Origin: Glycomyces sp. YM15
Lineage (GTDB): Bacteria; Actinomycetota; Actinomycetes; Mycobacteriales; Micromonosporaceae
Length of the DNA: 64,000 bases
NCBI RefSeq assembly: GCF_016918015.1
Contig: NZ_JAERMK010000005.1
Coordinates: 104,761-168,760, forward strand
Reading direction: 5' to 3'
The notes below the pieces were generated by a model. The model ran no database searches. It was given only the letters and a program-made list of their open reading frames with translations, and was not told the origin of the DNA. Positions 1 to 64,000 of the stretch are shown in pieces (positions within the stretch are counted from its first letter, which is position 1; each line of letters opens with the position of its first letter). The position numbers were made by a program, and so were the translations under genes.

Positions 1-97
1 GGGGGGGGGCTGGCTGCCGGCGCGCCCGGGCCCCCCGCCGGCCGGGGGGGGGGGGGGGGGCCCCGCCCCCCCCCCCGCCCCCGGCCCCCGCTACTCA
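1..97. other. Low-complexity G/C run at window edge
   Basis: The first ~90 bases are almost only G and C homopolymer runs, with one stretch of about 18 G and several C runs. No coding signal or dyad explains it. It looks like low-quality contig-end sequence rather than biology, so nothing should be built on it. Normal-complexity sequence resumes near position 92. Confidence 0.7.
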
Positions 98-126
98 TCA
101 CGCAATATCGTTGCGCTGCAATGCGG

Positions 127-1773
127 CTACCAGCTCGCGGCGGCCTTGCGGCGACGCAGGAGCACGAACACGACCACGCCGGCGGCGAGCGCTGCGGCAG
201 CCGTCGCGCCGACGACCGTGAGCGAGACGCCCGTGGTCGGCAGCTGCTCCGAGCCGTTCCCGCCACCGGGGACGGCGGCGTTGAGGCTCAGTGCGGCGAC
301 GTTGTTCTCGAGGTCGCCGTCGATCGTCGGGTAGTCGGCCTCGGTGAGGCCCCAGTACTCCTCGAAGTCGGTGAAGTCCCAGGTGTCGGCGCTTTCCATG
401 ACCGAGACGAGGCCGTCGGTCGCGGGCTTCGCGTCGGTCACGGTCACCGGGAGGTCGAACGCGTACTCCGCATCGACGAGCAGCGAGTCGGGTCCGTCGC
501 ACATGACGTCGATGCGTTCGAGGCCGAAGACGGCCGGGTCGATGTTGCCCATCCACTCGTTCATCTCGACGCTGTTGCAGAAGGTGCCGTCGAGCTCGAT
601 GTAGCCGTACTCGTTGAAGCCGGTCGCTTCGACGCCGGTCGGGAGCTGGATGGCGATGTTGAAACGACCGTCGCCGGATCCCGGGTGCGCCCGGGCGAGG
701 GCGTCGGCCGGGCCGAGGTTCTCGACCACGACGGGAACGGTGGTGTCCTTGCCGGCTTCGCCGTCGATGCGCTGGGCCGCGACGGTCATGTCGAACGGGT
801 TGGCCGCCGAGACGATGGTCGTCTGCGCGGACTTCTCGATCTCGGTGCGGTCGGTCAGTTCGAAGACGAGTTCCTGCTCGGCGTCGAAGAACTCGACTTC
901 ATCGAGGTAGTACTGGCCCCAGACGTCGAGCGGCGAGACGTGGAAGCCCTGGCGGAACGTCATCGGACCGGGCACGTTCGCGCCGAGGGTCACGGTGATC
1001 GGCGTGTCGGCGGCGAGCTCGTAGACCTCGCCCGGTGCCGGGGTGAGGTCGGGGAACGCGCACATCACTTCCTCTTCGCGGAAGATGCCGCAGTTGCTGT
1101 ACTGCGAGGCGACCGAGAGGTGCGGGTCGTCGTTCCAGAAGCTGAAGATCACGCCGCGGTACGTGCTCGCGCCGGTGTTCGCGAACGCGATCTCGGGGGT
1201 GACGGTGGCACCGGGCGCGACGTCCTCGAAGTCGCTCGCGTTCACGGTGTAGTCCCACTCCGCGTCGTCGGTGGCGAGGAACGTCCAGGTGCCGAGGATC
1301 TCGGTGGGCGCGTAACCGCCGGGTTCCACGGTCACCAGCCAATCGGCCTGCTCGTTGGCGGTGACGCCGGGGCCGACGAGCACATCGAAGTAGATGTCGA
1401 AGTCCGAGTCGACGTACTGGTCGACGAAGTTGCAGTCGAGGGTCGCGCCGTCGGCGATGCACGCCGGGTCATCGGTCGCGAACGTGATGCCCTGGATCTG
1501 GTCCGAGAGGCCGAGCTCGATGTGGACGTTCTCGAGGAGCTCGCCGCCGTTGGCACCGCGGGTCTCGACCATGAGCCGCGCTTGCTGCGACTCGGTCTCC
1601 TCGGTCCAGCCGACGTAGAAGTCGGGGCTCTCTTCGGGCTCGGCCCAGGCTTGGACGTCGAGCGATTCCTGGGCTTGAACGGGGGCGGCGGTGAGGCCGA
1701 CCGCGAAGGCGGCCGCGGTGAGCGCGGCACCCGCACCGGCGAGGGCCCGCCGCGTGGGGTTCGGGGAGGTCAT
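127..1773 (-). CDS. LPXTG-anchored cell-surface protein
   Basis: This 548-residue protein is exported and sortase-anchored. It starts with a positively charged stretch and a hydrophobic signal peptide (residues about 8-33, ending near VQAQ). Its C-terminus has the complete sorting signal: LPTTG at about residues 511-515, a hydrophobic helix, and an RRRK tail. The body is acidic and rich in beta-type segments, resembling DUF11/Ig-like repeats of actinobacterial surface proteins, but I cannot assign a ligand. Four or more cysteines in the body could form disulfides. No sortase gene is nearby, so a housekeeping sortase elsewhere is assumed. The gene ends about 30 bases inside the low-complexity edge and appears complete. 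Function beyond surface display is unknown. Confidence 0.85.
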   Translation of the reverse strand: MTSPNPTRRALAGAGAALTAAAFAVGLTAAPVQAQESLDVQAWAEPEESPDFYVGWTEETESQQARLMVETRGANGGELLENVHIELGLSDQIQGITFATDDPACIADGATLDCNFVDQYVDSDFDIYFDVLVGPGVTANEQADWLVTVEPGGYAPTEILGTWTFLATDDAEWDYTVNASDFEDVAPGATVTPEIAFANTGASTYRGVIFSFWNDDPHLSVASQYSNCGIFREEEVMCAFPDLTPAPGEVYELAADTPITVTLGANVPGPMTFRQGFHVSPLDVWGQYYLDEVEFFDAEQELVFELTDRTEIEKSAQTTIVSAANPFDMTVAAQRIDGEAGKDTTVPVVVENLGPADALARAHPGSGDGRFNIAIQLPTGVEATGFNEYGYIELDGTFCNSVEMNEWMGNIDPAVFGLERIDVMCDGPDSLLVDAEYAFDLPVTVTDAKPATDGLVSVMESADTWDFTDFEEYWGLTEADYPTIDGDLENNVAALSLNAAVPGGGNGSEQLPTTGVSLTVVGATAAAALAAGVVVFVLLRRRKAAASW

Positions 1774-1974
1774 GGATTTCCTTGCTGCTGTTGTGGATGA
1801 GGGGTTCCGTTACAGGGGGTGCCGGAGATGCCCGGTCTCATCGACACGCGTCGAGGCTCGCGATGGTTGCACCAGTCGACCAAATTGAATCGTTTGAGCG
1901 GATTGCAGGAACGGCGTGGCACCGACGGCCGGGCAGGAGCGCTCGACCTCTCCAGATTTGATTACAGTGGAAAA

Positions 1975-2250
1975 ATGGATTCAGAAACCCCAAGGGCGCG
2001 AAGACGATCGATACGACTCGAACCAGAGACCATAGCCATGCAGCACGAGATGATGCGGGCCAACGCCGCATGGGTGGCGAAGTACCGCGACCTCTACCCG
2101 GCCGACCCCGACGCGCTCGACGAGGACGGCGAGCCGCTCGATCTCCTGGCACCACCGGAGATCGTCGCCGAGCTGGAAGCCGAAACCGACCGAATCCGCG
2201 AGCACTACATCGCCGCCTACAACGAACGCATCGGCTCCAGGCGACCCTGA
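1975..2250 (+). CDS. Small charged hypothetical protein
   Basis: A 91-residue product beginning MDSETPRARRRSIRLEPE. An in-frame ATG lies 156 bases further upstream, but the extra residues look non-coding and the 1975 ATG follows an A-rich stretch, so the shorter form is preferred. The protein is highly charged and mostly helical, with an acidic middle (PADPDALDEDGEP) and no membrane segment or recognised domain. An N-terminal basic patch followed by helices could suggest a DNA-associated or antitoxin-like protein, but this is only a guess. It is transcribed away from the LPXTG gene and is the first gene of the accessory block. Confidence 0.5.
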   Translation: MDSETPRARRRSIRLEPETIAMQHEMMRANAAWVAKYRDLYPADPDALDEDGEPLDLLAPPEIVAELEAETDRIREHYIAAYNERIGSRRP

Positions 2251-2557
2251 ATCCCGAACGAAGACCAGGTCCACTCCCCCGCTGTCGGACCAGGCCTGCC
2301 CAGACCTCCGTACCCTGCTGGTCATTCCAGCACCAGGTCCGTTGCAGGACTCAAGCTTTGCTCGAATCAAGTGCATCAAGCACAGGGCAAGGCGGTCTCA
2401 TTACCGCGAGCCCGCGCCGCAACAAACCGTTCCCCGGTCGTCCCGAACGGGTCGGCACGCGACCGGCCCTCGGTTCGGCGCGGGCTTGCGTTCTGCGCGA
2501 AAGACTCGAATCGGGTAACGTGCTGTCCGCCCCCACCCCCGAGACAGGAAGGCCCCC
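2251..2557. other. Gene-poor stretch upstream of the micro-ORF
   Basis: About 300 bases without a convincing gene. Reading frames here have no ribosome-binding site and poor codon bias. The right end (about 2500-2557) probably holds the promoter of the next genes: TAACGT near 2516 could be a -10 hexamer, and an ACAGGAAGG ribosome-binding site lies just before 2558. I see nothing else. Confidence 0.4.
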
Positions 2558-2632
2558 ATGGCGAGTATCGATGTGGCCGTCGCGCCGACCAGCCTGAATG
2601 GTGACGCCGCAACCGACGCCGAGCGCTCGTAA
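2558..2632 (+). CDS. 24-codon micro-ORF upstream of the coiled-coil gene
   Basis: ATG at 2558 has the best ribosome-binding site of the region (ACAGGAAGG, 5 nt away). It opens a 24-codon frame starting MASIDVAVAP and ending in TAA at 2630. The next gene starts with GTG six bases later in the same frame and also begins Met-Ala-Ser. This could be a leader peptide that couples translation to the next gene, or the true start of that gene interrupted by a nonsense mutation. The sequence alone cannot decide. Confidence 0.4.
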   Translation: MASIDVAVAPTSLNGDAATDAERS

Positions 2633-2638
2633 CCAGCC

Positions 2639-3400
2639 GTGGCGAGTCTCTTGGAGGTCGCGGCGAAGATCGCGGCCGATAAGGAACAGGTATCGCAGCT
2701 CGCCGGGATCCTTGCGGCGGCCAAGGACCAGGCCGAGCAGACGGCCGGTCAGTTGGACGCTGTGGGTGTCGAACGCAGTGCGGCGCAGATGCAGCAGACC
2801 GCGACGGCGATCGAAGAGGCCGAGTCTCTGCGCGCGGCTCTCGAGGGTGGATTGCAGAAGGCGCACTGGCAGGTGATGTCGGCGGTTCACGGGAGGATCG
2901 GGCCGGGAGCGCCAGGATCGGGCGCGATCGTGCCGCTGGTCAGGAAGGAAGGACCGGACGGCGCGCTCGCAGGCGGACTCGACGCAGTGCCGCCCCATGT
3001 GCGGCACGGAGCGAATCCGAGCGGCGACGAGCTGACCGGAGTCGATCCGAGCCTCAGTCCCTTCCAGAAGGAGCACGAGGGTTCTGGCGACGACACCAAG
3101 ATGGGCAAGCTCAGTCGCTTCGGCCGCAAAGCGGTTCGCAACACCGGCGACCTGGCCGAAGCTTCAAAGCAGATCGTCGATGCTCGTGCCGACACCCTCG
3201 AGCGCGACTACGACCCTTGGGGCCCTTCCGCTCAGACCACCACCGAAGTACCGACCGCACCGCCATCAACCCCCGGCTTCTACCGCCCTGAGGCGACGGA
3301 CATCCGCGCCGGGGATGTCATCGGCACTAGCATCGTGGTAGCTGTGATCGCTGTCGAAGGGCTATCGCGGATTCTCAGAAAGAGGGAGCATGGCAAGTAA
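2639..3400 (+). CDS. Helical N-terminus protein with C-terminal membrane segment
   Basis: A 253-residue protein read from GTG at 2639. Residues about 1-85 are Ala/Gln/Glu-rich and strongly helical (AAKIAADKEQVSQLAGILAA), the style of small WXG100-sized or DUF6244-like coiled-coil proteins of actinobacteria. A Gly/Pro-rich, charged linker follows, and residues about 222-245 form one hydrophobic segment (VIGTSIVVAVIAVEGL) ending in basic residues. That suggests a membrane-attached protein with most of its mass on one side. The stop overlaps the next gene by 11 bases, so the two are translationally coupled. No enzyme motif is visible; the DUF6244 comparison is from memory and tentative. Confidence 0.55.
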   Translation: MASLLEVAAKIAADKEQVSQLAGILAAAKDQAEQTAGQLDAVGVERSAAQMQQTATAIEEAESLRAALEGGLQKAHWQVMSAVHGRIGPGAPGSGAIVPLVRKEGPDGALAGGLDAVPPHVRHGANPSGDELTGVDPSLSPFQKEHEGSGDDTKMGKLSRFGRKAVRNTGDLAEASKQIVDARADTLERDYDPWGPSAQTTTEVPTAPPSTPGFYRPEATDIRAGDVIGTSIVVAVIAVEGLSRILRKREHGK

Positions 3401-3833
3401 CCCGCTGATCCGGGACCTCGTCCGAGCCATCGCGCTTGGCGACGGATCCAAGATGAAGGAGCTGAACAACCAGCTTCCCGATGTCGATCGCGACGACTAT
3501 GTCGTTCGTGTCGCGGCGATGTTCGCCGGGGTGACCGCGCATGTCTTCGAGCATGACCAGAGTCCCGCAGCGATTCGTGAATTCGTCGGCAAGATGTCGT
3601 TCGCCTACCGCAACGCCAATCCACCCTTCAAGCCACTTGCGATGGAGGCACTTTTCCGGGCCCTCCTGGGTGAGGATCACCTGCTCGATGAGGTTTCCGC
3701 GGCCGATCAATTCGATCTGGAGATCCTGGCGATCCGCATGATCGTGGATCAGTACCCCGCAGTTTCGGCGCAGCTCGAGAGCTACCTCAACGACGCGGAG
3801 TTTCTTGCCGCCGAGTGGCAGAACGAGGAGTAA
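3390..3833 (+). CDS. GE-x2-L family hypothetical protein, copy 1
   Basis: A 147-residue, wholly helical soluble protein, overlapping the upstream gene by 11 bases. Its core (EALFRALLGEDHLLDEV, about residues 86-102) is shared with the products at 5727 and 6485: an EA pair, then R, then GE, then a hydrophobic pair about 12-16 residues on. All three also begin with a short helix containing RA or LA and put an aromatic/hydrophobic helix before the core. No catalytic residues or known domain are recognised. Its place after a membrane-anchored coiled-coil protein suggests a partner or chaperone role, but that is inference. A strong hairpin terminates the transcript. Confidence 0.6.
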   Translation: MASNPLIRDLVRAIALGDGSKMKELNNQLPDVDRDDYVVRVAAMFAGVTAHVFEHDQSPAAIREFVGKMSFAYRNANPPFKPLAMEALFRALLGEDHLLDEVSAADQFDLEILAIRMIVDQYPAVSAQLESYLNDAEFLAAEWQNEE

Positions 3834-3846
3834 CGACACTCACAGA

Positions 3847-3901
3847 CTTGAGACTCTAAGGGGCGCAAGGACTTTGGCCTTGCGCCCCTTAGAGTCTCAA
3901 G
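3847..3901 (+). terminator. Perfect 24-bp hairpin terminator
   Basis: Arms 3847-3870 and 3878-3901 are exact reverse complements with a 7-nt loop (ACTTTGG). It lies 14 bases after the stop at 3833. There is no clear T-run, which is common for actinobacterial terminators. The perfection of so long a stem is unusual. Confidence 0.8.
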
Positions 3902-4041
3902 AAACTTCTAGACACTTTTGCATCGTAAGTTGACACGTACGTTTTTGCCGGGTCATCATCGAAGAAGGTTCTCGCGCAACCGTAGCGGACCGATTTCCTT
4001 ACGTCTCGAACGGAGATTCTTACGACGCATCCACATCACAT

Positions 4042-4061
4042 TGACCTTTATAGATAGGTCA
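4042..4061 (+). promoter_or_regulatory. TGACCT-N8-AGGTCA dyad in a probable promoter
   Basis: TGACCT (4042-4047) and AGGTCA (4056-4061) form a 6-bp inverted repeat with 8-bp spacing. TTGACC at 4041 could serve as a -35 element, so the dyad would overlap the promoter of the operon that starts at 4140. Operator function is inferred; no regulator gene is adjacent. Confidence 0.4.
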
Positions 4062-4072
4062 GAATGTAAACG

Positions 4073-4115
4073 CCGCCCGGTGGCGCACAGGCTACCAACC
4101 AGTTCCACCGGGCGG
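4073..4115 (+). promoter_or_regulatory. 5'-UTR hairpin before the 4140 operon
   Basis: CCGCCCGGTGG (4073-4083) pairs perfectly with CCACCGGGCGG (4105-4115) across a 21-nt loop. The stem ends ten bases before the AGAAGGAGA ribosome-binding site (4125-4133). It may stabilise the mRNA or attenuate it; no alternative pairing was found by eye. Confidence 0.5.
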
Positions 4116-4139
4116 CCCGACAACAGAAGGAGACCTTCC

Positions 4140-5312
4140 GTGTCGTCTACGACGATACGCTATTCGGGCGTACCTGAAAACAGCCATTCCCGCGACTTCA
4201 ACAACAACCCCGCCTACATCGGCCTTCGTCAACTGGCCGACGGCTTCTACGACTGGGCGGGCCGTCGTCTGCTCCTCGCCGACGGGTCACCCGATCCGCT
4301 GACCCCAGGGGCTCACCGCTACCAGCACAGCCCTGACCTGTGCGACCAGTCGGCCCGCGAGTCCGATCCGGCCTCGCCGCGCTACGAACCGCCGCACCTC
4401 CGCCACCAACCCGGCGACACCTACGAGATCGGCGGCAAACCCACGGACCCCGAGGACCCGGGCGTCTTCGGCTCTCCCGGTTGGCGACCGGACACCCGGA
4501 CCGGCCGTCACCGTCGCGGAGAGCTGCCCGACCCGATGCCGCCAGGGGAGCCGGACACCGTCCCGGTCGCGAAGCCGAACGGCTCGGCCCCGTCGGACCG
4601 TCCGATCGCCGGGCCTCGCAGGAACAGCCGGTTCTGGCGGGAGTCCCCCGAGGACGAGTTCGAACACCATGCGGCGCAGCAACAGCCGTACCGCTTCTCG
4701 AATCTCCGCGAGGAGGCCTGGACCCAGTTCCTCCTCAAATCCGAGCCGCTCGCCGCCGCCCACCAAGGCATCGACCACAGCGCCGACCGCATGACACTCT
4801 CGGCCATCGAGCGCGAGTGCGGGCCGGTCCTGCGTCCGTGGATCCAATTGATCCGCTGGATCATCAGCGTCTTCCGAGGCCCGGAAGAGGTCGGGGCAGC
4901 GCCGGAGCCCCAGGTGGGGAACGGGAATCAGGCCGTCCAGGAACCCGTCGCGGTACCCGCTTCGTCAACCGCAGCCGTACCCGCACAGCGCAAACCGAGT
5001 CCGCACCCGCAGCGCAGCCCAGGAGCACTGATGGCCCAGGCGATCAACGGCGCCCGCATCGCTCGCGCCGAACGCGAAGACCCGAGGAGCGACGAGGCGA
5101 TCGACCGTCACTGGCGTGAGCGTCCGGTCCAGGAACGGACACGGCAACCACAGCACTCGCCGTTCATCCGCAACTGGGAAGAGCAGTTCGACGCCGGAAC
5201 TCAGAACGGTGTCTTCCCCGTCAACCTCACCAACCGAATCGCCGACAACCTGACCGGCAGTCTTGCAGACGGCCTGGCGGACAGGCTGACCGGAGGTGCG
5301 GCATGGGTGTAG
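4140..5312 (+). CDS. Proline-rich hypothetical protein, first gene of a four-gene operon
   Basis: GTG at 4140 is chosen because AGAAGGAGA lies 6 bases upstream; an open frame extends further 5' but runs through the hairpin and dyad. The 390-residue product has three ordered parts: an N-terminal block (NNPAYIGLRQLADGFYDWAG, about residues 20-39), a middle helical block with a hydrophobic stretch (WIQLIRWIISVF, about residue 240), and a C-terminal amphipathic repeat (NRIADNLTGSLADGLADRLT). Long Pro/Arg/charged, probably disordered linkers separate them. It resembles a scaffold or secretion-associated substrate more than an enzyme. Its stop overlaps the next gene by 10 bases. I do not recognise the family. 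Confidence 0.6.
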   Translation: MSSTTIRYSGVPENSHSRDFNNNPAYIGLRQLADGFYDWAGRRLLLADGSPDPLTPGAHRYQHSPDLCDQSARESDPASPRYEPPHLRHQPGDTYEIGGKPTDPEDPGVFGSPGWRPDTRTGRHRRGELPDPMPPGEPDTVPVAKPNGSAPSDRPIAGPRRNSRFWRESPEDEFEHHAAQQQPYRFSNLREEAWTQFLLKSEPLAAAHQGIDHSADRMTLSAIERECGPVLRPWIQLIRWIISVFRGPEEVGAAPEPQVGNGNQAVQEPVAVPASSTAAVPAQRKPSPHPQRSPGALMAQAINGARIARAEREDPRSDEAIDRHWRERPVQERTRQPQHSPFIRNWEEQFDAGTQNGVFPVNLTNRIADNLTGSLADGLADRLTGGAAWV

Positions 5313-5719
5313 GTCGACTCGCACCGCACCGCGTCCGGGCCAAGTACGCCCGCGCCCTCGCCGAGATCCCGCTACCGGTCCGCTCGCGTGAGGGGACCGA
5401 CCCGCGCACGTTGGTGATGATCGCTTCGGCGACGGTCGCCGACCGGGAGCTGCTCTTCGGACTCCTCCCCCACCACCCCCGCTTGTGGGTGGTCTTCGCC
5501 GAATGCGACCCGCCGATTCTCGGTCATCTCACCGGGTTGTCCGACGCCACGTTCAACGGCGGTCCCGGCCCCGGGTCCGTGACGGCCCCAGGCGAGCCCG
5601 AACTCCACATCACCGCAAGAGAACACCTCGACTGGACCCGTCTAGGCGGCCGAGCCGCACAGATCAAACGCGAAGCCGTCGCCGCCTGGCAAGCGGCCCA
5701 ACGCGAATGCGAAGGGTAG
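5303..5719 (+). CDS. Hypothetical protein in the 4140 operon
   Basis: A 138-residue protein that starts inside the end of the upstream gene (10-base overlap), so the two are coupled. The N-terminus is basic (GRLAPHRVRAKYARALAEIP), followed by a compact hydrophobic region (TLVMIASATVADRELLFGLL) and a WVVFAECDPPILGHL strand-like segment. A Gly/Pro loop and a C-terminal amphipathic helix complete it. No signal peptide, Walker motif or metal site is visible. It is encoded between the proline-rich protein and two GE-x2-L paralogues and probably acts with them. Function unknown. Confidence 0.6.
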   Translation: MGVGRLAPHRVRAKYARALAEIPLPVRSREGTDPRTLVMIASATVADRELLFGLLPHHPRLWVVFAECDPPILGHLTGLSDATFNGGPGPGSVTAPGEPELHITAREHLDWTRLGGRAAQIKREAVAAWQAAQRECEG

Positions 5720-5726
5720 GAACACC

Positions 5727-6488
5727 ATGAACCGAGAAGCAGCCCACACGCTCTTCCGCGCCCACGCCGCCGCCCGACTGCGCGGCGACACCGTCGAAGC
5801 GGCCCGGCTCGCCTCGCAGATCGATCCGGAACTGCGCATGAACCAGGTGCTGTTCCTGACCGCGTTCCTCGCGGGCGTCATCGTCGAGGAGTACGGCTCC
5901 CAGCCCGACCCGACCGACCTCGCCGCGCTCACGAAACACCTGCACGACAAGCACTTCCGCACCGATACGACCTTCAACGCGCTGCGCGCCGAAGCCATGA
6001 TCCGGTCCGTGTGCGGGGAGTCGATCCTGCTGACGGAGATCCCGTTCGCCGAACAGCCCGGCTACATCTGGGCGGTCCTGGCCGAACTGGTCGAGCCGAC
6101 CATCAGCGACGACGACCTCGCCGAACACTTCGACCTCGCCGAGGAGGCCGGGCTGACCTGGATGAACGAAACCCTCGAGGCCACAGTCCGGAACTATCCC
6201 AGCCAGACCAAGCCGGAGCGCGAGTCGACAGTCGACCCGCAGGCAGGGCCGCAGGTCGGGCAACCGGTCGAATCTTCGGTCGAGCCCTTGTTCGGCCCGT
6301 CGGCCGCGCCACCGGCTGGATCGTCCGCCGCGCGATCGGTCGAATCGTCGGCCGCGCAACCGGCTGAGAACCAGACCGCAGCTCCGGCCGAACAGCCGAC
6401 CGAACCACCGACGGAACCGGGTACCGAGATCCCGACCGAGCGCCCGTCCTCCCCCGCAACCTCCACGCCCGCAAAGGAGTCCGAGTGA
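5727..6488 (+). CDS. GE-x2-L family protein, copy 2, with disordered tail
   Basis: This 253-residue protein has a helical N-terminal domain of about 150 residues homologous by eye to the 3390 and 6485 products (core LRAEAMIRSVCGESILLTEI, about residues 85-104). It is followed by a long Ser/Pro/Glu/Thr tail with loose repeats of V-E-S-S and A-A-P/Q-P-A units. The tail looks disordered and may be surface-exposed or a flexible tether. The stop codon overlaps the next GTG start (GTGA), giving tight coupling. The reading frame begins 7 bases after the previous stop, preceded by a GAAGGGTAGGAA-type ribosome-binding site. Function unknown. Confidence 0.6.
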   Translation: MNREAAHTLFRAHAAARLRGDTVEAARLASQIDPELRMNQVLFLTAFLAGVIVEEYGSQPDPTDLAALTKHLHDKHFRTDTTFNALRAEAMIRSVCGESILLTEIPFAEQPGYIWAVLAELVEPTISDDDLAEHFDLAEEAGLTWMNETLEATVRNYPSQTKPERESTVDPQAGPQVGQPVESSVEPLFGPSAAPPAGSSAARSVESSAAQPAENQTAAPAEQPTEPPTEPGTEIPTERPSSPATSTPAKESE

Positions 6489-6961
6489 AACCCTACGACC
6501 TCCAACGCCAGCACCTCGCCGCCCTCATCACGGGCGACCCCGAAGCTGCCGCAACTCTCCGCCAACGGCTCGGCAGGAACGGCGCCGATGCCGCCGCCGA
6601 CCTCCTCCGCGCCGCGACGGCCATCAGCCTCGAGTACCGCTTCGGTCCCGGAGCCGGACTCGGCGCGGGTCCGATCGACTTCGACGAACTCACCGAGTTC
6701 CTGGCCGAGCTGCGACAAGCTGGGCACGGCGTCGAACCGCCGCTCGACTACCTGGCCATCGAGGCGGTGGTCCGCGCCCTCTACGGGGAATCGCATCTGA
6801 TCGAACCCCTTGAGCCGCAGAAACGAAGCCAGGCGCTTTACTCCGCGCTCCAGCACCAGGTCAAGCGCTACCCGTGGCTCGCCACCAACGCCGAGTGGGT
6901 CGTCGAGCGCGCCAAGCAAACCGCCCTCATCTGGATCCTCGGCCGCCCAGTGGCCGACTGA
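6485..6961 (+). CDS. GE-x2-L family protein, copy 3
   Basis: A 158-residue helical protein starting at GTG in a GTGA overlap with the upstream stop. Its core (IEAVVRALYGESHLIEPL, about residues 92-109) lines up with copies 1 and 2. The N-terminal half (MKPYDLQRQHLAALITGDPE) also resembles copy 2's opening, suggesting tandem duplication within this locus. No transmembrane segment, signal peptide or catalytic motif is seen. It is the last gene of the operon and is followed by a 12-bp terminator stem. Being the shortest and tail-less member it may represent the minimal domain. Confidence 0.6.
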   Translation: MKPYDLQRQHLAALITGDPEAAATLRQRLGRNGADAAADLLRAATAISLEYRFGPGAGLGAGPIDFDELTEFLAELRQAGHGVEPPLDYLAIEAVVRALYGESHLIEPLEPQKRSQALYSALQHQVKRYPWLATNAEWVVERAKQTALIWILGRPVAD

Positions 6962-6971
6962 CGAAGGGACA

Positions 6972-7003
6972 GGGCCGGTCGATTCCCGCAGATCGACCGG
7001 CCC
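6972..7003 (+). terminator. 12-bp terminator hairpin
   Basis: GGGCCGGTCGAT (6972-6983) and ATCGACCGGCCC (6992-7003) are perfect complements around an 8-nt loop, 11 bases after the operon's last stop codon. CCCCATTT follows. It ends the 4140-6961 operon. Confidence 0.8.
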
Positions 7004-7258
7004 GCCCCATTTCCACCGTCTGCCGATCTTCCACAGCCGCCCTACAAGCTCCTCGGCAAGCTCATCGATCGTGGACTTCATGGCGACCTTGACCACGAGA
7101 GAGATCGGCCAAGGACTCTGGCCACGCAGCTTCCTCACAGAGTTTTCGGGCCAGACGCCAGACCAGGAGATTCTGACGTCTTGAAGGCGTCAAACGTACG
7201 ATTTGAATGTAACCTTCGCGACAGCGGGAGACCACCGGACAGCACTTAGTGTTGGAAG

Positions 7259-7495
7259 ATGGATTTCACGGCCCTCGGTCCCTGGATCGCTGCTGCCGCA
7301 GCGACTTCGGCACTGGTGCGCGCCTTCGTGGTCTGGATGGCATTGCGCGGCACGAAGCCTCAGGATCGTCCCGAGATCCTCCGTGCACTGCCAAGTCACC
7401 GCCCGATCAAGTACCTCGACCGGTCCAGCCGCCCGGTGGAGATTCCACCCACCAGGGCTGCTGAGATACCCGACAGAGAGACCTCCTCAACCTGA
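7259..7495 (+). CDS. Small single-pass membrane protein (GTKPQDRPEILRAL type)
   Basis: A 78-residue protein with one hydrophobic helix (residues about 9-29), followed by ALRGTKPQDRPEILRALPSH. Short actinobacterial proteins with one membrane helix and a G-T-x-P-x2-R-P-x-I-L-R-A-L segment are widespread, often near integrative elements; their role is not known to me. GTTGGAAGATG gives a plausible ribosome-binding site. The 297 bases upstream (6962-7258) hold the terminator and probably this gene's promoter, nothing else. It sits at the border between the unknown operon and the defence island, its stop 165 bases from the methyltransferase gene's end. Confidence 0.55.
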   Translation: MDFTALGPWIAAAAATSALVRAFVVWMALRGTKPQDRPEILRALPSHRPIKYLDRSSRPVEIPPTRAAEIPDRETSST

Positions 7496-7660
7496 TAGAC
7501 GCTCAAGAAGTGCGGGAACACAGCAGCCGATCCGCCTACAGAGTCGGACGAGCGCCGGTACCAGGCTCGCCGTCCGAGAGCAGATTCTCCGGGCGCGAAC
7601 CCGCCGCCAAGACTCTAAAAGCCGATGCGAACGGCACCAGCCACCCCCGCCAGGACGCGT

Positions 7661-10600
7661 TCAGAAGAGTGAGTCCTGGCCCTCGGCCGGAGTCTTGAGC
7701 TTGGACACCTTCTTCGCAGTCTTCTTGGCCGCCTTGCCTTTCAGATGGAGCCCCTGCTTGACTTCTTCGGCGTAGCGACGCTGGTTCTCCTCAAGGAGAC
7801 GGTCAAGAATCTCCTGCCGAGGCCCGGGCGCGATCGTGTACCGGTCACCCTGACGGGTCTCGTAGTGGTCGTGGGCCAGTTCAGGAATTAGGTCGTCCCA
7901 GCCGTAGCACCGACACGCCTCGATGTCGATCAGCCGATGAATCTCCCGCAAGTTCAAGATGTCCGGGTCTGCATTTGCCCGGTCATGAACCATGTTGTAG
8001 GTATCAGTCAGCCCAGCCTGCCGAGCAAGCATCAGCTCGCGCCGCTCAGAATCCAACCGAACCCCAAGCACCCGCAGCTCAGAGGAGAGCTCTGGCCGAG
8101 GAAGCGTCTCAATTACATCCGTGGGCGCGTAGTTCAAATCCGCTTTCATCGTAGAACTCTTCGATAGCGCCCACCAATAATGCGATGCGCTCGATAGGAA
8201 GGCTAGCAATGCAGGATCATCTGAGGCAAACACACCCAGCCTATGTGCAAACACTTGCCCGGTTGGGACCATGACAGGCATCACCACCTTACTAACCAAG
8301 GTGATTACGCAAACCCTATCTAGCGTGGCGATTGCTTCCAACATTTCGGGGCGCCACCTCTCATAGCGCCAGAAATATTTGTGAGCAGGCCCAGGCACCG
8401 CCAATGTGCCGTCAGGCTTTCGCCGCTGGCGCTCTGGCTTTACAAGGCGCTCAACTTGCTCGAAACAGTCGGGGTACGACCTTGCCTGTTCTTCAGCCCA
8501 TCCGTGAAAGTTTATAATCCAACGACTGGCTGAAGAATCGGGGCGTTGATTCAGATCCTGTCCATTCAGATACGGGTAGAGGACATCCTCGTTTCGCTGG
8601 TCAATTTCGATGAGTGCGCGAGCCCTCTCCTCTTCCATCGTGAATCCCATACCGAGGACATACGATCCGATGAAAGCCAAACTTGCGTTCTCCGCCAAGC
8701 GTTCAGGCTGGCCGACAGCCCGCGACTCAATCTCAAGAGAGGTCGTGATTCGCAGTTTAATCCGGGCCCGGTCCAGATAGCGTTCGCCCGAGTCCGAAAC
8801 CGCAACTTTCGAAATCGAGACGCCGCAATATTCCAGCACTGCTCCAGCAGACGGCCATGGCTCACTCTTGATAGCAGTCCGAATACTCCCTCCTTCCGAA
8901 ACAACCCGGTCCAAGCCAATTTCTCGGGTATCGCCTTGTCCCAATGTATTTGTAGCAATGATGCCGATTTGCCCGCCGCCGGACAGCAGATCGTTTGCCC
9001 GGAGTAGAAAATACGCAACTAGGTCGGCACTGCCGCGAACTCGTCGACCAATTTGCTCGACCAAGTATTCACGATAGGCGGTCCCCAGGCTCCCCGTAAG
9101 CTTCTGTCCTCCAAGAAAAGGCGGATTGCCAATGATCGCATCGAACCCTCCTGCCTCGATAACCTCAGGGAAGACGAGCGGCCAGTGGATCGGGTCCCTC
9201 TCGAAAGCTCCAGAGGGTCGATCCGTTCTCAGCCATTGAGCTGCTTGGCGATCCAATTTCGCTCGACCCTCATCGGTCTGGTCGTTGCCGAGATCAGCTG
9301 CGATTAGCCAGTGGTTTTCCTTGCGTCGGTCGTCCTCGTCAACCATCGCTTCGCGTCGATTCGGGTCCTTCGAGCCTCCCGACTTCACACCGCCAGCAAG
9401 CCCAGCACCGACCAACAGGTCTGCATACCGATAGACCTCAGCCGTCAGTTCTTGCGCCCGCTCAAGGAGCTCCCGCTTGATCTCCTGGTCGGTGGCGCTC
9501 TTGTCGCCGATCTCGGCGATGGCCTTTCTCGCCTCCGCAGCCTCGGCGACGATGTCGCGGACATGGGTCGTGTAGTCGAGGATCGTTCCCTCGTGCAGCT
9601 TCCGTCCTTCAACAGGATCTAGGTGCATGTACTCGAGCTGTTCGACGTTCGTGATGCCGAGGAGGCTGTCGCCGCAGACCAACCGGTCATCAAGAAAAGT
9701 AAACGGTCGGTCCTTGTCCATCGACACCAACCAAAGTGACAGCTTGGCCATCTCGACCGCGGCCGGGTTGATATCCGCTCCGTACAAACAGTGCTCGATG
9801 ATGAGTCGTCGGGCTTCGACCAGGTTCGGGTCCTCCCCCGAGCCTTCGCCCTCGTGACTCTCGAGGACCGCTGCGCGCGGGTCGTTCTTGATCTTCCAGG
9901 CCTCCAAGAGCCGTTCAGCAAGGAATCGGCATGCGGCAACCAGAAATGCGGCTGAGCCCATCGCGATGTCGGCGACCTTAAGGGCGAGGATGTCGTCGCT
10001 GCCCTTAAGCACCCACTCACTCTCATTCGCAGTCTGGAGCGGCCCCGGCTCATACACCAGCGGCTCGAGTGCGCCCTTGACCACCTCGTCGGCGAGTTTC
10101 CTGGGCGTGTAGTGCGCCCCGGTGTTTCCGCGCAGCTCCGACTCGGTCATGTAGAGCATGTCCTTTAGAACCACGGTCGCCTGTCCGCGCAGGTCGGCGC
10201 GGATGATGCCGTAGAAGGGCAGGAGCCGGTCGGCCAACGCGCCGTCGTTCCCGGTTACGGCTCGCAGGTCGCGCATTGCCCGTTCGGTCTGCTCGGTGTC
10301 CATGGGCGCCAACAGCTTCGCGATCGCGCTCGCCGATCCGATGCCTGTCTTGCGCTGCTTCTCGAACTGTTCGTACAGCTCCGCCGCGAGCGCGTCGACG
10401 TCCCCGCCGACGGCCTGGCGCATGTCTTCGAGATCGGTCAGGTAGACCTCGGCTTCTTTGCTCTGGCTGCCGATGAGGCCCACGACGATGTCGTCGGCCC
10501 AGCGGCCTTCCCAGGCGAGGAGGCCTTCGTAGACGTAGCCGATCTGTTCGACGCCGAGGCGGTCGAAGTTGAGTTTGCGCCATTCGCCTCGGGGGCGTTT

Positions 10601-11926
10601 GCCGGAGGCGAGTTGGAGTCCGTTGAGGGACTTGGGGGCGCGTTGTCGGCCGGCGCTCATCCAGACGGTGGTGACGGATTTGAGCACATTGTGGACGGTG
10701 CGGTCGTCGATGGCGAGTGGCTCGGCCATGTCGGTGAGCCAGGGGTGGGTGGCGGGGTCGAAGAGGGAGCCGCCGTAGGCCGGGATGGCGAGTTCGGGGG
10801 TGTCGACGCCGCGGTGGACGGCGTTGAAGAGGGCGAGGAGTCGGAGCCAGTGGCGGTGGCTCTGTTCGAGGTGGGCTTCGCTGCCGGAGTCGGCGGTCTC
10901 GCGGAGTTGTTCTGCCGCTTCAGCAATGGAGTAGGACTCGGCGTAGAGGGGGTTGTCGGCGGGGAGGAGGCGTCGTTCTTCGGCGAAGAGGAGGAAGACG
11001 AGGCGCATCATGACGGTGACCGCGCCGCGGTAGACCTCGTCGGCTTCGACGAGTCGGGCGGTGCCGTCTTCGGCGGTGACGGTGATGCCGACGCCGTCGC
11101 GTCGTTTCTTGGCGAGGTGGGCGCGGCCGATGGCTTCGACGAGGAGTTCCACGGCGCGGCGGACCTGGACGCCGAGGGTCTCGGTGAGGTCCTCCTCCTT
11201 CTCGGCGGATTCCTTGAAGAGGGCGGGGAGCTGCTGCGCGGGTTCGTAGTCGGTGAAGCGTCGGAGGTTGAGGAGGCTGTAGAGGGCGCGGAGGACGTCT
11301 CGGTCGCCGCCTTCGGTGATGGTCTCGGTGTCGAAGACGCCGTAGGCGCTCGCGCCGTCGGCCGGGGCGTAGACGAGGGCGAGGTGGCGGCCGTCGGTGG
11401 CGATGCCGAGGTCGACTTTGGCGGCGTTGCAGAGGCGCACGAGGCGGTCGATGGGGGTCGCGGCCCAGGTTTCGCCGGGCATGCGTTTGGCGGGGTGGGT
11501 GCCGCGCGGGGTGACGAGGCCGATGAGGCGGACGTGCTCGCCGTCGTGGAGGGTGAAGCTCGGGTTGACGGTGGTGTCGTGCTGGCCGATGTGGAGGGGC
11601 GCGATGCCGTCGACGGGTTCGCCTGGGCGGGAAGCGAAGTGGAGGCCTTCGTCGCCCCAGCCGAGGAAGTCGGCGAGGATCGCGCGAAGCCAGGTGTCGA
11701 GCACGGCGGGGTCGTCGCGGTCGATGGACCAGTCGTTGCGGGCGTGCTTGAGCTGCTGCCGCTGTTCGGGGGTGACGGCGTCGAGGTCGGGCCAGGCGGC
11801 GGTGAGGACGGGGAGGGACAGCCAGGGGCCGTCGGTGTCGATGAGTTCGATCCAGTCCTGGTGGCCGCAGGTGCGGTCGGCTCCGGTGCGGCGCTTCTTG
11901 AACTGGCGGTTCGCGTTGCGGCTCAA
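7661..11926 (-). CDS. Large N6-adenine DNA methyltransferase, DISARM DrmMI-like
   Basis: A 1421-residue class I SAM-dependent DNA methyltransferase. The SAM-binding motif ADIAMGSAAFL is at about residue 650, GADINPAAVEMAKLSLWL (motif II) near 718, and the catalytic NPPF (IIGNPPFLGG) near 932, marking an exocyclic-amine, probably adenine, methylase. The ~640 N-terminal residues and ~450 C-terminal residues are large flanks of the Eco57I/PglX/DrmMI type; the tail is Lys-rich (KGKAAKKTAKK). I see no PD-ExK nuclease motif, arguing against a self-contained type IIG enzyme. It overlaps the SNF2 helicase gene by 4 bases (ATGA-type), so the two are co-translated. Helicase plus methylase of these sizes is the signature pair of class 1 DISARM. 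Motif I has Ala instead of the usual Cys/Gly pattern, as in several PglX-like enzymes. Codon usage in 8100-9300 is less GC-biased than its neighbours, suggesting a mosaic origin of the C-terminal part. Confidence 0.85.
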   Translation of the reverse strand: MSRNANRQFKKRRTGADRTCGHQDWIELIDTDGPWLSLPVLTAAWPDLDAVTPEQRQQLKHARNDWSIDRDDPAVLDTWLRAILADFLGWGDEGLHFASRPGEPVDGIAPLHIGQHDTTVNPSFTLHDGEHVRLIGLVTPRGTHPAKRMPGETWAATPIDRLVRLCNAAKVDLGIATDGRHLALVYAPADGASAYGVFDTETITEGGDRDVLRALYSLLNLRRFTDYEPAQQLPALFKESAEKEEDLTETLGVQVRRAVELLVEAIGRAHLAKKRRDGVGITVTAEDGTARLVEADEVYRGAVTVMMRLVFLLFAEERRLLPADNPLYAESYSIAEAAEQLRETADSGSEAHLEQSHRHWLRLLALFNAVHRGVDTPELAIPAYGGSLFDPATHPWLTDMAEPLAIDDRTVHNVLKSVTTVWMSAGRQRAPKSLNGLQLASGKRPRGEWRKLNFDRLGVEQIGYVYEGLLAWEGRWADDIVVGLIGSQSKEAEVYLTDLEDMRQAVGGDVDALAAELYEQFEKQRKTGIGSASAIAKLLAPMDTEQTERAMRDLRAVTGNDGALADRLLPFYGIIRADLRGQATVVLKDMLYMTESELRGNTGAHYTPRKLADEVVKGALEPLVYEPGPLQTANESEWVLKGSDDILALKVADIAMGSAAFLVAACRFLAERLLEAWKIKNDPRAAVLESHEGEGSGEDPNLVEARRLIIEHCLYGADINPAAVEMAKLSLWLVSMDKDRPFTFLDDRLVCGDSLLGITNVEQLEYMHLDPVEGRKLHEGTILDYTTHVRDIVAEAAEARKAIAEIGDKSATDQEIKRELLERAQELTAEVYRYADLLVGAGLAGGVKSGGSKDPNRREAMVDEDDRRKENHWLIAADLGNDQTDEGRAKLDRQAAQWLRTDRPSGAFERDPIHWPLVFPEVIEAGGFDAIIGNPPFLGGQKLTGSLGTAYREYLVEQIGRRVRGSADLVAYFLLRANDLLSGGGQIGIIATNTLGQGDTREIGLDRVVSEGGSIRTAIKSEPWPSAGAVLEYCGVSISKVAVSDSGERYLDRARIKLRITTSLEIESRAVGQPERLAENASLAFIGSYVLGMGFTMEEERARALIEIDQRNEDVLYPYLNGQDLNQRPDSSASRWIINFHGWAEEQARSYPDCFEQVERLVKPERQRRKPDGTLAVPGPAHKYFWRYERWRPEMLEAIATLDRVCVITLVSKVVMPVMVPTGQVFAHRLGVFASDDPALLAFLSSASHYWWALSKSSTMKADLNYAPTDVIETLPRPELSSELRVLGVRLDSERRELMLARQAGLTDTYNMVHDRANADPDILNLREIHRLIDIEACRCYGWDDLIPELAHDHYETRQGDRYTIAPGPRQEILDRLLEENQRRYAEEVKQGLHLKGKAAKKTAKKVSKLKTPAEGQDSLF

Positions 11927-14900
11927 CGGTTTTCCCTTTCAGGGACGACGCAGACGATGGCGATCGGGGTGCGGTGGCCGACCGGGTCGGCGTAGTGGGC
12001 GGCGACGCGGGCGACCTCGCGGTCGCGCTCGGTCTCGAGCTGCTTGAGGCGTTCGGACCAGTGCGCCTCGTCGCGGCGGGCCTGCTGGAGTTCGAGGTCG
12101 GCGAGGCCGAACAGCTCGTTCTCGTCGGTCTCGCGGCCGCGGATGGCCGCTTCGAGGGAGGCCCGGAACTGGTCGTAGTCGGAGCGGATGCGGGCCCGCT
12201 CCTCCTCGACGCGCTTCTCGAGCTGGCGTTCGAGGGCTTCACTGCGGGTCTTGGTCCGCCAGTCGAGCGAGTCGCTGAGGCCGCGGTGGATCTCCTTGGC
12301 GTGCTCGGCGATCCGCAGCTGCGCGCCGGGCCGGGCCGCGGTGCCGCGGTCGAGGGCGCTGTCGAGGATGTCCCGGGAGCGCGTCAGGTTCTCCAGGCGG
12401 CGGAAGCGGCCGGTGTGCAGGTCGAGCCAGCCGCCCACGGCCATGAGCTCCTGGTGCAGTTGGGCGGAGTCGCCGCCGGTGAGCGTGTACTTCGCGTACG
12501 CGCCGACGAAGAGGTCCTCGAGATCGTCGGGGCCGACGACGGCGGTCACGCGGTGCAGGTCGACCCGGTCGGTGCTGGCGGCGGCGCGCAGCAGCCGCGC
12601 CGACATGTCGACCAGCGGGTGCGAGAGGTGCGCGAGGACCACGTCGTCGCGGCCGCGCGCGACCAGCGGGTCGAACGTGATCGGCCGCCGGTACGACTCC
12701 TGGCCCTCGGGGACGAACGGCGTGTCCAGGCCGTCGAGCGCGCGGACCCACTCGCCCGTGAGGTCGGGGACCTTGTAGAGCGTCGCGTCGCTCTCAGGGT
12801 CGGTGACCGGTTCGAGCTGCACGTTCTGGTGGGCCAGAACGAGGGCGGTGTTGACCACCTCGCGGATGCGCTCGGGGTGGAGGTGCAGCTTGTTCTGGCT
12901 CTCGGCGAACACGTCGTCGAGCTCGGCGACCTGCGCGGAGACGTCCGCGGTGGCCTTCACCTCGCCGCGCCCCCTGCCCCTGGCGACCGCCTGGTTCGTG
13001 AGCGCGTCCACGTCGGCGACCGAGGCATCGCCCGCGAGGCGCTTCTGGAGGGCTCCGGCGAGGACCGGGTTGACCGAGCCGAGGTCGGTCTCCATCTGGC
13101 TGACCTTCACCGCGACCCGGGCGAGGAACTCGATCTCGCCCTTGAACGCCGAGTCGGGGACGGCGGCGCCGGGCACGAAGTTGTAGACCTTCGGGTTCTC
13201 GCGCTGGCCGTACCGGTCGATGCGACCGGCCCGCTGCTCGAGTTTGTTGGGGTTGAAGGGGATGTCGTAGTTGACGAGGCGGTGGCAGTGGTTCTGCAGG
13301 TCGATGCCCTCCCCCGCCGCGTCCGTGGCGAGCAGGATGCGGAGCGGGTGGGCGGCCGGGTCGGCCTGGAACGCGAGGCGGATCTGCTCGCGGTCCTCGA
13401 TGTCCATGCCGCCGTGCAGGAGTGCGACGCGGTCGCCGCCGAAGCCTTGGGAGGCGAGGAGTTCGTGGAGCCAGTGGAGGGTGTCGCGGTACTCGGTGAA
13501 GACCACGACGCGCTCGTTCGACCAGGAGGCGCCGATCTTGCAGGTCTCGGTGAGGAAGGCGAGGAGGCGGGCGGCCTTCGTGTCGGGGCGGGCCGCGTGC
13601 TGGATCGCCCAGTCGCTGATCGCGGCGAGCGCCCGGCGCTCGGTCGGGTCGAGGCGCTCCTCATAACCCGCCGAGCGGCGCAGGGTCTCGTTCTCGTACT
13701 CGAAGAGCTCGTCGTCGTCGAGGACGGCGGCCTCGTCTCCGTACTCGTCGAAGTAGTCGGGCACGTCGTCGCTGAACGGGGCCGGTTCGGCCGGGAGCGC
13801 CCCCGAATAGGAGGCGTAGGTGTTCGCGAACGCGCGGGGGCTGGAGAGCAGGCGCTTCTTGAGCAGGAGCGTCACCAGGTCGGAGGCGGCCCGGCCGCGG
13901 CGGCCCTTCACCCGGCGGGCGCGGCGGGCGGTCGTGAACTCGCTGAAGAGCCGGTGGACTTCGAGCTCGTCGTCCGTGTAATCGAGGCGCAGGTCGCGGA
14001 CCTCGCGGGACGGGAACTCGGGGTTGCCGTGCGCGTCGACGATGCTCGACTTGAGACGGCGGATCACCACCGACTCCTGCGCGGCGGGCGACGGCGTGAC
14101 CCCGCGGGCGAAACGGGCCGGGTCGAGGATCTCCAGCAGGGCGGTGAACGACTCCGGATAGCCGTTGTGCGGTGTGGCCGAAAGGAACAGGCGGTGCGTG
14201 AAATGGGCGGCCAGCGCGCGGATGGTCTTGGTCTGCTGGGAGTCGACGGCGTAGCGCTGCTTGGGCGCGGCGGGCGCGATGTGGTGGGCCTCGTCGAGGA
14301 TGAGGAGGTCGAAGAACGGTTTCGTGTGCTCGTCGGCGTTCTTCAGGAGTTCGCCGAAGAGGAGCCGGTCGGCTTTGGGGCCGCGCAGCCAGGGGAGGCT
14401 GACGATGGTGTGGCGGTAGATCTCGAAGGGGTTGGCGCCGCTGCCGCGCTCGCGGCGCAGATCGGTGTAGGTCTGGGCGTTGACGATGGTGAAGCGCAGG
14501 CCGAAGAGGCGGAACATCTCGTCCTGCCACTTGGTGGTGAGACCGGCGGGGCAGACGATCATGACGCGCTGGGCGCGGTGGCGGAGGATCAGCTCGGAGG
14601 CGACGAGGCCGGCTTCGACGGTCTTGCCGAGGCCCACGTCGTCGGCGAGGAGCTGGTTGACGCGGGGTGCGGTGAGGGAGCGCCAGACGGGTTCGAGCTG
14701 GTAGGTCTTGACGTCGGCGCCGGAGCGGAACGGGGCCTGGAGTTCGCGGGTGTCGAGGCGGACGAGGGCCGACCAGAGCATGGCGTCGAGGAACGCGGCG
14801 GACTGCTCGGGGCGGTCGAAGCCGTCGCGGGTGATCTCGGGCAGGCCGGAGGCCGGGAGGAGGCGGCGTCCGGGTTCGAGTTCCCAGACGAGGCGGAGGG

Positions 14901-15042
14901 TTTCGCCGAAGCCGTCGTCGGCGAGGCTGGCGAGTTCGACGATGGTGTCGTTGCCTGCGGCGTCGACGGCGGCGACCGTCCAGCGGGAGTCCCTGACCTC
15001 GACCCGGTCGCCGACCGACGGCGCTGCGGAAGGTGTCGTCAT
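11923..15042 (-). CDS. SNF2-family helicase, DISARM DrmD-like
   Basis: A 1039-residue superfamily 2 ATPase. Walker A (DDVGLGKT) lies near residue 136, the DEAH box (LLILDEAHH) near 249, motif III (LSATPHNG) near 290, and motif VI (QRAGRIDRYGQ) near 607, after DAAGEGIDLQ. This is the complete Snf2/RapA-like translocase core. Gaps and the ~400-residue coiled, charged C-terminus match DrmD of class 1 DISARM in length. It should move on double-stranded DNA and, with the co-translated methyltransferase, exclude unmodified foreign DNA. No promoter of its own is obvious; 15043-15165 separates it from the EVE-CBS-HEPN gene, which probably leads the operon. DrmA, DrmB and DrmC are not in the window. 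Confidence 0.85.
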   Translation of the reverse strand: MTTPSAAPSVGDRVEVRDSRWTVAAVDAAGNDTIVELASLADDGFGETLRLVWELEPGRRLLPASGLPEITRDGFDRPEQSAAFLDAMLWSALVRLDTRELQAPFRSGADVKTYQLEPVWRSLTAPRVNQLLADDVGLGKTVEAGLVASELILRHRAQRVMIVCPAGLTTKWQDEMFRLFGLRFTIVNAQTYTDLRRERGSGANPFEIYRHTIVSLPWLRGPKADRLLFGELLKNADEHTKPFFDLLILDEAHHIAPAAPKQRYAVDSQQTKTIRALAAHFTHRLFLSATPHNGYPESFTALLEILDPARFARGVTPSPAAQESVVIRRLKSSIVDAHGNPEFPSREVRDLRLDYTDDELEVHRLFSEFTTARRARRVKGRRGRAASDLVTLLLKKRLLSSPRAFANTYASYSGALPAEPAPFSDDVPDYFDEYGDEAAVLDDDELFEYENETLRRSAGYEERLDPTERRALAAISDWAIQHAARPDTKAARLLAFLTETCKIGASWSNERVVVFTEYRDTLHWLHELLASQGFGGDRVALLHGGMDIEDREQIRLAFQADPAAHPLRILLATDAAGEGIDLQNHCHRLVNYDIPFNPNKLEQRAGRIDRYGQRENPKVYNFVPGAAVPDSAFKGEIEFLARVAVKVSQMETDLGSVNPVLAGALQKRLAGDASVADVDALTNQAVARGRGRGEVKATADVSAQVAELDDVFAESQNKLHLHPERIREVVNTALVLAHQNVQLEPVTDPESDATLYKVPDLTGEWVRALDGLDTPFVPEGQESYRRPITFDPLVARGRDDVVLAHLSHPLVDMSARLLRAAASTDRVDLHRVTAVVGPDDLEDLFVGAYAKYTLTGGDSAQLHQELMAVGGWLDLHTGRFRRLENLTRSRDILDSALDRGTAARPGAQLRIAEHAKEIHRGLSDSLDWRTKTRSEALERQLEKRVEEERARIRSDYDQFRASLEAAIRGRETDENELFGLADLELQQARRDEAHWSERLKQLETERDREVARVAAHYADPVGHRTPIAIVCVVPERENR

Positions 15043-15165
15043 GAGCTCCCTCTCTGAGTGGGCGGCGACGGCTCGTGCACGGGGTGCGTGAACCGTTTCA
15101 CGAGGTTATCAGGGTGTCGGCGAACAATCATGTCCCACATAGGAGGGGACCTCGGATCGGGGCGG

Positions 15166-16836
15166 TCACTCCCGCTGCTGCACGCGACTGAGGATGTTCC
15201 GAAGCCCTTCGAGGGCGTCGAGCTGCTCTTTCGACTGCGAGTCGGACGAGAAGTGCATGATCGAGTTCCGGATCTCTATCACCTCCGTGAGCTGCGCGAG
15301 GAACCGCTCCTGGGAGATCCGCCATGACAGCCTCGACCAGTACTTCTCCCGCTTCAGGATGTGCCAGTAGTCGCCGAGGAAGAGGTCTGCGGCGCTGTGC
15401 ACCTCTTTGTTGCCGCGGCGTGTGCCGCCGCGGATCTCATTGAGGGTGAGAGCGCCGTCGATCGCGCGGCGGAGCCGGTTCTCGATCTCCTCCAGGATGC
15501 TGAGGGGCCGCACGAACGCCCCGAAGGTGCGGGTGAGGTCGGCCGCGGTGAGGATGCCGTCGATCGAGGTCCGGTCGAAGGAGTACACGAATACGAACCC
15601 GTGGTCGAAGATGAGGTTGATCTTAGGCAGGAGGTGGTCGCCGCGGTAGGCGGTGGGGATCTGGTCGTCGAGCACGTCAAGAAGTTTCGGCTCTTCGTGG
15701 ACCATGTGGGCGCGCATGATGCTCTCGGCGGTGACGGCGCCCTGGTAGTTCCCGTCGGCGTCGACGACCGCGAGCTGCGAGAAGTTCTTCTGGACCATGA
15801 TGTGCCTGGCCAGCTCGAACGTGGTCTCGGTCGTGATCGGCTTCGTCGGGGCCGGCAGGTTGCCGATGACGAGCTCGATAGAGGCCGAATCGGGCCCGGA
15901 CAGGTCCTCGGTCTCATCGGCTTTCTCGGAGGCGCTCCCGTTCGCGCTCTGGTCGACGGGCCCCTCGACGCCCCCCTCCTCGGTTTCGGACTCCTCGTCC
16001 GACTCGGATCCGGCTTCCTCGATCGGCTCGGGCTCCTCGGCGGATTCGGCATCGGCGGGCTTGGCCGCCTCGGGGTCGATCGCGACCAGGCGGACCTTTC
16101 GTTCGAGCCCGCCTTGGGTGAACGGCGGATTCGTGGTGAGACCCGAGGCGAGCAGGTCGCGTTTGATCTCGGCGACGGCGGTATTGCTCCGCTGCTGGTG
16201 ACCCCAGAACTTGAGGAGTTCGAGGACTTCCAGTTCGAGGGGTTCCCCGACCGCCCGTTCGGCGGCCAGACCCAGCATTCGGTTGAGCTCCGCCCGTTCA
16301 TCGGCATCGCCGTCACCGGGATCGATGCCGGAATTCGCGAGGCTGGCGACCCGGGCCGCGGCGTCGTTGTCGGCGAGTTCACGGACTGAGACCAGGGAAC
16401 CGAGGTTCGCTCTCAGGTCTGACCGGACCCGTGAGCGGTCGATACCCGTGGTCACCCAGGTGACGGTGAGACCGTGCCGCTCGTACGGGGAGGACTCGCG
16501 CGCGAATCGGTAGGTTTCGACCACGGTGCCGATGGCGACGGTCGCACCGTCCGCCCCCTCGGCTACGACGACGTAATCATCGCGCCGGACCTCGTGCGCG
16601 AGATTCCAGAATTGCGCGGCCTGGTTCATAGCGGGGTTGGACCCTTTGCGGCTGTAGAACGAGACCAGCTGGTGGAACAGCTCCGTCTTGCCGGCGAACT
16701 GCAGCAGATCGCCGGTGACATCGCGGCCTACGGTCAGGCGGGCCCGCTCCCCTTGTATCGGTTCACGGTGGAACGCACCGCGATTGGGCTGGATCAGCCA
16801 GGCGCGAGGGTTCCGCTCGCTCGACACTTGCTCCAT
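15166..16836 (-). CDS. EVE-like / CBS-pair / HEPN fusion protein, candidate defence sensor-effector
   Basis: A 556-residue multidomain protein (start at MEQVSSER; a longer ATG at 16869 would overlap the divergent promoter). Residues about 10-140 (AWLIQPN, NQAAQFWNLAHEV, DDYVVVAEG, GTVVETY) match the EVE/PUA-like reader found at the N-terminus of modification-dependent nucleases. A winged-helix-like part follows (EVLELLKFWGHQ), then an acidic disordered linker. Residues about 320-445 form a CBS pair (FELARHIMVQKNFSQLAVVD and DHGFVFVYSFDRTSIDGILT), a typical adenosyl-nucleotide sensor. The C-terminus is a four-helix HEPN-like domain whose RNSIMH (about residue 522) fits the RX4H active site of HEPN RNases. 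A -10 (TATTCT) 6 bases before the ATG suggests a leaderless mRNA. Inferred role: detects modified DNA or a nucleotide signal and cuts RNA. Domain names are by eye. Confidence 0.7.
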   Translation of the reverse strand: MEQVSSERNPRAWLIQPNRGAFHREPIQGERARLTVGRDVTGDLLQFAGKTELFHQLVSFYSRKGSNPAMNQAAQFWNLAHEVRRDDYVVVAEGADGATVAIGTVVETYRFARESSPYERHGLTVTWVTTGIDRSRVRSDLRANLGSLVSVRELADNDAAARVASLANSGIDPGDGDADERAELNRMLGLAAERAVGEPLELEVLELLKFWGHQQRSNTAVAEIKRDLLASGLTTNPPFTQGGLERKVRLVAIDPEAAKPADAESAEEPEPIEEAGSESDEESETEEGGVEGPVDQSANGSASEKADETEDLSGPDSASIELVIGNLPAPTKPITTETTFELARHIMVQKNFSQLAVVDADGNYQGAVTAESIMRAHMVHEEPKLLDVLDDQIPTAYRGDHLLPKINLIFDHGFVFVYSFDRTSIDGILTAADLTRTFGAFVRPLSILEEIENRLRRAIDGALTLNEIRGGTRRGNKEVHSAADLFLGDYWHILKREKYWSRLSWRISQERFLAQLTEVIEIRNSIMHFSSDSQSKEQLDALEGLRNILSRVQQRE

Positions 16837-16842
16837 CCCAAG

Positions 16843-16906
16843 AGAATACGAGCAGTCGTCGCTTCGCATCGTTGGGGTTGACCCAACGCAGTCGCCTCAT
16901 TACGAT
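16843..16906. promoter_or_regulatory. Divergent promoter with CGTTGGG-N5-CCCAACG operator
   Basis: A perfect 7-bp dyad occupies 16870-16876 and 16882-16888. It overlaps the rightward -35 (TTGACC, 16878-16883), which is 17 bases before TACGAT (16901-16906), a textbook pair. Leftward, TATTCT (16848-16843) is 6 bases before the ATG at 16836. Both arms of the island would therefore start as leaderless transcripts around one operator. The binding protein is not identified. Confidence 0.6.
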
Positions 16907-16913
16907 GCAGCAC

Positions 16914-17762
16914 ATGGCTCCCGATACCCCCGGGCCGCAACGGCATCGCCGGTCAAGTGGTTCGCAGCGCCCCTTCCTCCGGTGGGCCGGGGGCAAGCGC
17001 TGGTTCGTCCAGCACTACGCACATCTCATACCGAACGGATTCGACCGCTACGTCGAACCATTCCTCGGCAGCGGTGCCGTCTACTTCCACCTTGGACCGC
17101 AGCGCGCCATCCTCACCGACGCCAACTGCGACCTCATCACGGCATTCCGAGGCATTCGCGCACGGCCGGTCGCCGTCATGCGCCATTTGACCGAACACCA
17201 GCGACGCCACAGCGCCGCCTACTATCGCCAGATACGGGCCTCGAACCCGCCGTTACTCTCCGAGCGCGCCGCACGGATCATCTACCTCAATCGGACCTGC
17301 TTCAACGGCGTCTATCGGGTGAACCTGCACGGTCGGTTCAATGTCCCCATGGGGGATCGCAGCACGATCGTCTACGACACCGACGACTTCCGCTCGCTCG
17401 CGAGAACCCTCGGCGACGCCGAGCTCGGCGTCGCCGACTTCGAAACCACGATCGACCGCACAGGCTATGGCGACCTGGTCTATGCCGACCCTCCATACAC
17501 CGTGCGACACAACAACAACGGCTTCATCAAGTACAACGAGACCCTCTTCTCCTGGGACGATCAGGAGCGCCTCGCCAAATGCCTCACCCGCGCCGCCGAG
17601 CGCGGCGTCAAAGTGCTCGCGACCAATGCCGCGCATGACAGCGTCCGCGAACTCTACGCGGACCACGGCTTCACCCTCACCGAAGTCTCACGGTTCAGCC
17701 CGATCGCCGCTTCGGCGCGAGACAGGAAGCAGTACACCGAAATCGTCATCTCCACTACCTGA
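16914..17762 (+). CDS. Dam-type D12 class N6-adenine DNA methyltransferase
   Basis: A 282-residue enzyme with all D12-class landmarks: FLRWAGGKRW (motif X/I, near residue 18), VEPFLGSGAVYF, a LTDAN acidic residue, and catalytic DPPY (VYADPPYT, near residue 193), with YLNRTCFNGVYRVN between. The start ATG at 16914 sits 7 bases after the TACGAT -10 hexamer; ATGs at 16905 and 16872 are in frame but lie in or before the promoter. It would methylate a short adenine-containing site, protecting host DNA from the nucleases next door. It is followed 10 bases later by the HerA-like gene, implying one operon. Orphan Dam enzymes are unusual in high-GC actinobacteria, which supports a defence context. Confidence 0.85.
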   Translation: MAPDTPGPQRHRRSSGSQRPFLRWAGGKRWFVQHYAHLIPNGFDRYVEPFLGSGAVYFHLGPQRAILTDANCDLITAFRGIRARPVAVMRHLTEHQRRHSAAYYRQIRASNPPLLSERAARIIYLNRTCFNGVYRVNLHGRFNVPMGDRSTIVYDTDDFRSLARTLGDAELGVADFETTIDRTGYGDLVYADPPYTVRHNNNGFIKYNETLFSWDDQERLAKCLTRAAERGVKVLATNAAHDSVRELYADHGFTLTEVSRFSPIAASARDRKQYTEIVISTT

Positions 17763-17771
17763 GGAGCCGAC

Positions 17772-19769
17772 ATGAATCCCTCTTCGCCGGTCCGCCCGTT
17801 CGACGTGTTGACCCGCTTCTTGGAACGGGAGCACGCCTATACGGAGGCCAGTGTCACGAAAGCGGGCATGGAGAAGCAGCTGCGCTTCGTCGGCTATGTA
17901 CTCGACCTGGGATACGACAGCGCTCGTATCATCACCTGCGACCCGCTCAAGAACACCGTCGGCGGCATCCCGCGCTCGTCGTTCCTGATTCTGGCGCCGC
18001 GGAAGCCGAACGGCATCCCGCCGCACTTCAGCGTCCTCCGGGTCCGAGACATCGCCCCCACGCCGCTGTCGGAACAAGTTCAGCAGACCTATTTCGAGCT
18101 GCACAAGAAGTCCATGCCCGAACTGGACATCTGGACTACCAACGAATTGCAGTGGGGCGCCCTCAACTGCGACATGCTCGGCATGATGTACCCCGACCCC
18201 GGCGACCCCGAAAATGTGGCGTTCGCCGGAGACCAGACGAACATCCGCAGCCCCCATCATTACCTGGTGTATTCGCCCCCGGATGAGGTCCTGGATCTCA
18301 TCGTGAACGGCCTGATCCCGGCTCGACGCGAGCACGCCTGGGGCATCGGAACACTGCGGCCGACCGAAACCCAGTTCCACCACTTGCTCAACGGGTCCAA
18401 GAAGATCCCGCCGATCGAGGTACGTCTCGCCAGCGCCGACTTCATCGGAACGCGCACGGCGATGTTCGGCAAGACCCGGCTAGGCAAGTCCAACGTCGTG
18501 AAGCTCATCGCGGAAGGCCTGATCACCAGTCCACCGCCGAACACGACGGTCGGGCAGATCATCTTCGACATCAACGGCGAGTATGCGAACGACAATGCCC
18601 AGGACGGCGGTGGCGAGGAAGGCGGGTCGCTGTACAAGGCGCATGCCGACAAGTGTGTGGTCTACGCCCTCAAACCGCGCGCGAAGACCCCGTCAAAGGA
18701 GCTTCGCTTGAACTTCTATGAGAATGCTCCGGACGGCATGACCGCCCTACGCGGGTTCCTGGAGTCGAGCGGCAGAGGGTCGATGTACATCAGGGCCTTC
18801 GCCACGACCGACATTCCAGAACCCCGCGAGGTCACCGACCATCAACCGGTGAACGAGCGGAAGCGCCTCGTCCGGAAGGTCCTCGCATACTGGGCCATCC
18901 TCCATAGGGCGGGCTATCCGGCGAATGAGGCCCAACTCGCGGCTCTCAAGATGACGAATGGCGTCGGGAGGTTCAATCCGCAGTTCGATGCCGCGCTCCG
19001 AAGGGAGGCCTACCCGGACAAGCAGCAGCCTCCCGAGCGGATCGACTCGCTCGACCAGCTCGCGTATGAGTTCGACCTCGTCACCCGGCATGCCAAGTCG
19101 GTTCGGTGGGACCTGAACTCCAGTACGGGCAATCCGCTGTTCGACGCCGGCGACCAGGCACTGCTCAAGTTCCTCGTGCCCGACACCGGTGAAGGGCCTC
19201 GGATGCTCGGGGAATACGCGGAGTACCACTCGCCGAACGCCTCCGCCGTCACGAAGGAAATAGTGGGGCACGTCGTTCACGGGAGGACCGTCATCCTGGA
19301 TCTCGGCAGCGCCTCCGACACCATGCGCCAGTATTTCGCAGACATGATCTCGCAGGAGCTCTTCCTGCGCCAGGAGTGGGCCTTCACGCACGACCGCCTG
19401 GACAGGCACTATGTGCAGCTCTACTTCGAGGAGGCCCACAACCTGTTCCCTCCGGGCGGCAGCCAGGACATGAAGGGCATCTACGCCCGTTTCGCCAAGG
19501 AAGGCGCCAAGTTCCACATCGGAATGGTGTACTCCACCCAGTCTCCCTCGACCATCAACGGTGAACTGCTGACGCAGACGGAGAACTTCTTCGTCGGGCA
19601 CTTGTCCTCCGAGCAGGAGACCAAGGCGCTGTCCCGCTTGCAGACCGCGTTCAGCGGTGTCGAGCAGGACATCCTCAGGACCAAGCAGCCCGGTTACATG
19701 CGGATGCTGACCAAGTCCCACCGGTTCGTGATCCCGGTCCAGGCGCGCATGTTCCAGGGCCGGAAGTAG
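17772..19769 (+). CDS. HerA-like hexameric ATPase/DNA translocase
   Basis: A 665-residue P-loop ATPase of the HerA/FtsK type (DUF87). Residues ~1-225 make a beta-rich HAS-barrel-like N-domain; Walker A (GKTRLGKS) is near residue 232, Walker B with catalytic acid (LYFEEAHN) near 550, and the sensor segment MVYSTQSPSTIN near 582. In archaea HerA pumps DNA into the NurA nuclease; in bacteria HerA homologues recur in anti-phage systems with NurA-like, SIR2 or DUF4297 partners. Seven bases separate it from the NurA-like gene, so a complex is likely. An alternative reading as a plasmid mobilisation ATPase is unlikely because no relaxase or coupling protein is near. Confidence 0.85.
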   Translation: MNPSSPVRPFDVLTRFLEREHAYTEASVTKAGMEKQLRFVGYVLDLGYDSARIITCDPLKNTVGGIPRSSFLILAPRKPNGIPPHFSVLRVRDIAPTPLSEQVQQTYFELHKKSMPELDIWTTNELQWGALNCDMLGMMYPDPGDPENVAFAGDQTNIRSPHHYLVYSPPDEVLDLIVNGLIPARREHAWGIGTLRPTETQFHHLLNGSKKIPPIEVRLASADFIGTRTAMFGKTRLGKSNVVKLIAEGLITSPPPNTTVGQIIFDINGEYANDNAQDGGGEEGGSLYKAHADKCVVYALKPRAKTPSKELRLNFYENAPDGMTALRGFLESSGRGSMYIRAFATTDIPEPREVTDHQPVNERKRLVRKVLAYWAILHRAGYPANEAQLAALKMTNGVGRFNPQFDAALRREAYPDKQQPPERIDSLDQLAYEFDLVTRHAKSVRWDLNSSTGNPLFDAGDQALLKFLVPDTGEGPRMLGEYAEYHSPNASAVTKEIVGHVVHGRTVILDLGSASDTMRQYFADMISQELFLRQEWAFTHDRLDRHYVQLYFEEAHNLFPPGGSQDMKGIYARFAKEGAKFHIGMVYSTQSPSTINGELLTQTENFFVGHLSSEQETKALSRLQTAFSGVEQDILRTKQPGYMRMLTKSHRFVIPVQARMFQGRK

Positions 19770-19776
19770 ACCGCTG

Positions 19777-21126
19777 ATGCCGTATCAAGGAGGCGAGCAT
19801 CTTCCGGGCCAGGCGGCCAGCAAGACGAGCCACATCGATGTCATCGAGAGCCGGCTCATGCAGGAGCTGCTGACCCGATTCGAGCGTCGGGAATTCGAGG
19901 ACGACCAGCGTCTGGCACCCTGGTTCCACCTCGACCTGTCCGGTGTGAAGCCGCTCGGTGACACGGTCGCCACCGACGGCTCGCTGCACAAGGTCACCTC
20001 CGATGACGGATTCCGGGAGCTCTGCTTCGTCAAGACGGCCCGGTTCCATCTCCGCACCGGCGACGCCGCCCAGGTCGATCCGCAGTTCCCTCACCCGCTC
20101 CAGATCCAGCGGCTGATGAAGGACGCCGCCATCCATTGCAGTGCCGTTTTCCCGCTGCGGAACATGGTGCTCGGTCGGTTCGCGAACGTCCGGGACTCCA
20201 TCCGGGAGCTCATCCGCGAGATCATCACCCACGAGCACGGCGGCATCGTTTACGAGGCGATGAAGTGGCTGCTGTACCAGGGCTGGGGCCCTGAGTCCGA
20301 GAGCCCCGACCTCGGCTGCCCTGTCAAGGGCTGCAAGTCGGCCGGCCCGCTCCCCTACAACGAGGATGAGGGCCGGTGTCGGGAATGTGGAGCGAAGATC
20401 TACATCACCGATGTCCTCGGTCTGCACCACGATATCGGCGAGGACTCGGCGAGCGAGGCGGTCGCGAACGCGTACATGGCCATCCACGAGGTGCTGCTCC
20501 TGGTCGCGCACCTCTATCGACTCTGGCGATCGGGCGACTTCGACGCGATCGACGACACCTTGTTCGTGAAGGACGGGCCACTGATGTTCCGCGGGCAGTA
20601 TGCGACGCTCACCAAGCGGATGCGGCAGCTGCTGTCGTACTTCAGAGACGAGAACCGGAACATCTACATCGTCGGCCAAGAGAAGTCCGGCCTCGTGTTC
20701 GACCATCTCGAGTCCCAGGTTCGGCATCTCCGCCGGCATTCCGAGCCTGCATGGCCACAGGTCGCGATCCTCTCCCATGCGTACATGCGCGGCCGAGTGC
20801 AGCGTCTCCCAAAGGCACAGCACACGTATGGATCGCGGACGAACTACGGCGAGAAGGTCCTGATACGGCTCGACCCGAGCTTCGCCCTGGCCGTGAACAT
20901 CCCGACCGGCGAGTTCATGAGCAGCGAATCGGCTCCGTCCGAAGCCCACCACTTCATCGGTCTCGACCGAATCATCGCCACGCTCCCTCACCTGGTCAGC
21001 TATTTGCATGAGGGCTCACTGGTGCCGATCAACCTCGCCCATGGCATCGCTTCGCTCTCGTACTACCCCTCAGGAGCCGCCCTGCAACGCTTCGCCGGCA
21101 TTGACGACGTCGCCCGTCCCCCATAG
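19777..21126 (+). CDS. NurA-like nuclease with zinc-ribbon insert
   Basis: A 449-residue protein with the two acidic motifs of NurA nucleases: TVATDGSL (about residue 63) and LFVKDGPLMF (about 262), plus a C-terminal region with His/Asn residues (NLAHG). Between them a CPVKGC...CREC cluster (about 181-205) forms a probable zinc ribbon not typical of archaeal NurA. No signal peptide or membrane segment. It should be the nuclease partner loaded by the upstream HerA ATPase. The gene converges with the exonuclease gene only 22 bases away, leaving little room for a terminator. The start at 19777 follows GGAAGTAG; an ATG start is unambiguous. The NurA identification rests on motifs and context and is probable, not proven. 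Confidence 0.7.
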   Translation: MPYQGGEHLPGQAASKTSHIDVIESRLMQELLTRFERREFEDDQRLAPWFHLDLSGVKPLGDTVATDGSLHKVTSDDGFRELCFVKTARFHLRTGDAAQVDPQFPHPLQIQRLMKDAAIHCSAVFPLRNMVLGRFANVRDSIRELIREIITHEHGGIVYEAMKWLLYQGWGPESESPDLGCPVKGCKSAGPLPYNEDEGRCRECGAKIYITDVLGLHHDIGEDSASEAVANAYMAIHEVLLLVAHLYRLWRSGDFDAIDDTLFVKDGPLMFRGQYATLTKRMRQLLSYFRDENRNIYIVGQEKSGLVFDHLESQVRHLRRHSEPAWPQVAILSHAYMRGRVQRLPKAQHTYGSRTNYGEKVLIRLDPSFALAVNIPTGEFMSSESAPSEAHHFIGLDRIIATLPHLVSYLHEGSLVPINLAHGIASLSYYPSGAALQRFAGIDDVARPP

Positions 21127-21147
21127 GACAGTCTCCGGCTAGGCCGC

Positions 21148-22356
21148 TCAGCGATCGATCCGAGCCAATACCAGGTCCAAGGATTCCGTTCCGATCACCG
21201 GTATGCCGTACTGGCGTGCCTTGGCCGCCTTGCCGGACATGGAGTCCGGGTCGGCCGCGACGACGAGGACGGTCTTCTTGGTGACGCTCGGGGCGACCTT
21301 GAGACCCGCGGATTCGAGGCGGTCGGCCCAGTGCCGCTTCGATTCGGCGAACGACCCTGTCAATACGACCGGGTCTCCGGTCGCCAAATGGAACTCCGGA
21401 CCTCTGGCGGGAGGACCGTCAGCGGGACCGGGCTGCAGCGCCGCGTCGACCGCATTCGTCGGCAACGACAGCAGTGCCGCGACCCGCTCGAGGTCGTGCC
21501 GTTCCTCATCGGTCACCACGCCGTCCGCCAATGCCGCAGCCGCCAGTGCACGAAGGTAGCCGCGATGCAGTTCCAAAGCGGTAGTGCGTCCGATGCCGAG
21601 CGCGGCGGCGGCATCGACGAGCGCGTCAGCTTCGGTGGCCGACACGTGGCGGTCCAAGAGCGCCCGGTCCAGCAGGGCCAGGTACGTATCGGCCTGCGGC
21701 GGGTCGGGAACGCGCGGAATGTGGTCGACGAGGCGCGCGAGGAAATCAGTGCCTTCATTCGCACCCGCTCCACGGCATACGGGCTCGGCGAGACCGGTGG
21801 GCAGAGTCGGCCAGCGGAGTTCGCGCACCAGCTCATCGCGATCGGCCCACAGCGGCTCAGGTCCCATGCTGTTGAGGTAGAGGGCGAGCAGTTCGGCAGT
21901 GGCGAGCACGTCCGACATAGCCGCGTGGGGCCGTTCGTTGGCGATCCCGGCAGCAAGGCAGCAATCGCGGAGACTCCGGCCCGATTCCGGGAGGAAGTAG
22001 TTCGCCCATTGCATGGTGCAGACGCCGAGGTCGAGGAGGTTCGGCAGGTCCTGCCCCAATCGCAGGTATTCGTGGGCGAGGAGGCGCGTGTCGAAGGCGA
22101 GGTTGTGCGCGACGGGGATGCGGCCGCTCAAGCGGTGGAGGATTTCCCCGGCGACCTGATCGAACGTGGGGGCTTTCCTGACGTCGGCGGAGCGGATGCC
22201 GTGCAGCTCCTGCGGGCCGAGATCTCGCTTCGGGTTGACGAGGGTCTCCCAGCGGCCGGTGACCCTGCCATTGCCGTCGACGTGTGCTATCGCGACCTCG
22301 ATGACACGGTCTTTGTTGAACAGGCCGGTCGTCTCGACGTCCAGAACCGCGTACAT
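21148..22356 (-). CDS. DEDD-type exonuclease with TerB-like and BRCT parts
   Basis: A 402-residue protein. Residues 1-170 are a DnaQ-like 3'-5' exonuclease: DVETTGL (Asp6, Glu8), HNLAFDTRLLAHE and the late Asp in AAMSDVLATAELL. A middle helical stretch (about 245-305) with LADGVVTDEERHDLERVAAL resembles TerB-type acidic domains. The C-terminal ~75 residues (VVLTGSFAESKRHWADRLES, KKTVLVVAADPDS) are a BRCT domain, as in bacterial ligase and DinG/DnaQ relatives. The exonuclease-TerB-BRCT architecture recurs in actinobacteria. GGAGGCGAAGGG gives a strong ribosome-binding site. It converges with the nurA-like gene, so it may be a member of, or merely next to, the defence module. Substrate unknown. 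Confidence 0.85.
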   Translation of the reverse strand: MYAVLDVETTGLFNKDRVIEVAIAHVDGNGRVTGRWETLVNPKRDLGPQELHGIRSADVRKAPTFDQVAGEILHRLSGRIPVAHNLAFDTRLLAHEYLRLGQDLPNLLDLGVCTMQWANYFLPESGRSLRDCCLAAGIANERPHAAMSDVLATAELLALYLNSMGPEPLWADRDELVRELRWPTLPTGLAEPVCRGAGANEGTDFLARLVDHIPRVPDPPQADTYLALLDRALLDRHVSATEADALVDAAAALGIGRTTALELHRGYLRALAAAALADGVVTDEERHDLERVAALLSLPTNAVDAALQPGPADGPPARGPEFHLATGDPVVLTGSFAESKRHWADRLESAGLKVAPSVTKKTVLVVAADPDSMSGKAAKARQYGIPVIGTESLDLVLARIDR

Positions 22357-22368
22357 GACCCTTCGCCT

Positions 22369-22407
22369 CCGTCTCGCTGCAGCGAAGTGTTCACTGTAGC
22401 GAGACGG
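22369..22407. promoter_or_regulatory. 10-bp inverted repeat upstream of the exonuclease gene
   Basis: CCGTCTCGCT (22369-22378) and AGCGAGACGG (22398-22407) are perfect complements, and a smaller AGTG-TT-CACT dyad lies inside the spacer. It begins 13 bases upstream of the exonuclease start, overlapping where its promoter should be. It could be an operator or an mRNA 5' hairpin. Confidence 0.4.
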
Positions 22408-22568
22408 AAGGTGTTCGCGGCTCGTACGAACGGTTCGAGTCGTCAGGTAGGTGTCGCGTCGGTGATGGTGACTTTGGAGGCGCCGGTGAGTTGGACGCCC
22501 TCGCTCTGGTCGAAGTCGTAGACGACCAGTCGGGAGATCAGCTCACCCCTGACGTTCGGCGGCCGGGG

Positions 22569-22973
22569 TCAGTGGTTGCGCGCGAAGCCGGAGGTCGACG
22601 CCTTCGCGGGGCGGAAGACCATGAAGACCCTCCGCTCCTGCTCCTTCACGAAGGCGCGCTTGGCATCAGCGTCGGCGGTCGGGGCCAGGCGCCCGAGGCT
22701 CGCGGCCAACTTGAAGAAGCCGTCGCCGGGAAGCCCCGTGTCCCCGTCGCGGACCAGGACCGAGATCATGAGCTTGAGTCCGGTCGCGCTGGAGTGGGCG
22801 GTGGTGATGTCGTCGCAGAGCTTCCCGATCTGACCGGGAAGATTCGCGCCGAGTTTGAACGGCTCGCCGAGTTCACGGTTGAAATCACCGTAGGAGAGCG
22901 TTTCGCCCTGGGAGGCGTACCGCTTGAGGACCTGCAGTCCGGATGCGATGAGAACGGAGTCGTCGTGCGCCAT
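22569..22973 (-). CDS. Small hypothetical protein (SYGDFN type)
   Basis: A 134-residue soluble protein that I do not recognise. It opens with a helix, then GETLSYGDFNRELG (about residues 23-36), an LGANLPGQIGKLCDDI helix and a beta-rich LMISVLVRDGDTGLPGDGFF core, with a charged C-terminal helix (KEQERRVFMVF). Such winged-helix-plus-strand proteins sometimes accompany nucleases, but no catalytic residues stand out. It lies on the same strand as the exonuclease, separated by about 210 bases that hold the inverted repeat at 22369. The start at 22973 is supported by codon bias; the upstream stretch to 23070 is empty. Confidence 0.55.
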   Translation of the reverse strand: MAHDDSVLIASGLQVLKRYASQGETLSYGDFNRELGEPFKLGANLPGQIGKLCDDITTAHSSATGLKLMISVLVRDGDTGLPGDGFFKLAASLGRLAPTADADAKRAFVKEQERRVFMVFRPAKASTSGFARNH

Positions 22974-23069
22974 GGCGGGCCTGCTTCATGAAGAATGCGA
23001 TCGGACCCGATGACGGGATGACCTCGACCGTAACACGGTTCGCCCCGCCCCCGAGGCGCATCGAGGGAC

Positions 23070-23093
23070 GGGGCGGGCCTCCCGGCCCGCCCC
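23070..23093 (-). terminator. fdhD terminator hairpin
   Basis: GGGGCGGGCC (23070-23079) and GGCCCGCCCC (23084-23093) form a 10-bp stem with a TCCC loop, three bases after the fdhD stop on the minus strand. No T-run follows. Confidence 0.6.
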
Positions 23094-23096
23094 GGA

Positions 23097-23948
23097 TCAC
23101 CTGGTGCGCGGGCGGTGCCGCCGGGCGTCGACGATGCGGTCGGGTCGGGCGTAGAGGTTCATCGTGTCCTCGCGGACGAAGCCGGCGAGCGTCAGCCCGG
23201 ACTCCTCGGCGAGGTCCGCGGCGAGGGAGGACGGGGCCGAAACCGCCGCGAGGGCGGGGACCCCGGCCATGACCGCCTTCTGGACGAGTTCGAAGGAGGC
23301 GCGCCCCGAGACGGCCAGCACATTGCCGCGCAGTGGGACCAGACCCTCGCGCAGCGCCTGCCCGAGGACCTTGTCGACCGCGTTGTGGCGCCCGACGTCC
23401 TCCTTGGCGGTGAGGAGTTCACCGTCGGAGGTGAACAGGCCCGCGGCGTGGAGGCCGCCGGTGCGGTCGAAGATCTTCTGCGCCTTGCGGAGTCGGCCGG
23501 GGAGGGAGGCGAGGACCTCGGCGCTGATCGCGGTGTCGTCCTCGGCGACGCTCCAGGCGGCCTTGGTGCGGACGTCCTCCAGGCTGTCCTTGCCGCAGAC
23601 CCCGCAGGCGGAGGTGACCGTCGTGTTCCGCTTCGCGGACTTCGGCGGGGCGGGGAGATCGGCGGCCAGGACGATGTCGAGGAGGTTGTAGGTCTGCTCG
23701 CCGTTCCCGTCGACGCCGGCGCAGTAGCGCATGCTCACGATGTCGCGGGGCTTGGTGATCACGCCTTCGGCGAGCAGGAAGCCGGTGGCGAGGTCGAAGT
23801 CGTCGCCGGGTGTGCGCATGGTGACCTGCAGCGATTCGCCCCCGACCCGCAGCTCGAGCGGCTCCTCGACGGCGAGGGTGTCGACCCGCTCGGATCGGTG
23901 CTCCCCTGCGAGGCGAGTGGTCTTGCGGCGGACAGTGACGCGGCCCAT
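23097..23948 (-). CDS. fdhD: Formate dehydrogenase accessory sulfurtransferase FdhD
   Basis: A 283-residue FdhD. The signature ACGVCGKDSLEDV, holding the CxxC cysteines that carry persulfide from a cysteine desulfurase to the molybdenum cofactor, lies near residue 117. Other family blocks are present: DFDLATGFLLAEGVI, RTGGLHAAGLF and KEDVGRHNAVDKVLG, and ASFELVQKA near the end. Its substrate is the bis-MGD cofactor of the formate-dehydrogenase-like enzyme encoded just upstream on the same strand (gap 209 bases), so the two probably form an operon. The start codon at 23948 (MGRVTVRRKT) gives the usual N-terminus. Nothing odd seen. Confidence 0.95.
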   Translation of the reverse strand: MGRVTVRRKTTRLAGEHRSERVDTLAVEEPLELRVGGESLQVTMRTPGDDFDLATGFLLAEGVITKPRDIVSMRYCAGVDGNGEQTYNLLDIVLAADLPAPPKSAKRNTTVTSACGVCGKDSLEDVRTKAAWSVAEDDTAISAEVLASLPGRLRKAQKIFDRTGGLHAAGLFTSDGELLTAKEDVGRHNAVDKVLGQALREGLVPLRGNVLAVSGRASFELVQKAVMAGVPALAAVSAPSSLAADLAEESGLTLAGFVREDTMNLYARPDRIVDARRHRPRTR

Positions 23949-24157
23949 ACGGATTCAGGTTCCCTTCAGGTGGCTTCAGCTCCCCTTCAGGATCGCCGAG
24001 CGCTACTGGCTTGTATAGCGCGGCAGGCCGCGAACGGCGAGAAAGGAGATCCGAACTCACGGCCGGGTGGGCGCTGGCGGAGCAGTTCGCGGGTCGGTAT
24101 CGGCCGACCGGAGGCCCGAGAAATCCCGGGAGGGTGGGGTGGGGTCCCCGGATCGGA

Positions 24158-26488
24158 TCAGCGAGGTGCGGGCCCGGCCGACTTGCCGCTGTCGGGCTCG
24201 AAGCGCACCACGATCGATTTGGAGGTGGGCGTGTTGCTGAACTCCGCCACCGAGTCGAGCGGCACGAGCACGTTCGTCTCCGGGAAGTACGCGGCGGCGC
24301 AGCCGCGCGCGGTCAGGTAGTGCACGATCCTGAAATGCGGGGCGCGGCGGTCCCCGTCCGACCATTCACTCACCAGATCGCGGTAATCACCGTCGACGAG
24401 ACCGAGCTCGGCGGCGTCCTCGGGATTGACCAGCACGACCCGACGCCCGTCGTGAATCCCCCGGTATCGGTCGTCGAGCCCGTAGATCGTGGTGTTGAAC
24501 TGGTCATGGCTGCGCAGCGTCTGCAGCACCAGCCGCCCCGCCCCCGCCTCCGGCGACGTCACCGTGTTCACCGTGAAGTTGGCTTTGCCTGTGGCCGTGG
24601 GAAACACGCGCCCGTCGCGCGGTGCGTGCGGGAGCGCGAAACCGCCGGGAACTCGCGCCCGCTCGTTGTAGTCATCGAAACCGGGCACGACCCGCTCGAT
24701 CCGCGCACGGATGCGGTCGTAGTCGGCCGCGAAATCCTCCCAAGGCACCGGGTCGCCCGGCCCGAACACGGCGCGGGCGAGCCCGGCCACGATCGCGACC
24801 TCCGACCGCATCTCCGGACTCAAGGCCGGGACGCTCCCGCGTGAAGCGTGGACGATGCCCATCGAATCCTCCACGGTCACGAACTGCTCGCGCCCGCCGG
24901 GCGCGTCGACATCCGTGCGGCCGAGCGCCGGGAGGATGAGCGCCCGTGCCCCGGTCACCACGTGCGACCGATTCAACTTCGTCGACACGTGCACCGTGAG
25001 GCGGCAGCTGCGCATCGCCGCCTCGGTGGCCTCCGTGTCCGGCGTCGCGGCGACGAAGTTCCCGCCCATCGCGAAGAAGACCTTGACGCGGCCGTCGCGC
25101 ATGGCGCGGATCGTGCCGACCGTGTCGAGGCCGTGGTCGCGAGGCGGCGCGAAGTCGAACTCCGTGCCGAGCGCGTCGAGGAACCGGTCGGGCATGCGCT
25201 CCCAGATGCCCATCGTGCGGTCGCCTTGCACGTTCGAATGCCCGCGCACGGGGCAGACCCCGGCGCCCGGCCGCCCGATGTTGCCGCGCAGAAGCAGGAA
25301 CGCGACGATCTCGCGGATCGTGGGCACGGCGTGCCGGTGCTGCGTCAGGCCCATCGCCCAGCAGACCACGATCTTGTCGGCGGCGAGGACCATCGCGAGG
25401 AGCCGTTCGATCTCGGCCGCGGCCAGGCCGGTCCGCTCGACCGCCTCGGCCAGCGCGGCGTCGTCGCCGGCGGGGTCGTCGATGCCGTGGTGCGCGGCGA
25501 AGGCGTCGAAGCCGTGCGTGTGGGTGTCGATGAAGGCGCGGTCGATGGCGTCGGGGTCGGTGTTGCCGGCGCGCAGGAGCATCCGGTTGAGGATGTTGAA
25601 GAGGGCGAGGTCGCCGCCGACTTTGATCTGGAGGAACAGGTCGGTGAGGTCGGTGCCGCGTCCGGCGAGTCCGCGCGCGGTCTGGGGGTTCTTGAAGCGC
25701 TGCATGCCCGCTTCGGGGAGGGGGTTGACGGTGGCGATGCGGGCGCCGGCGCGTTTGGCCTTCTCGAGGGCGGTGAGCATGCGCGGATGGTTGGTGCCGG
25801 GGTTCTGGCCTGCGACGATGATGAGGTCGGCTTGGTTGAGGTCGTCGAGGGTGACGCTGCCTTTGCCGATGCCGATGGTCTCTGCGAGGGCGGAGCCGGA
25901 GGACTCGTGGCACATGTTGGAGCAGTCGGGCAGGTTGTTGGTGCCGAGTTTGCGGGCGAAGAGTTGGTAGAGGAACGCGGCTTCGTTGCTGGTGCGTCCG
26001 GAGGTGTAGAACGCGGCGGCGTCGGGGTGGTCGAGGGCGGCGAGTTCGTCGGCGATGAGGGTGAAGGCGTCGTCCCAGCTGATCGGTTCGTAGTGGGTGG
26101 CGCCTTCGGCGAGGTGGACGGGCTGGGTGAGGCGGCCTTGCTGGCCGAGCCAGTAGCCGGACTTGTCGGCGAGGTCGGTGATGGGGTGTGCGGCGAAGAA
26201 TTCGGGGTCGACGCGGCGGCGGGTGCCTTCTTCGGCGACGGCTTTGGCGCCGTTCTCGCAGAACTCGGCGGGGTGGCGGTGGCCGGGTTCGGGCCAGGCG
26301 CAGCCGGGGCAGTCGAAGCCGCCGGTCTGGTTGACGTCGCGGAGGAGGGGGAGGCCGCGTTTGACGCCTGCTTGGGTGCCGACGACTCGGATCGAGTTGG
26401 CGACGGCGGGGAGGCCGACGGCGTGGTGTTTCGGGGGTCGGACGTCGGGCGTGTCCTGGGCGGGGTCGAGTTCGGGCGCCTTGCTCAT
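24158..26488 (-). CDS. FdhF/YdeP-type molybdopterin oxidoreductase alpha subunit
   Basis: A 776-residue molybdenum enzyme. The N-terminal GGFDCPGCAWPEP shows the CPGC pair of the YdeP-type family rather than a complete [4Fe-4S] Cys quartet. The molybdopterin-binding core follows (TSGRTSNEAAFLYQLFAR, DCSNMCHESSG, AGQNPGTNHPRMLT, MGLTQHRHAVPTI, FFAMGGNFVAATP), and the C-terminal dinucleotide-binding domain carries LRSHDQFNTTIYGLDDRYRG. These are the standard blocks of FdhF/YdeP oxidoreductases, often annotated formate dehydrogenase, though YdeP itself is linked to acid resistance and its reaction is unclear. The start MSKAPELDP at 26488 is preferred because TACACT lies 6 bases upstream (leaderless); a longer ATG reads through that promoter. 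FdhD is downstream. Confidence 0.9.
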   Translation of the reverse strand: MSKAPELDPAQDTPDVRPPKHHAVGLPAVANSIRVVGTQAGVKRGLPLLRDVNQTGGFDCPGCAWPEPGHRHPAEFCENGAKAVAEEGTRRRVDPEFFAAHPITDLADKSGYWLGQQGRLTQPVHLAEGATHYEPISWDDAFTLIADELAALDHPDAAAFYTSGRTSNEAAFLYQLFARKLGTNNLPDCSNMCHESSGSALAETIGIGKGSVTLDDLNQADLIIVAGQNPGTNHPRMLTALEKAKRAGARIATVNPLPEAGMQRFKNPQTARGLAGRGTDLTDLFLQIKVGGDLALFNILNRMLLRAGNTDPDAIDRAFIDTHTHGFDAFAAHHGIDDPAGDDAALAEAVERTGLAAAEIERLLAMVLAADKIVVCWAMGLTQHRHAVPTIREIVAFLLLRGNIGRPGAGVCPVRGHSNVQGDRTMGIWERMPDRFLDALGTEFDFAPPRDHGLDTVGTIRAMRDGRVKVFFAMGGNFVAATPDTEATEAAMRSCRLTVHVSTKLNRSHVVTGARALILPALGRTDVDAPGGREQFVTVEDSMGIVHASRGSVPALSPEMRSEVAIVAGLARAVFGPGDPVPWEDFAADYDRIRARIERVVPGFDDYNERARVPGGFALPHAPRDGRVFPTATGKANFTVNTVTSPEAGAGRLVLQTLRSHDQFNTTIYGLDDRYRGIHDGRRVVLVNPEDAAELGLVDGDYRDLVSEWSDGDRRAPHFRIVHYLTARGCAAAYFPETNVLVPLDSVAEFSNTPTSKSIVVRFEPDSGKSAGPAPR

Positions 26489-26739
26489 TGGTGCAGTGTA
26501 GGGCGGCGCGAGGTGGTGCCGGGCGGGGAACACCCGGTCGGGTCGGGCGGGCGGGAGTGGTTGCGGCCCGGGTAGGCCTTGGGTTGAAATGCCTGCTCTT
26601 GGGGGCAGGGTAGGGGGTATCGGGGCGAATCGTCACGGACCGTTCGGGGGTGGTCGCCCGGGTACGCTGAACGGTGCGGACCAGCGCGGGTCCACCGTCC
26701 CGGCCTCGCGTATGGGTCCTTTGTGGAAGGCGGTGGGGT

Positions 26740-27399
26740 ATGGGCGATGCTGCTGGCGGGCATGCTGATGGTCCCGGCGGGCGCGGTCGTCTGCACGGTC
26801 GTCTGCTGCAGGTCCTCGGTGCGGTGTCGGCGGTCGCGGCCGTGATCGCCTTGTGGCAGTTCGGGGTGTTCGGTGGCGGGCCTGACCGGGGCCCGGTGGA
26901 CGTGATCGAGGGCTTGGAGACGCCGTCGGTTCCGGAGGAGTCCGCGTCGAGCGGAGTGGCGTCGGCGCAGGCCGCGAGCCCGACGGTCGAGTCCCCTTCG
27001 GAGTCGAGCGCGGCGGCGACGTCGGCGGAGCCGTCGAGTGCGAGCCCTTCACCGGCGGCGCCGAGCGAATCCGCCTCGACTGCGGTGGAAGAGGCCGTGT
27101 CGGCGTCGTGCACGGCGAGCCTGACGCTCGAGCGGGAGTGGGACGACTCGGTCCAGGTCTCGGTCGAGGTGGTCAGCACCGGGAGCGTCGCGTTGGCGTC
27201 GTGGGAGATCGACCTCGATCTGCAGGACGTGTCGATCTACAACCATTGGAACATGCGGGAACTCGACCACGGCCGGTATGGCAGTGAGGATTGGAACGGC
27301 CGTCTCGATCCGGGCGAGGATGCGGTCGCGGGGTTCCAGGCGGCGATGGGCGACGGCGCCTCGATGCCGGATGCGGTGGCTTGCACGGCCCGGTCTTGA
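26740..27399 (+). CDS. Membrane-anchored protein with CBM2-like domain
   Basis: A 219-residue protein. Residues ~22-44 are a signal-anchor helix (LLQVLGAVSAVAAVIALWQF), followed by a long Ser/Ala/Pro/Glu linker of about 75 residues. The C-terminal ~95 residues start at SCTASLTLEREWDDSVQVSV and end ACTA: two cysteines that would close a disulfide, and Trp residues (ASWEIDLDLQ, YNHWNM), as in family 2 carbohydrate-binding modules. It probably displays a carbohydrate-binding domain outside the membrane. Start chosen at ATG 26740 (GGTATGGGC) over an upstream ATG at 26674, because the extra residues look untranslated. It converges with the glycosyltransferase gene 7 bases away. Confidence 0.65.
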   Translation: MGDAAGGHADGPGGRGRLHGRLLQVLGAVSAVAAVIALWQFGVFGGGPDRGPVDVIEGLETPSVPEESASSGVASAQAASPTVESPSESSAAATSAEPSSASPSPAAPSESASTAVEEAVSASCTASLTLEREWDDSVQVSVEVVSTGSVALASWEIDLDLQDVSIYNHWNMRELDHGRYGSEDWNGRLDPGEDAVAGFQAAMGDGASMPDAVACTARS

Positions 27400-27405
27400 G
27401 CCGGG

Positions 27406-28620
27406 TCAGGCTGGAGCGTCGAGCAGGAGTCGCGCTGCGGTGGTCGCGCCGTCGGTGCGGATCGACGTGGCCACTTCGGTCGCGCGGTGGCGGGTTTCGG
27501 GTTTGAGGGCGGTTTCGATCGCGACCGTGAGGGACTTGGTGGTGAGCCTGGGTCCCGCGTGGTGGGCGCCGATGCCGAGTTCGGCGACGCGGTGCGCCCA
27601 GTAGGGCTGGTCCACTATCTGCGGGACGACCACTTGTGGCGCACCGGCGATCGCGGCGGTGAACGTGGTGCCCGCGCCGCCGTGGTGGACGACGGCGGCG
27701 ACGCGTTTGAACAGCGCCTGCTGGTTGACCTCGTCCACTGCGATGCAGTCGTCGTGGTCGTCGATCGGGGCGAGGCCGGCCCAGCCGCTGGCGAGGATGA
27801 CGCGGCGGTCCTGTCGGCGGGCGGCACCGAGGGCCACGCGTGCGGCGTCCTTCTTGGGGCGGAGCGGGATGCTGCCGAATCCGATGTAGACGGGCGGTGG
27901 TCCGGCGGCGAGGAAGGCCTCCAGTTCGGGTGTGAGGGGGCGGTGGTCGGGCAGTGCCCAGGCGCCGGTCTGCGTGGCGGTGAAGTCGGACGGGAGCCGG
28001 GGGCTCAGCACCGGGTCGGTCGCGAGCCAGGGTCGATCGGTGAAGACGTGGTCGCGGACGTTCGTCAGGGACGGCAGGCCGTTCGCGGCCCGGAGGCGGT
28101 TGACGGCCGCGCCGTAGAGCGCGTGCATCGCCTCGGCGTCGTGCGCCCATAGCGCCCGGTTGTCGGTGACACCGGGCGGGAGCGGGTGTCCGGGCCGTTC
28201 GGGCGGCGGGTGGTGCAGCGACGGCAGGAGGGTCGGTTGGAGGCTGACGTGGCGGTAGCGGAGGCCGAGCGCATCGGCGGCGGTGCGGGCGGCCGCGGCG
28301 ACCGGGAACATGCCGGTGGCGACGACGGCATCGCAATCTGCTGCGGCCGTGGTGATCTCGTCGAAGGCGTCGGCAACGAGCGCGGCGGTCCGGTCCGCGA
28401 AGGTTCCGGTCGGCGGCGGCCCGGTTCCGGTCACCAGGGGGCGTACCGCCTGGCCGATCGAGGCCATCGGGATGGCTGCGTCGGCGAGGAGTCGGGTGAA
28501 TTCGGGGTCGGGAGGCGCGCACATCACGGCTTCCGCCCCGAGCGCGCGCAGGCTGACCGCCAGCGCGGCCATCGGCTCGACGTCGCCGCGCGAACCGTAG
28601 GTCGAGAGCAGTACGCGCAT
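27406..28620 (-). CDS. GT1-family (MGT/UGT-like) glycosyltransferase
   Basis: A 404-residue GT-B glycosyltransferase of the kind that decorates antibiotics and lipids. The N-domain begins MRVLLSTYGSRGDVEPM, the donor-site loop is AAVVHHGGAGTTFTAA (near residue 310), and VPQIVDQPYWAHRVAELG follows. The start is ATG 28620 with GGGGAA upstream; a longer frame exists but reads into the intergenic region. No acceptor can be named. The gene stands alone, converging with the CBM2-like gene and diverging from the kinase gene. A second member of the same family starts at 63434 and opens almost identically (MRVLLASRGSRGDIEP). Confidence 0.85.
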   Translation of the reverse strand: MRVLLSTYGSRGDVEPMAALAVSLRALGAEAVMCAPPDPEFTRLLADAAIPMASIGQAVRPLVTGTGPPPTGTFADRTAALVADAFDEITTAAADCDAVVATGMFPVAAAARTAADALGLRYRHVSLQPTLLPSLHHPPPERPGHPLPPGVTDNRALWAHDAEAMHALYGAAVNRLRAANGLPSLTNVRDHVFTDRPWLATDPVLSPRLPSDFTATQTGAWALPDHRPLTPELEAFLAAGPPPVYIGFGSIPLRPKKDAARVALGAARRQDRRVILASGWAGLAPIDDHDDCIAVDEVNQQALFKRVAAVVHHGGAGTTFTAAIAGAPQVVVPQIVDQPYWAHRVAELGIGAHHAGPRLTTKSLTVAIETALKPETRHRATEVATSIRTDGATTAARLLLDAPA

Positions 28621-28766
28621 CGGTTCCCCGTTCGAACGGTATCGGGCTGAGCCGACCATTCTGGGGTGCGGGTGCAAGGGACCGGCGCCGCGGCGAGCCC
28701 ACACGTGCGGGAGGATCGCTGGAGCCGCACTTTCGGTGGGCGGCTTCGAGCTTCGGGAGGCTTCAG

Positions 28767-29306
28767 ATGAGTGATGTGAACCATTCGGATCCGCAGGTCA
28801 TCGTATTCACCGGCCTGCCCGGGACGGGCAAGTCGACGCTGTCCGAGCGCCTGAGCCGGGCGACCGGCGTGCCGGTGTTCGCCGCGGACTGGCTGCTGGG
28901 CTCGCTGAAGCCGCACGGGGTCCTGTACGACCTGGATCAAGAGACCTACCTGGCGCTCCACGACGGCCTCATGGAGACGCTGGTCGTACGGCAGCTCCGG
29001 TTGGGCCAGTCGGCGATCACCGACTGCGTGCTCGACGAGGGCACCTCGCAGCGCTGGGCCGGGATCGCGGCCGGGTACGGTGCGCGGCTGCGGGTCGTCG
29101 AATGCACTTGCAGCGATGTGGAGCTGCATCGGAGCCGGGTCGAGGGGCGGGTTCGCGGCATCCCCGGCTGGCACGAGATCGACTGGGCGCACGTCGAGCG
29201 CATGCGCGCCGAGCTGCCGCCGTTCACGCTCGAACGGCTCGTCACCGACGCCGTCGACCCGCTTGAGACTAATATGGACAAGATTTACGACTACTTGTCC
29301 CGCTGA
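28767..29306 (+). CDS. P-loop kinase (AAA_33/zeta-like)
   Basis: A 179-residue nucleotide kinase. Walker A is GLPGTGKST (residues 17-25), followed by FAADWLLGSL and a conserved acidic AITDCVLDEG segment that would bind substrate or magnesium; a lid-like Arg-rich part (HRSRVEGRVRGIPGWHEIDW) lies at about 125-145. Such small P-loop kinases phosphorylate sugars, adenylyl sulfate or antibiotics. No partner gene gives the substrate. GGAGGCTTCAG upstream of the ATG supports this start. A zeta-toxin role is unlikely without an epsilon antitoxin. Confidence 0.75.
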   Translation: MSDVNHSDPQVIVFTGLPGTGKSTLSERLSRATGVPVFAADWLLGSLKPHGVLYDLDQETYLALHDGLMETLVVRQLRLGQSAITDCVLDEGTSQRWAGIAAGYGARLRVVECTCSDVELHRSRVEGRVRGIPGWHEIDWAHVERMRAELPPFTLERLVTDAVDPLETNMDKIYDYLSR

Positions 29307-29412
29307 TCGGGTATCCCCGGCCGCGGGTCGCGGGGTGCTTTGCCGCCAGGGGCAGTACGCTGGCAGTCCTCTTCAGACGAAGAAGCGGCGCTGAGAGGCG
29401 CGGAAGGGGAGC

Positions 29413-30348
29413 ATGATGGCCGGCAGCCGGATCGCGATCGTTTGGAATCCGTCGAAGACGTCACGCGAGGACCTTGAGGGCGCGCTCCCCGCGAGTGCCG
29501 CTGACGCGGAGGTCTCGTGGTTCGAGACCAGCCCCGACGACCCCGGCCAGGGCGCGACGGGCGAGGCGCTCGCGGCGGGTGCCGAAGTCGTGGTGGCGGC
29601 GGGCGGTGACGGGACCGTGCGAGCGGTCGCCGAGCGACTGGCGCAGGACGACGCCGCCGAGCTCGCGATCGTCCCGCTCGGCACGGGCAACCTCCTCGCG
29701 CGCAATCTCGGCGTGCCACTGGGCGACCTCGGGGGCGCGCTCACGCGGGCGTTCGAGGGCCGGTCGCGCGCCATCGACCTCGGCTGGATCACGGCTGAGG
29801 TGAGCGATGCGGAGGTACGCCAGGCGTTCGCCGTCATCGCGGGAATCGGCATCGATGCGCACATGATCGTCGAGACCGACGACGACCTCAAGAGCAAGGT
29901 CGGGTGGCTGGCCTATGTGGAGTCGCTGGGACGAGCCCTCAGCTCGAGCGAGGTCGTGGACATCGAGATCGCCGTCGACGGTGCGGCACCCGAACGCACG
30001 GAGGCGCACACACTCCTCGTCGGCAACTGCGGCACGCTCCAGGGCGGCATCGCGCTCCTGCCGGACGCGGACCCCTCGGACGGCGAACTCGATCTGCTCC
30101 TGCTGAGCGCCGAGGGCATCGGCCAATGGCTCGACACGCTTCGATCGTTCGTGTGGGACAACGGCATCCGGCGGCTCTTCACCGGCCGGGAACGTGCCGA
30201 GAGCGCCGACACCGCGACGCATGCCAGGGTCGGCAGCGTGTCGGTCGTCCTGTCCGAGCCGCGAGTTCTGGAGGTCGACGGCGACGAACTGGGCGAGACG
30301 TCGGGCTTCGCGATCGAAATCCAACCCGGTGCCGTGCGGGTGCGTTGA
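29413..30348 (+). CDS. Diacylglycerol kinase-family lipid kinase
   Basis: A 311-residue lipid kinase. The nucleotide-binding loop is VVAAGGDGTVRAVAERL (GGDGT at about residue 63), and the PLGTGNLLARNLGVP loop lies near 88. The C-terminal beta-sandwich ends with a conserved LEVDGDELGE (near residue 290) as in DagK/YegS and sphingosine kinases. It should phosphorylate diacylglycerol or a related lipid at the membrane. ATGATG gives two possible starts; 29413 has a GAAGGGGAGC ribosome-binding site. It converges with the S66 peptidase gene 9 bases away. Confidence 0.9.
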   Translation: MMAGSRIAIVWNPSKTSREDLEGALPASAADAEVSWFETSPDDPGQGATGEALAAGAEVVVAAGGDGTVRAVAERLAQDDAAELAIVPLGTGNLLARNLGVPLGDLGGALTRAFEGRSRAIDLGWITAEVSDAEVRQAFAVIAGIGIDAHMIVETDDDLKSKVGWLAYVESLGRALSSSEVVDIEIAVDGAAPERTEAHTLLVGNCGTLQGGIALLPDADPSDGELDLLLLSAEGIGQWLDTLRSFVWDNGIRRLFTGRERAESADTATHARVGSVSVVLSEPRVLEVDGDELGETSGFAIEIQPGAVRVR

Positions 30349-30357
30349 GGCGGGCGT

Positions 30358-31395
30358 TCAGTACGTCGCGGTCAGGGACCGGGTCGCGCCGTCGACACGG
30401 ACCGTGCCGCCGTATGGGATGGTGAACTGCGGGTCGGTGTGTCCGAAGTCGACTCCGAGTACGGCGGGCTTTCCGGGCGCGTACTCGTCGACTGCCCGGA
30501 TCACCGCTTCGCGCTGCTCGGCGCGGAACCGGTCGGCGTCGGACGCGTCGAGACGGCGGTCCATGCTCGATGATTTGGGTCGGCCCATCAGGAACGCGGC
30601 GCAGCGTTCGAGCCAGCCGCGTTCGCCGATCGAGCGCAGGATGCGGTACACGTCGGTCGCGCTCGGCATCTCCTCTGAGGTTTCGAAGCACAGCACGGCG
30701 CCGTCGAACCGGTCCGGGCCGGGAATGCAGCGGTCGGCCATGAGCAGCCAGGAGACGATTTCGAGGGATCCGCCCCAGGTCGGGCCCTCGACCGCCGGGC
30801 CGGGGTTGCGCCATTCCCACTCGCCGGCCTCGCGCATCGCGGGCGGATGCTCGAACGTGGCGGGGTCGGCCCAGTCCCCCGAGGTCTCGCCGAACTCGGC
30901 GGGCTCGGTGAGTACGTAAGGGCCGGAATCGAAGAGCGCGGCTCGCAGGGACGCCTCGGTCGCCGGGTGCATCGCGCCGGGCCGGCCGAACTCGGTCATG
31001 ACCGCGCCGCCGTGGAAGCCGACGATCCCGCATTCGGCGAGGAACGCGAGCAGGTTCGTGCAGTCGCTGAATCCGAAGAACGGCTTGGGGTTCGCCGCGA
31101 TCAGGGCCCGGTCGAGGTGCGGGAGGACCGTGATCTGGTCGTCGCCGCCGATGCTGGAGATGACGGCCTTCACCGACGGGTCGGCGAACGCCGCGTGCAG
31201 GTCCGCGGCTCGCTCGGCCGGGCTCGCGCCCCACCTGCGGGTGGTGGGGTACTCGACCGGGACGAGCCCGAACGATTCGCGCAGGCGGCGCAGTCCGAGC
31301 TCGTACGGCAGCGGCAGCACCGCGGGCAGCCCGGACGACGGCGAGACGATCGCGACCTTGTCGCCCGGTACCGGTTTCGGCGGATATTGCGGCAC
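30358..31395 (-). CDS. S66 family LD-carboxypeptidase / MccF-like peptidase
   Basis: A 345-residue serine peptidase of family S66. The nucleophile elbow GFSDCTNLL puts Ser near residue 109, after IGGDDQITVLPHLD. A second conserved block is GPTWGGSLEIVSWLL (near 205), with later Glu- and His-bearing segments (FETSEE, DFGHTDPQFTIPYG) that complete the Ser-Glu-His set. Family members cleave LD-linked tetrapeptides of recycled murein or, as MccF, give immunity to microcin C-like compounds. The GG-containing loop and GHTDPQFTIP end are MccF-like; no microcin genes are near. The start MPQYPPKPVPGD is the standard N-terminus. Confidence 0.9.
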   Translation of the reverse strand: MPQYPPKPVPGDKVAIVSPSSGLPAVLPLPYELGLRRLRESFGLVPVEYPTTRRWGASPAERAADLHAAFADPSVKAVISSIGGDDQITVLPHLDRALIAANPKPFFGFSDCTNLLAFLAECGIVGFHGGAVMTEFGRPGAMHPATEASLRAALFDSGPYVLTEPAEFGETSGDWADPATFEHPPAMREAGEWEWRNPGPAVEGPTWGGSLEIVSWLLMADRCIPGPDRFDGAVLCFETSEEMPSATDVYRILRSIGERGWLERCAAFLMGRPKSSSMDRRLDASDADRFRAEQREAVIRAVDEYAPGKPAVLGVDFGHTDPQFTIPYGGTVRVDGATRSLTATY

Positions 31396-31486
31396 CAGGC
31401 CAGGCTACCGACGCGGCGCCCGCGATGACGTCGCGATTCCCGATCGCCGATCCGCCGGGCTTCGGTGCCCCAAGGTTGCCCAGTGG

Positions 31487-31674
31487 GTCGGGCCCAAAGG
31501 TTCCCCAGGCTGCGTGACGGTGCCGCAGGCGCCAGGTCCGCGTACGGACATCGTTCCCGGCTATGTGCACCGACCGGATCAGGGGTGTGCACGAGCGCGC
31601 GAAGCCCGCAGTCCGCGGAGCGGACCTACCGCCTCCGGCGGCGTCACGCAGCCAGAGGAACCTTATGGCCCGAG
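31487..31674. repeat. Long imperfect palindrome in an intergenic gap
   Basis: In the 342-base gap 31396-31737 the left arm (about 31487-31541) matches the reverse complement of the right arm (about 31620-31674) at roughly 45 of 55 positions. The best-kept part is 22 bases at 31497-31518 and 31643-31664. The loop holds a further GTGCAC...GTGCAC pair (31565-31570, 31587-31592). The element could be a MITE-like remnant or a structured RNA. No coding frame is convincing here. Confidence 0.6.
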
Positions 31675-31693
31675 CAGTGCGCTCGCTCGGGCC
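31667..31693 (-). terminator. 9-bp terminator hairpin
   Basis: GGCCCGAGC (31667-31675) pairs with GCTCGGGCC (31685-31693) over a 9-nt loop, about 45 bases after the stop of the 31738 gene on the minus strand. It overlaps the outer end of the long palindrome. Confidence 0.5.
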
Positions 31694-31737
31694 TGATCCG
31701 ATACACCGACCACCGTCCTAGCTGAACGGCATTGGCC

Positions 31738-32628
31738 CTAGCGTGGTTCGGGCACGAAGCGCGGGTGCTCGCCGGTGTGGGCACCGTCGGCGCCCGCCGG
31801 GCCGAGCACCCGGCGCGCCCGCAGGTCGATGGCGACGTAGGCGCGGTAGTCCTCCCACTCGCCGAGGCCGTCGGCCGCCCAAGCGGGCACTTCCTCGTCG
31901 TCTTCGTTGAGCTCGCCGGTCTCCCCTTTGAACTCGACCATGGCGATGCGGTCGTCGACGTACCGGCCCGACCAGAGGAAGACCGTCTCGATCTGGTCGG
32001 AGTCGAGGTCGAAACCGAAGTCCTGCAGGCCGATCTGCCACTGCACAGTGCCGGAGGGGAAGTCGCGGAACGTGACCGCTGCGTCGTCGTGCTCGAAGGC
32101 CATGATCTGGCCGCCGTCCGGGGAGAGTGCGGCGATGCGCTGGTCGCACTGACGGGGGTCGTCGGCGACCGGCCAGGGAGCCGAGGTCATGACGCCGTCG
32201 TCGATCCGTCCATTGAAGACGAAGCAGCCGTCCTGGCCGCAACCGACCTCGAGGAGGACGTGGACGCCGTCGGGGTGGACGAGGTGGTAGCCGCCGTGGC
32301 CGCCGTAAGTCGGCAGGGCCGCGTCGCCGAGGATCGCCCCCGTGGCGGCGTCGAGCGCGAACCAGCGGTCGACCTCGCCGTGCCCGGAGTACAGGTCGGG
32401 ACGGTAGAGCCAGACCGCGGTCCCGTCGAGCGAGAAGCGGCAGTTGGTCCGGGCGCTGGCCATGGCGCCGGTGCTGGGCCCGAAGTCGAAGCGCCACAGC
32501 TCGACCCCGGCCCGGTCGAGGCAGACGAGGTAGGCGCTGGTGGCGATTGCGATGCGGTCGCCGGACGGGGTCTCGTCCCGCGACTGCACGGCATGGCCGA
32601 AGTTCGTTGGCGTCGCTGCCTCTTCCAT
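31738..32628 (-). CDS. Hypothetical beta-propeller-like protein
   Basis: A 296-residue soluble acidic protein with no signal peptide. Repeated short strands of the type LVCLDRAGVELWRFDFG, RWFALDAATGAILGDAAL and IAALSPDGGQIMAFEHD are typical of WD40/PQQ-like propeller blades, each ending with an Asp-Gly turn. Four to five blades can be guessed. Cysteines at CGQDGC could bind metal or form a disulfide. No catalytic motif. It is a single gene with its own terminator hairpin, so its partner is unknown. Confidence 0.55.
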   Translation of the reverse strand: MEEAATPTNFGHAVQSRDETPSGDRIAIATSAYLVCLDRAGVELWRFDFGPSTGAMASARTNCRFSLDGTAVWLYRPDLYSGHGEVDRWFALDAATGAILGDAALPTYGGHGGYHLVHPDGVHVLLEVGCGQDGCFVFNGRIDDGVMTSAPWPVADDPRQCDQRIAALSPDGGQIMAFEHDDAAVTFRDFPSGTVQWQIGLQDFGFDLDSDQIETVFLWSGRYVDDRIAMVEFKGETGELNEDDEEVPAWAADGLGEWEDYRAYVAIDLRARRVLGPAGADGAHTGEHPRFVPEPR

Positions 32629-32700
32629 GGCTCCTCTTCGCCTTCAAGGGAAATAGGCCGATCGTAGTCCGGGCCCGCGAACCAGGCTCGGGCGTGGAGG

Positions 32701-33429
32701 TCAGGAGCCGCCGAGTCGCACCGCGACGCCCGGCGAGTAGAGGACGCTCATCGGCTCGCCCGTGACTCGCGGCAGCCCCGCCGCGGCCAGGAGGTTCTGG
32801 TCGCATTCCCAGAGCTCCGCGCGGTGCAGGGGCCAGCGCGGGTGGGCGTTCGGGAGGAAGCGGAGCCGCCCGGCGACGGTGTGGTGGAGTCCCCAGCGGG
32901 CGGTCAGGAAGTGTTCGAGCGGTGTTGGGGCGGTGAGGGGTTCGCCGATCCGGACGGTGATGCGGGAGTGCGCTGGGCGGGGTTCGGGCCAGCGGCGGAC
33001 GCTGGTGTAGGTGCGGGTGTCCCCGTCGGTGTGGAGTCGCATGCGGGACCACAGGTAAGGCAGGCGGAAGCCGATGCGCGCGGTGAGTACGGGCAGGAGC
33101 CGGGCGGCGTCGAGGGAGAGGAAGGCGACGCCCCGGCGACCTTGCCTGTCCACTGTGTAGAGACGGAGGTTCGTTTCGGGGAAGGTGCCGAGGTAGGGGA
33201 TGCCGGGGAGGCGGAACCAGCCGACGCGGTGCATGCGGAAGGGGATGAGGCCGACGTAGGTCGCGCCTTCGAAGGTGTCGGGGACGGTGCCGGCGGGGAG
33301 CAGCGGCGCGGCGTCCTCCGGCGGCACTCGCCAGTGGAGGAAGGCGAGGTCGAGCCAGGATTGGGTGAGCAGCGGGCAGTCGATGGGCGCGGGCGGCTCG
33401 GGGGTCACGGGCTCCGGCGGGTGGTGCAC
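32701..33429 (-). CDS. DUF2071 (YqjF-like) family protein
   Basis: A 242-residue protein starting at GTG 33429 (VHHPPEP). Its family blocks are DLAFLHWRVPPEDAAPLLPA, ATYVGLIPFRMHRVGW, YLGTFPETNLRLYT and the late LWECDQNLLAAAG. DUF2071/YqjF proteins share the acetoacetate-decarboxylase-like fold; no reaction is established. The same reading frame stays open upstream through the antisense of the rearrangement scar and into the erythromycin esterase gene, so a read-through chimera is possible. GTG has a GGGGGA stretch immediately before it, too close for a normal ribosome-binding site, so the exact start is uncertain. Confidence 0.75.
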   Translation of the reverse strand: MHHPPEPVTPEPPAPIDCPLLTQSWLDLAFLHWRVPPEDAAPLLPAGTVPDTFEGATYVGLIPFRMHRVGWFRLPGIPYLGTFPETNLRLYTVDRQGRRGVAFLSLDAARLLPVLTARIGFRLPYLWSRMRLHTDGDTRTYTSVRRWPEPRPAHSRITVRIGEPLTAPTPLEHFLTARWGLHHTVAGRLRFLPNAHPRWPLHRAELWECDQNLLAAAGLPRVTGEPMSVLYSPGVAVRLGGS

Positions 33430-33490
33430 TCCCCCAGCATGGCAGGGTCGGGCTGGCGTGCGCAGGCCGTCGGCGCATACGCTGCGGGGC

Positions 33491-33996
33491 GTGGGGATCT
33501 TCGAAGACCGGCGCGGGCTGCTGCAGGCCGTGGCGTACCGGGTGCTCGGGACCGTGACGGACGCGGAGGACATCGTCCAGGCCGGGTCCTGGTCGACGCG
33601 ACCCTGCGTTCGGTCTCGCACCCCGAGATCTACGCGATCGGCGACGCCGCCTCGATCCGGCAGGCCTACGGCGTGATCCACGGGACCTGCCAGAGCGGCA
33701 TCCCCTCGGCCGCGCACGCCGCCGAGTCGATCACGCGGCGGCTGCGCGGGAAGCAGCCGAAGCCGTTGCGGTTCGGATACCTCCACCAGCCGGTCTCGTT
33801 GGGCCGCCGGGATGCCGCCGTCCAGTTCACGAACCCCGACGACACCCCGAGCCGCTGGTACCTCAAGGGGAGGGCCGCGATCGCCTACAAGGAGGCGGTC
33901 AGCGGCAGCCCCCTGAAGTGCTACCGGTCGCGTCGGGCGACCCCGGCCCGCATGACCGGGCGGACCGGGGGCCGCCGCAACCGCCCTGCGGCCTAA
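33491..33996 (+). pseudogene. Deletion scar: ECF sigma N-terminus joined to oxidoreductase C-terminus
   Basis: GTG at 33491 opens a typical SigJ/ECF41-like start (GIFEDRRGLLQAVAYRVLG, TVTDAEDIVQ). At about 33581 this homology ends and, in a different frame, the C-terminal third of an FAD-dependent NADH-dehydrogenase-like protein begins: RVLVDATLRSVSHPEIYAIG, DAASIRQAYG, then HQPVSLGRRDAAVQFTNPDD, up to TAA at 33994. Neither part can fold alone. ECF41 sigma genes often neighbour such oxidoreductases, so an internal deletion between two adjacent genes is the simplest explanation. Confidence 0.75.
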
Positions 33997-35136
33997 GGAC
34001 TTCGCGGCGCGGCCCTCGCTGACGTGGAGCACGGCGTCCGCGCCCTCAAGGATCAACCGGTCCAAGGGGAACGGGCCCTGCGGCGAGGCGAGGTCGGCGC
34101 GTTCGGAGGCTTCGGGGAGGGCCTCGGCGGCGATCAGGCCCCACGTGTCGAATCGCCGCTGGAGCCCGCCTTCATGCGTGCCCGGCTCGGGTGCGGGCAC
34201 CCCGATGCCCTCGCTGCGGCCGAGGCTGCCGACGATGCAGGCGTACCGGCCGCCGAGCAGGGACGCGAGGATCGCGCCCGTGCCGAACCAGGCGAGGTCC
34301 ATGCCGCCCATGGACATCCGGCTCAGATTCCGCTGCAGATGGAGGTTGTGTCCGGATAGGAACGTCGGGCCGCGGTCGGCTTCGAGGGCGCGGATGTCGA
34401 GCACGTTCTGCGCCATGACCGCGTCGCGGACGGCGCCGAGGCGGCTCCACCGGTCGCCGTCCCGGCCGGGACGCGCGGCCTCCCGGTGGTAGCGCAGTAG
34501 GCCCAGCGCCGTGGTGACGTGGACGCGGGCGCGGTCCCAGCGGGCACGCGAGGTCCCCGGGACGAGTTCGGGAGCGCGGGAGTAGAGCTCGGTGAGCAGG
34601 TCGTCGGCGATCGCGCGGAGCTGCGCGGCCTCCGGCGTGCGGCCGGGCGAGCGGGCAGGGTCGGTGACGGCCTCCATGCAGCCCCAGCGCTCGTCGTCGC
34701 CCGCGTGGGCGCGCACGTCGAGGTCGAGGCCCAGGTAGTCGATGGCGTGCTCGAGGTAGCGGCGCGGGCTTTCCGCGGTGAACTCGAACGGGGCGTCGAT
34801 GCCGTGGAAGGCGAGGCGGTCCTCCAGGGGCCGACCGATGTTGTAGTCGCGCATCCAGGCGACAAGGGCCCGGTTGGCGGCGAACTCGCCGAAGCCGTGC
34901 GAGAAGCCCTGGGCCATGGCCTCGTCGAGCGTTCCGAGTCCATGTAGGACGAAATCGTTGACCGTGAGGGCGGCGACGCGGTCGGATTCGAGGGCGAAGG
35001 ACCGGAAGCCGCGTTCGGCGAGCTGGGCGAAGAGTTCGTTGCGGATCTCCCCGAACGCGGGCTCCCGGTGGTCGGGTTCGCCGAGGGCCACGATGTCGTG
35101 GGTGTCGGTGACGAATTCGCGAATGTCTTGAGTCAT
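33997..35136 (-). CDS. Erythromycin esterase-like protein, 3' end lost
   Basis: About 380 residues of an EreA/EreB-superfamily protein, starting MTQDIREFVTDTHDIV at 35136. Family blocks: ALGEPDHREPAFGEIRNEL with the GE-x2-H segment, RSFALESDR, AFHGIDAP, and a core ending FPLDRLILEGADAVLHVSEG. Members hydrolyse macrolide lactones or related esters with catalytic His and Glu; many are of unknown substrate. Homology ends at RAAKS (about 33998), where the adjacent deletion scar begins, and no stop codon follows; the frame runs open to 32701. The native terminus was probably only a few residues further, so the domain may still be nearly complete. The start follows AAGGCC; an upstream in-frame ATG exists but lies in non-coding-looking sequence. 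Confidence 0.7.
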
Positions 35137-35288
35137 GGCCTTGAAGCTATCTTTGATAGATCGATTGAACGTTGCAACTGGTCTGACCGTATGAGCGAGC
35201 TCGAAAGTCTCAATCGAAGATGCACCCCGAGTCTGCGATGCGGCCGCGAGTAGCGGCCGTGGTCGGCCCGCTCCCCTAGGCTCGGGTG

Positions 35289-35861
35289 ATGACAGTGCGA
35301 TGGCCTGAGGCGATCCTCGGGCAGCTCGATTTCTACTGGGACGCCCACCTGCGACCGCGGTTGGAGGGCCTGACCGACGACGAGTACTTCTGGGAGCCTG
35401 TCGACGGCTGCTGGAGCCTCCGGCCCGACGCCGAGGGCGCATTGCGGATGGACGGGGCCGATCCCGCTCCCGAGCCGCCGCCGGTGACCACGATCGCCTG
35501 GCGGATGCTCCACATCGGCCGCGACGTGCTCGGCGTCCGCACCCGAGCGTTCTTCGGCCCCAACGAAGGCCTGGAAGACGCCGAAATGTGGGACCTGCGC
35601 CTCTGGCCCGACACGTTGCCCGCGACCGCGGCCGACGCACTCGCCATGCTGGAGCAGTCGTATGCGCATTGGCGCGAGGGCGTGCGCAGCCTGGACGCCG
35701 AGGCGATCGAGGAGCCGTTGGGCCCTCAAGGCGGCTGGTTCGCCGAATCCCCCATGGCGGCCCTCGTCCTCCACCTCAACCGCGAGGTGATGGCCCACGG
35801 CGCGGAGATCTGCCTCCTCCGCGACCTGTACCGCGCCAAGGGCTTCGACGAGCGGCGCTGA
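35289..35861 (+). CDS. DinB superfamily protein
   Basis: A 190-residue four-helix-bundle protein. Histidines at LHIGRDVLGVRT (about residue 77) and VLHLNREVMAHGAEICLL (about 161 and 169) match the three-His metal site of DinB/YfiT/mycothiol-dependent enzymes. The N-terminus (LGQLDFYWDAHLRPRLEGLT, DEYFWEP) is typical of this family in actinobacteria, where members may use mycothiol as cosubstrate. Start at ATG 35289 (GTG 35286 directly before it is also possible). It converges with the GH3 gene with 3 bases between stops. Confidence 0.85.
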   Translation: MTVRWPEAILGQLDFYWDAHLRPRLEGLTDDEYFWEPVDGCWSLRPDAEGALRMDGADPAPEPPPVTTIAWRMLHIGRDVLGVRTRAFFGPNEGLEDAEMWDLRLWPDTLPATAADALAMLEQSYAHWREGVRSLDAEAIEEPLGPQGGWFAESPMAALVLHLNREVMAHGAEICLLRDLYRAKGFDERR

Positions 35862-35864
35862 CCC

Positions 35865-37763
35865 TCAGGCGGTCTGCAGGCCGAAACCGAAGGGGTACAA
35901 CGGGTCGTAGGCGGCATCGCCGACGTTCATCGGCTCCTGGTCGTTCGAGCGGGGCCAGGTGACCGGCAGGCGGCCGCCGTAGGGCGTCTCGCCGAAGAGC
36001 GGGTCGGCGACCCCGGCGCCTTCGCTGCCGGGCAGCCAGGCCGCGACGAGCGCGTCGACCTCGGCGAGGTGCGAGGTGATCTCGATCGGGCGGCCGGAGA
36101 CGACGATGACGACGCAGGCGACGGCGGCGCAGACGGTGTCGATCGCGGCGGCGTCCGCATCGGACACCCGCATGTCGTGCTCCCCCGCGCCCGCGTCGCC
36201 GATGCCTTCGGCGTACGGGTCCTCCGCGACGACGACGATGCCGACGTCGGCGTCGCCGATCGGCTCGGACGCGGTCTCGCTGTAAGTGATCGACGCATCG
36301 GGCGCGACCGCTTCGATCCCTGCGCGGATGCTGGTGCCCTCCGTGACCGTCTCCACCGCGCCCTGCCAGGACGCGGTCCAGCCGCCCAGTTGGCGGCCGA
36401 GCGCGTCGGCTCCGGATCCGGCCAGGTAGATCGACTCGCCGCCGGTGAGCGGGAGCAGGTCGTCGTCGTTGCGCAGCAGGGTCTGCGACGCGGCCGCGGC
36501 CTGGCGGGCGGTCTCGCGGTGCTCGGCCGATCCGACGTCGGCCGCGCCGGCGGTGTCCGCGAAGGGCTGCTCGAACAGGCCGAGTGCGAACTTCTGGGTG
36601 AGGATGCGGGAGACGGCGTCGTCGATGCGCTCCTCGCCGACGCCGCCGGAGTCCACTTCGGCCAGCAGTGTGTCGATGAAGCGGCGGTACTCGAACGGCA
36701 CCATGACCATGTCGACCCCGGCGTTGATCGAGGTGCGCACGGCCTCGGCGTAGTCATCACTGACCTGGTCCACGCCCTGCCAGTCGGAGACGACGAAGCC
36801 GTCGAAGCCGAGCTCTCCTTTGAGGACCTCGTTGATGAGGTACGCGTCGCCGTGGGTCTTCAGCGGGCCGTCCCCGAGGTCGGTCGACGAGAACGAGACC
36901 ATGACCGAACCGACGCCCGCGTCCACGGCGGCTTCGAAAGGCGCCAAGTGGATCGAGCGCAGCTCGTCCTCGGTGAGCGTGGTGACGCCCTGGTCGAGGA
37001 GGTAGTCGTCGGTGGTCGACGTGCCGAAGGCGGTGCCGCCGTCGCCGACGTAGTGCTTGGCGGTGGCCAGCACGCTGGAGTTCGCGGCCAGGTCCTCGCC
37101 CTGGTAGCCCTGCACGACGGGCCCGGCGTACTCGACGGCCAGGCCGGGGTCCTCGCCGAAGGACTCGTACGTGCGGCCCCAGCGGCTGTCGCGGGCGACG
37201 CACACGCACGGCGCGAAGGTCCAGTGCACGCCGGTCGCCCGGGTCTCGGCGGCGGTGATCGCGGCGGCCTCCGCGGCGAGGGCGGGGTCGTGGGCCGCTC
37301 CGAGGCCGATGTTGTGCGGGAAGATCACCGCTCCGGGCAGCGCGCCGTTGCCGTGGACGGCGTCGATGCCGTAGATCAGCGGGATGCCGAGGCGCGATGC
37401 CGCCGCCTCGCTTTGGTAGCCGTCGATCATCTCGGCCCAGGCCTCAGGGGTGTCGCGGAGGGCGTCCGAGCCGCCGTTGAGGAGTGAGCCGATGCCGAGC
37501 AGGCCGATGTCGCCCGGGTGGCCCTCGATGGCGAGCACCGCGACCTGCGTCATCTGGCCGACCTTCTCCGCGATCGTCATGCGGCCGAGGAGATCGGCGA
37601 CGCGGTCGGCGACCGGGGCGCCGGGGTCGAGGTAGGAGGCGTCGCCGGCGTCCCCGTCGGGGACGACCACGAGCACGGTGATCACGGCGGCGGCCAGCGC
37701 GGCGATCAGAGCGGTCCAGAGGACGGCCGGGCGGCGGAGGACTGCGGGCAAGTGTGCGCCCAT
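35865..37763 (-). CDS. Glycoside hydrolase family 3 beta-glucosidase
   Basis: A 632-residue GH3 enzyme. An N-terminal signal-anchor helix (AVLWTALIAALAAAVITVLV) places it outside the membrane. The catalytic domain begins DRVADLLGRMTIAEKVGQMT; substrate-binding KHYVGDGGT and the nucleophile Asp in FVVSDWQGV (about residue 324) are intact. The second domain has LPLTGGESIYLAGSGADALG and ends YPFGFGLQ. It should release glucose from cellobiose or other beta-glucosides outside the cell. AAGGAG lies 9 bases before ATG 37763. A CebR-like box is 62 bases upstream, suggesting repression in the absence of cello-oligosaccharides, shared with the divergent GH74 gene. Confidence 0.92.
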   Translation of the reverse strand: MGAHLPAVLRRPAVLWTALIAALAAAVITVLVVVPDGDAGDASYLDPGAPVADRVADLLGRMTIAEKVGQMTQVAVLAIEGHPGDIGLLGIGSLLNGGSDALRDTPEAWAEMIDGYQSEAAASRLGIPLIYGIDAVHGNGALPGAVIFPHNIGLGAAHDPALAAEAAAITAAETRATGVHWTFAPCVCVARDSRWGRTYESFGEDPGLAVEYAGPVVQGYQGEDLAANSSVLATAKHYVGDGGTAFGTSTTDDYLLDQGVTTLTEDELRSIHLAPFEAAVDAGVGSVMVSFSSTDLGDGPLKTHGDAYLINEVLKGELGFDGFVVSDWQGVDQVSDDYAEAVRTSINAGVDMVMVPFEYRRFIDTLLAEVDSGGVGEERIDDAVSRILTQKFALGLFEQPFADTAGAADVGSAEHRETARQAAAASQTLLRNDDDLLPLTGGESIYLAGSGADALGRQLGGWTASWQGAVETVTEGTSIRAGIEAVAPDASITYSETASEPIGDADVGIVVVAEDPYAEGIGDAGAGEHDMRVSDADAAAIDTVCAAVACVVIVVSGRPIEITSHLAEVDALVAAWLPGSEGAGVADPLFGETPYGGRLPVTWPRSNDQEPMNVGDAAYDPLYPFGFGLQTA

Positions 37764-37824
37764 TGGGCGGGCTCCTTGAAGAGTGAGCGATCGGCTACGG
37801 CCCCAACCGGGTCCGACTGTATCG

Positions 37825-37838
37825 GAAGAGCGCTCCCA
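37825..37838 (-). promoter_or_regulatory. CebR-like operator
   Basis: On the minus strand this reads TGGGAGCGCTCTTC, 11 of 14 matches to the CebR box TGGGAGCGCTCCCA known from Streptomyces cellulose regulons. It lies between the divergent GH3 and GH74 genes. Confidence 0.6.
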
Positions 37839-37874
37839 TGTCCAGCGAAACGTGCGCGTCAAGCCCGAGGGCCG

Positions 37875-37894
37875 GTAGTGCATCACATGGCACA
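37875..37894 (+). promoter_or_regulatory. CATCACATGGCAC motif, site A
   Basis: GTAGTGCATCACATGGCACA resembles GTAATACATCACATGTCACC upstream of the 50377 membrane-protein gene. Short overlapping ACATG units make it partly palindromic. Regulatory meaning is inferred from its intergenic position only. Confidence 0.3.
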
Positions 37895-37937
37895 TGTCAT
37901 GTACCGCCGACGGGGGCGAAGAAACCTTTTCGAGGCG

Positions 37938-37949
37938 CGCTTGCAAGCG
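37938..37949. promoter_or_regulatory. CGCTTGCAAGCG perfect palindrome
   Basis: A 12-bp perfect palindrome of LacI-family operator style, about 90 bases before the GH74 start. A near-identical GCGCTTGCA half recurs in the box upstream of the CE1 gene. Confidence 0.5.
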
Positions 37950-38040
37950 TCATCGCCCCCTGTTATGTTGGGTCTCCAAACTAACCCTTTGGTGGCTCTC
38001 CGGAGCCGGCCCCCCGTCCCTCTGCCCTCTAGGAGCACCC

Positions 38041-40428
38041 GTGCGACGACGCACATTCGCCGCTTCGATCGGCGCCGCCGCAATGGCCGCCACCGCCGTG
38101 CCCGGCATCGCCAACGCCAAGACCTCCGGCCGCTGCGAGGACGCCTACACCTGGCGCAACGCGGTGGTCAACGGCGGCGGCTACGTCCCCGGCATCGTCT
38201 TCAACGAAACCGAGGCCGACCTCGCTTACGCCCGCACCGACATCGGCGGCCTCTACCGCTGGCAGGAGGCCACCCAGACGTGGCTCCCGCTCCTCGACTG
38301 GGTCGGCTGGGACGACTGGGGCTGGACCGGCGTCGTCTCCGTCGCCACCGACCCCGTGGAGACGAACCGCGTCTACGCCGCGGTCGGGACCTACACCAAC
38401 GACTGGGACCCCAGCCCCGGCGCGGTCCTCTACTCCGACGACCGCGGTGCCACGTGGGGCGTCGCCGAACTCCCGTTCAAGCAGGGCGGCAACATGCCCG
38501 GCCGCGGCATGGGCGAACGGCTCGCCGTCGACCCGGCCGACAACGCCGTCGTCTACCTGGGCACCCCGAACGGCAACGGCCTGTGGCGCTCGGGCGACCA
38601 CGGCCGCACCTGGGCGAGGGTCGAGGCGTTCCCGAACGCGGGGAACTTCGTGCAGGACCCCGGCAGCGACTACTCCGACGACAACCAGGGCGTCATCTGG
38701 GTCGAGTTCGACCAGGCCGGCCGCATCTTCGTCGGCGTAGCCGACCCGGCCGACCCGCTCTACGTCTCCGAGGACCGGGGCCAGACCTGGCAGCCCGTCC
38801 CCGGCGCCGCCGCGATCGGATCGGTGGACGGCAACAAGACGATCCCGAAGCAGGCCGCGATCGACCACGCCAACGGCCACCTCTTCATCGTCACCAGCTG
38901 GGACCCGGGCCCCTACAACGGCGCTCCGGCCTCCGGCAAGGGCGGCGCGATCTGGCGTCTCGACCTCGCCACGGGCGACTGGGCGGACGTGACCCCGTCC
39001 TACAGCCCCGTCGGCAAGACCCCGGGCTTCGGCGGGATCACCGTCGACCGCCAGCGCCCCGGCACGCTCATGGCCGCCACCCAGAACAACTGGTACCCCG
39101 ACGAGATCCTCTACCGCTCCCGGGATTCGGGCGCGACCTGGGAGACGAGCTGGGACTACGCGTTCGACGCGAACTGGTCGTGGCCGCCCGAGCGGGTCGA
39201 CCGGTTCGCCATGGACGCTTCGGGGAGCGAGTGGCTGTCGTTCGGCGGTGTCGACGACGGCCCGTCCTATGCGGTCAAGCACGGCTGGATGATCGACGCG
39301 CTGGCGATCGACCCGCACAACTCGGACCGGATCATGTGGGGCACGGGCGCCACGATCTGGGGCACGGAGCAGTTGACCGCCTGGGACGGGCAGGGACCGC
39401 TCGTGGGCTGGGACGAGGAGGCGGGGCACCAGGTGCCGCTGCCGGTGGAGCAGTTCACGGTGGCCGTGCGTGTGGACGGTCTGGAGGAGACCGCGGTGCA
39501 GGACATCGCGGCGCTCGGCGGCACGCTGGTGACGGCGACCGGGGACCTCGGCGGGTTCGTGCAGGACGATCTGGGGCGGTCGGGCGTGCAGATCCGGCGT
39601 CCGGACTGGTCGTCGGGGCGGAGCGTGGACTTCGCGGCGTTGAGGCCCGAGATCGTGGTCGGTTCCGGTGACGTGCACGGCGATGTGGACGGCCATGTGG
39701 GCGTCTCGGTCGACCGGGGCGCGACCTGGTTGACGACCAAGCGGCTCGAAGGCGTTGCGGGAGGTGCGAACGGCGGCACGGTCGCGGTGAGCGCGGACGG
39801 CGGGGTGATCGTGTGGACGCCCGGCGACGGGACGACCGCGCCGGTGTTCAGTTCCGACCTCGGCCAGACGTGGACGCCGGTGGACGGGCTGCCCGCGGGT
39901 GCGAAGGTGCGCGCGGACCGGGTCAACCCGAACCGCTTGTACGCCTTCGCTTCCGGGAAGTTCTACGCGAGCGCGAACGGCGGACTGAGCTTCGCCGAGA
40001 CCGGCGCGTCGGGCCTGCCGCCGACGGGCGATGTGGACTTCCGGGCGGTGCCGGGCAAGCGCGGGCACCTGTGGCTGGCCGGGGGCAACGACCCCGACGC
40101 GGTCGACCCGTTGTACGGGATGTGGCGTTCGACCGACGGCGGTTCGTCGTGGAAGCGGATCCGGGACTTCGAGGAGGCCGACGCGGTCGGCTTCGGCAAG
40201 GGCCGTGGGCGGCGCGGCTATCCGGCGATCTTCGCGTCGGCGAAGTCGGGCGGGCAGCGCGGCATCTGGCGTTCGACCGATGAGGGGCTGAGCTGGCAGC
40301 GCGTCAATGACGACGCGCACCAGTGGGCTTGGACCGGAAAGGCGGTCTCGGGCGATCCGGAGGTGTTCGGCCGCGTCTACATCGCGACGAACGGCCGCGG
40401 GTTGATCTACGGCGACATCGCGGACTGA
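38041..40428 (+). CDS. Secreted GH74 xyloglucanase/oligoxyloglucan hydrolase
   Basis: A 795-residue secreted enzyme. The start is GTG 38041 with AGGAG 6 bases before. The N-terminus is a Tat signal (RRRTFAASIGAAAMAATAVP, cut after ANA). The mature protein is the two seven-bladed propellers of GH74: YTWRNAVVNGGGYVPGIVFN, ARTDIGGLYRW (first catalytic Asp, about residue 65) and many GATW/GLSW/GSSW blade turns. A second Asp is expected in GDVDFRAVPG-like sequence of the C-terminal propeller. There is no CBM or dockerin. It would cleave xyloglucan backbones, feeding the GH3 enzyme. CebR-like and palindromic boxes precede it. Confidence 0.92.
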   Translation: MRRRTFAASIGAAAMAATAVPGIANAKTSGRCEDAYTWRNAVVNGGGYVPGIVFNETEADLAYARTDIGGLYRWQEATQTWLPLLDWVGWDDWGWTGVVSVATDPVETNRVYAAVGTYTNDWDPSPGAVLYSDDRGATWGVAELPFKQGGNMPGRGMGERLAVDPADNAVVYLGTPNGNGLWRSGDHGRTWARVEAFPNAGNFVQDPGSDYSDDNQGVIWVEFDQAGRIFVGVADPADPLYVSEDRGQTWQPVPGAAAIGSVDGNKTIPKQAAIDHANGHLFIVTSWDPGPYNGAPASGKGGAIWRLDLATGDWADVTPSYSPVGKTPGFGGITVDRQRPGTLMAATQNNWYPDEILYRSRDSGATWETSWDYAFDANWSWPPERVDRFAMDASGSEWLSFGGVDDGPSYAVKHGWMIDALAIDPHNSDRIMWGTGATIWGTEQLTAWDGQGPLVGWDEEAGHQVPLPVEQFTVAVRVDGLEETAVQDIAALGGTLVTATGDLGGFVQDDLGRSGVQIRRPDWSSGRSVDFAALRPEIVVGSGDVHGDVDGHVGVSVDRGATWLTTKRLEGVAGGANGGTVAVSADGGVIVWTPGDGTTAPVFSSDLGQTWTPVDGLPAGAKVRADRVNPNRLYAFASGKFYASANGGLSFAETGASGLPPTGDVDFRAVPGKRGHLWLAGGNDPDAVDPLYGMWRSTDGGSSWKRIRDFEEADAVGFGKGRGRRGYPAIFASAKSGGQRGIWRSTDEGLSWQRVNDDAHQWAWTGKAVSGDPEVFGRVYIATNGRGLIYGDIAD

Positions 40429-40474
40429 CGGCCGCCGGACTATATTCCCTTGTAGACGCTCTGGGGAGCGACCG

Positions 40475-40514
40475 CGCCGGTCGCGGGACCAACCGTTCGG
40501 TCCCGCGACCGGCG
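40475..40514 (+). terminator. 16-bp terminator hairpin after GH74
   Basis: Arms 40475-40490 and 40499-40514 (CGCCGGTCGCGGGACC and its complement) are perfect with an AACCGTTC loop; CTTTCT follows. It ends the GH74 transcript. Confidence 0.85.
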
Positions 40515-40651
40515 CTTTCTCGTGCGCGGGCACGCTTCCACGGTGTATGCGGTTGGGTGGCATGAACTGTCGGTAATGCCCAATACGAACGGCTGATCGG
40601 CACCGGTAAGGTAATCGCATGAATAGCCCTGTATAGGAAGGACCACCCCTG

Positions 40652-41323
40652 GTGCCCGACGTGCCCTCCACTCGTCTGGTCTACGACGCCCTCCTGATCA
40701 CCTCGCTCGACGATGCCTACAAGCCCGCCACCGGTCCTCGCGTGACCGGGCTCGGGATCGGCGCGGCGCTGCTGGCGGAGCTGGTGCTCTCGCAGCACCT
40801 GGCCGTGTGGACCGCGAAGGGAGTCGATCGGGTGTGCTTGGACGAGCGGTACCGGCCGCCGGAGGACTCCCTGGCGCTGTGGCTGGCCGAGCACGTCCGC
40901 GCCGAGCGCACCAGCCTCGCGGTGCGGGACTGGCTCGATTTCCTCGCCGCCGCCGACGTCTACACGAAGACCGCCGAGCACATGGCCATGCACGGGTTCA
41001 TGGTCCGCCGCGAGTACCGCTCGCGGTGGCTCAAGCGGGTGGAGGTCGGGTTCGAGCCGAGCGACCCGCTCATCGCGAACGCCGTGTTCGCCAGGCTGCG
41101 CCGCCATCTGTCCATTTCAGAGCGCGCAATAGCGGTGGAGGACGCCTTCCTGCTGGCGCTCACCGAAGCGGTCGGCCTCTCCAAACCGCTCTACCACCAG
41201 TTGCCGTCCGGCGCACGCGTGTACGCCGGCAAGCGCAGGCAGGCGCTGCCCGCCGCGCTGCGCGCCCTCCTGGCGCACCTGGCCGCGGCGGTGGCGGACA
41301 TCGCCATCACCGGCGGCCGCTGA
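40652..41323 (+). CDS. GPP34/GOLPH3-like phosphoinositide-binding family protein
   Basis: A 223-residue, GTG-started helical protein of the GPP34 family, named for eukaryotic Golgi phosphoprotein 3 but very common in actinobacteria. Blocks include YDALLITSLDDAYKPATGP, GIGAALLAELVLSQHLAVW, and RRHLSISERAIAVEDAFLLA near residue 160. Bacterial members lack a proven role; binding to acidic lipids is possible. AGGAAGGA lies 10 bases before the GTG. It is followed 36 bases later by the permease gene, probably as one operon. Confidence 0.85.
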   Translation: MPDVPSTRLVYDALLITSLDDAYKPATGPRVTGLGIGAALLAELVLSQHLAVWTAKGVDRVCLDERYRPPEDSLALWLAEHVRAERTSLAVRDWLDFLAAADVYTKTAEHMAMHGFMVRREYRSRWLKRVEVGFEPSDPLIANAVFARLRRHLSISERAIAVEDAFLLALTEAVGLSKPLYHQLPSGARVYAGKRRQALPAALRALLAHLAAAVADIAITGGR

Positions 41324-41358
41324 CACCACCCGCCACTGGAACAAGGAGTCCCGCCCCC

Positions 41359-42852
41359 ATGCCCACTCCGTCCTCACCGCCGAGCGCGGTGCGAGCCGTC
41401 CTGGCCCGCGACAAGCTCGGCACGTTCAGTCTCCTGCACTTCTCCCTGACCGCCGCGACCCCGTTGACGGTGATCGCGGGCGGCGTCGTCGTCATGTTCG
41501 CCATCGCCGGCCAGACCGGCATCCCGCTGGGGTACGTGATCATCGCGGTATGCCTGTGGCTCTTCAGCGTCGGCTACACGACGATGTCGCGGCACATCAC
41601 CAACGCGGGCGCGTTCTACGCGTTCATCGCGCGCGGCATCGGCCGCGTCCCCGGAGTCGCGGCCGCATGGGTCGCGGCGACCGCATACTGCGCCATGCAG
41701 ATCAGCCTCTACGGCCTGCTCGGCCTCACCGCGCGGAGCGTCCTGTCCCGAATGGGCGCCGACGTGCCGTGGTGGGGCTGCGCGCTCGCCGCATGGCTCC
41801 TCATCGGACTCCTCGGCACACGCGCGGTCGACATCAACGCGAAGGTCCTGGCCGTGCTGCTGGTCGTGGAGATCGCGGTGATCCTGCTGTTCAGCGCTTC
41901 GAACTTCGTGAACGCCGCCGACGGCCTGCCGTTCGGGGTGCTGTCGCCGAACCAGCTGGGCGGCGAAGCGGCCGGAGCCATGCTGGCGCTGGCGGTCACC
42001 GGCTTCATCGGATTCGAATCGCCCACCGTCTACGGTGAGGAGGCGAAGGACCGGCGGCGCACGGTCGCCCGTGCCACCGTCGCCACGGTCGGCATCCTCG
42101 CGTTCATCTACATCTTCTCGTCGTGGTCGATCATCACCGCGGTCGGCGAGGACGGCGTCGTCGCGGCCGCCACGGACGACCCGGGGCTCATGTTCACCCT
42201 CGCCGGCGACCAGCTCGGCGCCCCGTGGGCGACCATCGGCGAGGTGCTGCTGCTGACCTCGGTCACCGCCGCGGCACTGAGCTTCCACAACACGACCGCA
42301 CGCTACCTGTTCGCGCTCGGCCGCGAGCGCGTCGCGCCCGCCTGGCTGGGCCGGACGTCACCGCGAACCTCCTCCCCCTCCGCGGCGTCGATCACGCAGA
42401 CCGTCATCAGCGGCCTGGTCCTCGTCACCTGGGTGGCCCTGGACCTCGACCCGCTCGTGCACCTGTTCTTCTACATGAGCACTTCGGCGGGGATCGGCCT
42501 GCTCGCGCTGATCGCCGCCTGCGCGATCGCGGTCGTCGTGTACTTCGCACGCGACCGGCGCGGGGAATCGATCTGGGCCGCGCGCATCGCGCCGGCGCTC
42601 TCGGTCTTCGCGCTGGTGTGGGTGCTGTACCTTTCGGTCCTGCACTTCCACACCTTGTTGGGTGTCGAGAAGGGATCGACGCTGCCGGTGCTCGTTCCGA
42701 TCCTGTTCGCGGGACTGGCGGTCCTCGGCGCGGCGTGGGGCGCGTATCTGAAACGGTGCCGTCCGGAGGTGTACGCCGGGATCGGCCATGGAGCCAAGGC
42801 CGCGCTCGTGACCGAGACGGCCGAGCCGGTGGGGGTGGCCGGTGGCCGCTAG
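41359..42852 (+). CDS. APC-superfamily amino acid permease
   Basis: A 497-residue transporter with about 12 membrane helices. The first helix holds LTAATPLTVIAGGVVVMFAI, the family's unwound substrate-site region is GFIGFESPTVYGEEAKDRRR (about residue 217), typical of APC permeases (GFESxxxxxEExxxPxR). The C-terminal ~25 residues are cytosolic. It takes up amino acids or polyamines with a cation. ACAAGGAG lies 11 bases before the ATG. It overlaps the following GNAT gene by 11 bases, so the two are coupled; the acetyltransferase may act on the imported amine. Confidence 0.9.
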   Translation: MPTPSSPPSAVRAVLARDKLGTFSLLHFSLTAATPLTVIAGGVVVMFAIAGQTGIPLGYVIIAVCLWLFSVGYTTMSRHITNAGAFYAFIARGIGRVPGVAAAWVAATAYCAMQISLYGLLGLTARSVLSRMGADVPWWGCALAAWLLIGLLGTRAVDINAKVLAVLLVVEIAVILLFSASNFVNAADGLPFGVLSPNQLGGEAAGAMLALAVTGFIGFESPTVYGEEAKDRRRTVARATVATVGILAFIYIFSSWSIITAVGEDGVVAAATDDPGLMFTLAGDQLGAPWATIGEVLLLTSVTAAALSFHNTTARYLFALGRERVAPAWLGRTSPRTSSPSAASITQTVISGLVLVTWVALDLDPLVHLFFYMSTSAGIGLLALIAACAIAVVVYFARDRRGESIWAARIAPALSVFALVWVLYLSVLHFHTLLGVEKGSTLPVLVPILFAGLAVLGAAWGAYLKRCRPEVYAGIGHGAKAALVTETAEPVGVAGGR

Positions 42853-43408
42853 CGCCGCACGCGTGGCGGGGCTGCTCGCCGAGGCGTTCCTGCAGGTGCC
42901 TACGGCGGTCTGGCTCGTCGAAGACCCGGCAGAACGCGTTGCGGCCGTCAAGGGCCAGTTCGAGATCCTGGTGGAGCACGCGCTCGCGCACGGCGGCGTC
43001 CTCACCTCCGGCGCCGAAGGCGCGGTCGTCTGGTTCGACCGCACCGCGGACGAGCCGCCCGTCTCCGGATACGAGGAGCGCCTGCGAGAGGCCTGCGGGA
43101 AGCACTACGAGGGGTTCGCGGAGCTCGACCGGATCATGGACGAGCACCACCCCGCCGAGCCGCACAACTACGTGGCGCTCGTGGGCGTGCGCGCCGACGC
43201 GCGCGGGCGCGGCATCGCGAGCGGCATGCTTCGCCGCCACCACGCGCGACTCGACGCGACCGGCACCCCCGCATACCTGGAGGCGGTCTCGCCGCAGACC
43301 GCGAACCTGTATGCGTCCCTGGGCTACCGGCCGCACGGCGAACCGTTCCGCATCGGCGAGGGCGGGCCGCCGCTCTACCCGATGTGGCGGCCCGCGTCCA
43401 CCAAGTGA
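42842..43408 (+). CDS. GNAT-family N-acetyltransferase
   Basis: A 188-residue enzyme starting at GTG inside the end of the permease gene. The acetyl-CoA loop is VGVRADARGRGIASGMLRRH (about residues 117-136), matching the R-x2-G-x-G/A signature, followed by YLEAVSPQTANLYASLGYRP. Substrate is unknown; coupling with an amino-acid/amine permease suggests a small amine. No odd features. Confidence 0.9.
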   Translation: MAASAARVAGLLAEAFLQVPTAVWLVEDPAERVAAVKGQFEILVEHALAHGGVLTSGAEGAVVWFDRTADEPPVSGYEERLREACGKHYEGFAELDRIMDEHHPAEPHNYVALVGVRADARGRGIASGMLRRHHARLDATGTPAYLEAVSPQTANLYASLGYRPHGEPFRIGEGGPPLYPMWRPASTK

Positions 43409-43502
43409 CACGAGCGTGGACGAGCGGGCGGCCGCGCCCTAAGGTCGGGGCCATGCAGCACCGACGGGCCGGCCGCCAGCTCGACGCGCCAGGCACGCCG
43501 CG

Positions 43503-43931
43503 ATGACCGGACAGTGGTGGCTCGACCTGCTGCTGGCGATCGTCGGGGGCCTCGCGCTGGCCTGGACCGCGCTCGTCATCGCCCTGGCGGTCGCCGGCCC
43601 GCGCGGGCCGCTCCTGAAAGCGGCGCTGCGTGTGCTCCCGGACCTGCTCCGGCTGCTGCGGCGCCTCGCGGCCGACGCCGATCTGCCCCGCGGCGTGCGC
43701 ATCCGGATGGGCCTGCTGTTCGCCTACCTCGCGCTGCCCTTCGACCTGGTCCCCGACTTCATCCCCGTCCTCGGCTACGCCGACGACGCGATCATCGTGG
43801 CCCTCGTCCTGCGCTCAGTCGTGCGCCGGGCGGGCATCGAGGCCGTGCGCGGCCACTGGCCCGGCACCGGGGACGGCTTCGCCGTCCTCTGCAGGCTCAC
43901 CGGACTCCCAGTGCCGCGCAGCGAGACTTGA
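43503..43931 (+). CDS. DUF1232 (YkvA-type) membrane protein
   Basis: A 142-residue protein with an N-terminal membrane helix (residues about 6-31) and the DUF1232 core LLFAYLALPFDLVPDFIPVL followed by GYADDAIIVALVLR. DUF1232 proteins are widespread small membrane proteins without a proven role. The start ATG 43503 is 95 bases after the GNAT gene, with no strong ribosome-binding site. Confidence 0.85.
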   Translation: MTGQWWLDLLLAIVGGLALAWTALVIALAVAGPRGPLLKAALRVLPDLLRLLRRLAADADLPRGVRIRMGLLFAYLALPFDLVPDFIPVLGYADDAIIVALVLRSVVRRAGIEAVRGHWPGTGDGFAVLCRLTGLPVPRSET

Positions 43932-43969
43932 CCGCCGACGGGATCGGCGCAGGCGACCGGCTCGGCCGG

Positions 43970-44130
43970 ACCCAGCCGGTGCAGGCGCGCCCGCACGGCC
44001 CCGCAGACGCATCGGGTCCAGGCCGTCGACCATCCGGGCCGCGGCGGGCTGGCTCAAGCCGATACAGCGCCCGAGGTTCGTCACGGCCAGGCCGGGCCGG
44101 GCAACCGGTTCGCGAGGAAACCTCCTGGCG
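43970..44130 (-). pseudogene. MarR-family regulator remnant
   Basis: Minus-strand reading gives LAVTNLGRCIGLSQPAAARM and then VDGLDPM (44010-44090), the recognition helix region of a MarR-type HTH. It is flanked by sequence that no longer reads as a MarR protein: no start, no wing, no dimerisation helices. It lies in the 264-base gap between DUF1232 and GNAT genes and seems to be a decayed fragment. Confidence 0.5.
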
Positions 44131-44195
44131 GATTCGACGGCCGCGTGAAAGGGTGTCGCGGTGCAGGACTCCTCCCCCGTCATGGCGGTGCGCCG

Positions 44196-45248
44196 ATGAC
44201 CTTCCAGACCCTCGCCCGACGCGTCCGCAACCCCGGACTCCCGCTCGGCCTCCGTTACGTCGCATTGCGCTCGGCCCTCGAGTACTACCGGCGACTCGGC
44301 TACCACGCCTCCTGGTCGTTCATCACCGGCACCGACGCGCGCAAGCCCCGGCCGCTCGACGAACCGGGGCTCCTCAACGCGTTGGAACGCTTGGAGACCA
44401 GTAGAAACGCGTGGCTGGTGGAGATGGAGGCCTTCGCCGAGAGGAGGACCGTGCTCAAACGCGAGCACGGCATCCCGGCCGACCGGGAAGAGACCCGGTA
44501 CCGACAGGGCCGCCGGTGGTCGGGGCCGGACGCACATGCCGCCACGGTCGTAGCGGTCGCCCAGCAGTGGCGCCTCGACCGGCCCTACGCCGCGGCCGCG
44601 CTCATGGAGCCGTTCGCACCGCTCGAACAGGAGTTGTCCGGGCTCGTGGAGTCGTATCTCGGATCGGGTCTCGATGCGCAAGCGCTGCGACGACTTCCCG
44701 CCCTGCACCGCGACATCGACAACGTCCGTCGCGATCACGTCCGCAACTACCACCTCCGGCATCCGACGGCACGTCTCGGCAAGGTCGCCGAACTCATCCG
44801 CTACGAAGTGCTCCCGCTCGTGCGGCGCGGCTGGGTCGGCGACGCCGAGCGGATCGCCGATATCTTCTGGGCCGCACGCGGCCGGATGACTTACCTGCCG
44901 GACCTGTACACGTTCGACCAGACCCGTTGGTGGATCGAGCATGTCATGGCCCCGCAGTCGGAGCTGTGGATCGCCGAGCGGCGCGGGGTGCCGGTCGGAT
45001 TCGCCGCGCTCAACGGCCGCTGGCTCGACCACCTGTACATCGAACCCGCCCATCAGGGACGGGGCATCGGCGAGGCGCTGCTCGCCCGGGCGAAACGGCG
45101 TCGCCCCGAACTCGACCTCCGCGTCTTCGAGCAGAACCACGGCGCCCGCGCCTTCTATGCGCGCCAGGGCTTCAGCCGGATCGGTTCCGGCGACGGGTCC
45201 GACAACGAGGAGCGCCTCCCCGACCTGCACCTGCGCTGGCGGCGTTAG
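44196..45248 (+). CDS. GNAT acetyltransferase with helical N-terminal extension
   Basis: A 350-residue protein. Residues ~1-205 are helical and basic, with no recognised domain (SALEYYRRLGYHASWSFITG, RRWSGPDAHAATVVAVAQQW). The C-terminal ~145 residues form a GNAT domain: LDHLYIEPAHQGRGIGEALL has the R/Q-x2-G-x-G/A acetyl-CoA loop, followed by VFEQNHGARAFYARQGF. A start at ATG 44196 is chosen; a GTG at 44145 is also open. The stop overlaps the convergent VOC gene by 4 bases, an unusually tight arrangement. Confidence 0.75.
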   Translation: MTFQTLARRVRNPGLPLGLRYVALRSALEYYRRLGYHASWSFITGTDARKPRPLDEPGLLNALERLETSRNAWLVEMEAFAERRTVLKREHGIPADREETRYRQGRRWSGPDAHAATVVAVAQQWRLDRPYAAAALMEPFAPLEQELSGLVESYLGSGLDAQALRRLPALHRDIDNVRRDHVRNYHLRHPTARLGKVAELIRYEVLPLVRRGWVGDAERIADIFWAARGRMTYLPDLYTFDQTRWWIEHVMAPQSELWIAERRGVPVGFAALNGRWLDHLYIEPAHQGRGIGEALLARAKRRRPELDLRVFEQNHGARAFYARQGFSRIGSGDGSDNEERLPDLHLRWRR

Positions 45249-45958
45249 AGGAGCTTCGCGAGGTCCGCGGCCGTGGCGAGGGCGCTCGCGGCGGGGTCGC
45301 GTTCGCCCTCGGCGAGGTCGGCCTCCTCGACCCGTCTCAGGAGATCGGCGGCCTTCGCGTTGTCGCCCAATCGCAGTGCGAGTTCGGCCCGGTAGACGAG
45401 GGCGTCGAGGAGTTCGGGCTTCGGGGCTTCGGCGCCGGCGCGCGCGAGCGTCGAGTCGAGGAGTTTGACCGCCTGGGCGGTATCGCCTTTGGCCTCGCCG
45501 AAGACGATCGCCCGCTCCAGCACCTTGCCGAGCTTGCTCTGCGGCGCTTCGGGTTCCGCGGTGTCCTCCTGCTGCGGGAAGATCCGGATGACGTTGCCGC
45601 TCGGGTCGGTCAGAGAGAACCCCGCGCGGTTGCCGGTGTTGGCGCGCTTGCGCGGGCGGGTCACGCGCGGCGTCCCCGCGACGAGGACCTTGCCGTGGAC
45701 CTCGCGCATCCCGGCCGCGAACTCGTCCCACAGCTTGCCGGTGTCGGGCACGAAGACCAGGCAGGTGCCGTACGTCGTCTCGGGATCGAGCTGGTCGACG
45801 CCGAAGAAGTGGAGCTGCCAGTCGTCGCGGGCCACCACGATGTACGGGTTCGGCCGGGTCTGGCGGTAGGTCATGCGGAAGCCGAGCATCCGGTAGAACT
45901 CGGCGGTCTCGTCGATGGACCTGCACGGCAGCAACGGGACAGTGAACGCGCCGCTCAT
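45245..45958 (-). CDS. VOC/glyoxalase-fold protein with helical C-terminal repeat
   Basis: A 237-residue protein. Residues 1-130 form one VOC (glyoxalase/bleomycin resistance) unit: LPCRSIDETAEFYRMLGF, QLHFFGVDQ, SLTDPSGNVIRIFPQ. Its C-terminal ~100 residues are TPR-like helical pairs (ALVYRAELALRLGDNAKAAD). The start codon sits in an ATGA overlap with the stop of the upstream MarR gene, so this is the regulated partner of that repressor. A role in binding or modifying a toxic small molecule is likely by family. Confidence 0.8.
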   Translation of the reverse strand: MSGAFTVPLLPCRSIDETAEFYRMLGFRMTYRQTRPNPYIVVARDDWQLHFFGVDQLDPETTYGTCLVFVPDTGKLWDEFAAGMREVHGKVLVAGTPRVTRPRKRANTGNRAGFSLTDPSGNVIRIFPQQEDTAEPEAPQSKLGKVLERAIVFGEAKGDTAQAVKLLDSTLARAGAEAPKPELLDALVYRAELALRLGDNAKAADLLRRVEEADLAEGERDPAASALATAADLAKLL

Positions 45959-46407
45959 CGGGTTCCTTCCGGTTCGAGCGCGCGGGTCAGCGCGCGCAGG
46001 GCGGCCGTGGCGGCCTCGATCTGGGACGGGTCGAGCGACGCAGCCAGCGAGTCGGACCAGGCGGCATGGGCGCGTTCGACCTCGGCCAGCGCGCGTCGCC
46101 CCTCGGCGGTCGGGTCGAGGAGCAGGGCGCGGCGGTGGCGCGGGTTCTCCACAAAGGAGGCGAGGTCGTCCGCGACGAGTGCGGCGGCGGTCTGCTGGAC
46201 GCTCTGGCGGCGCAGCCCCATCGTCCGGGCGATGTGCGCGACCGTGGCCGGGGCGTGGTCGATGACGCCGAGGACCTGCCAGCGGGCGCTCGTGAGCCCG
46301 GCCGGCCGAGCGAGGGCGTCACCGGCGGCGATGAGGGCACCGTTGGCCCGGAAGACCTCGATCGCGAGTTCGGACAGGGCGAGGCCGCGAGGGCTGAGCT
46401 GCTGCAC
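45955..46407 (-). CDS. MarR-family transcriptional regulator
   Basis: A 150-residue winged-helix repressor: ALARPAGLTSARWQVLGVID, the recognition helix AHIARTMGLRRQSVQQTAAA, and wing FVENPRHRRALLLDPTAEGR. A longer frame from ATG 46470 would translate the operator palindrome, so GTG 46407 is preferred: a TTGACA/TAGTCT promoter ends 7 bases before it, giving a leaderless mRNA. It controls the co-translated VOC gene and itself through the perfect palindrome at 46423-46446. The ligand is unknown. Confidence 0.85.
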   Translation of the reverse strand: MQQLSPRGLALSELAIEVFRANGALIAAGDALARPAGLTSARWQVLGVIDHAPATVAHIARTMGLRRQSVQQTAAALVADDLASFVENPRHRRALLLDPTAEGRRALAEVERAHAAWSDSLAASLDPSQIEAATAALRALTRALEPEGTR

Positions 46408-46414
46408 GTCCTCG

Positions 46415-46446
46415 AGACTAGCCAATTGACAGGTACCTGTCAATTG
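46415..46446 (-). promoter_or_regulatory. MarR promoter with 24-bp perfect palindrome
   Basis: The palindrome (half site CAATTGACAGGT, 46423-46446) is exactly symmetric. On the minus strand it contains the -35 TTGACA (46443-46438), 17 bases before TAGTCT (46420-46415). Binding of the MarR product would block this promoter. Confidence 0.85.
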
Positions 46447-46463
46447 TGTCCGAGGAGTGAGCG

Positions 46464-46673
46464 GTGTCACGACATCGCCTCAGGCCTTGCGAGTGGGGCC
46501 TGAAAGAACCCCGACCTGTCCGCGCACGCCGGTTCGCCTCCGGCGTGCCGTGGAAGCTCACCGCCATGAACGGCGACTCGACCGTGAACCTCACGTTCCA
46601 CTTCTGGAGCGGCACGACCCTCGAGTACACCTTGGAGCGTTCGGGCACGACCGTGACCGGCAGTGCCGCTTGA
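46464..46673 (+). pseudogene. Possible beta-sandwich tail fragment
   Basis: A 69-codon frame whose second half (DSTVNLTFHFWSGTTLEYTL, ERSGTTVTGSAA) looks like the last strands of a secreted beta-sandwich or carbohydrate-binding domain. The first half has Arg/Pro-rich, non-coding character and no signal peptide, so this seems the remnant of a larger secreted protein. Alternatively, a small protein starts at ATG 46566. Confidence 0.3.
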
Positions 46674-46989
46674 GGTCCGAGCCTCCTGACCGCGGCATCG
46701 CCTAGCAGAGGCCGCCTCATATAAACAAGTCCGAGAACGGAGCGCCCGGTTGCCGCGCGCCCCGTTCCACGCCCGACCTGGGAGCGTCGCCGCAGTGTGG
46801 AGGGCCCGAAACGGTTGCCGCGACCGGTGTGCGCGCGCTCGTGTTCGACTCCCCGATGGGCTAGTCTGAAGCGACGTCCCACACCGGTGAGGGACCCGCT
46901 TGCGCGCTCCAGCGCCGAGCACGCCGCGACTGCCCGACGCGGCGCCCCGCTCCCCTGTCACCTGCCCATTCAGCGCCGATTGGATAGTC
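46674..46989. other. Intergenic gap before the methyltransferase gene
   Basis: No convincing gene. TAGTCT occurs at about 46862 and again right before the TTG start at 46990; either may be a -10 hexamer. Nothing else noted. Confidence 0.4.
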
Positions 46990-47817
46990 TTGAACGACGC
47001 AGTTCCCCAATGGTCGCCGCCGGAGATCGACCCCACGGTCCCCTCCACCGCGCGCGTCTACGACGCGCTGCTCGGCGGCCGGGACAACTTCAAGGTCGAC
47101 CGCGAGGCCGCCGAGATCTTCGCGAACCGAATCCCCCAGGCACGAGAGGCCGCGCGACTCAACCGGTCGGCGCTCATCCGCGGCGTCCGGTACATGGTGC
47201 GCCGCGGCGGCATCGACCAGATCCTCGACATCGGCTGCGGACTGCCGACCGCGCAGAACACCCACGAAGCGGCCCAGGAGATCAACCCCAACGCCCGAGT
47301 CGTCTACGTGGACAACGACCCCATGGTGCTCTCGCACGGCCGCGCCCTCCTCGCCGACAACCGCACCACCACTGTGGTCACCGCCGACCTGCGCGAACGC
47401 GGACGGATCCTCGACCACCCCGACGTGCGCCGCCATCTCGACTTCGACCGGCCGATCGGCCTGGTGATCGTCGGGATGATCATGCAGATCTCCGACCACG
47501 AGTCGCCCGACGACATCATCGCCGAGCTCATGAAGCCGCTCGCTTCCGGCTCGCACCTCTTCCTCACCGCCTGGCCCGACACCGGCCACCCCGCCCAGCG
47601 CGGACTGTCGCAGGCGTGCCTGGAGACGCTCGGCAACGGCTGGATCAGGCCGATCGAACGCCTGGAACGGCACTTCCAGGGCATGCCGATGGTGCCGCCG
47701 GGCCTCGAATACGTCTCGCGCTGGTACCCGGAGGAGCCCGACCGGGAGGTCCCCGCGGTCGAGGACTTCGAGCCCTACGAGCGCACGCAGATGGCCGGCA
47801 TCGCGGTCAAGCCCTGA
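46990..47817 (+). CDS. DUF574-type SAM-dependent methyltransferase
   Basis: A 275-residue protein of the actinobacterial PF04672 family. The signature IDPTVPSTARVYDALLGGRD is at residues 13-32, then ILDIGCGLPTAQNTHEAAQE (SAM-binding, near 80) and VYVDNDPMVLSHGRALL. Many paralogues occur per genome; targets are unknown. A TTG at 46990 (NDAVPQWSPPE) gives the usual N-terminal length; an ATG upstream lies in unconserved sequence. A weak 6-bp hairpin (47830-47845) follows the stop. Confidence 0.88.
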   Translation: MNDAVPQWSPPEIDPTVPSTARVYDALLGGRDNFKVDREAAEIFANRIPQAREAARLNRSALIRGVRYMVRRGGIDQILDIGCGLPTAQNTHEAAQEINPNARVVYVDNDPMVLSHGRALLADNRTTTVVTADLRERGRILDHPDVRRHLDFDRPIGLVIVGMIMQISDHESPDDIIAELMKPLASGSHLFLTAWPDTGHPAQRGLSQACLETLGNGWIRPIERLERHFQGMPMVPPGLEYVSRWYPEEPDREVPAVEDFEPYERTQMAGIAVKP

Positions 47818-47966
47818 CGGAGGACGCGCCGCCCGTGAGCGGGCGCATGAGCTGTATATCGATCGCTCTGACTGTCCTGACTGAGCCCCAGCCCAAAGGC
47901 GAGTGGGCGGCGGCCGAGCCGTAGATTGGTACCGCGCAGCGTGTTCGAGAAGAGAAGAGACCGCCA

Positions 47967-48509
47967 ATGCCCATGCTCGAGATCCGCCGGCACAGCAAGC
48001 GCAATGGAGACGAGGCCGTCCACCTCTCTCAAGAGGGGGTCGAGCTGGCGCGCTGGTCGGGAACCCTCATGGGGCCCTTCGAAGTCGTCGCCGCGAGCGT
48101 CGCACCGCGTGCCCGCGAGACGGCGATCGCGATGGGATTCGCGGTGACCCTGGAGCTCCCGACCCTGCCGAACGTCAACGGGTTCTTGCAGGAGTCGCAG
48201 GCGGCGACGTACGACGTCGGGGCCCCGTTCACCCGGCTCGCGCGACTCGTGAACCGGCGCGGCAGCACCGCATCCGACTACGCGCACGCGCTCGCGCGGC
48301 AGTGGTCGGACCTGATGGCGCCGCTCGGGCCCGGCGACGCGGCCCTCGTGATCGGCCACGGCGGGCACATCGAATGCGGGCTCGTGACGCTGTTCCCGGA
48401 CGCGAACCACGACGAGTGGGGCGCGCTGTTCGGTTACATGGAAGGCGCACGGCTGCATTACGACGCGGTCGCCCGGCGCTTCCACGACATCGAGTTCGTG
48501 CGCAGCTGA
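47967..48509 (+). CDS. Histidine phosphatase superfamily protein
   Basis: A 180-residue protein with the phospho-acceptor LEIRRHSKR (RHG-like with Ser, near residue 8), VAASVAPRARETAIAMG and the second catalytic His in LVIGHGGHIECGLV (about residue 131). Many members dephosphorylate metabolites or proteins. The RHS in place of RHG is mildly unusual. GAAGAGAAGAG lies ahead of the ATG. It ends in a shared terminator with the convergent membrane protein gene. Confidence 0.88.
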   Translation: MPMLEIRRHSKRNGDEAVHLSQEGVELARWSGTLMGPFEVVAASVAPRARETAIAMGFAVTLELPTLPNVNGFLQESQAATYDVGAPFTRLARLVNRRGSTASDYAHALARQWSDLMAPLGPGDAALVIGHGGHIECGLVTLFPDANHDEWGALFGYMEGARLHYDAVARRFHDIEFVRS

Positions 48510-48525
48510 GCGAACGAGCCGACGG

Positions 48526-48549
48526 AGGGGCCGGGGATTCCCGGCCCCT
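48526..48549. terminator. Convergent terminator hairpin
   Basis: AGGGGCCGGG (48526-48535) and CCCGGCCCCT (48540-48549) form a 10-bp stem with a GATT loop, followed by TCTCGTCT. It lies between two convergent genes and can serve both. Confidence 0.75.
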
Positions 48550-48556
48550 TCTCGTC

Positions 48557-50377
48557 TCAGCCCTTCCCGACCCGGATCGCCAAGCGCGGCAGGTACCAGA
48601 TCGCGGCGGCGGTCGCGGCGAGCGCGTACAGGATCAGCAGCGGGACCGGGAAGCCGAGGGCCACACCGGACTGCTCCAGTTCGAGGTTCTCCAAGGCCGA
48701 GATCATCGGGCCGGAGGACAGCATGTCCTGAAAGGTCAGCTGCTGCCAGAACAGGTCCTGGGCGTTGACGAGGAGCAGCACGAGGCCCATGAGCCCGGTC
48801 ATGGGCCAGGCCGCGTTCAGGAAGGCCAGGCGGGTCGCGCCCGGTTCGGCTCCTTGCGCGAGCGCGGCGCGGCGTCGGTCCTCCAGGCCCCAGAACAGGG
48901 CCGAGAAGACGAACAGGAGCGGGATCGCGATCCAGGCCCGGGGCGGGAACGACCCGATGACCATGTACTCGCCTTCACCCGCGACGGTCTCGAGGTTCGC
49001 GGCGCCGAGGGGCCCGGAGCCGATGAACAGCCAGGGCGCGAAGAGCAGCAGCAGCCAGCGTGAGGCGTTCCCCAAGGGCCGCAAGGCGCCGATGGCGTAG
49101 CCGCCGAGGGCGGCGACGGGCAGCGCGACGGCCGTCGTGACGAGCGGCGGGCCCCAGGTGCGGCGGATCGCGAGCCACAGGTCCGCGCCTTCCCTCGTGT
49201 CCTCGCCCATGCGGGCGAGCCAGGGCAGCAGGTAGAAGCCGACGGCGGCGAGCAGGAGCAGGAACGCGACCAGGCCGAGGACGGTCGCCCGGGGCCGTGC
49301 CGACGCGGGGTCGACCGGGTCCGTGTCGCCACGGGTGTCACCGGGGCTCCGGTCGGGAGCGGGGATGACGTCGATCCTGGTGCGGGCGGCGATGAACACG
49401 AGGGCGGCGCCGACGCCGAGCGCGGCGAGGATCGCCATGAGCAGCACCGACATCGCGGTGGAGAGGCCCGGGGAGATTCCTGAGTAGAGGCCGTTGAAGA
49501 TCTGGGCGACGGGGGTCTCGATGCCCTCGGGCAGGTCGCCGACGATGCTGTAGGCGAAGGTCTGGAGTCCGGCGGCGGCGATGGCGAACGCGGCCAGGCA
49601 GGCGGTGACGAGGAGCCCTGACCGCTTGCCGGTCTCGGTGCCTCGCATGGCGGCGAGTCCGGCGAGGACGCCGAGGCCGACCACGGCGCCGGAGCTGAGG
49701 CCGGCCCAGTCGTACAGGCTCGCTCCGCGATCGCTCTCGGAGACGACGCGATCGATGAGCCAGGCGACGGTGAGCGCGGCGGGGGCGAAGGCGACCGCGG
49801 TGAGGCTCCAGACGATGTGCGAGGTGGTGCGCAGGCGCGGGCCCGCTCGGTGGAGGAGCAGGGCGGCGAGCGGGGCGAGGACGGCTCCGGCGAAGATCAT
49901 CGCGACGGTCGGTCCGATGAGGCTGGTCAGGCCTTCGGCGAAGGCGCCGTTGGCGAACACGTCGTCGTAGTTGGCGGGGCCGACGGTCTCGGCGGAGCCG
50001 AAGACGCTGAGTCCTTCGATGCGGCTGAGCTGGATCGTGCGGATCGTGGGCAGGAGATAGGCGCTCACGGCGGCGATCACGGGCGCGGTGAGGAGGATGA
50101 GGCCGAGGATGACGCGGCCGACGTCGGTCTGGTTCTGCAGCAGTGTCGAATACAGCGGGTCGAGGTCGGTTCGACCGGTCGATCGGGGACTGGCAGGGGC
50201 GGGCTCGCTCGGGGTTTCTGGCTGGTTCCTGGAGATGGCGCCGGTGGAGCCGGTGCTGGTGCCGTCGGGCTGCAGGGGCGGGTTGCGGTTCGGGGAGGGC
50301 AGGTACTGGGGCGCGATGCGGGCGGGGGCGGAACGGGACGACGGGGGCGGTCCGCCGGCTCGGGGCGGTTGGTCCAT
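48557..50377 (-). CDS. Multi-pass membrane protein resembling sugar ABC permeases
   Basis: A 606-residue protein with a Pro/Ser-rich cytosolic N-terminus (~85 residues) and about 12 membrane helices. The first helical section (ILLTAPVIAAVSAYLLPTIR, then VGPANYDDVFANGAFAEGLT) is like MalF-type permease N-termini, where V/F-x-G-x-x-N-Y motifs occur, and a similar layout repeats in the second half (FQDMLSSGPMISALENLELE). I cannot find a clear EAA loop, so transport activity is uncertain; two fused or duplicated permease halves are possible. Start ATG 50377 has AGGAG upstream. Confidence 0.6.
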   Translation of the reverse strand: MDQPPRAGGPPPSSRSAPARIAPQYLPSPNRNPPLQPDGTSTGSTGAISRNQPETPSEPAPASPRSTGRTDLDPLYSTLLQNQTDVGRVILGLILLTAPVIAAVSAYLLPTIRTIQLSRIEGLSVFGSAETVGPANYDDVFANGAFAEGLTSLIGPTVAMIFAGAVLAPLAALLLHRAGPRLRTTSHIVWSLTAVAFAPAALTVAWLIDRVVSESDRGASLYDWAGLSSGAVVGLGVLAGLAAMRGTETGKRSGLLVTACLAAFAIAAAGLQTFAYSIVGDLPEGIETPVAQIFNGLYSGISPGLSTAMSVLLMAILAALGVGAALVFIAARTRIDVIPAPDRSPGDTRGDTDPVDPASARPRATVLGLVAFLLLLAAVGFYLLPWLARMGEDTREGADLWLAIRRTWGPPLVTTAVALPVAALGGYAIGALRPLGNASRWLLLLFAPWLFIGSGPLGAANLETVAGEGEYMVIGSFPPRAWIAIPLLFVFSALFWGLEDRRRAALAQGAEPGATRLAFLNAAWPMTGLMGLVLLLVNAQDLFWQQLTFQDMLSSGPMISALENLELEQSGVALGFPVPLLILYALAATAAAIWYLPRLAIRVGKG

Positions 50378-50486
50378 GAACACTCCTGTATGGATAAAGG
50401 GTGGGAGGTCAAGAAAATTATGCTCCACGTCACCTAACGGAAATCAAGCGGGCGTGGTAGCCGGACCTACAACGATTACCAGCGCA

Positions 50487-50506
50487 GTAATACATCACAT
50501 GTCACC
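50487..50506 (+). promoter_or_regulatory. CATCACATG motif, site B
   Basis: GTAATACATCACATGTCACC lies 110 bases upstream of the membrane protein gene start. It shares CATCACATG-x-CAC with site A at 37875. Possible operator. Confidence 0.3.
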
Positions 50507-50620
50507 CATGACGCGCTATTGCAAATGGCGTGATTGCGGCCTGACGGCAAGCCCGACCGCCAGATCCCGGAGGCTCAGGCATCTGACCGCCGCGCCCGCC
50601 GATGCGCCACGCGCCAACGT

Positions 50621-50756
50621 CCTACCCCGCCCCCTCCCTAGCCCGACTCCCCTTCCCTGCCCCCGAGTCCCGACTCCTGCCCTCAACTCCCGACTCCCCG
50701 CCCCGCTCCCCCGCTCCGGCTCCCGCCCCCACTCCCGCTCCCGCTCCCGCTCCCCG
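50621..50756. repeat. Pyrimidine-rich tract with CTCCCG repeats
   Basis: About 136 bases of C/T-rich sequence with CCCGACTCC units and, at the end, at least three tandem CTCCCG hexamers. It lies upstream of the LysE gene. It may form unusual DNA structure or reflect slippage; no gene is encoded. Confidence 0.6.
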
Positions 50757-50798
50757 AATGGAGTTGCCGCCGGAGCGGTCGGGTGTTTGGATCGAGTC

Positions 50799-51437
50799 AT
50801 GCCAAGCACCGCGCAGTACCTGGGGTTCGTCGTCGCCGCACTCATCCTGATCCTCATCCCCGGACCCTCGGTCATGTTCACCGTCAGCCGGGCCCTCGCT
50901 TACGGCCGCATGCAGGCCGTGCTCACCGCCTGGGGCAACGCGATCGGCACGTTCGCCGGCGCGACCCTCGCGGCGGTCGGACTCGGCGCGCTCATCCAGG
51001 AGTCGGCGCTGGCGTTCGCGATCGTGAAGTACGCGGGCGCGGCGTACCTGGTGTTCCTGGGCGTCAAAGCGCTGCGCGACCGAACGGGCCTGATGGACGC
51101 GCCCGAAGCAGAGGCGGGGAGGAGCCCCAAGCGGGCGCTGGCGACCATGGCGGAGGGCTTCGTCGTGGGGCTGCTCAACCCGAAGACGATCCTGTTCTTC
51201 CTGGCGATCCTCCCGCAGTTCATCAATACCGAGTCCGGTTCGGCCACTGTGCAGATGCTGCTGCTCGGTGCGACCTTCGCGGTGCTCGCGGCCGCCTGCG
51301 ACACGGTCTGGGGCGTGGTGGCCGCGGCCGCCCGCGAGGTGCTCCGCCGCCCCCGCCCGAAACTGATCCTCAGCCGGACCGGCGGCACCGCTCTCATCGG
51401 ACTCGGCATCACCGCCGCCGCAGGAGAACGCGCCTGA
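50799..51437 (+). CDS. LysE-family amino acid exporter
   Basis: A 212-residue exporter with six predicted membrane helices. The family signature LIPGPSVMFTVSRALAYGRM is at residues 18-37, and EGFVVGLLNPKTILFFLAIL near 119-138. It would export an amino acid such as lysine, arginine or threonine. The start at ATG 50799 is standard for the family; a longer frame reads through the pyrimidine tract. Confidence 0.92.
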   Translation: MPSTAQYLGFVVAALILILIPGPSVMFTVSRALAYGRMQAVLTAWGNAIGTFAGATLAAVGLGALIQESALAFAIVKYAGAAYLVFLGVKALRDRTGLMDAPEAEAGRSPKRALATMAEGFVVGLLNPKTILFFLAILPQFINTESGSATVQMLLLGATFAVLAAACDTVWGVVAAAAREVLRRPRPKLILSRTGGTALIGLGITAAAGERA

Positions 51438-51565
51438 CGAGTGCTTCCGCGACGACGTCCGACGAGGCACCGATCGAACCGTTGGCGGACCGGACTGTCG
51501 TACCAGTGCGACAGGTTATGTCCGGGGGCGCTTCGACACACCCGACCTCGGGTGACGGACCCATT

Positions 51566-51579
51566 TGGGAGCGCTTGCA
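51566..51579 (+). promoter_or_regulatory. CebR-like operator upstream of CE1-CBM2
   Basis: TGGGAGCGCTTGCA matches the CebR box TGGGAGCGCTCCCA at 12 of 14 positions. An AT-rich, likely promoter stretch (ATATAG, TCATAGATATATAG) follows directly. Confidence 0.65.
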
Positions 51580-51699
51580 TATAGAAAGTCATAGATATAT
51601 AGTGTGTGGACCCCTCACCGCGATCCCCGCATCTCACGGCTCGCACGGTCCGCCCCCTGGGCCGTCACGACGCCTCCGGCAGCGTCAAGAGAGGACCCC

Positions 51700-53010
51700 A
51701 TGTCAGCCATCTCCCTCCCCCGCATGCGCAGAGGATTGATCGCCGCAGCCGCCGCGGCGTTCGTCGCCGCGGCCGCGCTCATCGCGGTCATGATCCCGCA
51801 GCCCGCCAACGCCGCGTCCCTCACCAGGATCTCGGACTTCGGGGCCAACCCCAGCAACCTGGAGATGTACCTCTACGTGCCCGACAACGTGGCCCCCGAA
51901 CCGGCCATGGTCCTCGGCATCCACTGGTGCACCGGCTCCGCCAACGACTTCTACAACGGCACTGAATGGGCCCGCCTCGCCGACCAGTACGGCTTCATCG
52001 TGGTCTACCCCTCGGTCACGCGCTCGAGCAAGTGCTGGGACGTCGCATCGGCGGCCTCGCTGAGCGGCACCGGGTCCGACTCGCTCGGCATCAAGTCCAT
52101 GATGGACTGGACGATCGCCGAGTACGACGTCGACACCGACCGGATCTTCTCCACCGGGATCTCCTCCGGCGCCATGATGACCAACGTGATGCTCGGCGTC
52201 TACCCCGAGGTCTTCGAGGCGGGCGCGGCGTTCTCCGGCGTCCCCTACACCTGCTTCCGTACCACCAACGGCTCCGAGTGGAACTCGGAGTGCTCGCAGG
52301 GCCAGATCAACCGCACGCCGCAGCAGTGGGGCGACGAGGTCCGCGCGACCAACCCGGGCTACAGCGGGCCGTGGCCGCGCGTGCAGATCTGGCACGGCAC
52401 CGATGACGACGTGCTGTTCTACCAGAACTTCCAAGAGCAGATCGACCAGTGGACGAACGTCAACGGCACCGATCAGACGCCCGAGCTCTCCGACACGCCG
52501 CAGGCGAACTGGAACCGGACCCGCTACGGCGGCACCGGGGCGCAGGCACCGGTCGAGGCGATCAGCCTCCAGGGAGTCGGCCACAATCTGATGGCGAACG
52601 GCATGGCGGCCAAGGCGCTCGAGTTCTTCGGGCTCGACGAGTCGGTGGAGCCGACCTCCCCGACCGTCAGCCCGACCGACCCGGCCACGACGCCCACCGG
52701 CGGCCCGACGGGCGGATGCTCGGCGGCCATCAAGGTCGTCAGCACCTGGAACTCGGGCTGGCAGGCCAATGTGGATGTCACGGCGGGCAGCGCCGCGATC
52801 TCCGGCTGGAAGCTGACGTGGACCTGGCCGAGCGGGCAGACCATCTCCAGCTCCTGGAACGCGGGCGTGACCAGTTCGGGCACCTCGGTGACCGCCGAGG
52901 ACGTCGGCTGGAACGGTTCGGTCGCAGCGGGCCAGACCCGGACCTCCACCTGGGGCTTCATCGGCACCGGAACGGCCGCCACACCGGCCGTGACCTGCAC
53001 ACCGGCGTGA
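51700..53010 (+). CDS. Secreted CE1-type esterase with CBM2
   Basis: A 436-residue secreted esterase. The signal peptide covers residues ~1-38 (RRGLIAAAAAAFVAAAALIA, cut near NAA). The alpha/beta hydrolase domain (about 40-315) has the nucleophile GISSGAM (Ser near 154), HGTDDDVLF for the Asp, and GVGHN for the His; WCTGSANDFYNG is typical of PHB depolymerase/feruloyl-acetylxylan esterases. A Thr/Pro linker (SPTVSPTDPATTPTG) leads to a CBM2 domain (SAAIKVVSTWNSGWQANVDV to the end) that binds cellulose. It removes acyl groups from hemicellulose. AGAGAGGA precedes the ATG. A CebR-like box is ~120 bases upstream. Confidence 0.9.
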   Translation: MSAISLPRMRRGLIAAAAAAFVAAAALIAVMIPQPANAASLTRISDFGANPSNLEMYLYVPDNVAPEPAMVLGIHWCTGSANDFYNGTEWARLADQYGFIVVYPSVTRSSKCWDVASAASLSGTGSDSLGIKSMMDWTIAEYDVDTDRIFSTGISSGAMMTNVMLGVYPEVFEAGAAFSGVPYTCFRTTNGSEWNSECSQGQINRTPQQWGDEVRATNPGYSGPWPRVQIWHGTDDDVLFYQNFQEQIDQWTNVNGTDQTPELSDTPQANWNRTRYGGTGAQAPVEAISLQGVGHNLMANGMAAKALEFFGLDESVEPTSPTVSPTDPATTPTGGPTGGCSAAIKVVSTWNSGWQANVDVTAGSAAISGWKLTWTWPSGQTISSSWNAGVTSSGTSVTAEDVGWNGSVAAGQTRTSTWGFIGTGTAATPAVTCTPA

Positions 53011-53062
53011 TCCGCTTACCCCACACCGAAGCAGCGGGGCCGCCGGCGCCCCGGCGACTGCG

Positions 53063-53096
53063 GCCCCCGCGGTCGGTCGTGCCGCCGCGGGGGCCC
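53063..53096 (+). terminator. 11-bp terminator hairpin
   Basis: GGCCCCCGCGG (53063-53073) pairs with CCGCGGGGGCC (53086-53096), 12-nt loop, about 50 bases after the CE1 stop. The gap 53011-53311 otherwise holds nothing I recognise. Confidence 0.7.
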
Positions 53097-53311
53097 CCCC
53101 ACGGACGGCGGGATCGAGGATCCCGCGGCGCGCAGGCCGGGCTGCCGGAACGGCGCCGGGAATGCCGCTCGGAACGGTCACGGACCTCCCGCTCCTCCAG
53201 GCCGCGCAGCGGCCGATCCAAGTCACACTGCGGTTGTCGACTTTCCGACAGTGTGAACCGCAGCGCCCTGCTGAGGATGAGGAGTGCTCCGTTGGCGCAG
53301 TCAACCTCTCG

Positions 53312-54535
53312 ATGACGAAGGTGCTCAGCCGCATGAACGACGAACCGAGTGTGATCACGACTGTGAATTCGGGCCTTGAGGACGGACGGTCCTTGGAGCC
53401 GTCGCTGCAGTTGGGACCGACGGCGCAGATGTACGGATCGCTGGCGGCCGTGCTCGCCGGTTTCGCCTTCACCGCGCTGGTGCTCTACCTGGGACGCCAG
53501 AACCGCCATTCCGGAGCGCATGATCCCCGACTGCGATCGGGGAAGTACAGGCACATCAATCCGTCCTCGATCGTCAAGACCTTGTTCTACGCGATGTGCA
53601 CGCTGACCATCTGCGCCTTCCTCTACGCCAGGCTCGCCGGAGAGTCGGTCGCCTCGGGGCGGGTGCTGCTCGGGATGTCCCTCTCCGCAATGGTGCTCGC
53701 CCCCGCGGTGCTGTCGTTGTTCTACGCGCTGAATCTGGTGATGGTGACGCACGAAGTCACGAGGTCGAGCGCGGAGGCCACGCGATGGGTGGTCGCGGCG
53801 GCGGGCCCGGCCGTGGTCATCGGCCTGATGGCGGACCTGCTCGACACCGCATGGCGGTCGGGGTGCGGTGGGACCTGCACGCCATGGCTTTCACCGCGCT
53901 GGTGGTGCGCCTGGGTCGCCCTGTTGTTCCTGGTGGTGGGGATGCTTGTCACGGTCCCCGTGATCAGGCGGGCATCGCGTCTGGGCCGCCCGGTTCGGTG
54001 GCTGCTGCGCCGTGAGCCGATTCAGGCGGCGGCGGATCTGCTGCTGAGCAGGCCGCACTTCCCTGCGCTCATCTCGGTTTCCCTCGCCTTGATCATCGGT
54101 GTCGGCACCATTTGGTCCGGGCGAATGTCCGCGGTAGACGCGGACGCCTTCGATCCGCGCTACTGGGTCCATCCGGTCCTGGTCCTCACCGCGATGGTCA
54201 TGGCCACCTTCGCCTTCGCCACCGGCAGCATTCTGAGCCCGGCCCGGACCGAACGGCCGAGGCGCATTCGAGTCGGCGACCGGTGGTTGGACTTCGCGGT
54301 CGTCACCGGTATGCCGCGGGTCCGAGTGGTGGATGTCGGTACCGGGCAGGTCCTGGGAACGGTGGTCGGATTCAAGGCCGAGCGCCCGAAGCTGCTGAAG
54401 CCCTGGAATGCGATCAGCGCACTCTGGCTGACCGATCACCCCGAAGACGTCGAGAAGGCGAAGGAGACCGCCAGAAGTGTGCTCGACCGGTATCAACGCC
54501 GGCAAGCGCAGGCTGTCGACGGCGAACGTCCATAG
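53312..54535 (+). CDS. Multi-pass membrane protein of unknown function
   Basis: A 407-residue protein with about seven hydrophobic helices (for example YGSLAAVLAGFAFTALVLYL, FYAMCTLTICAFLYARLAG, WCAWVALLFLVVGMLVTVPV). A soluble C-terminal part (~95 residues, RPRRIRVGDRWLDFAVVTGM onwards) ends in a charged helix. Two alternate starts, ATG 53312 and ATG 53333, both suit the frame; the upstream extension looks non-coding. No transporter or enzyme signature. It is a single gene. Confidence 0.6.
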   Translation: MTKVLSRMNDEPSVITTVNSGLEDGRSLEPSLQLGPTAQMYGSLAAVLAGFAFTALVLYLGRQNRHSGAHDPRLRSGKYRHINPSSIVKTLFYAMCTLTICAFLYARLAGESVASGRVLLGMSLSAMVLAPAVLSLFYALNLVMVTHEVTRSSAEATRWVVAAAGPAVVIGLMADLLDTAWRSGCGGTCTPWLSPRWWCAWVALLFLVVGMLVTVPVIRRASRLGRPVRWLLRREPIQAAADLLLSRPHFPALISVSLALIIGVGTIWSGRMSAVDADAFDPRYWVHPVLVLTAMVMATFAFATGSILSPARTERPRRIRVGDRWLDFAVVTGMPRVRVVDVGTGQVLGTVVGFKAERPKLLKPWNAISALWLTDHPEDVEKAKETARSVLDRYQRRQAQAVDGERP

Positions 54536-54697
54536 GTTGGGTTCCGCCCCTGCGGCGCCGATGGCCGAGGACGGCGTCGGGGCGCTGATCGCGATGATGC
54601 TCGGCGGCTTCCGCTGAGCGCATCGGGCCGCGGGGAACCCTAGACTGGGCTCATCACGTGCGCATCGCCGTGCAGGACTTGAACGGAGCCGCCTGAG

Positions 54698-55144
54698 ATG
54701 ACCGAGTTTCCCCCTGAGGTCCGCGACCGGTTCGACGGTGCGGGCATGGACCTCGACAAGCTGTTCTCCGCCGGTGAGTTGGGCGACCGCATGGGGATCG
54801 AGGTGCTCGAGGCCGCCCCGGAGCGGGTGGTGGCGCAGATGGCGGTCGAGGGGAACCGGCAGCCGTACGGGCTGCTTCACGGCGGGGCCTCGGCGGTCCT
54901 GGCCGAGACGCTCGGGTCGGTCGGTTCGATGCTGCACGCCGGGCCCGGGAAGATCTCGGTCGGCGTGGACCTCAACGTGACCCATCACCGGGCCGTCAGG
55001 TCGGGCACGGTCACCGGCGTAGCGACGCCGATCCACCGTGGACGGTCGACCGCGACGTACGAGATCGTCGTCAGCGACGGGGACGGCCGCCGCATCTGCA
55101 CCGGGCGGCTCACCTGCCTGATCCGGGAAGCGCCGCAGGATTGA
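54698..55144 (+). CDS. Hotdog-fold PaaI/MenI-type acyl-CoA thioesterase
   Basis: A 148-residue hotdog thioesterase. The catalytic block is QPYGLLHGGASAVLAETLGS (Glu in LAETLGS near residue 68), followed by VGVDLNVTHHRAVRSGTVTG. These are features of 1,4-dihydroxy-2-naphthoyl-CoA hydrolases (MenI) and PaaI thioesterases. Menaquinone synthesis genes are not nearby, so the exact substrate is open. TAGACT at about 54643 could be a -10 hexamer. Confidence 0.92.
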   Translation: MTEFPPEVRDRFDGAGMDLDKLFSAGELGDRMGIEVLEAAPERVVAQMAVEGNRQPYGLLHGGASAVLAETLGSVGSMLHAGPGKISVGVDLNVTHHRAVRSGTVTGVATPIHRGRSTATYEIVVSDGDGRRICTGRLTCLIREAPQD

Positions 55145-55173
55145 GACGCCAAGCGCCGCAATGATGCGGGGGC

Positions 55174-56040
55174 TCAGCGCTGCCGCTCCAGGAAGTCCCC
55201 GATGAGCGGGGTGATCACGTCCAGGCGTGTTTCGAGGGCGAAGTGCCCGGCGTCGAGCAGGTGCAGTTCGGCTTCCGGCAGGTCGCGCAGGTAGGCGCGG
55301 GCGCCCGCCTCGGTGAAGAACGGGTCGCCGGCGCCCCAGACGATGAGGGTCGGCGGCTGGTGCTCGCGCAGCCATGCCTGCCAGGCGCCGTATCGCTCCA
55401 CATTCGACTTGTAGTCGAACGCCAGCGCGACCTGGGCCTCCTTGCGTCCGGGCAGGTCGAGGTAGTGCTGGTCGAGTACCCAGCCTTCGGGCGCGATGAG
55501 TGAGGGGTCGGGGACGCCGCTCTCGTACTGGAACCTGGTGCCTTCCAGGGTGAGCAGGTCGCGGATCCGGTCTTCGGCGCCGGTCTGGTCGGGGGCGAGC
55601 GCGATGAAGTCCTGCGCCGCTGCGGAGAGGCCGTCGGTGTAGGCGTTGCCGTTCTGGACGACGAGGCCGGTGATCCGCTCGGGCCGGCGTTCGGCGAGGC
55701 GCAGGCCGACGGGGGCGCCGAAGTCGAAGAGGTACATGGTGAAGCGCCTCAGGTCGAGGTGGTCGACGAAGCCTTCGACGATGTCGGCGAGGCGGTCGAA
55801 GGTGTAGGTGAAGGCTTCGGGGGCGGTGGTCTGGCCGAAGCCGGGGTAGTCGGGGGCGATGAGCCGGTGGTCGGCGCCGAGGGCGTCGATGAGGCGTCGG
55901 AACTGGTGCGAGGCGGTCGGGAAGCCGTGCAGGAGGAGCAGGACGGGGGCGTCGGCGCGGTCGGGCACGGATTCGCGGTAGTGGACTTCGACGCCGTCGA
56001 TATCGATGCGGCCGTGGCGGACCAAGGGGAGACGATGCAT
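55174..56040 (-). CDS. Alpha/beta hydrolase, haloalkane dehalogenase/epoxide hydrolase-like
   Basis: A 288-residue hydrolase. The oxyanion block is LLLLHGFPTASHQFRRLIDA, and the nucleophile elbow YLFDFGAPVGL has Asp (near residue 102) instead of Ser, as in haloalkane dehalogenases and epoxide hydrolases. The acidic residue lies in IVWGAGDPFFTEAGA and the His in LLDAGHFALE. Diverges from the CGNR regulator, which may control it through the dyad at 56091. Confidence 0.9.
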   Translation of the reverse strand: MHRLPLVRHGRIDIDGVEVHYRESVPDRADAPVLLLLHGFPTASHQFRRLIDALGADHRLIAPDYPGFGQTTAPEAFTYTFDRLADIVEGFVDHLDLRRFTMYLFDFGAPVGLRLAERRPERITGLVVQNGNAYTDGLSAAAQDFIALAPDQTGAEDRIRDLLTLEGTRFQYESGVPDPSLIAPEGWVLDQHYLDLPGRKEAQVALAFDYKSNVERYGAWQAWLREHQPPTLIVWGAGDPFFTEAGARAYLRDLPEAELHLLDAGHFALETRLDVITPLIGDFLERQR

Positions 56041-56090
56041 CTGTCACATGCTTTCTTTGCTTGATATTCCATTAGTCTTGGAACACGACA

Positions 56091-56121
56091 CTAACGCATA
56101 CATGATTCGATGTAGCATTAG
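56091..56121. promoter_or_regulatory. CTAA-type dyad in the CGNR promoter
   Basis: CTAACGCATACAT (56091-56103) is an imperfect mirror of ATGTAGCATTAG (56110-56121), with one extra base. TAGCAT (56113-56118) lies 7 bases before the CGNR start codon and looks like its -10, so the dyad overlaps the promoter. Confidence 0.5.
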
Positions 56122-56125
56122 GGTC

Positions 56126-56683
56126 ATGAATGCGACGACACCGCTGGTCGGTGAGCCCTTGGCGGTCGATCTGGTGAACACCTTGACCGCCGAAGGGGAC
56201 CTGCTCGAGGATCCGGGCGCGCTGGGCGCGTGGCTGGCGCTCGAGGCCGACCGGTTGCCCGGGTTCGGCGGGAGCGCCGATCGCGTCGCATTGCAGGCCG
56301 TGCGGGCGGTGCGCGAGCACGCGGCGGCCGCGTTCGGCGCTTTGGCCGACGGGCGGCGGCCGCCGGATTCGAGCTTGCGGGGCCTCGCCGCAGCGGTGAA
56401 CGCCGCGCCCGGCCGCGTGCGGCTCGCGTGGGACGGCGCATCGGTGGCGGCGACGGTGCGACGCGAAGGCGCTGCGGCCGAACGGCTCGCTGCGGACCTC
56501 GCACAGGCGGCGGTGGACCTGCTCGCCGACCCGGCCGTGTCGAAGCTGCGTCGTTGCGGCGCCGAGGACTGCGTACTGCTCTTCGTGCCCGCCCATCCGC
56601 GCCGCCAGTGGTGCTCGCCCGAACGCTGCGGCAACCGCGTCCGCGTGGCCCGCTACTACGAGCGCCGCAAGGCCGAGCGCTGA
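56126..56683 (+). CDS. CGNR zinc-finger (ABATE domain) transcriptional regulator
   Basis: A 185-residue protein. Residues ~1-130 form the ABATE ligand-sensing part (LVGEPLAVDLVNTL). The C-terminal treble-clef finger shows cysteines at LRRCGAEDCVLLF and WCSPERCGNRVRVARYYERR, the family's CGNR signature. It probably binds the dyad in its own promoter and controls the divergent hydrolase. Start ATG 56126 is leaderless by the TAGCAT -10. Confidence 0.88.
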   Translation: MNATTPLVGEPLAVDLVNTLTAEGDLLEDPGALGAWLALEADRLPGFGGSADRVALQAVRAVREHAAAAFGALADGRRPPDSSLRGLAAAVNAAPGRVRLAWDGASVAATVRREGAAAERLAADLAQAAVDLLADPAVSKLRRCGAEDCVLLFVPAHPRRQWCSPERCGNRVRVARYYERRKAER

Positions 56684-56693
56684 GTCGACATCC

Positions 56694-56890
56694 TCAGTGG
56701 ACTGGTTCGATGAGGTACACCGAGCTGGTCCCCCAGTCGCACACGGCGAGTCGACCGTCGGGTGCCACCGTGATCCCGGTGGGGCTGTCGAAGCCGTCGG
56801 CAAGGGTGGTGCGGGTGCGGCTCGATCATGTCCACAGCCGACCCGCCGTAGTCGACGACGTAGACCGCGTAGCCTGCCAGGCCGCGCTCG
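56694..56890 (-). pseudogene. Frameshifted C-terminal fragment of an NHL/ScyD-like propeller protein
   Basis: The minus strand reads GYAVYVVDYGGSAVDMI and, one frame over, TLADGFDSPTGITVAPDGRL followed by AVCDWGTSSVYLIEP and a stop at 56694. These are consecutive blades of a secreted NHL/SMP-30-like beta-propeller, split by a frameshift near 56820 and lacking everything upstream. A decayed remnant. Confidence 0.6.
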
Positions 56891-57151
56891 GCGCTCGAGC
56901 GCGCCCACCTTCTCGCGGCACCGCGCCCGTGCCGCAGCTCGCCCGCCCCATCACGGGCACCGACACGAGCGGAACACCCGACCTCATGCGCGAGCACGCA
57001 CGCTCCTTCGCCCGCGCGGCACTGCGACCGGAAGAGCGAACGACAGAAGCCGAAGCGGAAGAGCGACCAGGTCACGGGCCCAGCGCACGAGTTATCCACA
57101 GGCGACAACTTCCTGTTGCGACCCGACTACAACACGTGTCAGCCTTGATGT
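56891..57151. other. Gene-free stretch
   Basis: Open frames here show no ribosome-binding site, no domain and no bias. A charged, Arg/Glu-rich frame (57000-57100) might be relic coding sequence. I see nothing supportable. Confidence 0.4.
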
Positions 57152-57310
57152 AAAAAACCATCCGGCTCCTGCGGGATGGCGGCGACACCAGGGGATTCGC
57201 GAACGTCGCCATACCGAGACCGCGCGCGGGAAGCCACCCGCGCGCGGTCCCCGCAGGAGCCGCCTCCTCCATGGAGATGCGGGCGGCCGGGTCCGGTCCC
57301 GGCCGCCCGC
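57152..57310 (-). ncRNA. Candidate structured RNA ending in an intrinsic terminator
   Basis: Read on the minus strand: a 13-bp stem (57310-57298 with 57291-57279); a closing stem of 12 bp (57261-57250 with 57175-57164) that encloses a perfect 13-bp hairpin (57249-57218) and a 6-bp one (57210-57205 with 57186-57181); then GGATGG (57163-57158) and six T (57157-57152). CCATCC (57179-57174) can pair with GGATGG, forming a classic terminator that competes with the closing stem. This is attenuator/riboswitch-like, or a complex terminator of the 57368 gene. Confidence 0.55.
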
Positions 57311-57367
57311 GACAACCGCAACCGGTGTACCGCGCAGCCGCGCGGAGCCGGCTCGCGCGACGCTCGC

Positions 57368-58177
57368 TCAGGCGAGGAGGTCGTTCATCGTGCCGTAGCC
57401 GATGCCGTCCGCGATCGCCGCATACGAATCGTCCTCGAGGAGACCGATAGCGGCTCTACGCGCCACTTCGTAAGCGGCCGTTGCCAGTCCCGGGCCCAGG
57501 CTGATCCTCGCCACACCCAACCGTTCCAGCTCCGAAGGCGCCAGCGCACCCGGCCCGGCCATCACGTTGAGCGGCAGCCGGATCGCCTTCACCAGCGCGG
57601 CGATCACTACCGGATCGGTCACGCCCGGCACGAAGATCCCGTCGGCTCCGGCCTGCGCGTACGCCTCGGCGCGAGCCACCGTCGCGTCGAGCCGCTCGGA
57701 TGCCTCGCCGATCCCGGCCAGGTACATGTCGATGCGCGCGTTGATGAACAGGTCCGGCCCGGCGCCCTCCCGGGCCGCGCCCAGTCGTTCCACCTGATCG
57801 GCGACCTCGCGCAGGGACCCGGGGGCCTCGGCCGTGGTGTCCTCGATGTTCACGCCCACGGCACCGGTCTCGGCCACCGCCGCGAGTGTCGCGGCCACCT
57901 CCTTCGGCGTCGCGCCGAAACCGGACTCGATGTCGGCGGTCACCGGCACGTCCACGACGCGCACGATCCGAGCGATCGCGTCCACCGCCGCATCGCGGTC
58001 GAGCGCGTCACCGTCGGGACGGCCGAGGCTCCACGCGATCCCCGCACTCGTGGTCGCGATCGCGGGCGCGCCGGCGGCGGCGATGACCGCGGCGCTGGCG
58101 GCGTCCCAGCAGTTCGGGAGGCGCAGTGCCGGGGTGGCGTGGAGGGAGCGGAAGCGGGCGGCGGTCGGATTCGTCAT
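57368..58177 (-). CDS. Isocitrate lyase/PEP mutase-family protein
   Basis: A 269-residue TIM-barrel enzyme of the ICL/PEP mutase group. LPNCWDAASAAVIAAAGAPA starts the barrel, VTADIESGFG holds the metal-binding Asp and Glu, VGVNIEDT the next acid, and FINARIDMYL a catalytic Arg. It lacks the KKCGH loop of true isocitrate lyases, so 2-methylisocitrate lyase, oxaloacetate hydrolase or C-P activity are options. Start ATG 58177 gives the family length; a longer frame is open but unconserved. Its transcript runs into the structured element at 57310. Confidence 0.85.
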   Translation of the reverse strand: MTNPTAARFRSLHATPALRLPNCWDAASAAVIAAAGAPAIATTSAGIAWSLGRPDGDALDRDAAVDAIARIVRVVDVPVTADIESGFGATPKEVAATLAAVAETGAVGVNIEDTTAEAPGSLREVADQVERLGAAREGAGPDLFINARIDMYLAGIGEASERLDATVARAEAYAQAGADGIFVPGVTDPVVIAALVKAIRLPLNVMAGPGALAPSELERLGVARISLGPGLATAAYEVARRAAIGLLEDDSYAAIADGIGYGTMNDLLA

Positions 58178-58242
58178 GGGGACAATGAAAGCAGGGATGT
58201 CGCCTCGTGTCTGGCCACGAAGCGACATCACCGTCGATCGCG

Positions 58243-58944
58243 TCAGGCGGGCCCGATCGCCGAGACGATCGCGTCGGCGAGTTCGGCCGGCTTGGTGAAC
58301 TGCGGCCAGTGGCCGGTCGGCAGGTCGATGTAGGCGACCTCCTTCACCGCGGCGATCTCCTTCACGAACGGCACGCCCTGCTCGATCCAGGCGCGGACCA
58401 TGGCGCTGCCGAACTCGCAGCAGATGAGGGTGACCGGCACGTCGAAGCGGCGCTCGTCGCCGAGCACCTGCTTGTCGAAGGCGACGCCTCGCGGCGTGGG
58501 GATGGCGCTGGCGCGGAAGGCCTCGCGCAGGTCGTCGTCAAGGTCGACCAGGTCTTCGTCCTCGAACACGTTCCAGTCCGGGAGCGGGATCTCGCCGTCG
58601 ACGACCGGCAGCTCGTCGTTGATGACGCCGCCGGGGCCGAGCGGTGCGGAGTCCACATAGACGACCCGGGCGATCCGGTCGGGTCTGGCGTCGGCGACCG
58701 CGTGCGCGACCGCGCCGCCGCCGGAGTGGCCGACGAGCACGACCGGGCCGTCGAGGGCGTCGACGGCGGCGACCACCGCGTCGACGTGGTCGCGCAGGCC
58801 GATGCCGCTGCGGTCGGCGTCGCGGGATTCCATGCCGGGCAAGGTGAGCGGATGGGTTCGGTGCCCGGCCTTCTCGAGTGCGGGTGTGATATCGCTCCAT
58901 GACGACGCGTCGAGCCAGAAACCGGGAATGAGGATGACGTCCAT
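58243..58944 (-). CDS. Alpha/beta fold hydrolase
   Basis: A 233-residue serine hydrolase: MDVILIPGFWLDASSW, nucleophile elbow VVLVGHSGGGAVAHAVADA (Ser near residue 73), later acid and His in IDLPTGHWPQF. Family members hydrolyse small esters or amides. The overlapping frame of the metallophosphoesterase gene, on the same strand, covers most of this gene, which is an artefact of the frameshift discussed there. Codon bias and homology favour this frame. Confidence 0.85.
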   Translation of the reverse strand: MDVILIPGFWLDASSWSDITPALEKAGHRTHPLTLPGMESRDADRSGIGLRDHVDAVVAAVDALDGPVVLVGHSGGGAVAHAVADARPDRIARVVYVDSAPLGPGGVINDELPVVDGEIPLPDWNVFEDEDLVDLDDDLREAFRASAIPTPRGVAFDKQVLGDERRFDVPVTLICCEFGSAMVRAWIEQGVPFVKEIAAVKEVAYIDLPTGHWPQFTKPAELADAIVSAIGPA

Positions 58945-60374
58945 CGCCCGACGATAGCGGCGGGCACCGACATCGGGCCTAAGTCTCCCGCGCGCAGGGT
59001 CATCACCGTGATGTCGGCGTCCGCGCCGACCCTGATCGGCGGGCCGTTCGTGCCCGCGCCGTTCGTCACGTACACCTGCGTGTCCCCGTGCCGTTCAAGA
59101 CCGGTCACCTGGCCGCTGCGGATGAGCGACGCGTAGTGGACGGGCCACATCTGCCCGCCGTGGGTGTGCCCGGAGAGCTGAAGGTCCACGCCGTACTCGG
59201 CGGTCCGGTCGATCGCGCTCGGCTGGTGGGCCATGAGGACCACCGGGCGCGCGGGGTCGCGGTCGCCAAGGGCCGCTTCGAAGTCGGGGCCGGTCTCGTC
59301 CGCGATGTGGCGCTGCTCGACGATGAGGTCGTTGACGCCCGCCAGGTCGAAGCCCGCCAGCTCGACGCGCGTGTTCGGGAGGCCGATCATGCCGAGCTCG
59401 GCCACGCGGTCGTACCATTCGTCGGCGCCCACGTAGTGTTCGGCGTTCCCGGCCACGAAGTAGGTCCCGTCGCGTGCCTGGAGTCCCGCGAGCGGGTCGG
59501 TCGCGTCCCGGATCTGGTCGGCCTCGTTGCTGGCGAGGTCGCCGACGAACGCGATGAGGTCGGCCTGGGCCCGGTTGATCTGGTCGACGACGCGCTCGCA
59601 GTAGCCGCGGCCGCGGATCGCCGAGAAGTGGGTGTCGCCGACGACGGCGATCCGGTAGCCGTCGAACTGCCGCGGGAGGCGGGCCAGGGTGACGGTGACC
59701 GGTTTGAGCGGCGGCGTGCGATAGCCCTCGTACAGGCCGTGGCCGACGGTGGCGACGGCGAGTGCGGAAGCGCTGAGTCCGATCGCGCGTGACATCACGC
59801 GACGTCGCGACTGACCGGTGCCATGTGATGTATTACCCGTGCCGGGGGTCGCGGTTTCCTCGACCGTGTCAGTGGCGTGTGACGCATGAACGGTGTCGGC
59901 CTTCGGGTCTCGGTCCGATGCCGCTGGTCTCGGGGTCGACTCGGTCGGCGGCGCCGAGGGCCGGGGCCACAGTCTGAGCTTGATGAGCATCGAGTGGAGG
60001 TGGTGCCAGAAGCCGTCCGCGCGGTCGGCGGCGATCTCGGCTTCGGACTTCCCCCGCCGGGCCCGGCGGATGAGGACGAACCGCAGCGCCTCTCCCACGA
60101 CGAGCAGCCCGAACAGGTACATGAAGATCCCGAACCAGATCCAGCCCGGCCAGCCTACGAGCTCCTGGAACCGCATCGACGCTTCGGAGGGCGCGTACAT
60201 CCGCGCGAGCAGACCGAGCACCGTCAGCACGCCGAGCAGGACCGCGCCGATCGGGCGCCACTTCGAACCCGGCTTCGTCGTGTCGCGGCAGAGCCGCCAC
60301 CACAGGTAGTAGTGCAGGGCGGCGAACCCGACGGTGACGGCGAGGAACCGGACGACGAACCACGCGAAGGCCAT
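58362..60374 (-). CDS. Membrane metallophosphoesterase, apparently frameshifted at its 3' end
   Basis: The recognisable protein is about 460 residues (60374 to near 58990). It has about four membrane helices (FLAVTVGFAALHYYLWW, PGWIWFGIFMYLFGLLVV), a linker, and a calcineurin-like domain: IAVVGDTHFS, LIAFVGDLASN, GNAEHY and LQLSGHTHGGQM give the metal ligands. After ITVMTLRAG homology stops, yet the frame continues open for over 200 codons across the next gene in another frame. A stop, TAG at 58981-58979, lies one frame away just where the domain ends, so a one-base indel near 58995 is likely (sequencing or real). The last ~210 residues should not be believed. Confidence 0.7.
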   Translation of the reverse strand: MAFAWFVVRFLAVTVGFAALHYYLWWRLCRDTTKPGSKWRPIGAVLLGVLTVLGLLARMYAPSEASMRFQELVGWPGWIWFGIFMYLFGLLVVGEALRFVLIRRARRGKSEAEIAADRADGFWHHLHSMLIKLRLWPRPSAPPTESTPRPAASDRDPKADTVHASHATDTVEETATPGTGNTSHGTGQSRRRVMSRAIGLSASALAVATVGHGLYEGYRTPPLKPVTVTLARLPRQFDGYRIAVVGDTHFSAIRGRGYCERVVDQINRAQADLIAFVGDLASNEADQIRDATDPLAGLQARDGTYFVAGNAEHYVGADEWYDRVAELGMIGLPNTRVELAGFDLAGVNDLIVEQRHIADETGPDFEAALGDRDPARPVVLMAHQPSAIDRTAEYGVDLQLSGHTHGGQMWPVHYASLIRSGQVTGLERHGDTQVYVTNGAGTNGPPIRVGADADITVMTLRAGDLGPMSVPAAIVGRWTSSSFPVSGSTRRHGAISHPHSRRPGTEPIRSPCPAWNPATPTAAASACATTSTRWSPPSTPSTARSCSSATPAAARSRTRSPTPDPTGSPGSSMWTPHRSAPAASSTTSCRSSTARSRSRTGTCSRTKTWSTLTTTCARPSAPAPSPRREASPSTSRCSATSAASTCRSPSSAASSAAPWSAPGSSRACRS

Positions 60375-60377
60375 CGG

Positions 60378-61103
60378 CTAGCGCCCGGCCAGGGCGCCGC
60401 CGTTGGACTGGACGATCTGCGCGGTCACGTGCCCGGCTTCGGGCGCGGCGAGCCAGTGGGAGAGGTCGGCGATGTCACCGGGATTGCCGGCCCGGCCGGT
60501 GACGGTCTGGCCGATGAGCCTGGCGCGGCGGGTCTCGGTCATGCGGTCGCCGAAGAACTCGGTGTCCTCGATGTAGCCGGGGGCGATGACGTTCGCCGTG
60601 ATCCGCTTGGGGCCCAGTTCGGCCGCGAGGTCGATCGCGTAGGGGTGGAGGGCGGCCTTGGAGGCGCCGTAGTAGCCGTTGCCGGAGCCGCGGTAGGCGG
60701 CGATGGAGCTGTAGAGGAGGATGCGGCCGTCGTCGTTGAGGTGGGGCTTGAGCGCTTCGACGAGGTGGACGGCGGTCATGACGTTGAGGCGTAGGTTGTC
60801 CAGCCAGGCTCGGGAGGCGGCGGCGAGTCCGTCCCCTGTGGAGGCGGCGATGCCGCCGGCGCAGGCGGCGATCACGTCGACCGAGCCGTAGTGTTCGGCG
60901 GCGAAGGCGGCGACGCGTTCGGCGCCTTCGACGGTGGCGAGGTCGGCGGCCACAAAGGTGGCGCGGGCGCCGATTCCGGCTGCGGCGGAGGCGAGCACGT
61001 CTTCGCGGCGGCCGACGAGGATGACGTTGTCGTCGGTGAACCGGGAGGCCACCGCCAGGCCGATGCCGGTCCCGCCGCCGCTGACTACCACTGTGCGCGT
61101 CAT
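60378..61103 (-). CDS. Short-chain dehydrogenase/reductase
   Basis: A 241-residue SDR. GGGTGIG (residues 9-15) binds NAD(P), and YYGASKAAL supplies the catalytic Tyr and Lys; the catalytic Ser lies in LLYSSIAAYRG. LAAELGPKRITANVIAPGYI follows as usual. Substrate unknown. Its end lies 3 bases before the metallophosphoesterase start, so an operon is likely. The ATG at 61103 is chosen; upstream sequence is unconserved. Confidence 0.9.
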   Translation of the reverse strand: MTRTVVVSGGGTGIGLAVASRFTDDNVILVGRREDVLASAAAGIGARATFVAADLATVEGAERVAAFAAEHYGSVDVIAACAGGIAASTGDGLAAASRAWLDNLRLNVMTAVHLVEALKPHLNDDGRILLYSSIAAYRGSGNGYYGASKAALHPYAIDLAAELGPKRITANVIAPGYIEDTEFFGDRMTETRRARLIGQTVTGRAGNPGDIADLSHWLAAPEAGHVTAQIVQSNGGALAGR

Positions 61104-61300
61104 GATCTGCCTCCTCGTGTTCCTGGTCGCAGCCGCAAGTCTAGAAGCCCGGTACAACGCTGCCGCAGACCAGCCCGCGATCCGCCGCTACGCCTCCGGA
61201 CCCGGTGCCGCCGCCCTTCGCGCGAAAGCGGCCGCCGTCCAGAGACCGGTGGGTTGTCGCCCATGAGATGGCTCCTTGCCGGCGTGGTGCGGCTTCCACA

Positions 61301-61359
61301 TCGATCGGGAACGGCCGCCTGGAGCCGCGCTCGCCGGCTCCGCAGCCGTTCCCGATCGA
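61301..61359 (-). terminator. 15-bp terminator stem
   Basis: TCGATCGGGAACGGC (61301-61315) pairs with its complement at 61345-61359; an inner GGAGCC/GGCTCC pair (61321-61326, 61336-61341) extends it. It ends the VOC/dioxygenase transcript. The gap 61104-61406 is otherwise empty. Confidence 0.75.
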
Positions 61360-61406
61360 CCCGTCGTTCGTTCACCGGAGGACCGGGTTCGCGGATCCGT
61401 TGCGTG

Positions 61407-61856
61407 TCAACGCAGCTCCTGGACGAGGCCGATGATGACGCCGGCGGGGCCGCGGACGTAGCCGTAGCGGACGTAGTCCTCGTACTGGGCGATCTCGCCG
61501 ACGAGTTCGGCGCCATGCGGGCGCAGCGCCGCGAAGGTCTCGTCGACGTCGTCGACGACGAACGCGAGGCGCGGGATGCCCGGGGTGCTCACCGGCTCCC
61601 ACGGCGCCGGCGCGGTGGCCTTGGGGCTGTGGATGACCGACAGTTCGACCTGGCTGTGGCCGTCCGGGGTCCGCAGCATCGCGATGTCCGATCGGAGGCC
61701 TTCCAGCGCGGTGAGCTTGTCCGCCCATTCGCCGCTGACCGACGCCTGGCCGACCAGCTCCATGCCGAGGGTGGTGAAGAAGTCGATGGCGGCCGGGAGG
61801 TCGTCGACGACGATGCCGGTGTGGTCGAGTCGTTTCAGTGCCATGGCTGGTCTCAT
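61407..61856 (-). CDS. VOC/glyoxalase family protein
   Basis: A 149-residue VOC protein: LDHTGIVVDDLPAAIDFFTT, MELVGQASVSGEWADKLTAL, IPRLAFVVDDVDETFAAL and YVRGPAGVIIGLVQ provide the paired beta-alpha units with His/Glu metal ligands, as in lactoylglutathione lyase-like and methylmalonyl-CoA epimerase-like enzymes. ATG 61856 overlaps the stop of the upstream dioxygenase gene (ATGA), so the two are coupled. An alternative start is ATG 61844. Confidence 0.88.
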   Translation of the reverse strand: MRPAMALKRLDHTGIVVDDLPAAIDFFTTLGMELVGQASVSGEWADKLTALEGLRSDIAMLRTPDGHSQVELSVIHSPKATAPAPWEPVSTPGIPRLAFVVDDVDETFAALRPHGAELVGEIAQYEDYVRYGYVRGPAGVIIGLVQELR

Positions 61857-62366
61857 TTCTCTTCGTAGTAGCGGCGGGCGCTGCTGCCGACCCGGTTGAG
61901 GTCGGTGCCGTAGACGTGCAGCGAGATCGCGGTCTCGCTGCCGGTGTTGCGGATGCGGTGGAGGTCGCCGGGCGGGGCGAAGCCGCTGACGTCGCCGGGC
62001 CGGTTGTCGTTCTCGCCGATCGGGTTGAGCCGTTCGTCGAAGATCTTCGTGCTCGATGCCTTGGAGGACGCCGACGACGCACCAGGTGATGTGGTCGTGG
62101 ATCCGCGTGGTCTGGCCGGGCCGCCAGATCACGGCGGTCACGGAGAAGCTGCCGTCGGGTTCGGTGTGCAGGACGTGGCCGGTGGGTCCGTCGGGGGCGC
62201 CGAGTCGCTGTTCGGGCGTGAGGATCTCGGGGCCGGGCAGGATCGGGCGGTGCCCGTCGGCGACGAGTCGGGCCGCTCCGGGCCAGTCGGTGGGGTTGCG
62301 GAGCGCGGCGCGGACCGCGCTGGTGACCCCGGTCAGTGCGGGTGTCGCGGTGATGGTGGCTGTCAT
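61853..62366 (-). pseudogene. Cysteine dioxygenase-like cupin with a frameshift
   Basis: The N-terminal half reads in one frame (MTATITATPALTGVTSAVRA, TGHVLHTEPDGSFSVTAVIW, RIHDHITWCVVGVLQGIEHE), with the HDH metal ligands of the CDO/cupin family. The C-terminal half continues one frame over (TKIFDERLNPIGEND, APPGDLHRIRNTGSETAISL, HVYGTDLNRVG, stop 61855-61853). The shift is at about 62050. A single extra or missing base explains it; it could be sequencing error or a young pseudogene. The intact version would oxidise a thiol such as cysteine. Confidence 0.75.
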
Positions 62367-62440
62367 GGCTCCAGGGTCCCCCGGATCGATTCATAGGTCC
62401 AATGCCAGATCCTGTGGAAACCCATAGATAGCATTGATAC

Positions 62441-63304
62441 ATGCTCGATATCGTGCGGCTTCGGGTCCTCGCGGCGGTGGCCGCCCACGGCTCGGTCACC
62501 AAGGCCGCCAGTCACCTCCACTATGCACAGCCGTCCGTCAGCCATCACCTCGCCCGGCTGGAGGCCGAGACCGGGGCGCGGCTGGTGCAGCGCGTGGGCC
62601 GTGGCATCAGGCTCACCCCTGAGGGCGAGATGCTGGCGCGGCGCGCCATTGAGATTATCGGCCGTGTCGACGCCGCCGAGGCCGAACTCGAGGCGATGGT
62701 CGGTCTGCGGACGGGGCGGGTGCGGGTCGCCGGGTTCCAGTCGGCGCTGAGCACGATCGTCCCCGAGGCGGTGTCGGCGATGCGCGGGGAGCATCCGGGG
62801 ATCCGCGTCGAACTGTTCGAGGCCCACCCCGTGTCGGCGCTCGCGATGCTGCGCGCCGGCGAGGTCGACGCGGCAGTCGTGTTCCGTTACGAGGAGGACC
62901 TGCCCGGGGACGTGCGGGGCGTCCACCTCTTCGATGATTCGATGTTCCTGGTCAGTCTTCGCGAGGGCGACACGCTGCTCGATCACCGCGATTCGGCGTG
63001 GATCGCCGGCTGCGAGCGCTGCCGCGAGGAGCTCCTGGAGGTGTGCGATGCGGCGGGTTTCACGCCCGAGATCGCCTTCACCAGCGACGACATCATCGTC
63101 CAGCAGGCGCTCATCGCGACCGGTCTCGGCGTGACCACCAATCCGGGCCTCGCGCTCCGGACGCACCGCCGTTCCGATGTCGCGGTGACCGAGATCGAGC
63201 GTTCCCGCAGGGTCTACCTCGTCACGTACGGCGAACCGCCGGACCCTCCCGCGACCGCGGCGTTCATCGCGGCGCTGCACGTCGCCGCACGACGGTACCG
63301 GTGA
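62441..63304 (+). CDS. LysR-family transcriptional regulator
   Basis: A 287-residue LysR protein. HTH: VAAHGSVTKAASHLHYAQPS (residues 11-30), then VSHHLARLEAETGARLVQRV; effector domain from ~90, with the GLGVTTNPGLALRTH hinge. It diverges from the frameshifted dioxygenase operon, its probable target, over 74 bases. TAGCAT (62429-62434) lies 6 bases before the ATG, implying a leaderless mRNA. Confidence 0.92.
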   Translation: MLDIVRLRVLAAVAAHGSVTKAASHLHYAQPSVSHHLARLEAETGARLVQRVGRGIRLTPEGEMLARRAIEIIGRVDAAEAELEAMVGLRTGRVRVAGFQSALSTIVPEAVSAMRGEHPGIRVELFEAHPVSALAMLRAGEVDAAVVFRYEEDLPGDVRGVHLFDDSMFLVSLREGDTLLDHRDSAWIAGCERCREELLEVCDAAGFTPEIAFTSDDIIVQQALIATGLGVTTNPGLALRTHRRSDVAVTEIERSRRVYLVTYGEPPDPPATAAFIAALHVAARRYR

Positions 63305-63433
63305 CCGGGCGGCGCCCCCGCCCCTTTCATTGTGTATCACCGCGAGTGCGGAGCGACTGCCACCGGGACCGTGTTCGGCCGTTGACCTGGGGCAGAATCG
63401 TCGGTCTACACGTTCGAGCAGAGGAGTCAGGGA

Positions 63434-64000
63434 ATGCGCGTGCTGCTGGCCTCCCGCGGATCGCGCGGTGACATCGAACCGCTCGCCGGACTCGCCGCCC
63501 GCCTGGTCGCCGAGGACGTCGAGGTGGTGGTCGCCGCCCCGCCGGATCGCGAGTTCACGGAGCTGCTCGACCGCGCCGGCGCACGGCACTTGCCGGTGGA
63601 CGCGCCGATCCGCGCGATGGTCCAGTCCATCGCCAAGGGCACCGGTCCGAGCATGCAGCAGCACATCGGCGAGATCGTGGCCTCGCACGGCCCGGCGTTC
63701 ACCGCTGTGGCCGAATCCGGTTGCGACGCGGTCGTCGCGACTGGGCTGTTCCCGGTCGTCGCCACCGCGCAGGCCGTGGCCGAACGGTACGGCATCCCGT
63801 TCGCCAGTGCCGCTCTCCAGCCGACGACGCTGCCGTCGCACACCCGGCGGCCCTTCCCGATGCCCGGTTGGCCGCTTCCCGAGGGCCTGGGCAACCGCGA
63901 GCTCTGGGAGTGGGACAAGCGGAAGACGCAGGGGGTCTTCGGCGGGCCGGTCAACGCCTTTCGCGAGTCGATCGGATTGCCCTCCACTGAGGACGTGCGT
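63434..64000 (+). CDS. GT1-family glycosyltransferase, cut by the window end
   Basis: 189 codons are present and open to the edge. The N-terminus MRVLLASRGSRGDIEPLAGL, then DREFTELLDRAG and ATGLFPVVATAQAVAERYGI match the 28620 gene product, so this is a paralogue of the same MGT/UGT-like family; the donor-site part lies beyond 64000. GAGGAG is 9 bases before the ATG. The gap 63305-63433 likely holds its promoter. Confidence 0.85.
   Translation, partial: MRVLLASRGSRGDIEPLAGLAARLVAEDVEVVVAAPPDREFTELLDRAGARHLPVDAPIRAMVQSIAKGTGPSMQQHIGEIVASHGPAFTAVAESGCDAVVATGLFPVVATAQAVAERYGIPFASAALQPTTLPSHTRRPFPMPGWPLPEGLGNRELWEWDKRKTQGVFGGPVNAFRESIGLPSTEDVR

Follow-up and report, generated by a model that had tools for sequence, protein, structure and literature searches.

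TdpABC of Thermus is a phosphorothioation-based system in which TdpC is a DndC-like enzyme of the PAPS-reductase family. HerA-NurA pairs have also been studied in other settings. The pair of T. kodakarensis cuts both strands of double-stranded DNA, and its authors consider a role in the destruction of foreign DNA (PMC12977600). An operon of the Thermus element ICEth1, which encodes a type IIG enzyme, NurA, the HerA-like TdtA, and a methylase, is reported to be needed for DNA donation, and transjugation fell by 3 to 5 orders of magnitude upon deletions of NurA and of Tth111II (PMC5365140). The prophage system PD-lambda-5 has been validated, and its authors describe it as a compacted restriction-modification plus abortive-infection version (PMC9519451), and DS-11 is a CBS-HEPN protein validated in DefensePredictor (PMC13092281). 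In systems with a DndDE core, other base modifications are reported to have been recruited instead of phosphorothioation (PMC10853773), which gives a swap of the self mark a precedent.

We compared with these systems a locus of Glycomyces sp. YM15 that lies in a window of 64,000 nucleotides, the whole stretch of DNA analyzed. A first-pass annotation of positions 7661-22973 had described two diverging arms and had read them as a single composite system matching no named one. Profile searches confirmed the six genes of these arms at the coordinates given below (drmMI, drmD, P0003, dam, herA, and nurA, the last by fold), but the composite reading did not survive, as the left arm is a class 1 DISARM and the two arms occur separately elsewhere. 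We consider it probable that the locus holds two neighboring, separately inherited defense modules, a class 1 DISARM and a TdpABC-like Dam-HerA-NurA operon with adenine methylation as the self mark.

Predicted class 1 DISARM genes of the left arm

The left arm lies on the minus strand and encodes the class 1 DISARM adenine methyltransferase DrmMI (7661..11926, 1421 aa), which carries Eco57I/MmeI domains and matches the PADLOC DrmMI model PDLC02643 with 1581.8 bits, and the SNF2-like DISARM helicase DrmD (11923..15042, 1039 aa), which scores 1228.7 bits with NF038317 (cut-off 610). The end of drmD overlaps the start of drmMI by 4 bp, and the G+C content of drmMI is 0.573 in its C-terminal half versus 0.67 in its N-terminal half. 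This pair had been thought to stand without drmA, drmB, or drmC, and the presence of those genes beside it in the parent genome had been named in advance as the mark of plain DISARM. We looked for them and found all three just left of the window, on the same contig and strand and above the curated cut-offs. With the DrmB domain PF09369 as query, the parent genome gave a match at C45:98735-99034, on the window's own contig and ~6 kb left of the window edge. The stretch to the left of the window (L199) encodes DrmA, DrmB, and DrmC, then a UvrD-like helicase, and then a GmrSD-type protein, every one of them in the orientation of drmMI and drmD; the GmrSD type was assigned by the Pfam match of a relative in the congeneric genome G105. 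In window coordinates, drmA lies at about -4268..-558 (NF038325, 1344.3 bits, cut-off 950), drmB at about -6127..-4118 (NF038324, 647, cut-off 240), and drmC at about -6870..-5959 (NF038319, 205.9, cut-off 133). With drmA, drmB, drmC, and drmD judged against the curated NCBIfam cut-offs and drmMI by PADLOC, the full class 1 gene set is present on one strand in the order D-MI-A-B-C.

The stop of drmMI and the likely start of drmA are 8218 bp apart. The part of this insert that lies within the window (1..7660) contains an LPXTG-anchored protein (127-1773, minus strand) and a series of plus-strand frames without a Pfam match, and it belongs to neither arm. The position of the insert between drmMI and drmA explains why drmA had been missed. 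Because drmA, drmB, and drmC are present on the same contig and strand, the left arm is, by its predicted gene content, a complete class 1 DISARM of the arrangement drmD-drmMI-(8.2-kb insert)-drmA-drmB-drmC, followed by the UvrD-like helicase and the GmrSD-type gene, and represents a system that is already known. It also serves as a caution, in that the edge of the window gave a known system a novel look.

Relatives of DrmMI at E<=1e-60 were found in 30 of the 394 genomes of the class, the genome studied here included. The comparison sample of DISARM loci was drawn from 20 of the 29 other DrmMI-bearing genomes. The drmD gene adjoins drmMI in 19 of these 20 loci, the exception (L214) being cut by a contig end, and drmA is present in 18 (in 12 within the first stretch, and in six of the other seven once further sequence was taken). 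The spacing between the drmMI and drmA matches in these 18 loci is 29-242 bp in nine and 2.9 to 19.8 kb in nine, and an interruption of DISARM such as the 8.2-kb insert is thus a common event. Relatives of the UvrD-like or GmrSD genes are located close to the drm genes in five loci (L223, L224, L225, L226, and L229).

Proteins of the Dam-HerA-NurA arm

The right arm is encoded on the plus strand. Its first gene, dam (16872..17762), encodes a D12-class adenine methyltransferase that scores 213.7 bits with TIGR00571 (cut-off 114.85); the frame opens with TTG, and the likely start is the ATG at 16905 or 16914. The best match of this protein in the PDB is the DpnII methylase 2dpm (4.5e-47), followed by entries named DNA adenine methylase (1e-27), and the DPPY motif is present in all 76 Dams of the family. 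The second gene encodes a HerA/TdpA-like translocase ATPase of the HerA/DUF87 type (17772..19769, 665 aa; PF01935, 1.6e-10), for which the best PDB match by sequence is TdpA (8wet_A, 1.1e-27) and the next is at 2.3e-10. The Walker residues G233, K234, K239, and S240 are kept in 77 of 77 family members and E553-H556 in 76 of 77, with one gap. As counted by alignment, active-site residues are intact in both the motor and the Dam families. In PADLOC, NCBIfam, and Pfam, HerA matched distant HerA models only, and Dam matched general methylase models.

The third gene encodes a NurA/TdpB-like nuclease with a NurA fold (19777..21126, 449 aa). At the limits used, no Pfam, PADLOC, or NCBIfam model matched this protein (P0006), and the sequence comparison with the PDB gave no meaningful match. 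The fold search placed it closest to TdpB (rmsd 5.0 over 324); the NurA family profile falls short of TdpB by sequence, and the link is by fold. A zinc-ribbon-like cysteine cluster spans residues 181-204, in which the window copy has K184 in place of the family's second cysteine. The predicted catalytic aspartate is D67. Two frames downstream, encoding a DEDDh-BRCT exonuclease (P0007, 21148-22356) and a further protein (22569-22973), had been included in the range first annotated, and we found no tie of either one to the two arms. P0007 was rejected as a part of the module, since it gave a single 26% match (L147) in the best 80 of at least 498 HerA loci.

Positions 145 and 159 of the Dam recognition loop, which we take to contact GATC, are N and P in 48 of the 76 family Dams, as in the DpnII methylase and the PDB DNA adenine methylase. 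In 27 family members both positions differ, being K and G, and one member is gapped there. R149 is conserved in 75 of 76. Judged from the protein sequence, the specificity of the window Dam is likely GATC. A single specificity does not fit all 76 proteins, given that 27 differ at both loop positions, and the second group would have another one.

Conservation and genomic settings of the operon

A HerA alignment scan of species-level genomes yielded at least 498 relatives among 589 stretches, distant ones included, of which the best 80 were examined. Dam, HerA, and NurA are encoded in one order and on one strand in 72 of these 80 loci, which belong to both bacteria and archaea. Seven of the remaining eight have the HerA match at or nearly at a contig end, and L135 alone has room for Dam yet no match. 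Carriers, according to record titles, include Paenibacillus, Clostridium, Proteobacteria, Bacteroidota, Chloroflexi, Treponema, Nocardia, Heimdallarchaeota, and Methanoperedens. Complete operons without an internal stop number 66. Dam and HerA are spaced by -4 to 51 bp in 65 of them and by 2542 in one, and HerA and NurA by -11 to 26 bp in 65 and by 181 in one. Protein distances over 67 operons are correlated for Dam/HerA (0.747), Dam/NurA (0.726), and HerA/NurA (0.888), and none of 2000 shuffles reached any of these values; shared species history adds to such correlations, which support joint inheritance and not, by themselves, interaction. We concluded that Dam-HerA-NurA is a self-contained, widely conserved module. 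We recognized no description of this system among the open-access papers searched, and one may exist in print elsewhere. The first-pass annotation had not noticed the wide conservation of the right arm on its own.

Plasmids, viral contigs, and a temperate phage also carry related HerA-NurA pairs. Among 9 of 25 viral loci, which were scanned for Dam and NurA, three contigs encode Dam, HerA, and NurA at 50-53% identity, in addition to more distant ones, and HerA relatives are present in 2 of 50,697 phage records. In a temperate phage of Vibrio, the genes between the integrase and the excisionase include HerA, its neighbor, and a type II methylase; this neighbor has no sequence match in the PDB, and its identity as NurA is by position only. 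PADLOC families matched numbered 126 among 107 near genes versus 61 among 110 far genes, a weak measure, and the tally does not count proteins; the near genes tallied are 107 of 144, and the far ones 110 of 120. The kinship to TdpABC, the viral and phage occurrences, and, weakly, the neighbor tally speak for a defense role.

An alternative is that the operon serves DNA transfer or mobility, as the TdtA operon of ICEth1 does in Thermus, which has genes of the same kinds and in which deletions are reported to cut transjugation (PMC5365140). No conjugation or tyrosine-integrase family occurs among the 25 Pfam families listed of the 93 found in the 107 near genes, which include two rve and one IS66, and this weak contrary evidence leaves a transfer role, in our judgment, unlikely.

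The modification enzymes that adjoin related HerA-NurA pairs vary, comprising Dam, distant D12-type enzymes, a PF01555 methylase, and a DndC-like enzyme. The distant D12-type enzymes were recognized in L013 by Pfam (5.9e-10) and in L014 and L016 by the PADLOC model PD-Lambda-5_B (1.1e-52 and 1.4e-63, respectively). The PF01555 methylase is located beside HerA-NurA in Halorarius and in Deferribacter, whose HerA is interrupted by an insertion sequence. Two Thermaceae loci combine a DndC-like gene with NurA and HerA, and one of them, when tested, proved to be TdpABC (TdpA, 1.1e-206; TdpB, 1.7e-110). In the pairs from cyanobacterial plasmids (Nostoc and Tolypothrix), a helix-turn-helix regulator lies alongside and no methylase is listed, which, like the interrupted HerA of Deferribacter, counts against the TdpABC-like reading of the module. 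This exchange of the modification enzyme between relatives argues against a pair for end resection in DNA repair that happens to carry Dam for strand marking or regulation. The same is true of the plasmid, viral, and temperate-phage locations of relatives; of the patchy distribution, in which 8 of the order's 298 genomes, this one included, have a NurA relative; and of the closest structure and sequence, which are those of TdpB and TdpA and not those of repair HerA-NurA. We regard the repair function as improbable.

The divergent protein P0003 and the independence of the two arms

P0003 (15166..16869, minus strand, 567 aa) combines a PDC-S02-type N-terminus with a DS-11-like CBS-HEPN part. It comprises a candidate EVE/PUA-like N-terminal domain, a wHTH-like segment at about 190-263 (by eye), a CBS pair at 331-453, and a C-terminal HEPN-type part in which RNSIMH at 534-539 represents the R-x4-H motif. 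The EVE label of the N-terminus comes solely from PADLOC similarity to PDC-S02/REase: Pfam gave no EVE match there, and the N-terminal profile found one chance-level match (E 0.3) among PDB sequences. CBS proteins were among the matches listed in the fold search. With NCBIfam NF053863 (DS-11), P0003 scored 209.1 bits, below the cut-off of 260.

The frames of P0003 and dam diverge, and 2 to about 70 bp separate their starts, according to which start codons are used. This adjacency, which is retained in the congener G105, would suit one composite in which DISARM (or the drmD-drmMI pair), P0003, and Dam-HerA-NurA act jointly from a common divergent promoter. Such a composite could also draw on two observations from the best 80 of at least 498 HerA loci: an EVE-like domain lies beside NurA in 2 of the 80, in both cases a broken gene resembling an EVE-Mrr fusion, and L092 encodes a full-length DrmD-family helicase (PDLC02623, 1.5e-200) directly downstream of NurA, at a distance of 295 bp and on the same strand. 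The only other SNF2 match to DrmD in this set is a weakly related gene on the opposite strand in L151. However, no DrmMI match was obtained near any of these best 80 of at least 498 loci. Conversely, no match to Dam, HerA, or NurA was found in the stretches around the 20 DISARM loci or in eight far-side stretches, and P0003-type domains were seen in 0 of 28 DISARM stretches.

The two arms have also decayed separately in G105, a genome of the same genus. Its Dam, HerA, and NurA are 69%, 83%, and 82% identical to those of the window, and all three are open. Its drmD match stops at codon 155, where the sequence passes into the UvrD-like gene at codon 623; next comes the GmrSD gene, which for the greater part shares 94% identity with its counterpart in the window's genome. 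This arrangement would be explained most simply by one deletion that removed drmMI, drmA, drmB, and drmC. The drmD remnant is in addition frame-shifted near codon 56-58, the relative of P0003 is interrupted by a stop at codon 314, within the linker that precedes the CBS pair, and P0008 lies beyond the deletion junction. In the loci compared, drmD-drmMI and Dam-HerA-NurA each recur, but the joint block of both arms was not found. Both outcomes that the first-pass annotation had set down as refuting its composite reading, drmA/B/C beside the pair and no co-occurrence of the arms elsewhere, were obtained, the latter apart from the congener. Apart from G105, where DISARM is deleted or cut, co-occurrence of the arms among the best 80 of at least 498 HerA loci amounts to the one clear helicase of L092 and the weak SNF2 match of L151. 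We consider joint action of the two arms highly unlikely.

Proposed mode of action

Taking the two modules as separate, we propose that Dam would methylate host DNA, likely at GATC for the window copy, while a HerA ring would load on DNA and pump it into a docked NurA, which would cut both strands. Methylation would slow or block loading or translocation, such that unmethylated phage DNA would be degraded. P0003 may be an accessory abortive-infection RNase that is controlled by a CBS pair binding adenine nucleotides, and an encounter of its N-terminal domain with modified DNA may be what triggers it. The sequences themselves show which genes are present, their order and conservation, that motor and nuclease are kin of TdpA and TdpB, that active-site residues are intact, and that the modification enzymes beside related pairs vary. 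Methylation gating of the nuclease, GATC specificity, and anti-phage activity are what we infer for this operon, and the modification-dependent anti-phage function guessed in the first-pass annotation fits this reading.

More tentatively, and with somewhat less than even confidence, we suggest that Dam-HerA-NurA may represent an undescribed, domain-crossing class of restriction-modification without a sequence-specific endonuclease, in which a ring-shaped pump would read adenine methylation and feed unmarked DNA to a docked nuclease. A wider HerA-NurA family, its self mark exchangeable between phosphorothioation, the products of other methylases, and adenine methylation with two or more specificities, would then include TdpABC as one branch, and modified-DNA readers such as P0003 would serve as a second layer against mark-bearing phages. 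Should the proposed function of the right arm hold, the motor-nuclease pair of a phosphorothioation system would be the core of a much wider family whose self mark can be swapped. This raises the question of how a translocating ring tells methylated from unmethylated DNA without a sequence-specific endonuclease. With at least 498 HerA relatives in species-level genomes, of which the best 80 were examined, defense annotation could change for many genomes.

Comparison with known systems

The left arm resembles class 1 DISARM in having drmA, drmB, drmC, drmD, and drmMI on the same strand and in the same order. It differs in the separation of drmMI from drmA by 8.2 kb of unrelated genes and in the position of P0003, which lies upstream of drmD and divergent from dam. 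P0003 shares the CBS pair and the HEPN motif with DS-11, whereas its extra N-terminal reader-like domain and its score (209.1 versus the curated 260) set it apart.

For the right arm, a system of the Hma or type 1 BREX-related kind was rejected, as no DUF499 was found among P0001-P0009 and the ATPase is of the DUF87/HerA type. PD-lambda-5 is linked to the wider family through its PD-Lambda-5_B methylase family, which adjoins the distant HerA-NurA pairs of L014 and L016. The window system was rejected as PD-lambda-5, the relatives being the methylases of those two loci and not the window Dam, which matches PD-Lambda-5_B at 3e-7 versus 3.7e-92 for a type II methylase model. The other PD-lambda-5 models gave no match in the best 25 matches per protein for P0001-P0008, and no HerA or NurA is named for PD-lambda-5 in the passages that describe it (PMC9519451). 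The archaeal and Deinococcus HerA-NurA pairs share the motor and nuclease folds but match the window pair more weakly than TdpAB does; neither SbcC/Rad50 nor Mre11 was found in the scan of nine window proteins. By its published description, the tdtA operon of ICEth1 in Thermus likewise combines a HerA-like ATPase, a NurA-like nuclease, a methylase, and a type IIG enzyme, and differs in its pfam01555 methylase, its location on an integrative element (ICE), and its role in DNA donation (PMC5365140).

TdpABC is approached in several respects. The window HerA is closest to TdpA in the PDB, the NurA fold is closest to TdpB, and both systems place a compact motor-nuclease pair next to a DNA-modification enzyme. 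In contrast, the window HerA is only 38-41% identical to Thermus-type HerA, in the C-terminal part, the Dam-HerA-NurA operon is far wider in distribution, and a Dam methyltransferase occupies the place of the DndC-like TdpC. No TdpC or PAPS reductase was found among the window proteins scanned, those of the operon included, where the modification gene is a D12 methylase. Because TdpC was sought in the operon and is absent from it, Dam-HerA-NurA does not belong to TdpABC; by analogy, it is best read as a counterpart that would work with methylation as TdpABC does with phosphorothioation.

Target recognition in DISARM loci

The C-terminal half of drmMI in the window (7661-9600) has a G+C content of 0.573, compared to 0.67 in the other half of the gene and 0.71 in drmD, and looks as if its recognition part had been exchanged. 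In two other DISARM loci, L215 (7254-9879 in its own coordinates) and L216 (6302-8897), a copy of the DrmMI target-recognition region lies on the opposite strand between drmMI and drmA. The inverted repeats formed by these copies measure 846 bp (90%) and 337 bp (76%), and the drmMI-drmA interval of L216 also encodes a serine recombinase (Resolvase, 3.8e-32). The inverted copies, together with the recombinase of L216, suggest that this arrangement may be a phase-variable switch of DISARM specificity. The DISARM insert of the window carries a series of plus-strand frames at 2070-6961; a Pfam scan of six of them (138-464 aa) gave no match.

DrmD-family helicases

The PADLOC model PDLC02572, labelled DrmA, is probably mislabelled, since it matches the DrmD protein of the window over its entire length (1104.9 bits). 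In a Treponema genome (L092, 13585-16689), a full-length DrmD-family helicase follows the Dam-HerA-NurA operon on the same strand, and no DrmMI match was found near it. Loci L047, L054, and L062 place an EVE-like or CBS-HEPN protein close to an SNF2 helicase, a gene resembling those of Ser/Thr kinases, and large methylase matches. DrmD is the best PADLOC model for this helicase (1e-74 to 1e-78), and the gene set could represent a separate system.

Modification enzymes next to HerA and NurA genes

In a Thermaceae genome (L166, 4775-8977), a type ISP restriction-modification enzyme is encoded immediately upstream of TdpABC-type DndC-like, NurA, and HerA genes. The methylases adjoining two distant HerA-NurA pairs (L014, 9657-10844; L016, 14984-16051) match the PD-lambda-5 methylase (1.1e-52 and 1.4e-63), which points to a possible link between PD-lambda-5 and the HerA-NurA family.
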